Source: Acutalibacter sp. 1XD8-36 | GTDB lineage: Bacteria; Bacillota; Clostridia; Oscillospirales; Acutalibacteraceae | Direction: 5' to 3' | Length of the DNA stretch: 36,259 bases | Assembly: GCF_009917525.1 (NCBI RefSeq) | Contig: NZ_QZDU01000016.1 | Span: forward strand, 1-36,259 | Shown here: positions 1 through 36,259 of the stretch, piece by piece | Numbering within the stretch: position 1 is the first letter of the stretch | Layout: each line of letters starts with the position of its first letter | The notes under the pieces: model-generated | The model's input: the letters and a program-made list of their open reading frames with translations, nothing else | Databases searched by the model: none | What the model was told of the DNA's origin: nothing | Program-made: the position numbers and the translations under genes

Positions 1-361
1 GGAGCTTGCCGCTGTCAAAATCATCGTTGATGGAGATAAACCGTACTCCATAGAGAGGGAAAACCTTCTCCATGAAGTAGCCGACCTCCAAGCTGTTCCG
101 GCCAAACCGACTGAAATCTTTTACGATTATACAGACGATTTTTCCCTCCCGCACCAGGTCGAGCAGTTCCTGGACGGCGGGCCGCTCGAAGTTCGTACCA
201 GAGTACCCGTTGTCCACAAATTCTCTAATCTCATAGTCAGCCAAATCATCGAGATTTTCCGCATATTTATGCAGGGCTAGCTTTTGATTGTCGATGCTCA
301 TGCTCTCCACCTTGTAGTCCTCTGTAGAAAGCCGGATATAAAGCGCCGTCAGTTTATTCAT
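1..361 (-). CDS. serine recombinase, N-terminal part (runs off window)
   Basis: This is the N-terminal resolvase domain of a serine site-specific recombinase, cut by the window edge after about 120 residues. It begins MNKLTALYIRLSTED, and the Ser of YIRLS is the expected nucleophile. It continues through the family hallmarks DNGYSGTNFERP, IIVKDFSRFGRN and GVRFISINDDFD. The ATG at 361 overlaps the stop of the preceding gene by 8 nt, so the two are probably translationally coupled. With the two genes before it, it forms a tandem recombinase array such as is seen in clostridial integrative elements. The C-terminal DNA-binding and zinc-ribbon parts lie outside the window, so whether the gene is intact cannot be judged. 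Confidence 0.9.
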   Translation of the reverse strand, partial: MNKLTALYIRLSTEDYKVESMSIDNQKLALHKYAENLDDLADYEIREFVDNGYSGTNFERPAVQELLDLVREGKIVCIIVKDFSRFGRNSLEVGYFMEKVFPLYGVRFISINDDFDSGKL

Positions 362-968
362 CGCCCAGCACCTCCAGCAATTCGTTAAAGCCACATTCAA
401 AGCGGAAGTCAATGGAAATATCATCCGGGCCGTTGACTGTGATACGCTCAATCAAAATGTCCACAAGCTGAGCGGTCAGCTCTGTATTCGTATCAACTTT
501 TGTCAACATATCAGCCATACAGATATACCGTTTAGCCTGCTGCTCTAACTCAGACTGCTGGGCGGTAAGCTGTTGGATGCACTCCAAGGAATAATTAACT
601 TCCTTAATGTATCCCTCCCTCAATTCTCTGTACTCTGTTTCTGTAAGAATTCCGTTGACAAGATTTTCATATAGCCCGTTTAGAAATGCCTTGTTTTTCT
701 GTGCCTTCAAGCGTAGTTCTACAATCTCGCCGTCAACCTCACTCTTTTTTGCGGACACCTTGCTGTCAAGCTGTTTTGTCCACAGAAGTTTACCTAACAT
801 CACCTCTGCTTTCTGCCGCACAATGCCCATCACTATCTCAAACAGGCGATCCTCCGTTATATACGCTTTGGTGGCGCAAGCCCCCTTTTTCGCTCGGTAG
901 TTCGTCAGGCAGTAGTAGCAGTACCCATCACCATGGCTCGGTTCTTTCTGCTTTTCCTCGCCACTCAG
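354..968 (-). CDS. recombinase zinc-ribbon/coiled-coil protein (C-terminal half only)
   Basis: The product resembles only the C-terminal half of a large serine recombinase. A short Cys-rich zinc-ribbon-like stretch (YCYYCLTNY, then KKGACATKAYI) is followed by a long charged coiled coil and an ending typical of the family (LVDILIERITVNG). There is no resolvase catalytic domain. The reading frame is open from 1007. The first ATG/GTG/TTG (about 833) lies after the zinc ribbon, so the likely start is a CTG at 968 that overlaps the TGA of the upstream recombinase, as an ATGA junction would. It is about 204 aa with that start. It could be an accessory subunit of the recombinase trio or a 5'-truncated remnant. 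The tight overlaps on both sides favour a functional accessory gene. Confidence 0.6.
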   Translation of the reverse strand: MSGEEKQKEPSHGDGYCYYCLTNYRAKKGACATKAYITEDRLFEIVMGIVRQKAEVMLGKLLWTKQLDSKVSAKKSEVDGEIVELRLKAQKNKAFLNGLYENLVNGILTETEYRELREGYIKEVNYSLECIQQLTAQQSELEQQAKRYICMADMLTKVDTNTELTAQLVDILIERITVNGPDDISIDFRFECGFNELLEVLGDE

Positions 969-2578
969 ACCGCCTCCCTTCCCTGAGAGAATCGGCCCAG
1001 CTCCTGCTCATACTCGGTCTGGTAGCGGTAGGTGATGTCCAGCTCCTGCTTACCCAGCACCCGGATGGATTGTATCAGCGCGATAACCGCCCGTCTGTCC
1101 AGCTCCTTCATGGTGGAGAACTGCTTGAAATGCTGCATCCACCGCTGGCGGTCATCGCTGTTGTGCATGGTGTTTTCCACGCTCTGGCGCAGGGCGGCAA
1201 TGGCCTCTTGATACTGCTCAATCTGGCTGGAATAGCCAGCTTTCCACTCCCGGTACTCCTGTTTCGTCACCAGACCGTTGATAAATTTTTCATATAGCGA
1301 CCGCTTGAACTCTTTTACCCTATCTAACTGCACCTCGTTCTCCCGGATTTGCGCAGTGTAACCGGCCACAAGCTCCCGGTTTATCTGTTCTTCACCCATG
1401 CTGTCCAGCAGCTTATCCAGAGCAATCACGCTCTGAATATGGCTTTGCAGGCTCTCCAAAACGCAGGCGGTCAGTGTGTCCTCCCGCAGCATGACGGGAT
1501 TCTCACAGCCGTGCTTTTTTCCAGTGGGGCAGTAATAGTAGATATACTGATTTTGTCCGGACTTAGCGGTTTTGCGGGTCATTGGCCCGCCGCAGGAGCC
1601 GCAAATCAGTAAGCCGGAGAACAGATAGACCTCTCTGCCATCAGGAGCCGTGCGGGTGTCCAGCGAGAGGATTTTCTGCACCAGGTCGAAATCACGGCGG
1701 GGGATAATCGACTCATGAGCGTCCTCCGTGCGCACCCATTCCTCCTGGGGTTTCGTCAGGATATTTTTGAGCTTGTGATTGTATGTTTCCTGTTTGCCCT
1801 GCAAGAGAACGCCGGTGTAGGTTTCATCCTGCAAAATGCGCAGCACGGTCTTTGTCGACCATTTTGCCCCCGGCACGTCCGTAAAACCGCCGGTAGGGTG
1901 GGGCAATCCCCGGCTTACTTTATACTGATATGGGGAAAGAACTCCCAGCCGGTTCAACTCCGTGGCAATACGCTTGGCACTGGCTCCGTCTATCTTGCGG
2001 CGGTAGATGTCCCGCACCACCCGGGCGGCGTCCTCGTCGATTACCAGCCGGTTGCGGTTCTCGGGGTCTTTCTGGTAGCCGTAAATGGGGCAAGCGCCTA
2101 CATAGTCGCCCTTCTCCCGCTTTGCCTGGAGAGCGCTCCGGGTCTTAACGGAAATGTCGTGGCAGTAGGCATCGTTTATCATGTTCTTCAGCCCGATAGT
2201 CAGGTCATCGCCGCTGCGCTCATTGGCTGTGTCGATGTTGTCGTTGATGGAGATGAACCGTACCCCATAGGCCGGAAAAATCTGGCGCAGATAGCGGCCA
2301 GTGTCTATCCATTCCCGGCCCAGGCGGGACAGGTCTTTCACGATGACGCAGTTGACTATGCCAGCCTTGATGTCCTCCATCATTTCCAGAAACGCGGGCC
2401 GGTTGAACAGAACACCGCTGTACCCATCGTCCACCCGCTCAGAAACAATCTCAATATCCGGGTGGGCGGCAACGAAGTCCTCAATGAGCTTTTTCTGGTT
2501 CTGTATGCTGTCGCTTTCCTCTGTGCGGTCTGCGGCATAGGACAGCCGCAGGTATGCGTTGGCCTTATAAACAGACAA
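965..2578 (-). CDS. large serine recombinase (integrase)
   Basis: A 537-aa large serine recombinase that would catalyse integration or excision of a mobile element. The N-terminal catalytic domain (about 1-150) carries Ser13 in AYLRLSYA, DDGYSGVLFNRP, VIVKDLSRLGREW and RFISINDN. The recombinase domain follows (about 165-280, ending in the RILQDETYTGVLLQG helix region). The zinc ribbon is CGSCGGPM then YYYCPTGKKHGC, and a coiled coil covers about 390-470. The start is a TTG with AAAGGAGTG about 7 nt upstream. A good promoter lies some 90-115 nt upstream. It is the first gene of an overlapping trio with the two genes below it. Confidence 0.95.
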   Translation of the reverse strand: MSVYKANAYLRLSYAADRTEESDSIQNQKKLIEDFVAAHPDIEIVSERVDDGYSGVLFNRPAFLEMMEDIKAGIVNCVIVKDLSRLGREWIDTGRYLRQIFPAYGVRFISINDNIDTANERSGDDLTIGLKNMINDAYCHDISVKTRSALQAKREKGDYVGACPIYGYQKDPENRNRLVIDEDAARVVRDIYRRKIDGASAKRIATELNRLGVLSPYQYKVSRGLPHPTGGFTDVPGAKWSTKTVLRILQDETYTGVLLQGKQETYNHKLKNILTKPQEEWVRTEDAHESIIPRRDFDLVQKILSLDTRTAPDGREVYLFSGLLICGSCGGPMTRKTAKSGQNQYIYYYCPTGKKHGCENPVMLREDTLTACVLESLQSHIQSVIALDKLLDSMGEEQINRELVAGYTAQIRENEVQLDRVKEFKRSLYEKFINGLVTKQEYREWKAGYSSQIEQYQEAIAALRQSVENTMHNSDDRQRWMQHFKQFSTMKELDRRAVIALIQSIRVLGKQELDITYRYQTEYEQELGRFSQGREAV

Positions 2579-2664
2579 AAAATCACTCCTTTTGCTTTGC
2601 GGACTTTCCCGGCAAAATCAAAGAGTGATTCGGATTGTGTCTATTCAATTCTTTTTCCGACATC

Positions 2665-2694
2665 AGTATAGCACAGGGCTTTGGGGAAAGTCAA
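2665..2694 (-). promoter_or_regulatory. sigma-A-type promoter of the recombinase trio
   Basis: On the minus strand TTGACT (2694-2689) and TATACT (2670-2665) are separated by 18 nt, close to the vegetative consensus. It lies about 90 nt upstream of the TTG start of the 537-aa recombinase. The -35 box is just past the end of the small gene at 2703. Confidence 0.6.
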
Positions 2695-2702
2695 CAGCTT
2701 TT

Positions 2703-2914
2703 TTACAGTAATATTTGTTTCAAGCACTCCTCCAACGTAGGCCCGTCTTTGGAGAACCGGGCGTGGACGGTGAATGAACCGCACTTGAAGCAGTATGGGT
2801 TTTTGATTTGGCGTAAGTATTCTTTGATACGTTCGTCCTTTGGCAGATTTGGGTCAACGTGTACGTCACGGATGTCCACCAAAGTGTCTTGTGTAGGGCT
2901 TTCTGTTTGTTCAT
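2703..2914 (-). CDS. small mobile-element protein (DUF6870-like), start probably frameshifted
   Basis: The conserved-looking frame reads TLVDIRDVHVDPNLPKDE, then IKEYLRQIKNPYCFKCG and a C-terminal GPTLEECLKQILL. I recognise this from memory as a small protein of unknown function common in clostridial integrative elements. The ATG at 2914 has a fine GGAGG site, but it opens a different frame. The conserved frame itself has no good start nearby and only runs on to a TTG at 2978 without a ribosome site. One missing base just after the ATG would join the two. So this is either a single-base frameshift, real or an assembly error, or the gene uses a weak internal TTG/GTG. The ribosome site is buried in a 14-bp hairpin. 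Confidence 0.55.
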
Positions 2915-2921
2915 TTTGATT

Positions 2922-2961
2922 CCTCCAGGATTTGAATTTGTTGAAAATCAAATCCTGGAGG
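2922..2961. repeat. 14-bp perfect inverted repeat covering a ribosome-binding site
   Basis: The arms 2922-2935 and 2948-2961 are perfect complements (CCTCCAGGATTTGA and its reverse complement) around a 12-nt loop. In minus-strand RNA one arm contains the GGAGG ribosome site that precedes the ATG at 2914, so folding would hide it. There is no U-tract after the stem, so it is not a simple terminator. Confidence 0.7.
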
Positions 2962-3035
2962 TGGTGCACGTGGGCCAAAAAGCCAATGAGCTTGCTTAAA
3001 ATGGCTCTTTAGTGCTCCTAAATGCGAAAAAACGC

Positions 3036-3074
3036 AAAAAAATAAAAGAGATATGAAAAAATCATATCTCTTTT
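3036..3074 (-). terminator. AT-rich hairpin, probable minus-strand terminator
   Basis: The arms 3044-3056 and 3062-3074 form a perfect 13-bp stem (AAAAGAGATATGA type) with a 5-nt A/T loop. On the minus strand it is followed by a run of seven T at 3042-3036 interrupted by one A, so it reads as a weak, AT-rich Rho-independent terminator behind the agrBD transcript. It could also insulate the recombinase genes. Confidence 0.5.
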
Positions 3075-3167
3075 CACGGTAAAGTGTTTTTAGGCATACC
3101 TCTGCGCCGACAGGAAAGACTTCTGCGGCGAAAGAGGCAGCGTTATGATACATAGGGATTAATCTAA

Positions 3168-3205
3168 TAAAGAAAAGCCAGCCAGGCAATGTCTCCTGAC
3201 CGGCT
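3168..3205 (-). terminator. Rho-independent terminator after agrD
   Basis: An 11-bp stem with two G-U pairs (AGCCGGTCAGG with CCTGGCTGGCT, arms 3205-3195 and 3186-3176) and an 8-nt loop is followed on the minus strand by TTTTCTTT. It lies 13 nt after the agrD stop and closes the agr operon. Confidence 0.75.
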
Positions 3206-3217
3206 GTTTCTTAGGGG

Positions 3218-3337
3218 TTACTTCTGGAGCTCTTCGGGGACTTTAGGCTCATAGCCGTACCCGAGAGAGGCCACGCCTGCCCCGAAACTCGCAATGCTCT
3301 CAATGAACTTAGCAATAATAGACCATACAGACATCAT
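3218..3337 (-). CDS. agrD: AgrD-type cyclic lactone autoinducer precursor
   Basis: A 39-aa peptide. An amphipathic N-terminus (MMSVWSIIAKFIESIASFG) is followed by GAGVASLGYG and then an acidic tail YEPKVPEELQK. That tail matches the EPKVPEEL recognition tail of staphylococcal AgrD. By alignment with C-D-F-I-M|DEPKVPEEL of S. aureus, the predicted ring is S24-L-G-Y-G28, closed by the Ser hydroxyl as a lactone rather than by Cys as a thiolactone. AgrB would process the precursor at the membrane. The ATG overlaps the agrB stop (ATGA), giving coupled translation. A second ATG follows at once and has slightly better spacing to the AAAGGA site. The ring boundaries are inference; the AgrD identity is strong because of the tail and the neighbour agrB. 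Confidence 0.88.
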   Translation of the reverse strand: MMSVWSIIAKFIESIASFGAGVASLGYGYEPKVPEELQK

Positions 3338-3921
3338 ACGTCCTTTCTCCTTTCCTGGATTTTAGGTATTACCATCAAAACGGCCACTGCCGTCATTGTG
3401 GTTGAGCACATACAGACTATGTGTGGCATGAACGAGAGAAAGTATGCTATCAATATGCATAGTCCCTCACACGCAGTGATTTGCCAAGAAATGTTTCTGT
3501 TTTTTCGATATGAAACATCAGACATCGGATGATTTTTGTTCTTTATGGGCGTTAGCATAAAAACAACTGCCATAGATGAAAGTACCAAAAATGGGCAAAG
3601 AAACTCTATTCTAAGTGTTTGAATCAATCGGGCAGCATCGAAACAAATCAAGTACACTGCATTACTGAGGATAAAACAACGTCCATATGTCTTGGCGTGG
3701 TAACCACCAGAAAAAAGCCGGATACTCACGAATATAAGGCTAAAGGTGAAAGAAGTATACACCGCGCCACACAAGCATGACAGAATGAACACGGAGAGCA
3801 TTACTGCCAAGGATGAAATAGTTATTTCAAATCCATAAATATAAACTGCTCTACGGACTCGGACCATTGGGAATCTGCACAGAAGTTTTTCTGTTAATGC
3901 GGTAGCACAAGCGTTTAGCAT
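3334..3921 (-). CDS. agrB: AgrB-type membrane peptidase, autoinducer processing
   Basis: A 195-aa polytopic membrane cysteine endopeptidase that would cleave the AgrD tail and cyclise the signal. The signature RLFSGGYHAKTYGRCF holds the catalytic pair His75 and Cys82, seven residues apart as in S. aureus AgrB (H77/C84). Several hydrophobic segments follow at about 34-68, 83-95, 107-124 and 149-185. The start ATG has AAAGGAGGG about 9 nt upstream. Directly upstream lies a TATAAT box with a LytTR-type repeat, separating agrBD from agrAC transcriptionally. The length is normal for the family. Confidence 0.93.
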   Translation of the reverse strand: MLNACATALTEKLLCRFPMVRVRRAVYIYGFEITISSLAVMLSVFILSCLCGAVYTSFTFSLIFVSIRLFSGGYHAKTYGRCFILSNAVYLICFDAARLIQTLRIEFLCPFLVLSSMAVVFMLTPIKNKNHPMSDVSYRKNRNISWQITACEGLCILIAYFLSFMPHIVCMCSTTMTAVAVLMVIPKIQERRKDV

Positions 3922-3947
3922 AACGAGTCCCTCCTTTTCATAAGGCT

Positions 3948-4009
3948 ATTATAGCAGAAAAGGAATTAAAAAACAGATTTTGTCTAAGAGGTATCAAAGT
4001 TTGTCTAAA
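3948..4009 (-). promoter_or_regulatory. agrBD promoter with AgrA-type direct repeat (site A)
   Basis: Read on the minus strand, two identical 9-bp boxes TTAGACAAA (4009-4001 and 3988-3980) are separated by 12 bp (CTTTGATACCTC), a 21-bp period typical of LytTR/AgrA operators. Twenty-six nt further is a TATAAT box (3953-3948) with a TGC extension, and the -35 position (TGTTTT) is poor, as expected for an activated promoter. The upstream box overlaps the agrC stop codon. The same arrangement recurs in front of the RiPP operon. Confidence 0.78.
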
Positions 4010-5348
4010 AGGAGTTCAAGCACACGAAAACAGTTGAAACAAAGTAATGGTCCTGGTAGAAACTGCGGAGAGCGCCGCCATATTTTTTTGCTGTGTCAGC
4101 TATGTTTTGTAGGCCAAGCCCGTGGAGTTCTTGGGAGTCTGCTTTGGTGGTGTGCAAATTTGGGTTAGATACAAGCGGATCTATGTCCACATAGTTCTCC
4201 ACACGGAAAAAGAGGGTGCTGTCATTCTTAACCCATATCTTAACGCTGACATTTCTTTTAGCTGAATTATGCACCCGCTGGCTCGCCTCAAAAGCATTGT
4301 CAATTTGATTGGACAAAACAGCGCAAATATCAACAGGGTCGATTTCGATTGGTTGAGAGATATCCATCGAATACTGAAAAGGAATGGACAGGTCCTCTGC
4401 TTCAGCGGCCTTGCAGTTGATAATAGCGTCGATGATGTTGTTTCCGCTTTTGCAGAAATTCTTTTCCGCATATGATGTTTTTAGGAGAGAGCGGGTGTAT
4501 TGGGCGGTCTTATCCGCTTGTTCTTGACTCGCTAAAACTTCCAGGGCCTTGATATGATGATTAAAGTCGTGAATCCTCCGTGCGATTTCCTTTCGATTTT
4601 CGTATAGTGCTTGGTAGTTCTGGGCAATTAGTTGATTTGTGTTGCGAAGAAGTTCTGCCCTCTGTTTTTCATCCTGATAATTGCCATTGATAAGTAGCAG
4701 TGCAATTACAGCAAAGATACACAGACACGAGAAGATGCAGGAAAACATGATAGCGTTCTGCATAGCCAGCAAAGATTGGCTCATAATCAGGGCAATTAAC
4801 GCTGTCATGACAGCATATACGGAAAGACTCGTACAAAAAAGCAAAAGTCTTTGCTTATAGCGGAGTTTTTGAAGACTAGGTAGAAAGTGCCATAAAAGTA
4901 CCAATAGCAGTATATCTACCCCCTTATTCACCGCTAAGTATAGGGTTCGCAATGGACACGGATTTAACAGTGCCTGAAAAGAGTATGTATCAGTAACAGG
5001 GGATTCTGTTATCATACAGAAGATAAATAAGCAAATATAATCGACCGAATTAACAACCAGGACACTAATTACTGTTGCCGTAGAGCGAAGTAACCAGGAT
5101 TCTTTTGAGACAAAGCGGCTTGATAGTACAATGAACGTGAAACCGATGCCTATTGTGACAAACGAGAAAGCTTGAACGGAGTTCAAAATAGCAATAATTG
5201 CGGTATATATAATAGTAAACCTACAAATAAGGGACTTATGCTTTTGCCCATGATGTAGCTCACATGATATATGCGTAACAGCGCACAGTATAACCGCTCC
5301 TTCGCAGACAGTCGCTGCTAATTCCATAAGGTCATAAGCCCACATCAT
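4005..5348 (-). CDS. agrC: AgrC-type sensor histidine kinase (GHKL)
   Basis: A 447-aa receptor kinase for the cyclic peptide signal. The first 220 residues are six or seven hydrophobic segments forming the sensor. The dimerisation/phosphoacceptor region has RRIHDFNHHIKAL with His260. The GHKL ATPase domain shows the N-box LSNQIDNAFEA (about 345-355) and a G-box ELHGLGLQN near the C-terminus. The start ATG overlaps the agrA stop in an ATGA junction, so kinase and regulator are coupled. The order regulator-kinase is the reverse of the staphylococcal order. The downstream agrB has its own promoter overlapping this gene's stop. Confidence 0.93.
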   Translation of the reverse strand: MMWAYDLMELAATVCEGAVILCAVTHISCELHHGQKHKSLICRFTIIYTAIIAILNSVQAFSFVTIGIGFTFIVLSSRFVSKESWLLRSTATVISVLVVNSVDYICLFIFCMITESPVTDTYSFQALLNPCPLRTLYLAVNKGVDILLLVLLWHFLPSLQKLRYKQRLLLFCTSLSVYAVMTALIALIMSQSLLAMQNAIMFSCIFSCLCIFAVIALLLINGNYQDEKQRAELLRNTNQLIAQNYQALYENRKEIARRIHDFNHHIKALEVLASQEQADKTAQYTRSLLKTSYAEKNFCKSGNNIIDAIINCKAAEAEDLSIPFQYSMDISQPIEIDPVDICAVLSNQIDNAFEASQRVHNSAKRNVSVKIWVKNDSTLFFRVENYVDIDPLVSNPNLHTTKADSQELHGLGLQNIADTAKKYGGALRSFYQDHYFVSTVFVCLNSF

Positions 5349-6064
5349 GGTTCTTCACCCCAGACTTGAAGAATTGTAGATTTGACTCCAGGCAGCATTT
5401 TTCGGCTAATGGGGAGTGACTCATCGGTATCCATTTCTATGAAAGCTTGGGAAAGCTGCTGGACATGATCCAGATTGACAAAGCAACTGCGGCTTATAAA
5501 AACGAATCTCTCATCCCCTATTTTTTTGAATATTTCTTTTATGCCACGCCCGGTATTCACAATTCCTTGACGGGACGTATGGATTTCCAAATAGCGCATT
5601 ACCCTCTGCACATACAGAATTTCGTCATATGGAATTCGCACAATATCGTGGTAGTATGTAACGGTGAGGAAATTCTTTTCTGCTTTTTCAGCTTCGGCCT
5701 GTGCCGCGTCCAGAGCCTCTATTAGTTCCTCATTCAAACTGAGCTTAGACACATACCGCAGCGCATCGACCTTATATCCTTCCCTTGACATTTCGATATG
5801 AGAAGTCAGGAATAAAATGGGTACAAGAGGGTGAGAAGTCTTGATCTGCTTCGCAAGGGAAAAGCCATCTAAGCCCGGCATCTCCACATCCAACAAATAA
5901 ATGTCGTAGACAGAGCCATCTATGATCTCATCCTGCAATGCGGATGGGTCAGAAAAAGTATGAAGCTGGAAGTTTAATTTCTTCTTTTTGGCATACTTCT
6001 GTAGAAGTTCGCTGATTTTGTCAATAAAGACAACCTCATCGTCACAAATTGCCACATGATACAT
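5345..6064 (-). CDS. agrA: AgrA-type response regulator (REC-LytTR)
   Basis: A 239-aa regulator. The receiver domain (about 1-125) has acidic pocket CDDE and phospho-acceptor Asp59 in LLDVEMPGLDG. The LytTR DNA-binding domain occupies about 140-236 (EILYVQRVMRYLEIHT, FVFISRSCFVNLDHVQQL). It is the natural partner for the 21-bp-period direct repeats at 3980-4009 and 7146-7175. I chose the ATG at 6064 because AGGGGG lies 9 nt upstream. A TTG two codons earlier is too close to that site. The gene follows the 164-aa gene by 14 nt and overlaps agrC by 4 nt. Confidence 0.93.
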   Translation of the reverse strand: MYHVAICDDEVVFIDKISELLQKYAKKKKLNFQLHTFSDPSALQDEIIDGSVYDIYLLDVEMPGLDGFSLAKQIKTSHPLVPILFLTSHIEMSREGYKVDALRYVSKLSLNEELIEALDAAQAEAEKAEKNFLTVTYYHDIVRIPYDEILYVQRVMRYLEIHTSRQGIVNTGRGIKEIFKKIGDERFVFISRSCFVNLDHVQQLSQAFIEMDTDESLPISRKMLPGVKSTILQVWGEEP

Positions 6065-6078
6065 TTGCAATTTCCCCC

Positions 6079-6573
6079 TTAGTCTGATTTGAAATCTGCG
6101 TATGTGTACTTAAATGAACGCCTGCGGTTAATATCCAGGAAAAAACTCTGTTCCTCTGAGACTAGCAGCATATATGGATCGTCTGGAGATTTCGGGTTCC
6201 GGGGGTTCAAGTTGCTATGATATGCATATACCCCAATATGACGGGTGAGAACCTTTTCCCTTATGTCCTCCAGAACTTCTTGGATGGGAGCGGTGTGGTA
6301 CTTTGTCGCGGTCCATCGAGGAATCATCGCATGGATTGTATTTAGAGATAGGGCTGGTATTGGTTGTGATGGCGGAATAACAGAGAGGAGTGCCTTTAAA
6401 TCATCCTCCGTATATTCTTTGATTCGCGAAAATAGATAAAGAATTTCATATAAGTCACAGTCACAAGATAGAAACAACTGGAATAAATCTGAGGTTCCTA
6501 TTGGAAGAACATTGTCATTCCTAAGAACAATACACTTGGTTACAAATTCAGTCAAATTGCTTCTCATAGTCAT
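6079..6573 (-). CDS. unknown 164-aa protein leading the agr operon
   Basis: I do not recognise this protein. It is soluble-looking, without a signal peptide or membrane segments. The N-terminal half is helical and leucine-rich (LFQLFLSCDCDLYEILYLF). The C-terminal half contains HIGVYAYHSNLNPRNPKSPDDPYMLL and ends with FFLDINRRRSFKYTYADF. It is the first gene after the operon promoter and ends 14 nt before agrA, so it is co-transcribed with the sensor genes. A role in modulating signalling, or in self-protection, is possible but not shown. The ATG at 6573 has AAGGAGG 11 nt upstream. Confidence 0.75.
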   Translation of the reverse strand: MTMRSNLTEFVTKCIVLRNDNVLPIGTSDLFQLFLSCDCDLYEILYLFSRIKEYTEDDLKALLSVIPPSQPIPALSLNTIHAMIPRWTATKYHTAPIQEVLEDIREKVLTRHIGVYAYHSNLNPRNPKSPDDPYMLLVSEEQSFFLDINRRRSFKYTYADFKSD

Positions 6574-6609
6574 ATATGCAAATTCCTCCTTGATTTGGCA
6601 GCTAGAGCT

Positions 6610-6638
6610 ATTATAGAAGAAACTTGCGTGTTTGTAAA
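6610..6638 (-). promoter_or_regulatory. promoter of the agrAC operon
   Basis: TTTACA (6638-6633), 17 nt, TATAAT (6615-6610) on the minus strand is a near-consensus vegetative promoter about 40 nt upstream of the 164-aa gene. No LytTR-type double box is present here, so sensor expression is probably constitutive. Three GCGT motifs (6626, 6639, 6647) in the shared region with the xre promoter could be an operator for the XRE protein; that is inference. Confidence 0.65.
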
Positions 6639-6658
6639 GCGTCTAGGCGTTTATGCAA

Positions 6659-6687
6659 TGGAGTTTTAAATTCCTTTTTGGTAGAAT
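6659..6687 (+). promoter_or_regulatory. extended -10 promoter of the xre gene
   Basis: TAGAAT at 6682-6687 is preceded by TGG, giving an extended -10 element; the -35 region is poor. It sits 22 nt upstream of the xre start and diverges from the agrAC promoter. Confidence 0.45.
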
Positions 6688-6709
6688 AGTACTGAAAGGA
6701 GGGCAGCAT

Positions 6710-7054
6710 ATGGATTCAATTGGCCGAAAGATTCGCGAATTGAGGAAAATCAGAAAACTTACGCAGGAGCAGCTTGCGGAGCGGTGCGGGGTATCCCCGT
6801 CTTGTATCTCCAGATGGGAAAATGATGTGCTTCGGCCTACTGCAAAAAATATCGAATCTTTATCTACAGCACTGAGCGCAAATATAACTGAGTTATTTCC
6901 TTCATATGCTGTCCAGCCCTCCGAGAGTCTAATTGTGCGAGAAATAGTCTCTATTGTGGAGCAAATGACGGAACCCGAGCAGAAGTTCGTACTTGAAACC
7001 TTGATCCACTACCAGGAGGTTCGAAATTCTCTTACTAAAGACAGTATACCATAG
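6710..7054 (+). CDS. XRE-family helix-turn-helix regulator
   Basis: A 114-aa regulator with an N-terminal Cro/C1-type HTH (IGRKIRELRKIRKLTQEQLAERCGVSPSCISRWEND, about 3-40; key residues Q18, L21, S29, S32, W36). A short helical C-terminus may serve for dimerisation. The ATG at 6710 is favoured by AAAGGAGGG 6-9 nt upstream over an upstream ATG at 6653 that lacks a ribosome site. It sits between, and divergent from, the agr operon and codirectional with the RiPP operon, so it may repress either promoter. A terminator follows it. An AgrA-type site pointing antisense into it lies just beyond its stop. Confidence 0.85.
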   Translation: MDSIGRKIRELRKIRKLTQEQLAERCGVSPSCISRWENDVLRPTAKNIESLSTALSANITELFPSYAVQPSESLIVREIVSIVEQMTEPEQKFVLETLIHYQEVRNSLTKDSIP

Positions 7055-7105
7055 TTTTCTTTTTTTTTCACCATGTATGTCTAAGTGGTCTATAAGTTCG
7101 TCTAA
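7043..7105 (-). promoter_or_regulatory. reverse-facing AgrA-type direct repeat and -10 box (site C)
   Basis: On the minus strand, TTAGACGAA (7105-7097), 12 bp, TTAGACATA (7084-7076) again gives the 21-bp period. A TATACT box lies at 7048-7043, 27 nt beyond. It would drive RNA antisense to the whole xre gene and towards agrAC. The half-sites are each one base off the TTAGACAAA seen at site A. The promoter activity is inference. Confidence 0.5.
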
Positions 7106-7116
7106 ATGAAATCTTT

Positions 7117-7147
7117 TCAGGAGCAGAGTGCTGCTCCTGAATTTTTT
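7117..7147 (+). terminator. Rho-independent terminator after xre
   Basis: A perfect 10-bp stem TCAGGAGCAG/CTGCTCCTGA (7117-7126, 7131-7140) with an AGTG loop is followed by ATTTTTT. The U-tract exists only on the plus strand. It separates xre from the RiPP operon and lies between the two AgrA-type sites. Confidence 0.9.
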
Positions 7148-7207
7148 AGACAAACTTTGATACGGCTTGGACAAAATTTTGTTATGGGCAAAAATGTGTG
7201 ATATAAT
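7146..7207 (+). promoter_or_regulatory. RiPP operon promoter with AgrA-type direct repeat (site B)
   Basis: TTAGACAAA (7146-7154), 12 bp, TTGGACAAA (7167-7175) has the same 21-bp period as the agrBD site, and the first nine spacer bases (CTTTGATAC) are identical too. Exactly 26 nt later comes TATAAT (7202-7207), with TTGTTA as -35 at 17 nt. This matched geometry with the agrBD promoter is the main evidence that AgrA controls the peptide operon. Confidence 0.8.
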
Positions 7208-7311
7208 AAACCCACAGAAAGACATTTCAGCAATATAATCTCAGAACACAATTATTGATTTCTAAGGAAGAGTGGATACTGAGAAATAGCATATGGGAAT
7301 GAGTAGAAAAG

Positions 7312-7494
7312 GTGAAGTACAAAGGAAAGAACTATGTGGATTACATAACATTCGGGTATGATTATAATGGCAATGTAACCCACATATGTTGGGTTCAGAA
7401 TAGCTATGATTTTTTACCGATATTTCCAAGTGTCGAATTTGGTTTCCAAACACTTTCAAGTATGTTCGCTAGAAAGGAAAGTTTGCATGTATAA
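7312..7494 (+). CDS. possible small protein overlapping the maturase start
   Basis: A frame of 60 codons ends in an 8-nt overlap with the radical SAM start. It starts at GTG 7312 without a clear ribosome site, or at GTG 7333 behind AAAGGAAAG (53 aa). The product reads VDYITFGYDYNGNVTHICW, later LPIFPSVEF. It matches nothing I know. It might be a second small peptide, a leader peptide for translational coupling, or a chance frame in the roughly 270-nt leader. Confidence 0.3.
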   Translation: MKYKGKNYVDYITFGYDYNGNVTHICWVQNSYDFLPIFPSVEFGFQTLSSMFARKESLHV

Positions 7495-8794
7495 AAAATC
7501 CGCTTTTAATGTCGTCAATAAAGATGTGAGAAGAATTCTCATCTTTAACACAAAAACAAAAAGGTACTTAAAATCAATGAAAGATATAGAAGAGATATCT
7601 GATTTGATAGAATATCCTAATAAGTATCCAGACCATCCGCTCATACCGTTTTTAAAAGATGCTGGTGTCATTGTGAACCAGGCATGTGATGAAATGCAAC
7701 ATATTGGGGCATGGCGAAATGAATACATATATTCCCCTAAACTGGAGTTGTGCATTTTACCCACAGAACAATGCAACTTGCGGTGCCCATACTGTTATGA
7801 GGATTTCAAGCATGGGACCATGTCTCAAGAAACACAAGACGCATTGATAAACTGGCTAAGAAAAAATCTGCGAAACTATACTGAACTTAGTGTATCATGG
7901 TTTGGAGGCGAACCCCTTCTTGCAAAAGATGTTATCGCTTCTCTTTCACAAAGAATGTTGGATTTATGCCACCAGGCGAGAAAGCCTTTTTCGGCATCAA
8001 TAACTACGAATGGCACTTTGTTAGACCTCGACACTTTTGCGATGTTACAAAAATATCGTATCACTGGTATCCAAGTGACACTTGATGGCCCCAAAGAAAC
8101 ACACGATAAGGTAAAAGGCATAGGGTCATATGATAAAGTGATTTCAAATCTTTTGGCGATAAGGGATAAGGTCAAGTCTTCTCATTCAATTTATATTTCA
8201 GTTAGGACAAATGTAACTAAAGATACTTTGTCAACGATGGATAAATATTTGGATGAATTAGCTGAGTTGTTTGCCAATGATTGCAAGTTTGGCTTTTACT
8301 TCAGACCTGTTGGAAATTGGAAGATGGATGAACACTTCTCATTATCATCATCTCTATTAGATAGTTTATTTGAATTATACAATCCAATAATTGAACACCG
8401 AGCTCCTTTGAATTATAATGCCTATTGCAATTTACTTGAAAATCAAATTTGTGCTGCTGCAAAAAGGAACCAATATGTTATACGTGCGGACGGGACCGTA
8501 TGTAAATGCACAATGCTTTTGGACGATGAAAGAAATCACATTGGAAAGCTATCCAAATCCGGAGAAATGAAACTGGACGAGGACAGACTCCAAGAGTGGG
8601 TGAATTCGTTCAAGGAGGTTGAGAAATGTGGGGGATGCAGCTTTGCGCCATCCTGTATGAGCATTATGTGTCCAGCAAAAAAATTTACTTCCCCCGAAAA
8701 ACCTCGTTGTGGATATGAGCCCGGCTCGATTACATATATTATGGAGTTGCTTGACCAATGTGATGTGTTTGAAATAATTCCCCCTTGGAGGTAA
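7487..8794 (+). CDS. radical SAM/SPASM peptide maturase (CcpM-like)
   Basis: A 435-aa enzyme that would install a radical-made cross-link or other modification on the Cys-rich precursor encoded downstream. The SAM-binding cluster motif is CNLRCPYC (C96, C100, C103). The TIM-barrel core shows SWFGGEPLL (GGE motif), ITTNGTLL and VTLDGPKETHD. The C-terminal SPASM region binds extra Fe-S clusters with about seven Cys (CKC near 339-341, CGGC near 381-384, then 390, 395 and 408). The N-terminal 80 residues are a peptide-recognition-like domain. The ATG at 7487 follows AAAGGAAA. It resembles maturases of the Clo7bot/CLI_3235-type clostridial peptide systems, as I remember them; a search would confirm the subfamily. 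Confidence 0.9.
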   Translation: MYKKSAFNVVNKDVRRILIFNTKTKRYLKSMKDIEEISDLIEYPNKYPDHPLIPFLKDAGVIVNQACDEMQHIGAWRNEYIYSPKLELCILPTEQCNLRCPYCYEDFKHGTMSQETQDALINWLRKNLRNYTELSVSWFGGEPLLAKDVIASLSQRMLDLCHQARKPFSASITTNGTLLDLDTFAMLQKYRITGIQVTLDGPKETHDKVKGIGSYDKVISNLLAIRDKVKSSHSIYISVRTNVTKDTLSTMDKYLDELAELFANDCKFGFYFRPVGNWKMDEHFSLSSSLLDSLFELYNPIIEHRAPLNYNAYCNLLENQICAAAKRNQYVIRADGTVCKCTMLLDDERNHIGKLSKSGEMKLDEDRLQEWVNSFKEVEKCGGCSFAPSCMSIMCPAKKFTSPEKPRCGYEPGSITYIMELLDQCDVFEIIPPWR

Positions 8795-8800
8795 AGCATA

Positions 8801-9037
8801 ATGACGGAAAGAAGTCGGATCATTGAGTGCTTAAATCATCTTGGTATATTGTGTGATGCTGAATCCAATTTCCTGCTATCCGATATTATTGAGGACTCTC
8901 TGCTATTTGTATCTATGATCGTTGAAATAGAGCAAGAGTTTGGAATCGAAATCCCTGATGAATATTTTCAGCCAGATAGATTGATATCATTTAGCGATCT
9001 TGTGGAAATGGTTAATACCCTCTCTTCCACTAAATAG
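8801..9037 (+). CDS. acyl-carrier-related protein of the peptide cluster
   Basis: A 78-aa protein with the fold pattern of an acyl/peptidyl carrier protein. The motif EDSLLFVSMIVEIEQEFGIEIPDEYF matches the DSL phosphopantetheine site (Ser near residue 33) and the following helix 2 with its acidic face. The final helix is FSDLVEMVNTL. It starts 6 nt after the maturase stop, with GGAGG inside the end of that gene. Acyl-carrier-related proteins are known companions of this type of clostridial radical SAM peptide system. It may hold an acyl or amino-acyl group for transfer, possibly to the BtrH-like protein at 14.4 kb. Whether it is phosphopantetheinylated is unknown. Confidence 0.8.
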   Translation: MTERSRIIECLNHLGILCDAESNFLLSDIIEDSLLFVSMIVEIEQEFGIEIPDEYFQPDRLISFSDLVEMVNTLSSTK

Positions 9038-9151
9038 TTGAATGAAATTATATGGCATGGTGAAATGAGTTTTAGGTATACAGATACTGTTCGTTTGATA
9101 CCATAAACCCGTATCACGATGTACATAATCAATAGAATGGGGGTGAATACA

Positions 9152-9268
9152 ATGAAGGAGACTCTGAAGAAGCCTGTGGACTCTACAGCTAATGACAATT
9201 GGCTGGATCTGTACGGCGAGTGCACAACCGGTAGCCATTGTGGTCACGATTGCGGCCTGGATTGGTAA
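9152..9268 (+). CDS. Cys-rich RiPP precursor peptide
   Basis: A 38-aa peptide too short for usual gene callers. Its leader-like part is MKETLKKPVDSTANDNW and its core ends YGECTTGSHCGHDCGLDW. Three Cys are spaced C-x5-C-x3-C, with Gly, His and Trp around them. The start has GGGGGTG 6 nt upstream, a very strong ribosome site. It lies between the maturase/carrier genes and the protease and exporter, the usual place for the substrate. Just after its stop is a stable hairpin that may protect its mRNA. The leader/core border and the modifications are not visible from sequence; Cys thioether links by the SPASM enzyme are a reasonable guess. Confidence 0.82.
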   Translation: MKETLKKPVDSTANDNWLDLYGECTTGSHCGHDCGLDW

Positions 9269-9282
9269 GTACACAAAGCAGG

Positions 9283-9323
9283 ACGGTAAGCGTTAAAGCG
9301 GTAGCACTAGCGCTTACCGTTTC
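9283..9323 (+). terminator. stem-loop between precursor and downstream genes
   Basis: A perfect 10-bp stem ACGGTAAGCG/CGCTTACCGT (9283-9292, 9311-9320), extendable by three inner pairs, is followed by only a short T-run (TTTCTT). It is likely a partial terminator or processing/stability stem that keeps precursor mRNA more abundant than the biosynthesis genes after it. Confidence 0.6.
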
Positions 9324-9396
9324 TTGCATGGTCATATATATAATAGTATATCTGCCATATATATCTCCCTTAGGTCAGAAAGATGAGGCTGTTTAC

Positions 9397-11199
9397 ATGA
9401 GAATTGCAGTTTTGGATAGTAGAGCTTGGATTCAACATCCAATTTTTCAGAAACACCTTCCTGTTATATTTCAAGAAAGCACTACAACATGGAATAAAAG
9501 TACAGAGATAGTGCAAAAACCGAATAATCCCCATGGGACAGCTGTGTGTGCTATAATTGCACACCATACTTCTCCGAATATTGAAATCCATAATTTCGAC
9601 ATATTTCACAAAGAGCCACAAATCTTAACAAAGAAAGTAATCTCTGCTTTAAAATATATATTAGAGTACGGCGGGTATGATATAATCAACATGAGTTTGG
9701 GCATCCGTACCCCAAATACTGAATTGGAGGCTCTATGTTATAAGATAAGCAACCAAGGTAGTTTGATTGTGTCCGCTTTTGATAACGCTGGGGCGATCTC
9801 ATATCCTGCTGCCTATCCGTTTGTTATTGGTGTTGATACTTCACCAAGATGCACCCATGCTGAGGATTTTGTAATCGTTGAGGATAGTCCAATTAATATT
9901 AGAGGAAAAGGTGGAGTGCAAAGATTAGCTTGGGTAGATCCACCATATACAATAAGTCAGGGAAATAGTTTTGCTGCGCCTTATATTACTGCCTATATTG
10001 CGTCCCATTTTACTAATGGCCCATCGCAAGAGCAGGCGTTGGAATTCATACACCGTAATGCAAAACATGTTTATTCTGCCCGTAAGAGCAATACGATCCT
10101 TAGAAAACCATTTCAGATTTCAAATGCATCACTATTCCCATACAACAAAGAGATGACGAGCTTGATATCATTTAGGGAATTATTGGACTTCAATATAATT
10201 GAAGTCTGTGACACTAAATACTCCGGACACATAGGGCTTTCTGTCAAAGGATTATATGATATAGAAAGTTGCTTTAATATTAAGAACATTGATGATATTA
10301 ACTCCAAGACAATTGATACACTCATCCTTGGGCATATCTCAGAAACAGAGGGGGTATCTGGAAAATCAATCAAGCGCGATGCACTTATTAAATGTTTGGA
10401 AAAAGGGCTTAATGTGTTTGCATTTGATGATTTCTATTTGAACGAATTTTTACCTCAATTTGAAGCTAAAGGCCTTTCACTGTATTGTCCAAATTATAAT
10501 ACAGTCCCAGTTACAAATTATTTTGGAAAGCTATATCAAATGCGGTCACCTGTTCTTTGTGTAGCGGGAACATCGAAACATCAAGGGAAATTTACCTTAC
10601 AGCTTCAACTACGAAAAAAACTAAAGGAACGAAATTATATAGTTGGACAACTTGGCTCAGAACCCACATCACAGCTTTGGGGAATTGATGAGGTTTTCCC
10701 ATTAGGATACAATGGTATAACTGAAAGTAATGTACAAGACATATTAGTTCAAACTAATATGCTGATGCATAAAATAGATGAAAAAGCCCCAGACATAATT
10801 CTTGTCGGCTCTCAGTCAAACATATTACCAAGAGCATACTATAATACAGGACAAATTCCTTTATCCCAAGTAGGATATATTCTTGGGGCGAATCCCGATG
10901 CAATTATTTTATGTGTAAATTTGGATGATGACATCAAAATGATCTCAAGATTTATTGATGGAATTCAAGGTCTCTGTAATTGCAGAGTGATAGCTTTGGG
11001 CGTTTATCCTTTTACATATTCAAGCGGATGGGGAATTATTCGCAATAAGAAGTCCAAGGCGAGTAATGAGTTAGTGGCGAAAGTTATACAAAACTTTGAA
11101 AGTACGTTCAATATACCGGCCATCATAGTTGGTGAGAAAGAGCAGGAAGAGAAGCTTGTAAATTCTTGCATTAATTTTTTTACTGGAGATTCAGCATGA
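9397..11199 (+). CDS. S8 subtilisin-like protease fused to P-loop (DUF1611-like) domain
   Basis: A 600-aa two-part protein. Residues 1-235 are a subtilase with all catalytic residues: Asp7 (IAVLDSRAW), His46 (NNPHGTAV), oxyanion Asn130 (AFDNAG) and Ser191 (SQGNSFAAP). It has no signal peptide or prodomain, so it should act in the cytoplasm, most simply removing the precursor leader. Residues from about 250 to 600 form a second domain with a P-loop-like VAGTSKHQGKFT (391-400) and VGQLGSEPTSQLWG, resembling the DUF1611-type C-terminal fold and a peptide-maturation family of clostridial systems. The start at 9397 follows GAGG at 8 nt; the frame is open further upstream but without a ribosome site. 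It overlaps the next gene by 4 nt. Confidence 0.85.
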   Translation: MRIAVLDSRAWIQHPIFQKHLPVIFQESTTTWNKSTEIVQKPNNPHGTAVCAIIAHHTSPNIEIHNFDIFHKEPQILTKKVISALKYILEYGGYDIINMSLGIRTPNTELEALCYKISNQGSLIVSAFDNAGAISYPAAYPFVIGVDTSPRCTHAEDFVIVEDSPINIRGKGGVQRLAWVDPPYTISQGNSFAAPYITAYIASHFTNGPSQEQALEFIHRNAKHVYSARKSNTILRKPFQISNASLFPYNKEMTSLISFRELLDFNIIEVCDTKYSGHIGLSVKGLYDIESCFNIKNIDDINSKTIDTLILGHISETEGVSGKSIKRDALIKCLEKGLNVFAFDDFYLNEFLPQFEAKGLSLYCPNYNTVPVTNYFGKLYQMRSPVLCVAGTSKHQGKFTLQLQLRKKLKERNYIVGQLGSEPTSQLWGIDEVFPLGYNGITESNVQDILVQTNMLMHKIDEKAPDIILVGSQSNILPRAYYNTGQIPLSQVGYILGANPDAIILCVNLDDDIKMISRFIDGIQGLCNCRVIALGVYPFTYSSGWGIIRNKKSKASNELVAKVIQNFESTFNIPAIIVGEKEQEEKLVNSCINFFTGDSA

Positions 11200-12011
11200 G
11201 TAAATATGATTTAGGGTTTTTACTCCCGTCAGGACACTTCCAAGTTCAAATTTCTAAAGATTTGTACTGGGTTCCAGTAAACACAATAGGTTCGCCTCAA
11301 CACAGCATTCAAGAGATAAGAGATATATCAATGTGCACACCGCAAGAAAAAAAAGAATATATTAGCACTCTGTATGATGCTTTGCAATTATTTGTTACCA
11401 GCAACTTCCATGAGCTACTGGATGTTGTTGTTATAGCTGAAAACAATATCGAATGGGAACATCACAAACCTGGATATTATGCTATTCTAACGAATTGTGG
11501 TTGTTGCTCGTCTGATGCTGCTTGGTTACGATATTTGCTTTTTGATAAATATCAAGAAGTTGGATATATCTCTTTCTCGAGGCCGAATGGCTCTGGCCAT
11601 GTTTTTAATTACATTCTAACAGAAGGATGGTACTACCTATATGATTTATGCCCATTAACGGATAGATATATTAATAATGTTCTGATTGAATCCGGCAAGA
11701 TGGCAGACTTCTTAAAAGCAAAATATGTGACAGGAGCTCTATTAAAATGTCGACAACTAGAAAGTTTTGCTTTGTTTTATAAGCGGTTACAATTACGAGG
11801 AGGTTTTGACCATCTCTTCTTCAAGCACAGAAGTCCGGAAGTCGGGCCAATTTCAGCAATTAATAAAGGAGGAATAACAACTATATTGATGCCAGAGAAT
11901 GCAGGGATTACTCCCCTGCTGACGCCAAATACTGAAACAATTCAGTCAAAATTCGTCTCTCACCCCCAATCTATACCAGATTGGGAAAGTAGGAGCGAAA
12001 AATTCCAATAA
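11196..12011 (+). CDS. transglutaminase/papain-like protein of the peptide cluster
   Basis: A 271-aa protein whose middle reads TNCGCCSSDAAWLRYLL, then NGSGHVFNYI and EGWYYLYDL. This gives a candidate Cys103 or Cys104, His135 and Asp150 triad in the order and rough spacing of transglutaminase-like cysteine enzymes. No signal peptide is seen. Such a fold could hydrolyse, cyclise or acylate a peptide, or could be a second protease. The C-terminal 70 residues are low in structure and rich in Pro, Ser and Thr. The ATG overlaps the protease stop (ATGA), so the two proteins are made together. The family assignment rests on these motifs only. Confidence 0.65.
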   Translation: MSKYDLGFLLPSGHFQVQISKDLYWVPVNTIGSPQHSIQEIRDISMCTPQEKKEYISTLYDALQLFVTSNFHELLDVVVIAENNIEWEHHKPGYYAILTNCGCCSSDAAWLRYLLFDKYQEVGYISFSRPNGSGHVFNYILTEGWYYLYDLCPLTDRYINNVLIESGKMADFLKAKYVTGALLKCRQLESFALFYKRLQLRGGFDHLFFKHRSPEVGPISAINKGGITTILMPENAGITPLLTPNTETIQSKFVSHPQSIPDWESRSEKFQ

Positions 12012-12024
12012 GAGGTGAAAGTAA

Positions 12025-13788
12025 ATGTTCAAAGGAATATTTTTCTTACTGAAATATGCCTGGAAATATGAAAAAAAATATATCCCTTATCAAATTGTTC
12101 TACAGATATTGACTGCCCTTATCCCCATAATCGACATAGTATTTCCTAAATATATTATTGACGAAATACTTCGCGGAGATAGCCTCGAGAACGTCTTGTA
12201 TTTGATAACAGGCATGATCATGTTAAATTTAATGGCATCCATGCTATCAAGCTTTTTAGAGGGAAGGATATTTTTGCTGCAGGGAAGCATTTTTACGAAG
12301 TTTCAAACCATGATGGCCGACACGCTCTCTAAAAGTGACTTTCAGCGCCTTGAAGACCCTAAATTCCTGGATACTAAGGCAAAAGCAGAAAAATTCTTGT
12401 ACGCAAATGGCCAAGGTTTTGCTGTTGTCTTAAAAAACTCGTTTAATATTTTGGGCAAAGCATTTACTTTCGTGGGAATCATTGCTGTAATACTTACATT
12501 GAACTGGTGGATTGTGGCCTTGTTCATATTACTCATTCTGTTGGATGCTTGGTACGAATCTGGCATAAGAAAGCAAAATATCCAATGGGACATAAACAAA
12601 GCGCCTATTGAGCGAAAAACAAGTTACTTCCTGGACTTAATCGAGAATTTTGCTTTTGGAAAGGAAATAAGAATTTATAACCTAAAAGATTGGCTTGTAG
12701 CTAAAGTAAACCATCATTTGCTAGAATCGGAAGCGTTCTATAAAAAGCAAACCAAGTTGCTTAATCGCGCTCAATACATCTCCGTGTTATTGAACTTTAT
12801 CTTGAAAGGGATTACCTATATCTATTTAGCTTACTGCGTCATTAAATCAACAATAGGTATTGGCGATTTTACGATGTATGTGAATGCAATGATGAACTTT
12901 TCCAACGCAATGAAAAGTTTAATGGAAAGCGTATTGGACATTAGACAGTTTAGCGGATATTATGATGCCCTAACCGACTATCTAAACGTACCGCAGACAA
13001 TGTACCAGGGAAAAAACTTGCCTCTCCCGGAAGGACCATATGAAATTGAATTCTGTGATGTTTCTTTTTGCTATCCTGGGCAAAAAGTTAATGCCTTATC
13101 TCATATTTCTTTGAAATTAAAGTATGGTGAAAAACTATCCATTGTTGGAGAAAATGGGGCCGGAAAAACAACTTTTGTGAAATTGCTTTGTCGCCTATAT
13201 GATCCAACACAGGGGAAAATAACTTTGAACGGAATGAATATACAAGATATAAATTACGATTCGTATATGGGGCTAATTTGTTCTGTGTTCCAAGACTACA
13301 AATTATTAGCATTTACATTAAAAGAAAACGTTTCGTTCCAACACTCAAATGATGTTGAGGATTCCTATATCACAAAGCTTTTAGAGGACAGTGGACTGGG
13401 AGAAAAAGTGAAAAAATTGTCAAATGGAGTAAACACATATGTTTACCGCACCTTCTCTGAAGAGGGTTTTGAGCCATCTGGCGGTGAAGGGCAAAAGATC
13501 TCATTAGCCAGGGCAGTTTATAAAGATTCACCGATTATGATTCTTGACGAACCAACAGCAGCTCTTGATCCTAGAGCTGAATATGAGATTTATCGGAAGT
13601 TTTCTGATTTGACAAAAGGAAAAACAACCGTTTTCATTTCTCACAGAATGTCAAGTTCTAAATTTTGTGATCATATCGCTTTTTTTGAGGATGGTCAAAT
13701 TATTGAATATGGTACTCATGATGAGCTGATGGATTGCAACGGGAAGTATAAGGACTTGTTTGATATGCAAGCCCAGTTCTATATATAG
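12025..13788 (+). CDS. ABC exporter (fused membrane and ATPase domains)
   Basis: A 587-aa half-transporter. Membrane helices lie at about 20-45, 57-75, 140-175 and 255-300. The ATPase domain has Walker A GENGAGKTT (about 375-383), Q-loop SVFQDYKLL, signature PSGGEGQKISLARA, Walker B IMILDEPTAALDP and switch His in FISHRMSS. It would export the finished peptide as a homodimer. It lacks an N-terminal C39 peptidase domain, so leader removal must be done elsewhere, fitting the S8 protease in the operon. AGAGGTG lies 8 nt before the ATG. It starts 13 nt after the previous gene. Confidence 0.92.
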   Translation: MFKGIFFLLKYAWKYEKKYIPYQIVLQILTALIPIIDIVFPKYIIDEILRGDSLENVLYLITGMIMLNLMASMLSSFLEGRIFLLQGSIFTKFQTMMADTLSKSDFQRLEDPKFLDTKAKAEKFLYANGQGFAVVLKNSFNILGKAFTFVGIIAVILTLNWWIVALFILLILLDAWYESGIRKQNIQWDINKAPIERKTSYFLDLIENFAFGKEIRIYNLKDWLVAKVNHHLLESEAFYKKQTKLLNRAQYISVLLNFILKGITYIYLAYCVIKSTIGIGDFTMYVNAMMNFSNAMKSLMESVLDIRQFSGYYDALTDYLNVPQTMYQGKNLPLPEGPYEIEFCDVSFCYPGQKVNALSHISLKLKYGEKLSIVGENGAGKTTFVKLLCRLYDPTQGKITLNGMNIQDINYDSYMGLICSVFQDYKLLAFTLKENVSFQHSNDVEDSYITKLLEDSGLGEKVKKLSNGVNTYVYRTFSEEGFEPSGGEGQKISLARAVYKDSPIMILDEPTAALDPRAEYEIYRKFSDLTKGKTTVFISHRMSSSKFCDHIAFFEDGQIIEYGTHDELMDCNGKYKDLFDMQAQFYI

Positions 13789-14433
13789 TGGATTTCTTAT
13801 AACGTTACAAATGCTCATATATTCTTTTCGGTCTTGGCCAAATTAATCAAGAGTAAAAGTCTTATAAATGCCAATGCATTAGGCCGATGCCTTGGCCCGG
13901 AAACATTTCAAGATATTTATAAAGTACTTCGGGGCTTTCTGATAAAAGAAGATATCATGTTTTTTTGACCAGATATGATTTCAAGGGCACATCAAGTCAG
14001 ACTGGTCTTAGACTTTGCCTTTCGGCTCCAAAAGCAGCAGCTTCTGGTCACAAAGACAGTATTTTCGTTTTTTTACGTGTCCGAGCAACAATGATTATAG
14101 ACTTTATGCCAGTGGCATTTGAGATATTGTTATATTAGAGGGGCAACGTATCAACAATTTGATATTTTAGCCAGTGACTTGCATCCCAATTTTCCCGACC
14201 GGAATATCTATCTTATATCAGTGGATGAGCCGCTAGGGTACACTATAGAGATAGGATTGGTATTTGTCGTAACGACACTTTCTGTTTCAGTACCTTTAGG
14301 GATGTGTAAAACTCTAAATTGCTTCCAACCAAGTACAATATATGGCATCTTCAAATACGCGTATATCCTATTAGTTTTGTAAAATTTGCATTTCGTTCTT
14401 CTATCAGTACCTTAGCTATGGAGGGTAAAAACT
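13789..14433. other. 645-bp gap without a convincing gene
   Basis: The frame of the exporter continues in phase after its TAG for about 58 codons (…LAKLIKSKSLINANALGRCL, then FQDIYKVLRGFLIKEDIMFF) without a start codon. An 87-codon frame from TTG 14119 (FDILASDLHPNFPDRNIYL) has no clear ribosome site. Both read somewhat like protein and may be remnants of a decayed gene. No promoter, repeat or insertion-sequence end was convincing. The last 15 bp hold the GGAGGG ribosome site of the next gene. Confidence 0.4.
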
Positions 14434-15420
14434 ATGTCTGAGGTAATACTCCCTTTTAAGATTCAAGATGTCACTTCTTATTGCTCAAACGCTTCCATCT
14501 GCGCAATAGCAAGAAACACTTCTGATTCTGAGGAATGGCTAGCTAATAATTTCATTCAATTTCATTATGAGACAGAATATGATGTGTTTCATTATATGGG
14601 AACGCATATTTTACAGAAATTCTGCCCGTTTATTCAACATGAACAGCTTGATAGAGATCTTATAAATTCAATATGGTATGGAGATATTATATCTATGTTT
14701 GAATTTATGCTATCTAGCAATAGATATATATATTGCTATGTTGACTTGTACCACATTAATGTTCAAAACAAATATTGGTATGATACTCCTCCTGTCTATC
14801 ATGAGATATTCATTTATGGATATAATACAGATAGAAGCATATTTTACTGCGCTAACAATGTTATGGATGGACAATATCAAACTTTTTTTGTGCGGTACGA
14901 AGATATGGAAAAGGCTTATTGGGTAGTCCCGGATGCTTATTGGCATACTCATATTGAACTATACACTTACAAACCGCTTGGGGACGATTATTTGCGAATC
15001 AATCCCCAAATGATATACAATAGCATGGAGGACTACTTAAACTCTGAGTACCCTACGTTATTTGCGTTTCATCGCACTTTTTATACGGGAATTTCTTCCC
15101 TTAAATATGAACTTAATCGTATCGTTGAATTACCCAAATTGGATCGTCGGTGCTATCACTTGTTTTATGAGCACAAATCCCTTATGATTAAGCGGATCAA
15201 CACCCTAAGAAAATGCGGGTTAATTCGTAATTCATCACTTCATATACAAAACTATAAGACTCTAGCGAAACTCTATTATCAATTACGCGGGATGGTTCTG
15301 AAATATAACATGACCAGCGAGTACGCAATACTACTCAGAATTAAGTCACTGTTTTCGACTCTTATTGATATGGATATAAAAGCGATGGAATCTATTTGTC
15401 AAGATGTGATTCGGCCTTAG
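14434..15420 (+). CDS. BtrH N-terminal-like protein of the peptide cluster
   Basis: A 328-aa protein whose first 170 residues resemble the BtrH N-terminal family: an N-terminal Cys region (VTSYCSNASICAIA, Cys17/Cys23), YIYCYVDLYHI, then PPVYHEIFIYGYNTD with His123 and the FFVRYEDMEKAYW ending. BtrH of butirosin synthesis transfers an acyl group from a carrier protein. With an acyl-carrier-like protein in the same cluster, an acyltransferase or peptide-cleaving role is plausible. The C-terminal half is helical and unassigned. GGAGGG precedes the ATG by 8 nt. No obvious terminator was seen in the 84 bp after its stop. Confidence 0.65.
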   Translation: MSEVILPFKIQDVTSYCSNASICAIARNTSDSEEWLANNFIQFHYETEYDVFHYMGTHILQKFCPFIQHEQLDRDLINSIWYGDIISMFEFMLSSNRYIYCYVDLYHINVQNKYWYDTPPVYHEIFIYGYNTDRSIFYCANNVMDGQYQTFFVRYEDMEKAYWVVPDAYWHTHIELYTYKPLGDDYLRINPQMIYNSMEDYLNSEYPTLFAFHRTFYTGISSLKYELNRIVELPKLDRRCYHLFYEHKSLMIKRINTLRKCGLIRNSSLHIQNYKTLAKLYYQLRGMVLKYNMTSEYAILLRIKSLFSTLIDMDIKAMESICQDVIRP

Positions 15421-15504
15421 CCGCCTATATTTATCTATATTGATGTGGTATAGTTAAATTGTTCAGTAACAACTCCCAATACTGTAATTTCTTTTTATTA
15501 CCTG

Positions 15505-16103
15505 CTACTGCGGCCAAGCCAACTCCGCAAAGTTCTGCCCGCCGATACCAGCGTCCCCATTGTGATAGAGAGCCAAATGCAGATGCGGTCCGGTAGAGTT
15601 ACCAGTACTGCCAATATACCCAATAAGCTGTCCCTGGGTGACAGTTTCCCCACTTGCTACTGCTAGTGCGGAAAAATGCCCATAAGCGGAAATCCAACCG
15701 TCCCCATGCTCAATAAAGACACTGTTGCCAAAGGACCACATCCCGCCTACACCATGAGCCGGTGTCCATCCATCCTGTGTATAACGAACGGTCCCGGCAG
15801 CTACCGCATAGACCGGCTCACCGTAGCAGTTGGCAAAGGAAATATCGATTCCGTTGTGACCAGGGTATGTATCCCAGGTGTGGCCGGGGAGCGGGTAGGC
15901 AAACCGCCCGTCAGCAATGGCGCTGGCATCGCCCATACTGCCCACCGATACCTGATAATAGCGGAGAACATGGTCTCCTTACTCTTTTTCATCACATAAT
16001 CAGCCGACTGCAAGGCCCGCTCGCCCATCACGTTAATGGCGTACTGCTCCGAACTATCAACCTTCTGATTCTGCTTGTCCATTGTCTGTAAATCACTGCT
16101 CAA
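15505..16103 (-). pseudogene. M23-family peptidase of a mobile element, frameshifted
   Basis: The C-terminal 145 residues are a LytM/M23 metallopeptidase: GHNGIDISF (zinc His and Asp), YGHFSALAVASG and GPHLHLALYHNG (HLH), a peptidoglycan hydrolase domain. The N-terminal part is in another frame: a TTG at 16103 behind AAAGGAG reads SSDLQTMDKQNQKVDSSEQ, then MGERALQSADYVMKKSKE. The two frames meet near 15970, where RYR-WAVWAMP replaces the expected RYQ-VSVGSMGDAS. One indel restores a single protein. The start overlaps the stop of the radical SAM gene. As written, the peptidase would not be made unless there is recoding or an assembly error. Confidence 0.7.
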
Positions 16104-17011
16104 AAAATCAGCTCCTTTCTCTGGATGTATTCCTCCCAGGTTTCCCGGCGAAAACATCCGCTGTAAACATATCTGTGGGCAAATTCCAGTTGTGCCTTGT
16201 TGGGGCGAATCCCCAGGCTCTCGTTTCGCTCCGCCTGGGCGTAGAGATTGATTCCCCGCAGCCCTTTTAACGCCTCCACACGGCGAGCAGCGCTGCTCAA
16301 ATCAGCCGTTACCAGCAGATAGACAAACACCCGGTATGGCTTAATCCCCCGCGCCTTTAACAGTTCGCAGGTGTGCAAAACCGGCTCAATCTGGCTCTCT
16401 TGGTCGCAGGAAAAGCGAATACAGCGTATCCATTTCAGCCGTGATAGGATGTCCGCTACTTTCGGCGTAACAAGCCGTGCGTCCATCCCTTGATTTAAGT
16501 CGATTCTGTACCCGCTGCCAATCAGCCCCGCTAACTGCTCTATGCCGTAGTCACAGGCCAGGATGTTGTTGTCCATGAGCACCAGCTTGTCCGTGTCGGG
16601 TCGAACCAGGTCCTGCCATGCCCGGTAGGGCCGGATATTACTCTCCTTCTTAGGCACTACGCACCACCTACATTTGTTGGGACAGCCTCTGGTGAGATAG
16701 CCAATGGCATAATCGCAGCTTGGATAGATGGAGTAGTCGGGAAACATTCTGTCAATCTCCAGGGCCAGCTCCGTGAACAGGCCATAGCCTGTGCCGCCCT
16801 TGACGATGTCTGGCGGTAGGTATGGGTTTTCGGGCGTAAAATCAAATACCTTGCTGCTGTATACCCTATCAAAAAGGCCCAAGGGTTCCCACCACTCCAC
16901 GGTGTCCCCCTGGGCCTTGTGCCATGTAGATATTTTCATCAGCGCATAATTGGGAAAGCGTTTCTTTCCCCGAAAACGTTCGGCTTCCGCGTCATGTAGG
17001 CCCACCCTCAT
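16100..17011 (-). CDS. radical SAM protein of the mobile-element backbone
   Basis: A 303-aa radical SAM enzyme with the cluster motif LTRGCPNKCRWCVVPKKE (C110, C114, C117). Later barrel segments are KLVLMDNNILA, IDLNQGMDARLV, IRFSCDQESQIEP and KPYRVFVYLLV. There is no SPASM domain. Proteins like this are common in Firmicutes phages and integrative elements, where their substrate is not known to me. Its ATG overlaps the stop of the acetyltransferase-like gene (ATGA after GGAGG), and its own stop overlaps the next start, so it is an internal operon gene. It is unrelated in sequence to the maturase at 7.5 kb. Confidence 0.85.
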   Translation of the reverse strand: MRVGLHDAEAERFRGKKRFPNYALMKISTWHKAQGDTVEWWEPLGLFDRVYSSKVFDFTPENPYLPPDIVKGGTGYGLFTELALEIDRMFPDYSIYPSCDYAIGYLTRGCPNKCRWCVVPKKESNIRPYRAWQDLVRPDTDKLVLMDNNILACDYGIEQLAGLIGSGYRIDLNQGMDARLVTPKVADILSRLKWIRCIRFSCDQESQIEPVLHTCELLKARGIKPYRVFVYLLVTADLSSAARRVEALKGLRGINLYAQAERNESLGIRPNKAQLEFAHRYVYSGCFRRETWEEYIQRKELIF

Positions 17012-17456
17012 TCCTCCACCTCCCGCTGATACCGCGTTTTCATTTGGGCAGGATAGAGGTCAACTGTGGGCTTGCGCCTGCCAGTCCAGCGCAAGCCGCC
17101 TGCCTGCCCGATACACTTCCAGCCAGCAGCCCGCAGGCTAACCCCGGTTTCGCTTTCCAGAATGTATGTAATCAGGCGTTTGTACCCCATAGCCCGTGCT
17201 GCCCGCCACGCCGCAGCATATAGCATGGAGCAGGCGTTCCGAGAGCCATCAGTGCAGAGGCGGTTGACTTCCAATGTCCAGCCATCGTCCAGATACCGGC
17301 TGACCGGCCTGCCCACAATCACTACACCGATTATTCTATCTCCATCAGACAGACCAATGGAAAACTTGTGACCGGTCACAGGCCCGTGGTGCCGGTGATA
17401 CTCGCTGACAAAAGCGTTGGCCTCCTTCAAAGTAATGGGAACAATTTCTATGGCAT
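17008..17456 (-). CDS. XF1762-like (GNAT-type) protein, start out of frame
   Basis: The body (KEANAFVSEYHRHHGPVTGH, then KFSIGLSDGDRIIGVVIVGR and MGYKRLITYILESETG) fits the XF1762 family, small acetyltransferase-like proteins carried by mobile elements. The frame upstream reads EIVPITLKEANAF, the usual N-terminus, but has no start codon. The ATG at 17456, behind AAAGGAGG, is one base out of phase and hits TAG after two codons. A single lost base explains this. Without it only a TTG at 17430 without a ribosome site is left. It is the first gene of a chain with the radical SAM and M23 genes. Confidence 0.7.
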
Positions 17457-17482
17457 ATCTCCTCCTTTATCTTTGAAATAAA

Positions 17483-17526
17483 CCCTTTCCCATGTCCCCG
17501 ATCTAAGCCGGGGACATGGGAAAGGG
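17483..17526. repeat. 18-bp perfect inverted repeat
   Basis: The arms 17483-17500 and 17509-17526 are perfect complements (CCCTTTCCCATGTCCCCG type) around an 8-nt loop. It lies between the sortase gene and the XF1762 gene. Its right arm shares AAAGGG with the stem of the adjoining terminator, so the two stems exclude each other. Confidence 0.8.
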
Positions 17527-17549
17527 CTGCGGTTTCCCGCAGCCCTTTT
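17521..17549. terminator. bidirectional terminator after the sortase gene
   Basis: A 12-bp stem AAAGGGCTGCGG/CCGCAGCCCTTT with a TTTC loop lies 3 nt past the sortase stop. TTTT follows on the plus strand. On the minus strand the AAAGGG arm supplies TTT and then leads into the larger hairpin. It probably ends sortase-operon transcripts. Confidence 0.65.
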
Positions 17550-17551
17550 AG

Positions 17552-18346
17552 TTAGTCATTAACAGCTATCACCGCCAATCTTCCGTTATTTTGCGAATAC
17601 TCACAGGTCACAAGGGTCAAGAGTCTGTCCCCAAAGACAAACTCCCGCCCGGTATCGTACAGCCTCCTTCCCCTGAGGTTTTCCACAAGGGTGTTGAAAG
17701 AATCTGCGCCCATATTGATTTGGTCAAACAGGCTCCACTCGCCATCCGCATAGCTGCCCTTTTCCCGAACTACCGCCGCCACTTGGTATATTTCAGCGCC
17801 CTGCTCTGTTTCCAGAAGTATCTCAGTATGGGCGGCGCAGTAGTCCTCATCTACATAGTTTAGCAGCACGGAAAACATACTGCCGTCGTTCATGTGGTGG
17901 CCGTAAATAATGAGGTTGTCGGAAGTGTCCAGGCTGCACCGCTCATCCAGAAATGGCAGGCCGTAGTCGGTGTAGTTCCCCTCAAAGTCGTGCTCTAGGT
18001 AGAAATCCGGCACATCCGTACTCTGCATAACAGGAAAATCAATGCCCGTGCCGGGAATGGAAATCCAGCCCACGCAGTCCGGGTTCTTCTCCTTCAGCAG
18101 AGCCAAATCATGGAGGACGAATCCACCAGAACTTTCCTCGCCAGATTTTGGAGCCGCAGAGGGTTTCGCCACAGATTCCAGTCCTCCTTTCAAATCCGTG
18201 ACGGTTCCCCTAACGGCCATCTTGCGAATCTCTGCGATTTTTGCCTCCTGTTCTTTTGATTCATGCCAGACGTTCACCAGCCAGCAGGCGGCAACTGTGG
18301 AGCCAAGAACCAACAGCACAGCCAGCGCCGCCGCCAGACGTTTCAT
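17552..18346 (-). CDS. srtB: class B sortase
   Basis: A 264-aa membrane-bound transpeptidase with an N-terminal hydrophobic anchor (about 5-27). The sortase barrel holds catalytic His150 (LIIYGHHMNDGSMF), Cys248 (TLVTCEY) and Arg256 (NGRLAVIA). The layout fits class B. It would attach or polymerise the two surface proteins encoded upstream in the same operon. Its ATG lies inside the stop region of the 718-aa gene (overlap 4 nt), so the set is co-translated. Confidence 0.92.
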   Translation of the reverse strand: MKRLAAALAVLLVLGSTVAACWLVNVWHESKEQEAKIAEIRKMAVRGTVTDLKGGLESVAKPSAAPKSGEESSGGFVLHDLALLKEKNPDCVGWISIPGTGIDFPVMQSTDVPDFYLEHDFEGNYTDYGLPFLDERCSLDTSDNLIIYGHHMNDGSMFSVLLNYVDEDYCAAHTEILLETEQGAEIYQVAAVVREKGSYADGEWSLFDQINMGADSFNTLVENLRGRRLYDTGREFVFGDRLLTLVTCEYSQNNGRLAVIAVND

Positions 18347-20499
18347 CGGCGGCCTCCGGAGCGCTTGCGGGAATCCCGGTAAATGAAAATTCCAATAATC
18401 AGTCCAGCCAACAGCACCATGCCAGCGGCGGCAAAAGGCAGGATGTTCTCATAGTCCTTCAAGGTAAAGCCCTGCGGCTCATCTTCTGAGACCTCGCCGG
18501 GAAGATAGGTTTTTACCTGGATTTTCTGCAAAGATTCCTCATTACTAACCTCAAAACGAACGGTATCACTCTGCCCATCCTGGGTAATTTTCAGCGCATA
18601 CTCGCCCTTGGGAACCCGGATAAGGCGGTGGACAGTTCCCTCAGAAGTCCATTTCGCCAGCTCAGTATTATCCTTACTCAGCAGCGCCAGGTCAGCGCCT
18701 ACCACGGCAGAATCAGTGGCGGTACTCCACACAGACAAGTCAACAGCCACATATTTACAAGCTACCGTGAACTTACTCTCAATCCCAGAGGGAATGTCTG
18801 TGGCGATTTTCTCCATAGAATACCCGTCCGGCAGTTCAATGGGGACTGCCACAAACGCCGCGACCGGCACATTCTGAATAAGCGCGGTCCCATCTTCGCC
18901 GGTCTTGCCAACATAAAGCGCGTTGGCCTTGGTGTAAGGGTCGGCGCGCTTTTCATCAGCGGCTTTCTGGTCCTTGAGCTGGGCCAGAGTTTCGCTGATG
19001 TCGGTACTGCCGCTCTCCGTTTCCTTTTTGACTTCCGGCAAGGGGGCCTCTCCCGGTTCAAAAATCCCCACGGTCACACCGGGAACCGGCTGGCTGTCAT
19101 CGTCCAAAACGGTCAGGGTCAAGTCGCGCTGGTTCGCTACAAACCTAAAGGTCAGATAGGCGCTCCCACTGCCTGCCAGCTCGATTATCTGCGGCTCCAG
19201 CAGTTCAAACCCTTTCACGCTTTTGGGCGTGACGGTGTACTTACCAGCCGGAATCTCAGTGACAATTTTTCCATCTGCGCCGGTCTTAAAGTCTTTGCTG
19301 AACTTGCCGCCCTCGGCCTTTGTCCCGCTGACTTCAAAAGAGAACGCCTGCCCTGTTTTGTCAGAGGTACAGGCGATGGTGAGCTGCCCATCGGGGATAG
19401 GCGTAGGTGAGGGAACAGCCGTGGGCTTTGGGGTAGATGTGGGCTTGGGCGTAGCAGTCGGGGCCGGAGTAGGCGTGACCTTTGGCGCAGTCGTTGCGGT
19501 GGGCGTGGGTTTCGTCACATTGTTGGATGTCCCGCCCTGGTTGACGGGAGGTGCCGGGACTGGCGTAGGGTCCGGTTCTTTTTCCGTCAGATACTGCGTG
19601 TAGCTGCGCCCGGATTTCTCGGCCAGTTTGTAGGAGATATGCACCGCGCCGCATATTCCGCCACCGTTCTTGAGGTGGTTCAATTCCTCCTGGGCGGCTT
19701 GCAGGGTGACATACTCAAAGGTCTTGCTCTCGCCCTTTTTGCCCAGCGTAGCGCCGTAATTCTCATAGGTTACGGTCACACTGCCGATCTGCTTTTCATG
19801 GCTGGCAATCAGTTCTATGTCCGGCGAGAACTTCCCGGCAATCAAAACCTCGTTTTCCCCGGCTACGATCTTCTTGCCCTCGCTGGTGCGTATCTCTTTA
19901 TCGCCGCCAGAGATAACCATGCTGGTGACGGAGAACTTCACGCCAGCAGCCGATTTGTACCCCTTTGGAGTAGAAGTAGGCCGCAGCTCATACTCGCCAG
20001 GGTCCAGACTGCCCACGGTAATCTGTCCGGCCTTATCCGTAGTCAGGCCGGATTTTACCGCCGCCGTTCCCTTATACAAGGTATAGGCGGCATTGCTGAC
20101 CGGCTTTAGAGTACGGCTGTTCTTGACCGTGAGAATCACACTGCCTTTCGCCGGGGCAATGTCCACCGGGTCATACACGGCAAGACCCAGCTTTTTCTCA
20201 ACCGTTTCCCTGCTGCATACCAGCTTAACAGTCTGTACGGTGGAGGCATAGAGGGAATCAAATTTCAGCGTATTCTTTTCAAAAGAAAGAATAAAGGCGG
20301 GGTCCTGCCCCGCCTCCACATTGGTGATTTCTTTATCCATGGTAAACTCGCCGGAGAATGTCTCCCCGGCGGTCTCCCTATAGAAAACCCGGTCCGGGGT
20401 GGGCGCGTCTGTGACTACCACTGCCCCAACCGGGAGTGCGCCGGCAAATGCGAAAGCCGCTGCCAGAACGACAGCGGCCAGTTGATTCAGTTTCTTCAT
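18343..20499 (-). CDS. surface/pilin-like protein with Cna-B-type domains
   Basis: A 718-aa secreted protein starting at the ATG at 20499, which has AAGGAG 7 nt upstream. It has a signal peptide (about 1-28), Cna-B/SpaA-like beta domains (SVILTVKNSRTLKPVSNAAY, LTVLDDDSQPVPGVTVGIFE), and a Pro/Thr-rich stalk near the middle with repeated PTP/TATP units. A C-terminal membrane helix is followed by YRDSRKRSGGRR. I see no clear LPxTG motif, so it may be anchored by the helix and act as a base or accessory subunit of the surface structure. It begins 10 nt after the thioester protein. Confidence 0.85.
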   Translation of the reverse strand: MKKLNQLAAVVLAAAFAFAGALPVGAVVVTDAPTPDRVFYRETAGETFSGEFTMDKEITNVEAGQDPAFILSFEKNTLKFDSLYASTVQTVKLVCSRETVEKKLGLAVYDPVDIAPAKGSVILTVKNSRTLKPVSNAAYTLYKGTAAVKSGLTTDKAGQITVGSLDPGEYELRPTSTPKGYKSAAGVKFSVTSMVISGGDKEIRTSEGKKIVAGENEVLIAGKFSPDIELIASHEKQIGSVTVTYENYGATLGKKGESKTFEYVTLQAAQEELNHLKNGGGICGAVHISYKLAEKSGRSYTQYLTEKEPDPTPVPAPPVNQGGTSNNVTKPTPTATTAPKVTPTPAPTATPKPTSTPKPTAVPSPTPIPDGQLTIACTSDKTGQAFSFEVSGTKAEGGKFSKDFKTGADGKIVTEIPAGKYTVTPKSVKGFELLEPQIIELAGSGSAYLTFRFVANQRDLTLTVLDDDSQPVPGVTVGIFEPGEAPLPEVKKETESGSTDISETLAQLKDQKAADEKRADPYTKANALYVGKTGEDGTALIQNVPVAAFVAVPIELPDGYSMEKIATDIPSGIESKFTVACKYVAVDLSVWSTATDSAVVGADLALLSKDNTELAKWTSEGTVHRLIRVPKGEYALKITQDGQSDTVRFEVSNEESLQKIQVKTYLPGEVSEDEPQGFTLKDYENILPFAAAGMVLLAGLIIGIFIYRDSRKRSGGRR

Positions 20500-20509
20500 A
20501 CTGTTCTCC

Positions 20510-23404
20510 TTATGCGCGCCGGTGCTTGAGCAGATACCAGAGCAGCCGCCCAGCGCAGGCAAGCATGAGCAAGGCCGCACCGCCAATCAGCCAGGGGCTA
20601 GGCCAGGTATCGCCGGTCTTGGGCACGTCCTTAGAGGGGGTGGTGGGTATCTTCTCGTTTTCGGCAGTAACTTCCACCGTAGGCGTTTTTGCGCCGATCT
20701 CAAACTTGTGCTCGGTATCGTCCAGTTTGTACCCCTCCGGGGCGTAAACCTCCTGATAGGTATAGCTACCGAAAGGCAGGTCCTCAAAAACGATCACGCC
20801 AACCTCGCCGGGAGCAATGCTCTTGTCGTTGACGATGACCGGATTCTTGCTGTCGTTGATGATCTCAAAGGTGATGCCGGAAAAATCCGCGTTGCCTTGG
20901 GGCGTGCTGCCGGTGATGCTGTCCCGCTTTTCAACGGCCAAGCCGCCCCGAACCACTTCATTCTCCGCTGTGACCACATAAATCTTTTTGTGCTCCCTGA
21001 CCTGCACCGTTTGCTCCGTGAAGGTCTGGAGCATGGATTCATTGGTGGCAACCTCTCGCACGGTATAGGTGCCGTATGGGAGAACCTCGTCCTCCGTGCT
21101 GGCATGGCCGCTCTCGTCAGTAACGAGGGTAGCTACCACCTGACCGGGAGCGTAGGTGGTGCCGCCAACCTCTACCGGGTTCCGGCTGCTGTTGACAACC
21201 TCAAAGGTGATGCCGGAGAAGCCGGCATTGCCCTGGGGAGTCTCTCCGGTCTTGCTGTCCCGCTTCTCCACAGCAATGCCACCCCGAACCACGTCATTCT
21301 CAGCCGTGAAGGTGTACATTTTTCCATTCTCGGCAACTGTCACAGGGATTTCCTCGGTGAAAGTTTTGAGCATGGAGGCGTTGGTGGATTTCTCCCGGAT
21401 GAGATAATCGCCGTAGGGCAGCACATTGGGGCCGGTAGTGGCCACGCCCTGGGCATTGGTGGTGATGGTCATAGCCACCTCATCGGGCGCGGTTTTCTTA
21501 CCGCCCACCTCCACGGGATTCGTGGACTTGTTGACGATCTCAAACTGGATGCCGGAGAAGTCAGCATCGCCCTGGGGACGTTCCCCTGTCTTGCTGTCCC
21601 GCTTCTCAACAGAAACACCGCCCCGCATGATTTCCTCGGTCACGCTGGCGGTGTTGTCGTTGAACTCGTCATTTGTGCCTGCGGGAATCTCGCAGAGCTG
21701 GGTGGATACATCGCTGACCAGATACCCCTCGCCCGCGCTGATCTCCCGGAGTGTCCAGTCCTCTCCATAGGGGAAGTAGTCGGTGGTAAACTGGCCTTTT
21801 TCGTCTGTGGTGTACTCCTTGACCAGCTCATTGCCTTTGTACACACCGTACTTTGCCCCAGCCAGTGAGCCGTTGCCCTGGGGGGTACTGCCGGTCCTGT
21901 CGTCTGTCTTGGTGACCGTGACCCGCCAGCGTTTCAGCTTATTCTCGAACCGGATGGAGGCGGTCTGCCCCTCGGTTAGCTGGAAGGTCTGTGAGTCCGG
22001 CTTGACGTATTTGTTGGGAACATTGATTTCGGTGGCTGTATAGGTGATTTTGCTCCCATCTGCCGCGTAGATGGGCAGTCCGTCGATGTCGATGTTGCCG
22101 CTGGCATCCGTGGTCTTGGTGGTGCTGCTCCCATCGCTGCCGGTGATCTGGAACTGGACGCCCTCCACCTTTCCGTCCTCGGAGGTCTTGACCAGACCTG
22201 CGCTGCCTACCGCGTCTGTTTTTACCTTGATGTAGCAGCCTACCGGCTCCCCGCCATCCGCGTTGTAGGTGGCAAAGTCCTGTTGGGATGGGTCACTGGT
22301 CTGCCAAACGGCTACAGCCTCTTTACCGCCAGCTAGATTATTGTCGTTTTCCACTCTGGATGAAACTTTTGGGGTAAGAATCGGCTCAGTGGCAGATAGG
22401 GTTAAGCTATTGCCATTTGTAGCTACTTTTACACCCGGAAGACAAGTCGCAAAGTTGAAATTTTTGAGTACAGTGTTACTGTCTGTGACCGTAGCGCTGT
22501 ATTTGCTCCCATCCCATCTCATAGTAATGGTTTCAGCTTTGCTGGCCTCCTTGCTGGCAAAGCTGGGTATCTTCATAAAGTCGGTGAGCTTCTGCTTGAC
22601 CTCTCGGTAATAGGCCAGAAACTTCGTGGAGTTGTATGTGTAGGGCGCGATCTGCTCAAAGTCAGCGTCCACAGCAGCGTCAATACTGTATAGGCCGTTG
22701 CTCTGCAGCTTGACATGGTTCTTGACCGCCTCCCACACCAAAAGCTGAGTCACAGCCCACTTGTCGCCCTCATCGCTGGGGCCGTGCCAGAAGTCAGGAG
22801 CGTTCCACTGAAAACCCACAGCCAGAATAGCGGCAATGGTCTCCTGCCCGGTTTTGCTTACGTCCGCCCAGGTATAGGGCTGGTCTGCGGTAGCGCCCAG
22901 GTCTTGGTCGAGACAATAGGCCGCGATACATTTACCGTTATACAGCATGGACTTTGCAGGCATACGGCCAATATATTTATTTCCTAGAGTTGCCACAAGA
23001 TTGGGGTTGTCGATGGGGAAACAGTAATACCCCATCTGGAGAACGCCAGCCGTACCCACACCAGCGGCGGCCCTGGCCTTGGCTCTCTGGAGTGCGGGCC
23101 AGACCTGACGGGCCTCCACGGTTGCCAGCTCAGTATTGTAGATACTGTCGGGTTCCTCTGCCGGTTCATCCCCAGGAGAGGAGGGGCCAGTTTCCGGGGG
23201 TAAAACTGGCTCGTCTGTCACATTCGGCTCGGGCGAAACCTCTGTAGTCGAATCACTTTCGGCAGGAGGTTCGCTGGGCGGAGCTTCGGCGGAGGCCGTT
23301 TCCTCCAGCGCGGATTCAGCCGCAAAAGCGGACATGGGTATTACGCTGAAAATCAGAATGACGGTCATAAGAAAAGCAAGTGCTCGTTTCAAGTTTTTTT
23401 GCAT
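20510..23404 (-). CDS. thioester (TQxA-type) adhesin with SpaA/Cna-B repeats
   Basis: A 964-aa secreted adhesin. After a signal peptide (1-29) and a Pro/Glu-rich stretch comes a thioester domain: Cys164 in AAYCLDQDLG and Gln220 in WAVTQLLVWEAV, the pair that forms an internal Cys-Gln thioester able to bond covalently to host surfaces. Then follow SpaA/Cna-B domains, including three tandem repeats of about 95-110 aa, each beginning VEKRDSKTG or VEKRDSITG and ending with TAENxVVRGG or similar. The C-terminus has VPKTGD (927-932) as sortase signal, a membrane helix and KHRRA. The start has AAAGGATG upstream. Together with the sortase it forms a surface-attachment operon. Confidence 0.92.
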   Translation of the reverse strand: MQKNLKRALAFLMTVILIFSVIPMSAFAAESALEETASAEAPPSEPPAESDSTTEVSPEPNVTDEPVLPPETGPSSPGDEPAEEPDSIYNTELATVEARQVWPALQRAKARAAAGVGTAGVLQMGYYCFPIDNPNLVATLGNKYIGRMPAKSMLYNGKCIAAYCLDQDLGATADQPYTWADVSKTGQETIAAILAVGFQWNAPDFWHGPSDEGDKWAVTQLLVWEAVKNHVKLQSNGLYSIDAAVDADFEQIAPYTYNSTKFLAYYREVKQKLTDFMKIPSFASKEASKAETITMRWDGSKYSATVTDSNTVLKNFNFATCLPGVKVATNGNSLTLSATEPILTPKVSSRVENDNNLAGGKEAVAVWQTSDPSQQDFATYNADGGEPVGCYIKVKTDAVGSAGLVKTSEDGKVEGVQFQITGSDGSSTTKTTDASGNIDIDGLPIYAADGSKITYTATEINVPNKYVKPDSQTFQLTEGQTASIRFENKLKRWRVTVTKTDDRTGSTPQGNGSLAGAKYGVYKGNELVKEYTTDEKGQFTTDYFPYGEDWTLREISAGEGYLVSDVSTQLCEIPAGTNDEFNDNTASVTEEIMRGGVSVEKRDSKTGERPQGDADFSGIQFEIVNKSTNPVEVGGKKTAPDEVAMTITTNAQGVATTGPNVLPYGDYLIREKSTNASMLKTFTEEIPVTVAENGKMYTFTAENDVVRGGIAVEKRDSKTGETPQGNAGFSGITFEVVNSSRNPVEVGGTTYAPGQVVATLVTDESGHASTEDEVLPYGTYTVREVATNESMLQTFTEQTVQVREHKKIYVVTAENEVVRGGLAVEKRDSITGSTPQGNADFSGITFEIINDSKNPVIVNDKSIAPGEVGVIVFEDLPFGSYTYQEVYAPEGYKLDDTEHKFEIGAKTPTVEVTAENEKIPTTPSKDVPKTGDTWPSPWLIGGAALLMLACAGRLLWYLLKHRRA

Positions 23405-23518
23405 AAATTCATCCTTTCTCTGATATCAAATATGGCGTCATTTCGATGTGGGCATTTTACCCATCACCACCCCCTCTGTAAATCAACTTCATATCCATAG
23501 GCAGTCCCCCTTTCAATG

Positions 23519-23551
23519 AAAAAAGCCCTTCTGTTTCCAGAAAGGCTTTTT
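23519..23551. terminator. bidirectional terminator upstream of the adhesin gene
   Basis: AAAAAGCCCTTCTG and CAGAAAGGCTTTTT pair around a TTTC loop with one mismatch; A-tract and T-tract flank the stem, so it works in both directions. It ends recombinase read-through before the adhesin operon. The remaining bases of the 221-bp gap (23405-23625) hold only tiny frames (for example 13 codons from an ATG behind AAAGGGGG) and no clear promoter. Confidence 0.75.
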
Positions 23552-23625
23552 GGTCTATCGCTTATTCGCCGTACAACAAGTAAAATACCCCGTATTTCTG
23601 CACTTAAAGCTATAAAATCAAAACA

Positions 23626-25248
23626 TCAATCAATCCTGCCAACAAAACGGTAGTAAATCTCCACTTCCTGCTCCCTTGAGCCGTCAGCAGACTTCACCGC
23701 CTCATGTACCGTGATTTTCTCTATCAGGGCGTTCACCAGCTCCGCTGTCAGCTTGGTAGGGCTGGAATACTGCCGGATAAGTTCGACCCATTTTCCAGCA
23801 TCCTCAGCGCCCTTTGCGGCAGTCTCTATGGCAGTGTGGGCTTGCTCAATCCTCGCGGCCACATCAGCCTGCTCCACCTGGTACTTCTCCGACAGCATCG
23901 CAAAATTCCGCTCAGAAATGCGCCCAGCAGCCCAATCCTCATACAATTTGGCAAAGAGTCTGTCCAACTCCACTTTGCGCTTTTCAGCCCGCTTTAGCTC
24001 TGCTATGTGACGTTTTTGGATAGCGGCTTGCCCTTTGCCGTTGGCATTCATCAGCCGGTTCACCAGCCTGTCACCGTCTTTTTGCACCGCCTGAATCCAA
24101 AATTGCAAACGGGAAAGCACATAGGGGTATAGCACATCGTAGCGTATATAGTGCATGGAACACTCGCCCAGAGCAAAGGCGTTCTTCGCGCAACGGTAGT
24201 AACAGTATGGCTTTTTGCCCTGATGATTCTCCACAAAAGACATCGACCAGCCACAGTCCGCGCACTTTACCAGTCCCGCAAAGACCTGTGTCGTACCGTT
24301 TTTTCGTTCCCTGCGGCGGCTAGCAATTTGCTGCTGCACCCGGGCAAAATCATCCCGGGAGATGATGGCATCATGGGTATTCTCCACGATAAACCATTCA
24401 GATTTCGGCTTAGTCGTTTTCTGCTTTGACTTGAAAGAAACCGTCCCCGACTTGTTGTGAACGCTGTCGCCAATGTAAGTCTCATTGCGGAGAATGTTCT
24501 TCACCTGCCCCACCGTCCAGGCGTAACGCTTGTTTTCCGGCTGGTCGGCATACTTGTTGGCATTCGTCCCATAGCGCTGGAAGTTGAGCCAAGCCGCTGT
24601 AGGGACCTTCTCGGCAATCAAAGTGCGGGCTATTTTTTCAGCACCAACACCACTCAGAGAAAGATTGTAAATCTTCTCTACTATCCACCGGGTGTCCCCG
24701 TCAATCAACAAATGCCCCTTCTGATTTGGGTCTTTCACATACCCAATAGGCGCGCAGGCACCATAGTGAGCGCCATTGGCAAACCTTGCACGGAATGCCG
24801 CCTTTACCTTTTTGCTGGTCTGCCGGGCGTGCATTTCATTGAGAATATTAAGGAATGGGGCCAGCTCGTTCTCACCGTTAAGAGTGTCTACATTGTCATT
24901 TACGGCAATATAGCGAACACCTTTACTGGGAAAGTAAATCTCCGTGTACTGGCCTGTCAGGATATAGTTGCGGCCCAGGCGGGATAAATCCTTCGTCACA
25001 ACGCAGTTGATTTTTCCATCCTCGATGGCGTCAATCATGCGCTGAAACGACGGCCGGTCGTAGTTTGTGCCGCTCCATCCATCATCCACATACTCGTCAA
25101 TGACGGTCAACCCATGCTCTTGGGCGTACTGCCGCAGCATCATGCGTTGGGTCTGAATACTGCCGCTTTCGCCCTGCAGCTCATCGTCACGGCTCAACCT
25201 CATGTAGAGCGCAGTCTTGTAAATCTTCGTATTGCTCGGTTGTTTCAC
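23626..25248 (-). CDS. large serine recombinase (TndX/TnpX-like)
   Basis: A 540-aa recombinase. The catalytic domain has Ser19 (ALYMRLSRDD), DDGWSGTNYDRP, VVTKDLSRLGRNY and RYIAVNDNVDT. The recombinase domain includes APIGYVKDPNQ and ILRNETYIGDSVHN. The zinc ribbon is CADCGWSM then YYRCAKNAFALGEC, followed by a coiled coil and a conserved-type end (LVNALIEKITVHE). The start is GTG at 25248 with AAGGAGG upstream. It differs from the recombinases at the left end, so it probably belongs to a second element. Its neighbours TnpW and MobC are typical partners. A palindrome sits just upstream. Confidence 0.95.
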   Translation of the reverse strand: MKQPSNTKIYKTALYMRLSRDDELQGESGSIQTQRMMLRQYAQEHGLTVIDEYVDDGWSGTNYDRPSFQRMIDAIEDGKINCVVTKDLSRLGRNYILTGQYTEIYFPSKGVRYIAVNDNVDTLNGENELAPFLNILNEMHARQTSKKVKAAFRARFANGAHYGACAPIGYVKDPNQKGHLLIDGDTRWIVEKIYNLSLSGVGAEKIARTLIAEKVPTAAWLNFQRYGTNANKYADQPENKRYAWTVGQVKNILRNETYIGDSVHNKSGTVSFKSKQKTTKPKSEWFIVENTHDAIISRDDFARVQQQIASRRRERKNGTTQVFAGLVKCADCGWSMSFVENHQGKKPYCYYRCAKNAFALGECSMHYIRYDVLYPYVLSRLQFWIQAVQKDGDRLVNRLMNANGKGQAAIQKRHIAELKRAEKRKVELDRLFAKLYEDWAAGRISERNFAMLSEKYQVEQADVAARIEQAHTAIETAAKGAEDAGKWVELIRQYSSPTKLTAELVNALIEKITVHEAVKSADGSREQEVEIYYRFVGRID

Positions 25249-25275
25249 TCAAAAAAACCTCCTTAAATGGAAACA

Positions 25276-25325
25276 ACCCACGCTTATGCAATACTCACTA
25301 AGTCAAGTATAACATAAGCGCGGGT
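25276..25325. repeat. imperfect palindrome before the recombinase
   Basis: ACCCACGCTTATG (25276-25288) and CATAAGCGCGGGT (25313-25325) are inverted with one mismatch, and ATACT/AGTAT continue the symmetry inside. It covers the leader region of the recombinase gene and contains a TATACT box on the minus strand. It may be a recombinase or regulator binding site. Confidence 0.5.
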
Positions 25326-25358
25326 CAATTTCCAGCTCTATTTTACCCCAAATATCTC

Positions 25359-25526
25359 TCAGGACGCGGCGCGGTGCACAGCGTCCTCCAGCAAATTATC
25401 GATTGATTTTCCCTGCTCCGGGAAATGTTCTGACACCTTGATTTTGTATTTTCCCACCACGAAATACTGGGTACCGCTTTCCGACCTGACAGTCCTTCCA
25501 ACAGTTTCCTTCCTGTCTTTCGCCAT
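25359..25526 (-). CDS. TnpW-like small transposon protein
   Basis: A 55-aa protein (MAKDRKETVGRTV, then GTQYFVVGKYKIKVSEHFPE and SIDNLLEDAVHRAAS) of the TnpW type, short proteins of unknown function found next to TnpX/TndX recombinases. GGAGG lies 7 nt before the ATG at 25526; an earlier in-frame ATG is too near to it. A terminator separates it from MobC. The recombinase follows about 110 bp later. Confidence 0.7.
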   Translation of the reverse strand: MAKDRKETVGRTVRSESGTQYFVVGKYKIKVSEHFPEQGKSIDNLLEDAVHRAAS

Positions 25527-25544
25527 AGGCATACCTCCATAAAT

Positions 25545-25575
25545 GAAAAATGCCCAGCAGGAAACTCCCGCTGGG
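25545..25575 (-). terminator. Rho-independent terminator after mobC
   Basis: A 10-bp stem CCCAGCGGGA/TCCTGCTGGG with a GTT loop is followed on the minus strand by CATTTTTC. It sits right between the MobC stop and the ribosome site of the TnpW-like gene. Confidence 0.7.
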
Positions 25576-25590
25576 TTCATATAGTCTCGC

Positions 25591-25932
25591 TTATTCATCG
25601 TCAAAATCAACTTCATCAATCTGGCCTGTGACCGCCTTTTCGATGCGCTGAATAGCGTCCCGCAGACGCAGAACCTCTTGGTAGTACGCACCTTCATCAA
25701 CAAGGCCAGTGGCATTAGCCATGAAAGCTATTTGGTTCATGTTATTGCCAATTTCTTTCAACTCCCGAGTCATGCCATAGTAATCGGCAGGAGGAGCCTC
25801 CCGAGGTTTATAGTCGTGAATCAGCAACCGGATGTAGCCTGACCTTGTAAGCCCGCATTTACGCGCCTTGCGGGTCAAGCTCTTGTAGTCCTGCTCGGTC
25901 ATTCTCATGTCAAACTTCTTCTGGTTATTCAA
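25591..25932 (-). CDS. mobC: MobC-like relaxosome accessory protein
   Basis: A 113-aa DNA-binding protein of the MobC type. The N-terminal ribbon-helix-helix region (KKFDMRMTEQDYKSLTRKAR, LTRSGYIRLLI) is followed by the typical MTRELKEIGNNMNQIAFMAN stretch and a charged end. It helps a relaxase to bind and open the transfer origin. The likely start is TTG 25932 with AGAGGA 9 nt upstream. A relaxase would be expected after it, but the next genes are TnpW-like and a recombinase, so mobility functions here look incomplete or split. An oriT-like repeat lies upstream. Confidence 0.8.
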   Translation of the reverse strand: MNNQKKFDMRMTEQDYKSLTRKARKCGLTRSGYIRLLIHDYKPREAPPADYYGMTRELKEIGNNMNQIAFMANATGLVDEGAYYQEVLRLRDAIQRIEKAVTGQIDEVDFDDE

Positions 25933-25974
25933 ATAATCATTCCTCTCAAAATAGAATATGTCTAAAAACAAGGG

Positions 25975-26043
25975 TCATAGGGTACGCCCTATCCAAGCTG
26001 CGTTTGTCCGCACACTTGTCTACACGAGTGTCGGGACAAATGC
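25975..26043. other. candidate origin of transfer (oriT-like inverted repeats)
   Basis: Upstream of mobC lie a short palindrome AGGGTACGCCCT, then TATCC, then a longer imperfect inverted repeat. GCGTTTGTCC with ACACT (26000-26016) pairs with AGTGT and GGACAAATGC (26027-26043). Inverted repeats next to a mobC gene are the usual setting of an oriT. The nick site cannot be assigned from sequence alone. Confidence 0.45.
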
Positions 26044-26126
26044 GATGCTGGCTCGTACCGAAAACGCCTTTCAGCCGTTTTCTCTACTTACCGCCTCGCT
26101 AACGCTCGGCAGAGTGCGCTCCGCGC

Positions 26127-26921
26127 TCATTTGGCCATGTCATGGGCCACTTTCGCGGTGTAGTAGCTGTCCATAGTTGTGGGGGCGTTGAATAGCATAG
26201 CCCGCAGGTACTGCTTGATGTTGCGCACCTCGCTGGTGTTGGCGTGAAAGCAGTCGGCAACATACTCGATATGTTCGGCAGTTAGTTTGAGGAATTTGCT
26301 CCTTACAACCTCTGCCGGATAATCATCGCTGGCAATACGCACTACCTTACGCTGAGTGCATACAGTTTCCACTATGATGTCCACAAGCTCGTCCAGCAGT
26401 GGCTTGTCTACCACATCTACCAGGTGGTCGTACTCAATGTTTTCTTTTACCAACTGCTCATAACTGGCATAACCCGTTTCAAATCCAATCCCATCCTCTC
26501 GGGAAAGGATGGGATTGGATTTATCAATATTTACTCTATCTTCACTTTGTTTATCTTTATTTAGTTTCGTGCCGTTTCCCATCGGCGGTTTTCCCGTTAG
26601 CGAGTTATCCGTTGTCGGATTTTTGCCCACCGGCTGTTCATAAACATTGTAGACAATGTTCGCCAGCTTGCCGCCGCTGCCGCGCCCCTGTACTCGTTGC
26701 AGGTAGCCAGCCCCTTCCAACTCGTTTATGGCTGAACGGATAGCTCCCACTCCCTCGCGGTTGATGTAGGCCAGACCCGCGACGGAATAGTCCCAATCAT
26801 CCGGCAGGGCCAGCATTTGCGAGAGCAGTCCCTTTGCTTTGAGGGAGAGCGCTGGGTCGCGCAGGTGGTGATTACTCATCACCGTGTAGTCCTTGTCGTG
26901 CTGTACTCTGAAAATTGCCAT
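26127..26921 (-). CDS. replication/helix-turn-helix protein (DUF6017-like)
   Basis: A 264-aa protein starting MAIFRVQHDKDYTVMSNHHLRD. The first 110 residues form a winged-helix domain seen in element replication-initiator-like proteins (LSLKAKGLLSQMLALPDDWD, VAGLAYINREGVGAIRSAIN). A linker (about 110-155) and a C-terminal helical domain follow (DELVDIIVETVCT and VRNIKQYLRAMLFNAPTTMD), resembling DUF6017. It may start or control replication of the excised element. The ATG at 26921 has AAGGAG 8 nt upstream. The linker DNA contains a 17-bp perfect inverted repeat. Confidence 0.8.
   Translation of the reverse strand: MAIFRVQHDKDYTVMSNHHLRDPALSLKAKGLLSQMLALPDDWDYSVAGLAYINREGVGAIRSAINELEGAGYLQRVQGRGSGGKLANIVYNVYEQPVGKNPTTDNSLTGKPPMGNGTKLNKDKQSEDRVNIDKSNPILSREDGIGFETGYASYEQLVKENIEYDHLVDVVDKPLLDELVDIIVETVCTQRKVVRIASDDYPAEVVRSKFLKLTAEHIEYVADCFHANTSEVRNIKQYLRAMLFNAPTTMDSYYTAKVAHDMAK
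26481..26522. repeat. 17-bp perfect inverted repeat inside the replication-type gene
   Basis: The arms 26481-26497 and 26506-26522 are perfect complements (AAATCCAATCCCATCCT type) with an 8-nt loop. It lies in the coding part of the linker (DKSNPILSREDGIGFETG), so both arms are translated. Confidence 0.8.
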
Positions 26922-26986
26922 AGCATCACTCCTTGAAAGTATTCTATGTGATGGGGCGACGCCCCTGGTCACCCAAAATGGGCATG

Positions 26987-27021
26987 AAAAAAGCGGCGTT
27001 CAGCCGAAGCCAATACGCCGC
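26987..27021 (-). terminator. terminator upstream of the replication-type gene
   Basis: GCGGCGT (minus 27021-27015) pairs with ACGCCGC (26999-26993), and TTTTTT follows on the minus strand. The loop holds a smaller GGCTTCGGCT hairpin. It lies 65 nt before the gene start, so it either ends upstream transcripts or attenuates this gene. Confidence 0.55.
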
Positions 27022-27246
27022 GTTGCGGATTGGGGAGTACCAAGTCTACTCCCCTCTAATTATCTTACCACTAATATTATACACTTGACAAAATTCAAAA
27101 TTTCACTTTTTTCTACTCGCTGCTGTCGAAACAAATATTTTTTAACTATACCAGACTGAAATTATATAGAGATAAACCAAGTTCACAAAAAATTTACATT
27201 TGAGAGAATGGCCATGGTAGTGGCGCTAAGCGCCGCGACCTCCATA

Positions 27247-27277
27247 AGCAGATGTGCAAGTTGCACACTTGCTTTTT
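27247..27277 (+). terminator. plus-strand terminator-like hairpin
   Basis: AGCAGATGTGCAA pairs with the following TTGCACACTTGCT with one mismatch and one G-U pair, and a TTTTT run follows. No coding gene precedes it on the plus strand, which suggests an untranslated RNA ending here. Confidence 0.5.
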
Positions 27278-27345
27278 CGTTCGGTATCTATAACTGTTGG
27301 CAGCAGAAAAAATCAAAAATGCAAAATGTAAACTTGATTTTCTGA

Positions 27346-27396
27346 TTTGAGGTCATAGAAAAATTTGCCGCAACCTCAAAGCTGGTCCGCCGAAAT
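27346..27396. repeat. GAGGTC element, copy 1
   Basis: It begins TTTGAGGTC, has an 8-bp closing stem with ACCTCAAA, and ends in CTGGTCCGCCGAAAT. It shares start, end and hairpin plan with the copy at 27550-27600, about 204 bp away. Confidence 0.55.
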
Positions 27397-27549
27397 TTGT
27401 ACACAAATCATATACTTCGCGAGAATCAGAACGAAATATCTTCATTCCGATTTTCACTTGAGCCTTATACGCCTTTTCACTACACTACTTTTTCACATTA
27501 CAGATTGTAGCACATTATTTTTCGTTTGTCTTCCGATACACTTCCGATG

Positions 27550-27600
27550 TTTGAGGTCGTGGCAGATTCTGCCATGACCTCAAATCTGGTCACCGAAAAT
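27550..27600. repeat. GAGGTC element, copy 2 (17-bp stem)
   Basis: The arms 27550-27566 and 27568-27584 (TTTGAGGTCGTGGCAGA and its complement with one G-T pair) form a nearly perfect 17-bp hairpin, followed by TCTGGTCACCGAAAAT as in copy 1. Confidence 0.6.
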
Positions 27601-27611
27601 CTTTCGCCCAC

Positions 27612-27640
27612 CAAAACGACATTTTGACGTTTTGATTTTT
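27612..27640 (+). terminator. plus-strand hairpin with T-run
   Basis: CAAAACG (27612-27618) and CGTTTTG (27628-27634) pair and are followed by ATTTTT on the plus strand; CCCAC/GTGGG may close an outer stem. It stands just beyond the stop of the minus-strand SLH gene but points the other way. Confidence 0.4.
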
Positions 27641-27660
27641 GTGGGTTTCTTTTGTTGCAG

Positions 27661-30600
27661 TCAGAGGTTGTTAACAAATTTCATCACCATCTGCGCTGCC
27701 TCAGCCCGAGTAGCGTTCCCCCTCGGGTCTAGCACACCGTTCCCCTTGCCGTTGACAATACCGCTCTCATGGGCCCAGCACAGGGCTTTCCACGCATAGG
27801 TGCTTACCTTCCCGGCGTCGCTGAAATCAAGCTCATTCTTGCGCGGTTCAGGGTTCCCGGCGTACCGCCAGAGCATCACCGCCAAATCCTGCCGTGTAAT
27901 AGGCAGGTCAGGAGCAAATTTGCCCCCTCCAACTCCGGCAACGATACCTTCTGCCGCCGCCCAATTTACCGCGTTCGCGTACCAGCCGGTGGTCACATCG
28001 CTGAATCTGCCGCTGCCGGACTTGGGCCTGCCCTCATTGTTGTAGATGATCTGCGCGAACTGAGCGCGGGTCAGGCTGTCGTTAGGGCCAAACCTGCCGT
28101 TTGCGTAGCCAGACATCAGACCGTTCTTGCAAACAAACTCCACCGCTTTGATGTACCAACCGGTATCGCTCACGTCCGGGAATGGGTTCTTCCATGGCTC
28201 TGGCGATTGGCTGGGGGATGTGGTGGGGGTGGGGGTTGGCGAGCCAGTCGGCGTAGGGCTTGGGGAGTCCGTAGGCCCTGGGCTGGGCGTTGGCGTCTGA
28301 ATTGGTACAAAATCGGCCTTCACGGTCACATCCCTGCCGGGCATTTTGAAGGTGAACTTGTCGTCCTTTTCAGTGAGTTCCACAGTTTTATTCTGGCTGT
28401 CTGTAACGGTGATTTTGTCTAACTTATAGCCTTCGTCCGGCTTGAGGGTCAGTGTCACCGTGCCGCCAGAATAGATGCTGGTAGGGCTGGCAGTGACAGT
28501 GCCATGCACGGTCTTGTCGACCTTCACGCTGTAGTAACTAACGGGAGGATACCAGCCGCCTCCGCCGCCAGAACCTCCGCTGGACTTCTTTACCCAACCC
28601 AAAGAGACCGGCGACAGGCCGGTGACAGTGAACCGGATACCTTCCGCTGTCTTGGTAACAGCTGGCCTTTCCGTTTCGCCGGGAGTTTTTCCGAAATCAT
28701 CGGTGGTAAACATATGGATTACAACAAAGTCATGGGTGTTCTGGCCAGTCCCCTCCGGGTAGGGCAGGGTAACGGTAAGCCTGCCCTCTGCCGGGAAATT
28801 ATCTCTAGTGGCAGGTGTCCAATTCTTTCCGCCGTCTTCGCTGACCATCAGCGACACATCATACACAGCAGTATTTTCTTTCGCAACGGCACTGTTTGCC
28901 TCTGTCACCGCCAGCTTCATGGCTTTTTCCAGCTTTGCGGGGGTGTTCAAGTCCTGGTTCGCCAGCAATGCCGCCGGGACCGTAGAGATGCCTGTTTCCA
29001 TCTCCAGCTTAAGCTGCTTATCCGGTGTGGATTCCGGCGGAACGTCCAGTTCCTGTACCGGGGTCACCCGGGCGCTCAGCGTGGGCAGGTCGCTCCCGCC
29101 GGGAAGCTCATAGTTTTCCGGGTCTGCCGGGTCAAAGGTCCAGGTTCCCCGCACGGAAACACTGTAATTGCCAGGCTCCTTTGTTCCCGCCAGCCCCTCC
29201 GTTGTCAGGCCGCTGGAAACGTGCAGCGCCACCTCGTCATTTACCACCCCGATAAGGCGGAGTTCTCCGTAAACTGCGGCCTCCTTCTGGCTGTTCTGGG
29301 GCTTTGAAGCGCAAAGCCCCGAAACGTCCCAGGTAAGCAGCCGCTTGGCAATGGTAATGGGGAAGGTCATCTCGCCCATATGGTCGCCGCTCTCCGCGCT
29401 GATTGTCAGGGAATAGCTGCCGGCGTTCTTTGGGGCCTCCGTCAGGTTATTGCCCTCAGAGTCCTTCCACTGATAGGCGTAGGTCAGCCCATCTACCGGG
29501 TTGCCGCTCTCGTCGACAGCGGTTGGCGTGCCGCTGTATGCCGCGGGCTGGCCGTCATAGGTTTTGTCCTCCAGCACGATGCCGGAGAGGGAAACCGGCG
29601 CTTTGTCCACCACGGTAATGGTAAAGGTGCTCTCGCCGGCCGTATACTTCCCGGATGCCTCCGTGGTGACCGCCTTAATGGTAATGACCGTCCCCTCCTG
29701 GGTGTCCTCTGGGATAAGCAGCTCGCCGTTCACCAGGGACGCAAATTCGCCGTCGCCGATCTTATAGCTGACAGTAGGGACGGGAAGTCCCTCGGTAAGG
29801 TCCGGGTCATGAGAGTTCACCACCTGGACGGCTACCGTAGCTGTGCGTCCGGCCTGCTGGCGGCTGGGGGCGCTGATGGTGATTTTCGGCTGGGCGGGAG
29901 TAACGCTTACCGCCACTTGGGTTTCTCCGGTGGCGTAATTGGCCCCATCCTCGGGAATGAACTTGACCGTGTAGCTCCCATCTTCCAGCGGGCGGGCCTG
30001 GGGCTCGGCCCAGGACCAGGCTCCCTCAACTGTCTGCTCTCCATTTTTGGCGCTTCCGCCGGAAAGCTGCGAGTCCGCAAGGGTTTGGCCGTATTCGATC
30101 GCCGCGGCAGTAGGCGCGCTCAATGTAAGCCCGGCTTTCGTAATGCTGGCGGTGGTCTGGAACGCCCCGTCGGACAAGGTGTAATTGTTGGCGGCAGCGG
30201 TGGCGTTCAGCGTAACCGTGCCGGTGATGGGCTTATTTGCCCCCGCGCCGGGGCTGTCAAACGCAGCAGTCACAGTATAATCGCTAGCGGTCAAGGTCTC
30301 GCCGTGTTGGAGCCCGGTAAACTCCACCTCCACCTGGGCGGCGGTATTGCCGTCATAGGGCTTATCTTTCCCGGCCACCGTCACTGACAGGGGGGCGGGG
30401 GTGATTTTGCCTGTGGTGGTCAGGGGTTCGGAGATACTGGGGTGGCCAAGTGTGCTGTTGTAAAGCGAATAGTAGCTTGCCTTTTCCCCTGTCAGCCGAA
30501 TTTTTTGGACGGTGACGGTTTTGTCCTCGCCGACCCCGGCGCTGTCAAAGACCGCCTCATAGCTTAGGCCCACCTTGCCCTCGTCCTGGGGCAAAATTCT

Positions 30601-32538
30601 GTTCCCTGTCAGCGTCAGGACGTCCTCCGCCGATGTTGTCCCGTCGTAGGTCTTTTCCACCGACTCCTGCAGGGAGAAGTCCGAACCCCACAGATCCCTG
30701 GGGCTGATGGTAAAGGTGGTGGTAAGGGTCCCGGTCATGTTTTTCCCGTTGGCGGTCAGGGTGATATTCGCCTCGCCCACATCCACATTGTTGCTGTAGG
30801 ACACGTCAAAGTTGCCGCTGATGGCAATCGTGACGCCGTTATGCTTTAGGGTCATAAATGCCACCGCAAACTCCTGGGGCTCCCCATTGTACCGATACAT
30901 GACAGTCCGCTTTTCAAGGGTCATATTGTCATTGCTGACCGCCAGCGGCTTGACATTGAAACGATGCGTATACACCAGAGTGGTAGAAATACCCGGGTCA
31001 TAGGTATATTGGATGTACTGTTCCCCCGCCTGGCAGTAGGAGCTGCCCGAGTAAAAGACGCGGATTGCCCCGCCGTTTAAGTCGCCGCCCAGGGCAAACA
31101 CTTTGTTCAGTACCTGACAGGGGGGTGTGCGCTTGGTGGCCTCCGCAAAAACCTTTTCCTGTAGGTTGGTGCCGTCATAGGTTACGTCCATCTCCTCGGG
31201 GGGCGTCAGGCTGTCCTCGCTGTACTCGATGTAGTATTTGCCCGCCGTGCTGGTAACCGTCCCCTGGCCGGTCAGGCTGTCCGCGCCGTGTATGGTAATG
31301 GGACCGCTTACCTGAATGTCCGCGCCGGAGGGAACCGTGAGCTGGCCTCCCTTGGGGATGTACATGGTCTTAGGCGTATAGCTCCAGCCGGAGTTCCATG
31401 CAGCGTTCCCGTAGACATAGCAGTACCCTTGCTCGCTGGTAGGATCTGAAAGGCAGCGGTTAAAAATGATATTCTCCGCATGGCTTACCACATCGTTCCA
31501 ACGGCCTGGTTTGAAGTCAATCAGCCCACCGCCAGTGATGGCGCCGCTGCCATCGTAGCCAGATCTTATTGTGACCCGGCCGTGGTTATTCAGTGTCCCT
31601 GCATTGGCGAGATTGTTTGTGAAAATATGTGCGCTCCCTGGGATTTCAAGGGTTTTGCCCTCTGGAATCTTCAAGAGCGGGGCATTTATTGTAGATAATT
31701 GCCCTGTGGAAAAATTTTCAGGCAAGCGCACCGTGGAATCGGCGTAGAACAGGTCCCCTCCTACTTCCTTTTCCGCTGTTATGGTTCCGCCTGTAATAGA
31801 CAGGCCCCGCATATGGGAGGCTTTGATGCTGCCGTTGGTATGGATCGTGCCGCCGGAAATCACAATTCCCGGGTTGGCCAGCGTACTGACATCCACCGCC
31901 CCACTGGGCCCAGACCATATCCCAAAGCCTGCATTTACCATATTGAGCTTTATGTCGCCACCGGAAATACTGACAGGACCCTTCTCCGACTGTATGCCAT
32001 AGGTAGATTTGAATGTCATATTGCCGCCGTTAATGGTAAGGGCATTCTGCGTGTGGAACAGGTGACCGGCTTGGCAATTATCCGCCATGCTGATCGTGCC
32101 GTCCTCCATCACCAGGGAATCGCAGTTGACCAGGGTGCTGTTCTTGTCCGCCGAACGGAACTCCAACGAGCCATTCCCGCTGATTGTGACTTTTTTCCCG
32201 GCTGCCGCGAAAATATCGCATTGCCACATATCGGTCTTCTGGATGATGTTGCTGCCCTGTAGGATAATGTGGACATCGGTCACCTCGCTAGGGAAAGCGA
32301 CCATCGGCTTTACGCCATTGACAAGAGAGGGCGCTTGCAGGTACAGATTGTTTAGGGTCAGCGTTCCGTTGCTCCCGTCCACTGTCCATGTCCAGCCTTC
32401 GGTTGTGCTGCCTTCGGGACTTTGGGCGGGCAAGTCAAGATATGACGTCCGTGTAGGCGTATCAGCCGCACTCGCCCCAACAGTAAGCCCAAAAACGAAC
32501 AAGGCCAGTATTACGGCAATTGCAAATATTTTTTTCAT
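27661..32538 (-). CDS. giant SLH-domain surface protein
   Basis: A 1625-aa secreted cell-surface protein starting at the ATG at 32538 behind GGAGG. It has a signal peptide (about 1-25, ending GASAAD), a long N-terminal beta-rich region with repeated ISGG units such as VSISGGDIKL and GIVISGGTIHT, like a parallel beta-helix (about 40-330), and YDG-type repeats (KTYDGTTSAEDVLTL, KPYDGNTAAQVEVEF, KTYDGQPAAYSGTP). Then come a Gly-rich linker, a divergent InlB-like repeat (YSVKVDKTVHGTV), a Pro/Thr/Ser-rich stalk and three C-terminal SLH domains (FPDVSDTGWY, FSDVTTGWYA, FSDAGKVSTY) that bind cell-wall polymers. It follows the LuxR-type regulator by 24 nt, so that regulator probably controls it. Its function may be adhesion or an S-layer-associated role. 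Confidence 0.9.
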   Translation of the reverse strand: MKKIFAIAVILALFVFGLTVGASAADTPTRTSYLDLPAQSPEGSTTEGWTWTVDGSNGTLTLNNLYLQAPSLVNGVKPMVAFPSEVTDVHIILQGSNIIQKTDMWQCDIFAAAGKKVTISGNGSLEFRSADKNSTLVNCDSLVMEDGTISMADNCQAGHLFHTQNALTINGGNMTFKSTYGIQSEKGPVSISGGDIKLNMVNAGFGIWSGPSGAVDVSTLANPGIVISGGTIHTNGSIKASHMRGLSITGGTITAEKEVGGDLFYADSTVRLPENFSTGQLSTINAPLLKIPEGKTLEIPGSAHIFTNNLANAGTLNNHGRVTIRSGYDGSGAITGGGLIDFKPGRWNDVVSHAENIIFNRCLSDPTSEQGYCYVYGNAAWNSGWSYTPKTMYIPKGGQLTVPSGADIQVSGPITIHGADSLTGQGTVTSTAGKYYIEYSEDSLTPPEEMDVTYDGTNLQEKVFAEATKRTPPCQVLNKVFALGGDLNGGAIRVFYSGSSYCQAGEQYIQYTYDPGISTTLVYTHRFNVKPLAVSNDNMTLEKRTVMYRYNGEPQEFAVAFMTLKHNGVTIAISGNFDVSYSNNVDVGEANITLTANGKNMTGTLTTTFTISPRDLWGSDFSLQESVEKTYDGTTSAEDVLTLTGNRILPQDEGKVGLSYEAVFDSAGVGEDKTVTVQKIRLTGEKASYYSLYNSTLGHPSISEPLTTTGKITPAPLSVTVAGKDKPYDGNTAAQVEVEFTGLQHGETLTASDYTVTAAFDSPGAGANKPITGTVTLNATAAANNYTLSDGAFQTTASITKAGLTLSAPTAAAIEYGQTLADSQLSGGSAKNGEQTVEGAWSWAEPQARPLEDGSYTVKFIPEDGANYATGETQVAVSVTPAQPKITISAPSRQQAGRTATVAVQVVNSHDPDLTEGLPVPTVSYKIGDGEFASLVNGELLIPEDTQEGTVITIKAVTTEASGKYTAGESTFTITVVDKAPVSLSGIVLEDKTYDGQPAAYSGTPTAVDESGNPVDGLTYAYQWKDSEGNNLTEAPKNAGSYSLTISAESGDHMGEMTFPITIAKRLLTWDVSGLCASKPQNSQKEAAVYGELRLIGVVNDEVALHVSSGLTTEGLAGTKEPGNYSVSVRGTWTFDPADPENYELPGGSDLPTLSARVTPVQELDVPPESTPDKQLKLEMETGISTVPAALLANQDLNTPAKLEKAMKLAVTEANSAVAKENTAVYDVSLMVSEDGGKNWTPATRDNFPAEGRLTVTLPYPEGTGQNTHDFVVIHMFTTDDFGKTPGETERPAVTKTAEGIRFTVTGLSPVSLGWVKKSSGGSGGGGGWYPPVSYYSVKVDKTVHGTVTASPTSIYSGGTVTLTLKPDEGYKLDKITVTDSQNKTVELTEKDDKFTFKMPGRDVTVKADFVPIQTPTPSPGPTDSPSPTPTGSPTPTPTTSPSQSPEPWKNPFPDVSDTGWYIKAVEFVCKNGLMSGYANGRFGPNDSLTRAQFAQIIYNNEGRPKSGSGRFSDVTTGWYANAVNWAAAEGIVAGVGGGKFAPDLPITRQDLAVMLWRYAGNPEPRKNELDFSDAGKVSTYAWKALCWAHESGIVNGKGNGVLDPRGNATRAEAAQMVMKFVNNL

Positions 32539-32562
32539 GTTACATATACCTCCGTTCATATT

Positions 32563-34881
32563 CTATAGCAGCCCCAAGCCCCGGGCGGCGGCAATGGCCT
32601 CTGCCTTGCCCGAAGCGCCCAGCTTGCGGTAGTTTTCCTTGATGTGATAGCGCACGTTGTCGGACTTCATTCCAAGCCGTTCGGCAATCTGAGTGGCCGA
32701 AAGCCCCTCGCTTTGCAGGCGTAGAATCTCCAGCGCCGTGCTTGAAAAATTCTCCCGGACGGCATTCCTGGGCGACAGGTAGCCTGGATAGCGCCGGGAC
32801 ATCTGCTGGATCTCCTCCAGCACCTGCCGAAACCAGGGACTGTCTCGGCCATGGGCCTTGAGCAGCGGCAGAATCGCCGGGCCAAGCTCGCTGATGACCC
32901 GCACGAACTGGTAGCTCTCGGCCTCGTCCAGCGCAACCTTGAGCTGTGGCTCCCACTCCGTACCCAGCCGCCGCCGGACGATGGCCACCAGAAGCCCCGC
33001 TTCAATGCCCACGTAGGTCCGATGGACCAGCTTCGCGTACTCCGAGAGCTTTTCCAGCAGGGCTAAAGCCTTGAGGTTTTCCCCCAGCGTCAGGTAGCAC
33101 CGCGCCTTGGTGAAATAGCGGTAACGCTCCATGGTGATGAACTCCTTATCCTCGTCCGGCGCGGCCTTCATCCACTCCCGGACCGCGTCCATGTCCCCGG
33201 CGTAAAGGGCTATCCTGCACCGCATAGCCTGTATATTGGGCAGCATCTGCATGACCCGCTGCGCCTTTGCCGCCGACTGGAAAGAGTCCAGAATTGCCCC
33301 CGCGTTGGCAATATCTCTTTGCAAAATCATCATCCGCACCCGTTGGCCCACCGCCGAGAACGCGATCTCAAGCCTGCCGCCGCACTCGGTCTCCACCTGC
33401 CCGCGGGATAGCAGGGTCAGCACCTCGAAGGCGTCCGCGCCCTTCTCATATAGGCTCTCCCCCAGGGCGATTTTCGTCAGCCCCTTGCCGTAGCTGCCCA
33501 GCACCCGCTCCACCAGCGGCCCGACTGTCCGCGCCAAAGCCCGGTCCGACCGGCTCCACTTGCAGAAATCCTTGCCGCCGTTCATTGTGCTTGGTATGTT
33601 GCTGGTGACGGAAAACTCCGGCAGGGAAATGCCCTGGTCCAGAAGCATAGCGGGCGCCCGGAGCATTATCTTCAGCACGTCCCGGCTGCCCCGATGTGGC
33701 AGTCCGATGTCCAGATAGCAAAGCCTGCTTTTCGCTTCACGCTTAGCCCCGCCTTGGGCAGTTTTAGCAAACTCTGACAGCTTTTCGTACCAATACTCGC
33801 TCTTTTTCGGGTCCATGAGCATGGAGTGGAGCATGGAAAGTCCCGCCATGAGCACCGGACTTTTAGCCGCTTCCTCCTCGTCCATGCCCAGATAGTACCG
33901 GCGAAGTTCATAGTAATGGCCCGCCCCGGGGTTCACCCGGGCATTGCGGATAAGCAGTTCACGTATCTGCCCCTGGCTGCCGCTCTGCTCGTACATCTCC
34001 AAAGCCTGAGAGATCTGGCCGTCCATCTCATACCAGACCCCGGCGCTCTTCCGGCAGTTCTTTATCTGCTCCTCGCCCAAGCTTTGCTGAGCCTTTTTTC
34101 TCAGTGCGTGCAGGAGCACCGGCCGCAGACGGTACATTCCGTCATTCTCGAACAGGAAATTCCCGGTCTCCATGGCCTTCTGCACCATGACGGAGACCAG
34201 CCGGTTGGCGGTGATAAGCTCCGCCAGGGGCAGGGTAAACTCCTCCACAACGCTGACCTCCATGAGAAATTCCAGCAGTTCGCTATCCCACTGCACCATG
34301 ATGTATTCCTCCAGGTAGCGGGCAAAGGCGTCGTGAATCTCCTGGTACATCTTTGGCCCTGGGGACAGGCCCTCCGCCATCCGCAAGGCCGCGTGGCGCA
34401 CGATATAGCCGTTTCCCTCGGCGGTGTCTGCCAGATATTGCAGACCCTCCTTCGTATAGCTGAGGCCCAGGCTGTCCAGATATCCCTGTATCTCTTTCTT
34501 CCCCAGGCACATATCTTTCTCGCTGATAACGATAAATCCTATATTGACATACTCGGGCATGAGCCAGGAGGGCACCGGGCTGCGGTTAATTAAGATAAGC
34601 CAGATTTCCGGGTCGGCCGCCAGCCGCTTGACAAGCTCCCGCCTGGGCTCGTCCAGAAGATGCAGGTCGTCCAGCACCACGGTCCCCCGCTCCGGCACGT
34701 CGCGCTCGTCCCAGCGCCAGTTCCCGCAGGACAGGTAGACATGGCTGCGTTTCTCTAGGGTCTTCTGCACAAAGGCGGTCTTGCCGAAGCCGGTGGCCCC
34801 GTAAATGTAAAGCGTCTGGACCAAGCTTTTGGCGGCTCTCAGCTTTCGGTAAGCGCTCCCCGGCATGATGTACTGTTCCAA
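32563..34881 (-). CDS. MalT/LAL-type LuxR transcriptional regulator
   Basis: A 772-aa ATP-dependent activator. The N-terminal STAND-like NTPase has a P-loop YGATGFGKTAF (Gly28-Thr35) and Walker B GTVVLDDLHLL. A long helical, TPR-like middle (about 250-690) may sense a ligand. The C-terminal LuxR HTH is ALEILRLQSEGLSATQIAER and MKSDNVRYHIKENYRKLG. The TTG start at 34881 has GGAGG 8 nt upstream. It lies just before the SLH gene in the same direction. Its upstream region carries a CTTG microsatellite next to a possible promoter, with a terminator-like hairpin in between, so expression may be phase-variable or attenuated. Confidence 0.9.
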   Translation of the reverse strand: MEQYIMPGSAYRKLRAAKSLVQTLYIYGATGFGKTAFVQKTLEKRSHVYLSCGNWRWDERDVPERGTVVLDDLHLLDEPRRELVKRLAADPEIWLILINRSPVPSWLMPEYVNIGFIVISEKDMCLGKKEIQGYLDSLGLSYTKEGLQYLADTAEGNGYIVRHAALRMAEGLSPGPKMYQEIHDAFARYLEEYIMVQWDSELLEFLMEVSVVEEFTLPLAELITANRLVSVMVQKAMETGNFLFENDGMYRLRPVLLHALRKKAQQSLGEEQIKNCRKSAGVWYEMDGQISQALEMYEQSGSQGQIRELLIRNARVNPGAGHYYELRRYYLGMDEEEAAKSPVLMAGLSMLHSMLMDPKKSEYWYEKLSEFAKTAQGGAKREAKSRLCYLDIGLPHRGSRDVLKIMLRAPAMLLDQGISLPEFSVTSNIPSTMNGGKDFCKWSRSDRALARTVGPLVERVLGSYGKGLTKIALGESLYEKGADAFEVLTLLSRGQVETECGGRLEIAFSAVGQRVRMMILQRDIANAGAILDSFQSAAKAQRVMQMLPNIQAMRCRIALYAGDMDAVREWMKAAPDEDKEFITMERYRYFTKARCYLTLGENLKALALLEKLSEYAKLVHRTYVGIEAGLLVAIVRRRLGTEWEPQLKVALDEAESYQFVRVISELGPAILPLLKAHGRDSPWFRQVLEEIQQMSRRYPGYLSPRNAVRENFSSTALEILRLQSEGLSATQIAERLGMKSDNVRYHIKENYRKLGASGKAEAIAAARGLGLL

Positions 34882-34916
34882 TGCTCACACCTCCACCCTA
34901 AAAATGCGCGCAGAAA

Positions 34917-34953
34917 AGCCACAGGAAACACGATAGTGCTCCTGTGGCTTTTT
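34917..34953. terminator. bidirectional terminator-like hairpin in the regulator leader
   Basis: AGCCACAGGA (34917-34926) and TCCTGTGGCT (34940-34949) form a perfect 10-bp stem; TTTTT follows on the plus strand and TTTTC on the minus strand. It lies 36 nt before the regulator's TTG, between it and the microsatellite. Confidence 0.7.
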
Positions 34954-34985
34954 GTGATATGGAGTTGAAATGGGCGCAGTTATGC

Positions 34986-35019
<34 letters not shown>

Positions 35020-35024
35020 AAACA

Positions 35025-35052
35025 ATTATTTGTGCTCATCTCGAAATTTCAA
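35025..35052 (-). promoter_or_regulatory. possible promoter of the LuxR-type regulator
   Basis: TTGAAA (35052-35047), 16 nt, AATAAT (35030-35025) on the minus strand. The CTTG repeat starts 7 nt further, at the expected +1. No other good promoter was seen between the TnpV gene and the regulator (35178-34882). Confidence 0.4.
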
Positions 35053-35178
35053 CCCTTTTTCTGTAAATTTTTTGTGAAATCTTGGCTCAATAAACCATCT
35101 TAAGCCTATGATACCACATTATACAGCATGAGGGGTTGCGAAGTACACTCCTTAAATTGGGTAGTGCGACTGGGTTTG

Positions 35179-35556
35179 CTAATTGTAAATTATCTCGTTA
35201 TTCACAATTTCTCTTGCGCACGCCTGGGCGTTGTTCATTCTGCCAGCCCATGTAAGAGGATTTGTAGCTTTCAAACCCTCGGTAATACCGCGAGCCTGTT
35301 TCATCTGCTTAACAAGAAGTTCATATCGCTCCTGCGCTTGCTGGTCGATGTGGGCAAGGTAGGCGTTTAGCTTACCGTTCATTTGGAGCGAGTTGTAAAT
35401 TATCGGCCTCTGCTCTTTTAGGTACTGCTTATGCTGTCGGCCCCATAAGCCTATGGGCTGCTTTTCATCCTCTGATACTGTCAGGCAAGGGTAATAGTAA
35501 CCGTCTTTCAGCTCATACCATAGGCCATTTGTTTCGTCAAAAAATTGGTTCTCCAT
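35179..35556 (-). CDS. tnpV: TnpV-like transposon-encoded protein
   Basis: A 125-aa protein with the typical TnpV pattern: YYYPCLTVSEDEKQPIGLWG, RQHKQYLKEQRPIIYNSLQM, NGKLNAYLAHIDQQAQERYE and KQMKQARGITEGLKATNPLT. TnpV accompanies Tn4451-like and other clostridial elements; its function is unknown to me. GGAGG lies 9 nt before the ATG. It marks another mobile-element segment at the right end of the window. Confidence 0.85.
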   Translation of the reverse strand: MENQFFDETNGLWYELKDGYYYPCLTVSEDEKQPIGLWGRQHKQYLKEQRPIIYNSLQMNGKLNAYLAHIDQQAQERYELLVKQMKQARGITEGLKATNPLTWAGRMNNAQACAREIVNNEIIYN

Positions 35557-35617
35557 TTTATAAATCCTCCAAAGGTGTGTTTAGCGGGTAATTACTAAGC
35601 GTGGGCGTTTCATGTCT

Positions 35618-36259
35618 TTAATTATAGAACTTCCCTGGCTCCGGCTCAGTCAAATAATATTGTATGGCTGTGTGCATATCCGTAAGGTAATACTCGATTT
35701 TCTCTGCTATCCCCTGTGCGCCGTATAACTCCCACCTCAAGGGTCCGGCCCAGCCAGCGCCTTCATAGCAGAGGCTCCGGTCATACTGGATGGAATCTGG
35801 CAGATTCAAGAGCGACTTGATCTCCCGCATTTGAGCGCTGTCCTCGACATCTGCCGGGTGATAGAAGAGCAAAAAGCAACCTGCTTTTTCATCTGCAATT
35901 ATGTAAAAAAAGTCGCTCGCTGTTCGAGTAAGCATCTTTACAAATCCGTGTGCAATAGCCGCACTACTGCGCATATCATCCTCTACGTCCTCCCAGCTTC
36001 CCAAGGGCTTAACACCAATATTGGGCTGGTCCACCAGTTCAGGCTTCCATTTAGCAGTAGTCCCATCAAAGGAGAAAGTAGGGTCATCATTCTTGCCATT
36101 GAGCACATAATCCAGAATCTTCTCCGGGTCTTGGTTGGGCTTGAGCTTGGCCCGCACCTCGTCAGTTATAGGAATCTTCGGCGCGTCTGGGACAGGAGAG
36201 GGGCTGGGCGTTACATCCGGGCTGGGGGAGGGCGTGGGAGGCTGGGGATTCTCACTGCC
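35618..36259 (-). CDS. C-terminal part of a secreted proline-rich protein (runs off window)
   Basis: The frame is open to the right edge. The first visible part is a Pro/Ser/Thr-rich linker (NPQPPTPSPSPDVTPSPSP), followed by a folded domain of about 185 residues (IPITDEVRAKLKPNQDPEKI, FFYIIADEKAGCFLLFYHP, GAGWAGPLRWELYG, YYLTEPEPGKFYN). I do not recognise the domain. The linker suggests a protein anchored at the membrane by an N-terminal signal or lipobox outside the window. A GTG at 36157 inside the frame is not a likely start because the proline-rich part lies before it. Confidence 0.7.
   Translation of the reverse strand, partial: GSENPQPPTPSPSPDVTPSPSPVPDAPKIPITDEVRAKLKPNQDPEKILDYVLNGKNDDPTFSFDGTTAKWKPELVDQPNIGVKPLGSWEDVEDDMRSSAAIAHGFVKMLTRTASDFFYIIADEKAGCFLLFYHPADVEDSAQMREIKSLLNLPDSIQYDRSLCYEGAGWAGPLRWELYGAQGIAEKIEYYLTDMHTAIQYYLTEPEPGKFYN

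Follow-up and report, generated by a model that had tools for sequence, protein, structure and literature searches.

The 36,259-nucleotide stretch of the Acutalibacter sp. 1XD8-36 genome analysed here (the window) carries agr-type signalling genes next to an operon for a modified peptide (RiPP), which raises the question of whether the peptide genes are controlled by the neighbouring quorum-sensing system. A preliminary description of the window had proposed such a closed circuit, in which AgrA would act on matched operators before agrBD and before the RiPP genes.

The agr genes all lie on the reverse strand. The peptidase gene agrB (3334..3921; PF04647, E 4e-29) adjoins agrD (3218..3337; TIGR04223, E 7e-11), which encodes a 39-aa signal precursor, and both family matches were above cut-off. 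The predicted AgrD ring, S-L-G-Y-G, precedes YEPKVPEEL and has a serine at the expected ring position, a residue retained in the 16 AgrDs read from relatives' loci. The GHKL histidine kinase gene agrC (4005..5348; HATPase_c_5, E 2e-19) lies beside agrA (5345..6070), which encodes a receiver domain (Response_reg, E 4e-16) and a LytTR domain (E 3e-14), and the agrA-agrC order was found in all 20 relatives. AgrA scored far below the cut-off of the NCBIfam model quorum_RR_AgrA and is therefore not of the staphylococcal subfamily. The agr-linked gene orf164 (6079..6573) had matches in 11 of the 20 relatives and in more distant loci; its product had no Pfam or NCBIfam family match, and the AlphaFold model (pLDDT 85.6) had no PDB match at E ≤ 0.001. 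Divergent from orf164 is a gene for an HTH_3 regulator (6710..7054, forward strand; PF01381, E 3e-14), which occupies the same place in relatives. A sigma-70-like promoter (TTTACA-17-TATAAT, 11 of 12 consensus bases) precedes orf164-agrA-agrC at 6610..6638 on the reverse strand; matches of this kind were no more frequent than in shuffled sequences.

Three double boxes were found in this region. Site A (3979-4008, reverse strand; TTAGACAAA-N12-TTAGACAAA) overlaps the end of agrC and is followed after 25 nt by the TATAAT -10 box of the agrBD promoter (3948..3953, reverse strand). Site B (7146-7175, forward strand; TTAGACAAA-N12-TTGGACAAA) is followed after 26 nt by the TATAAT of the RiPP promoter (7202..7207, forward strand), whose -35 box matches at four of six bases. 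The weaker site C (7076-7105, reverse strand; TTAGACGAA-N12-TTAGACATA) points leftward through the HTH gene toward orf164-agrA-agrC, with a TATACT 27 nt behind it (7043..7048, reverse strand) within the 3' end of the HTH gene. An intrinsic-terminator-like hairpin (7116..7141, forward strand) lies between sites C and B, and its T-run enters site B. The preliminary description had reported the same double box at the agrBD and RiPP promoters on opposite strands, and both sites were recovered with the sequences it gave. Its coordinates for site B were right and those for site A were one base too high; the distance of 26 nt that it gave for both -10 boxes holds at site B and is one too long at site A; and the nine spacer bases it called identical are a consecutive run within the 12-nt inner spacers of A and B, which share 10 of 12 bases overall. 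Together, sites A and B form a 34-nt inverted repeat with 91% complementarity, the longest of the 16 inverted pairs listed between 2600 and 15500.

With up to three mismatches allowed, the double-box pattern had three matches in the window, whereas 100 shuffles averaged 0.15 matches and never reached three. A search for the double box elsewhere in the genome, as the preliminary description had suggested, gave 13 matches at the same tolerance in the whole 3.2-Mb assembly (G000, 65 contigs). Only sites A and B had fewer than two mismatches (zero in both), site C had two, and ten matches had three; the latter are regarded as background because a reversed-pattern control gave 19 matches in the same genome.

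The operators were further examined in 20 relatives with AgrA proteins 38–95% identical to that of the window; because AgrA served to retrieve these loci, finding it in each of them is no test. An operator model was trained on sites in the agrC-agrB gap, with a threshold above 60 shuffles, and the region 22–29 nt downstream of the sites was excluded from it. The 24 above-shuffle matches in the relatives comprised nine at position A, ten at C, and five at B, with none elsewhere; control sets gave five matches in 59 loci and none in 12 loci. The nine A matches are partly circular because the agrC-agrB gap is also where the training sites had been chosen by eye; they were scored with their own site left out, and the B and C matches are free of this circularity. 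For 18 of the 24 sites, a -10 box of at least five of six bases follows after 22–29 nt, compared to 4.5% of 5000 random places. Eight of the 20 relatives had no above-threshold site (L047, L048, L051, L052, L054, L055, L056, and L061), though the box pattern itself matches in L051, and a model trained without the window recovered neither the window's sites nor those of L051. B-type sites passed in only five of the 20, with candidates in L043, L052, and L053 below threshold. Ten stretches from the genus yielded seven more matches, all at A, B or C positions (L166, a repeat of L053, contributed two), and five of the ten had none above threshold. By sequence and position, site A in the window and its counterparts in nine of the 20 relatives are putative AgrA-type direct-repeat operators upstream of agrB. 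The half-site, the 21-bp phase, and the downstream -10 box recur at the same three positions in relatives, which points to the operator function assumed in the preliminary description.

The operon behind site B is a genuine RiPP operon, with precursors that combine a conserved leader and a variable core, and all its genes lie on the forward strand. A radical SAM maturase (7487..8794; PF04055, E 2e-19) stands beside a 38-aa leader-core precursor (9152..9268; leader ...NDNWLDLY, core ...CGHDCGLDW), a protease, and an exporter. The maturase start was chosen by comparison with locus L138, the longest reading frame beginning at 7406. Among the best 25 of 71 NCBIfam matches, the maturase reached the curated cut-off of no named family (CLI_3235/CcpM or other), with 179 of 525 bits for TIGR04463 (E 1e-52) and 92 of 500 for TIGR04068, and its SPASM domain match (PF13186, E 0.0055) was also below cut-off. 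It is followed by an acyl-carrier-type protein (8801..9037; PF00550 above and TIGR04069 below cut-off). The precursor matched no NCBIfam model; in L051 its leader is conserved and its core differs (alignment, translated by eye), and L138 has three precursor paralogues at 55%. A strong hairpin after the precursor gene (9278..9327; -29.5 kcal/mol for 9271-9330) has one stem pair altered on both sides in L051, as judged by eye. Further downstream are a fusion of a subtilase (S8) with a TIGR04066/DUF1611-like domain (9397..11199, start set by eye within a reading frame from 9238; 48% in L138), a 271-aa cluster protein with no Pfam or NCBIfam match (11196..12011; 48% in L138), an ABC exporter (12025..13788; PF00005, E 2e-28; 61% in L138), and a 328-aa protein with no family match (14434..15420) close to where the cargo region ends. 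The precursor, maturase, carrier, protease, and exporter co-occur again in L138.

The cargo behind site B differs among relatives. The agr block of locus L164 (genome G754) shares 81% identity with that of the window, and homology stops 8 bp past site B, where a different operon follows. Sites A and B are each kept at 29 of 30 positions there and the hairpin between C and B at 25 of 26, and site C (22 of 30) is less conserved than its surroundings. Since L164 keeps site B before a different operon and without the RiPP genes, site B belongs with the agr block and not with the RiPP genes. The RiPP operon is disfavoured as the carrier of the double box, as L138 has the operon and the operator model had no match there or in 11 other maturase stretches. 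The operon was also found in genome G618, with no agr match within the 20 kb fetched. Distant AgrA-type genes lie near the maturase in L143 (AgrA 29%, AgrC 26%) and L146 (AgrA 24%, AgrB 28%), so other agr-RiPP links may exist whose operators are invisible to our model.

We rejected the idea that site B always drives RiPP genes, as B-type or B-like sites of relatives precede non-RiPP genes. Behind them lie proteins with a signal-peptide-like start (by eye) together with ABC/FtsX-type genes (L046, L164, and L053, the last with a site below threshold), repeated proteins with such a start (L060), and a 359-aa protein of the same kind that is cut by the contig end (L042). Sites below threshold precede a LytTR protein in L043 and an M23-dockerin protein in L052, and L044 and L049 had no convincing first gene. 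None of these proteins had a family match marking it as a bacteriocin; a mediterrocin match in L164 (E 0.04) was below cut-off. A cargo that changes at a promoter suggests a modular evolution in which control circuits and their products are separate units. Because quite different operons adjoin the same signalling block in relatives, the agr cassette resembles a plug-in controller. The preliminary description mentioned neither site C nor the exchange of cargo, nor the non-RiPP genes behind relatives' B-type sites.

On the right, a flank common to L046, L060, and L165 begins at 15488-15509. A plasmid or phage origin was rejected: positions 3100-15500 had no plasmid match by megablast, 49 phage records held just AgrA relatives below 60% identity, and tblastn found no viral-contig relatives. 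The stretch 15505-36259 was also rejected as a conjugative element, since Pfam searches of nine window proteins, including one at 965-2578, returned recombinases, a sortase, and SpaA-type proteins instead.

We consider it probable, at roughly 80%, that a Ser-lactone agr cassette with an autoregulatory part controls an exchangeable cargo operon, here the radical-SAM RiPP operon. AgrB would process AgrD to a five-residue Ser lactone sensed by AgrC, and phosphorylated AgrA would bind half-site pairs 21 bp apart and activate three promoters with weak -35 boxes at A, C, and B. Promoter A would serve agrBD and amplify the signal, and promoter B would drive the cargo operon, a slot that other operons fill in relatives. 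Promoter C would drive leftward transcription into orf164-agrA-agrC; no terminator was predicted on this strand between site C and orf164, and any transcript from site C would be antisense to the HTH gene, on which it may act. Such an RNA would span a gene of opposite strand, as in a noncontiguous operon. With a RiPP operon as the cargo, peptide production would be tied to cell density, and the peptide may have an antimicrobial role. AgrB, AgrD, AgrC, AgrA, and the RiPP operon are all present, and the closed circuit from agr through AgrA to agrBD and the RiPP genes is supported in silico. Tentatively, and at somewhat below even odds, we suggest a polymorphic quorum-sensing island in gut Oscillospiraceae, with a portable agr controller that ends at a promoter driven by AgrA and with secreted-product or RiPP operons that are exchanged. 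The island would include an antisense toggle: once activated by AgrA, transcription from site C would silence the HTH gene and raise AgrA and AgrC.

Other readings share parts of this evidence. It is rather unlikely that AgrA binds site B while the RiPP genes are transcribed mainly from other promoters, or are repressed from B, so that the product is not density-dependent. A promoter-like match at 7340-7368 (10 of 12 bases) and the fact that the sign of control is unreadable from sequence speak for it; promoter B itself might fire without AgrA. However, promoter-like matches were not far above shuffles (42 vs 33.1, sd 5.7), and in agr and pln promoters, too, the boxes lie ahead of a core promoter, as far as the available parts of their sources describe it.

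The boxes could be bound by another LytTR regulator of the genome. That the divergent HTH_3 protein binds them instead of AgrA, with the RiPP operon answering to that repressor, is improbable, although its gene is placed between the sites and it is the best conserved block protein in L164 (96% vs 85% for AgrA). The boxes are LytTR-like direct repeats 21 bp apart, and eight of the 20 loci have above-shuffle sites and no HTH match (L042, L044, L045, L049, L050, L057, L058, and L059; some contigs are short), which disfavours the HTH protein as the common binder. Recombination could also have left A and B as copies of one sequence, such as a recombinase target, with no regulatory role; the inverted repeat, the large serine recombinases in the window, and the end of homology near site B in L164 are all compatible with this. 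Yet the relatives' sites have diverged in their letters while keeping place, phase, and -10 distance, and the boundary adjoining a recombinase gene lies at 2884-2900, away from site A, making this origin highly improbable.

If AgrA controls the cargo operon, an unassigned radical-SAM RiPP operon of gut bacteria would be linked to a predicted Ser-lactone signal. The operator rule offered here (half-sites 21 bp apart, with a -10 box about 26 nt on) and the signal link make silent peptide clusters of this group testable, and searching behind B-type sites is a route to their products.

In S. aureus, the output of agr promoter P3 is RNAIII. Compared to S. aureus P2 and P3, promoters C and B are divergent here, a biosynthetic operon takes the place of RNAIII as output, and agrBD has a third promoter of its own. 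Two direct repeats ahead of P2 and P3 serve as binding sites for the S. aureus AgrA (PMC4227749). In Clostridium acetobutylicum, reporter assays in agr mutants showed that agr controls the adjacent RiPP-type enzyme gene CA_C0082, which differs as a lone lanthipeptide synthetase-like gene, described in the available part of that source as lacking the remaining RiPP pathway (PMC10301443). In another gut member of the Clostridia, Lachnospiraceae strain UBA3401, cyclic lactone autoinducer genes accompany a thiopeptide cluster, and the authors propose that bacteriocin production is under the control of such autoinducers; operators are not described in the accessible sections (PMC11352710). The RiPP operon itself resembles SacP23 or CLI_3235-type clusters with a radical SAM enzyme, TIGR04069 carrier, TIGR04066 protein, subtilase, and ABC exporter (PMC10731318). 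It differs in that its subtilase and TIGR04066-like part form one fusion protein, no NCBIfam model matches the precursor, and the named models stay below their cut-offs. Our searches of open-licence PMC papers listed no title, abstract opening or passage that describes a radical-SAM RiPP under the control of an agr system.

The Fsr system of Enterococcus faecalis (FsrABDC, GBAP) shares AgrB-type processing of a lactone peptide, and its LytTR regulator FsrA has binding sites ahead of both fsrB and the enterocin O16 gene ef1097 (PMC5454873). In contrast, ef1097 is located 800 kb away from fsr and does not encode a radical-SAM RiPP, and the divergent HTH gene, site C, and the cargo exchange seen here are not described for Fsr in the available parts of that source (PMC5454873). 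In Lactobacillus plantarum, the LytTR proteins PlnC and PlnD bind repeat pairs, and several pln promoters have, immediately ahead of their -35 and -10 boxes, 9-bp repeats separated by 12 bp (PMC2714321), a layout also present before promoters A, B, and C. Two opposed regulators bind at the pln promoters, whereas a single AgrA and an AgrD-type signal are found here. Both Fsr and pln are close precedents for the arrangement described here.

The minus strand of the window carries orf164, agrA (receiver and LytTR domains), agrC (GHKL), agrB and agrD, and in its genetic features the locus agrees with an agr system. Its AgrD scored above the NCBIfam cut-off and has a serine at the position where ring closure would be expected. 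AgrD was recovered in nine of the ten relatives of a first set (all but L045), always with S-x-G-x-x before YEP, and a further seven AgrDs agreed with this pattern, two of them repeating L053 and L060. On the plus strand, an HTH_3 regulator gene (6710..7054) is followed by site B and then by the RiPP operon.

The preliminary description had placed matched double boxes before agrBD (site A) and the RiPP operon (site B), each 26 nt from a -10 element. Both boxes were present; the position of site A shifts down by one base, to 3979-4008, and the spacing held at site B (7146-7175) and was 25 nt at A. In a scan of the 3.2-Mb genome, A and B were the sole matches with fewer than two mismatches. Together they make up a 34-nt inverted repeat (91%), longer than any other of the 16 inverted pairs listed between 2600 and 15500. 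Site C (7076-7105, minus strand) is a third copy, with two mismatches; it is 40 bp away from B, on the opposite strand, and a terminator-like hairpin separates the two.

To follow these boxes across relatives, we searched a one-genome-per-species collection with AgrA and kept the best 80 of 166 matches (79 loci), among which 20 loci with AgrA identities of at least 38% formed the relative set. Nine sites chosen by eye in the agrC-agrB gap (window plus eight loci) shared a half-site of about ACMRTTNARACAAA, in two copies 21 bp apart, and trained a 39-column model. Each locus was scored with its own site left out, against the maximum of 60 shuffles. The 20 loci yielded 24 sites above threshold, all in three positions: nine A-type (in the agrC-agrB gap or at the corresponding place after agrC), ten C-type (upstream of orf164/agrA and reading the same way as agr) and five B-type (divergent from a C-type site). 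A -10 matching at least 5/6 stood 22-29 nt behind 18 of them; at 5000 positions drawn at random from these loci the rate was 4.5%. Nothing exceeded the threshold in eight of the 20 loci (L047, L048, L051, L052, L054, L055, L056, L061); in L051, direct pattern matching found A and B without mismatches and C with two. The B-type candidates of L043, L052 and L053 were weaker and under threshold. Control and genus scans used 30 shuffles each. The 59 other AgrA loci (970 kb) gave five matches, and 12 maturase stretches gave none. Seven sites were found among ten genus stretches (in L164, L165, L166, L169 and L174; L166 repeats L053), all in A, B or C positions, with none above the shuffles in L167, L168, L170, L171 and L173.

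Either AgrA or the HTH protein could bind these boxes. An HTH homologue occupied the divergent place in five of the 20 loci (L043, L046, L051, L053, L060). It was unmatched in eight loci with above-shuffle sites (L042, L044, L045, L049, L050, L057, L058, L059), some on short contigs, which favours AgrA over the HTH protein as the binder, with the caveat that AgrA matches were used to find the loci in the first place. Known LytTR regulators are reported to act on similar arrangements: PlnC and PlnD bind repeats with a 12-bp gap (PMC2714321), and S. aureus AgrA binds a pair of direct repeats at its P2 and P3 promoters (PMC4227749).

Among 29 genomes of the genus (AgrA threshold E 1e-50), 11 had an AgrA match, the window's own counted. 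Genome G754 (AgrA 84-85%) was the closest after that of L051. Its locus L164 is 81% identical to the window over 2900-7183 (HTH gene 90%, agrA 80%; site A 29/30, B 29/30, C 22/30), and homology ends 8 bp past B. The next 40 nt behind B are only 55% identical, yet the -10 keeps its 26-nt distance from the box in the window and in L164. The genes that L164 has behind B code for a 166-aa protein whose start resembles a signal peptide, a permease of the FtsX type and a 387-aa protein that was assigned to no family. Both outer flanks of the window (~2900-3262 and 15488-15976) are common to L046, L060 and L165 (79-90% DNA identity), and the AgrA encoded between these flanks is 38-43% identical to that of the window; the window's cargo genes were not found in these three loci, except for a 24% ABC match in L046. 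Together, the cargo break in L164 and the common flanks suggest that whole agr-cargo blocks and cargo alone were both replaced, apparently in one slot. G754 has two agr loci ~55 kb apart (AgrA identity to the window 84% in L164 and 43% in L165). Their AgrDs (L164, 14576-14692; L165, 12524-12640) are identical and 1.6 kb from about agrD onward is 98% identical, so the two circuits may share one signal.

Position 2900 is where homology to L051, L060, L164 and L165 begins, and additional DNA in L051 between 2884 and 2900 points to a probable boundary of insertion. Large serine recombinases are encoded at 965-2578 and 23626-25248. At 17552-23404 lies a pilus-like set, a sortase accompanied by SpaA-type proteins, with a weak match to a thioester domain.

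In the operon behind B, a radical SAM protein and an acyl-carrier-type protein are encoded ahead of a 38-aa peptide. Further along come a subtilase with a fused TIGR04066/DUF1611-like part, a protein of unknown family, an ABC exporter and a second protein of unknown family. The maturase scored below the cut-offs of named maturase families. In L051 (AgrA 95%), the precursor leader is kept and the core changed, as read by eye from the alignment. A maturase search of 394 genomes drawn from the order gave matches at E 1e-40 in 14, the window's own counted, and 12 stretches were fetched from 11 of the 13 others. L138, a locus of a different family within the order, carries the maturase at 47% identity, the carrier at 58%, the subtilase fusion and the 271-aa protein at 48% each and the exporter at 61%, along with three peptide paralogues that have CGLDW or CGLEW at their ends; none of the window's agr proteins had a match over its 20 kb (E 1e-3). 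In two of the 12 stretches, distant AgrA-type genes lie near other radical-SAM maturase clusters, beside an AgrC-like gene in L143 (1009-2355) and an AgrB-like gene in L146 (17628-19170). A strong hairpin directly 3' of the precursor gene (9278-9327), in which one stem pair has changed in both letters in L051, may favour expression of the precursor relative to the genes downstream. A 60-aa ORF with a GTG start (7312-7494), between promoter B and the maturase, has almost the same DNA sequence in L051 and had no NCBIfam match.

Site C is directed through the HTH gene into orf164-agrA-agrC, with its -10 within the last codons of the HTH gene, and no terminator was predicted on its strand from C to orf164. 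The orf164-agrA-agrC operon has its own promoter-like match (6638-6610). In relatives without the HTH gene, C-type sites lie close upstream of orf164 or agrA. Seven of ten distinct HTH-bearing loci whose AgrA reaches 38% or more (window, L043, L046, L051, L053, L060, L164, L167, L169, L173) have site C, the L164 copy with three mismatches; it was not found in L167, L169 and L173. Distant HTH-bearing control loci (e.g. L063-L065, L081, L083, L084) had no site at this position. This layout and pattern of occurrence make an antisense toggle from C over the HTH gene plausible. The orf164 product (6079-6573), whose family was matched in 11 of the 20 relatives and also in Lachnospiraceae loci, had no PDB match for its predicted fold and is possibly an unrecognised agr component.

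The system of the window resembles Fsr and pln: it combines a peptide signal with a LytTR regulator, and both its signal genes and its product operon stand behind a pair of direct repeats. It differs from them in its type of cargo, in having three sites arranged around a divergent HTH gene, and in the exchange of cargo at the operator.
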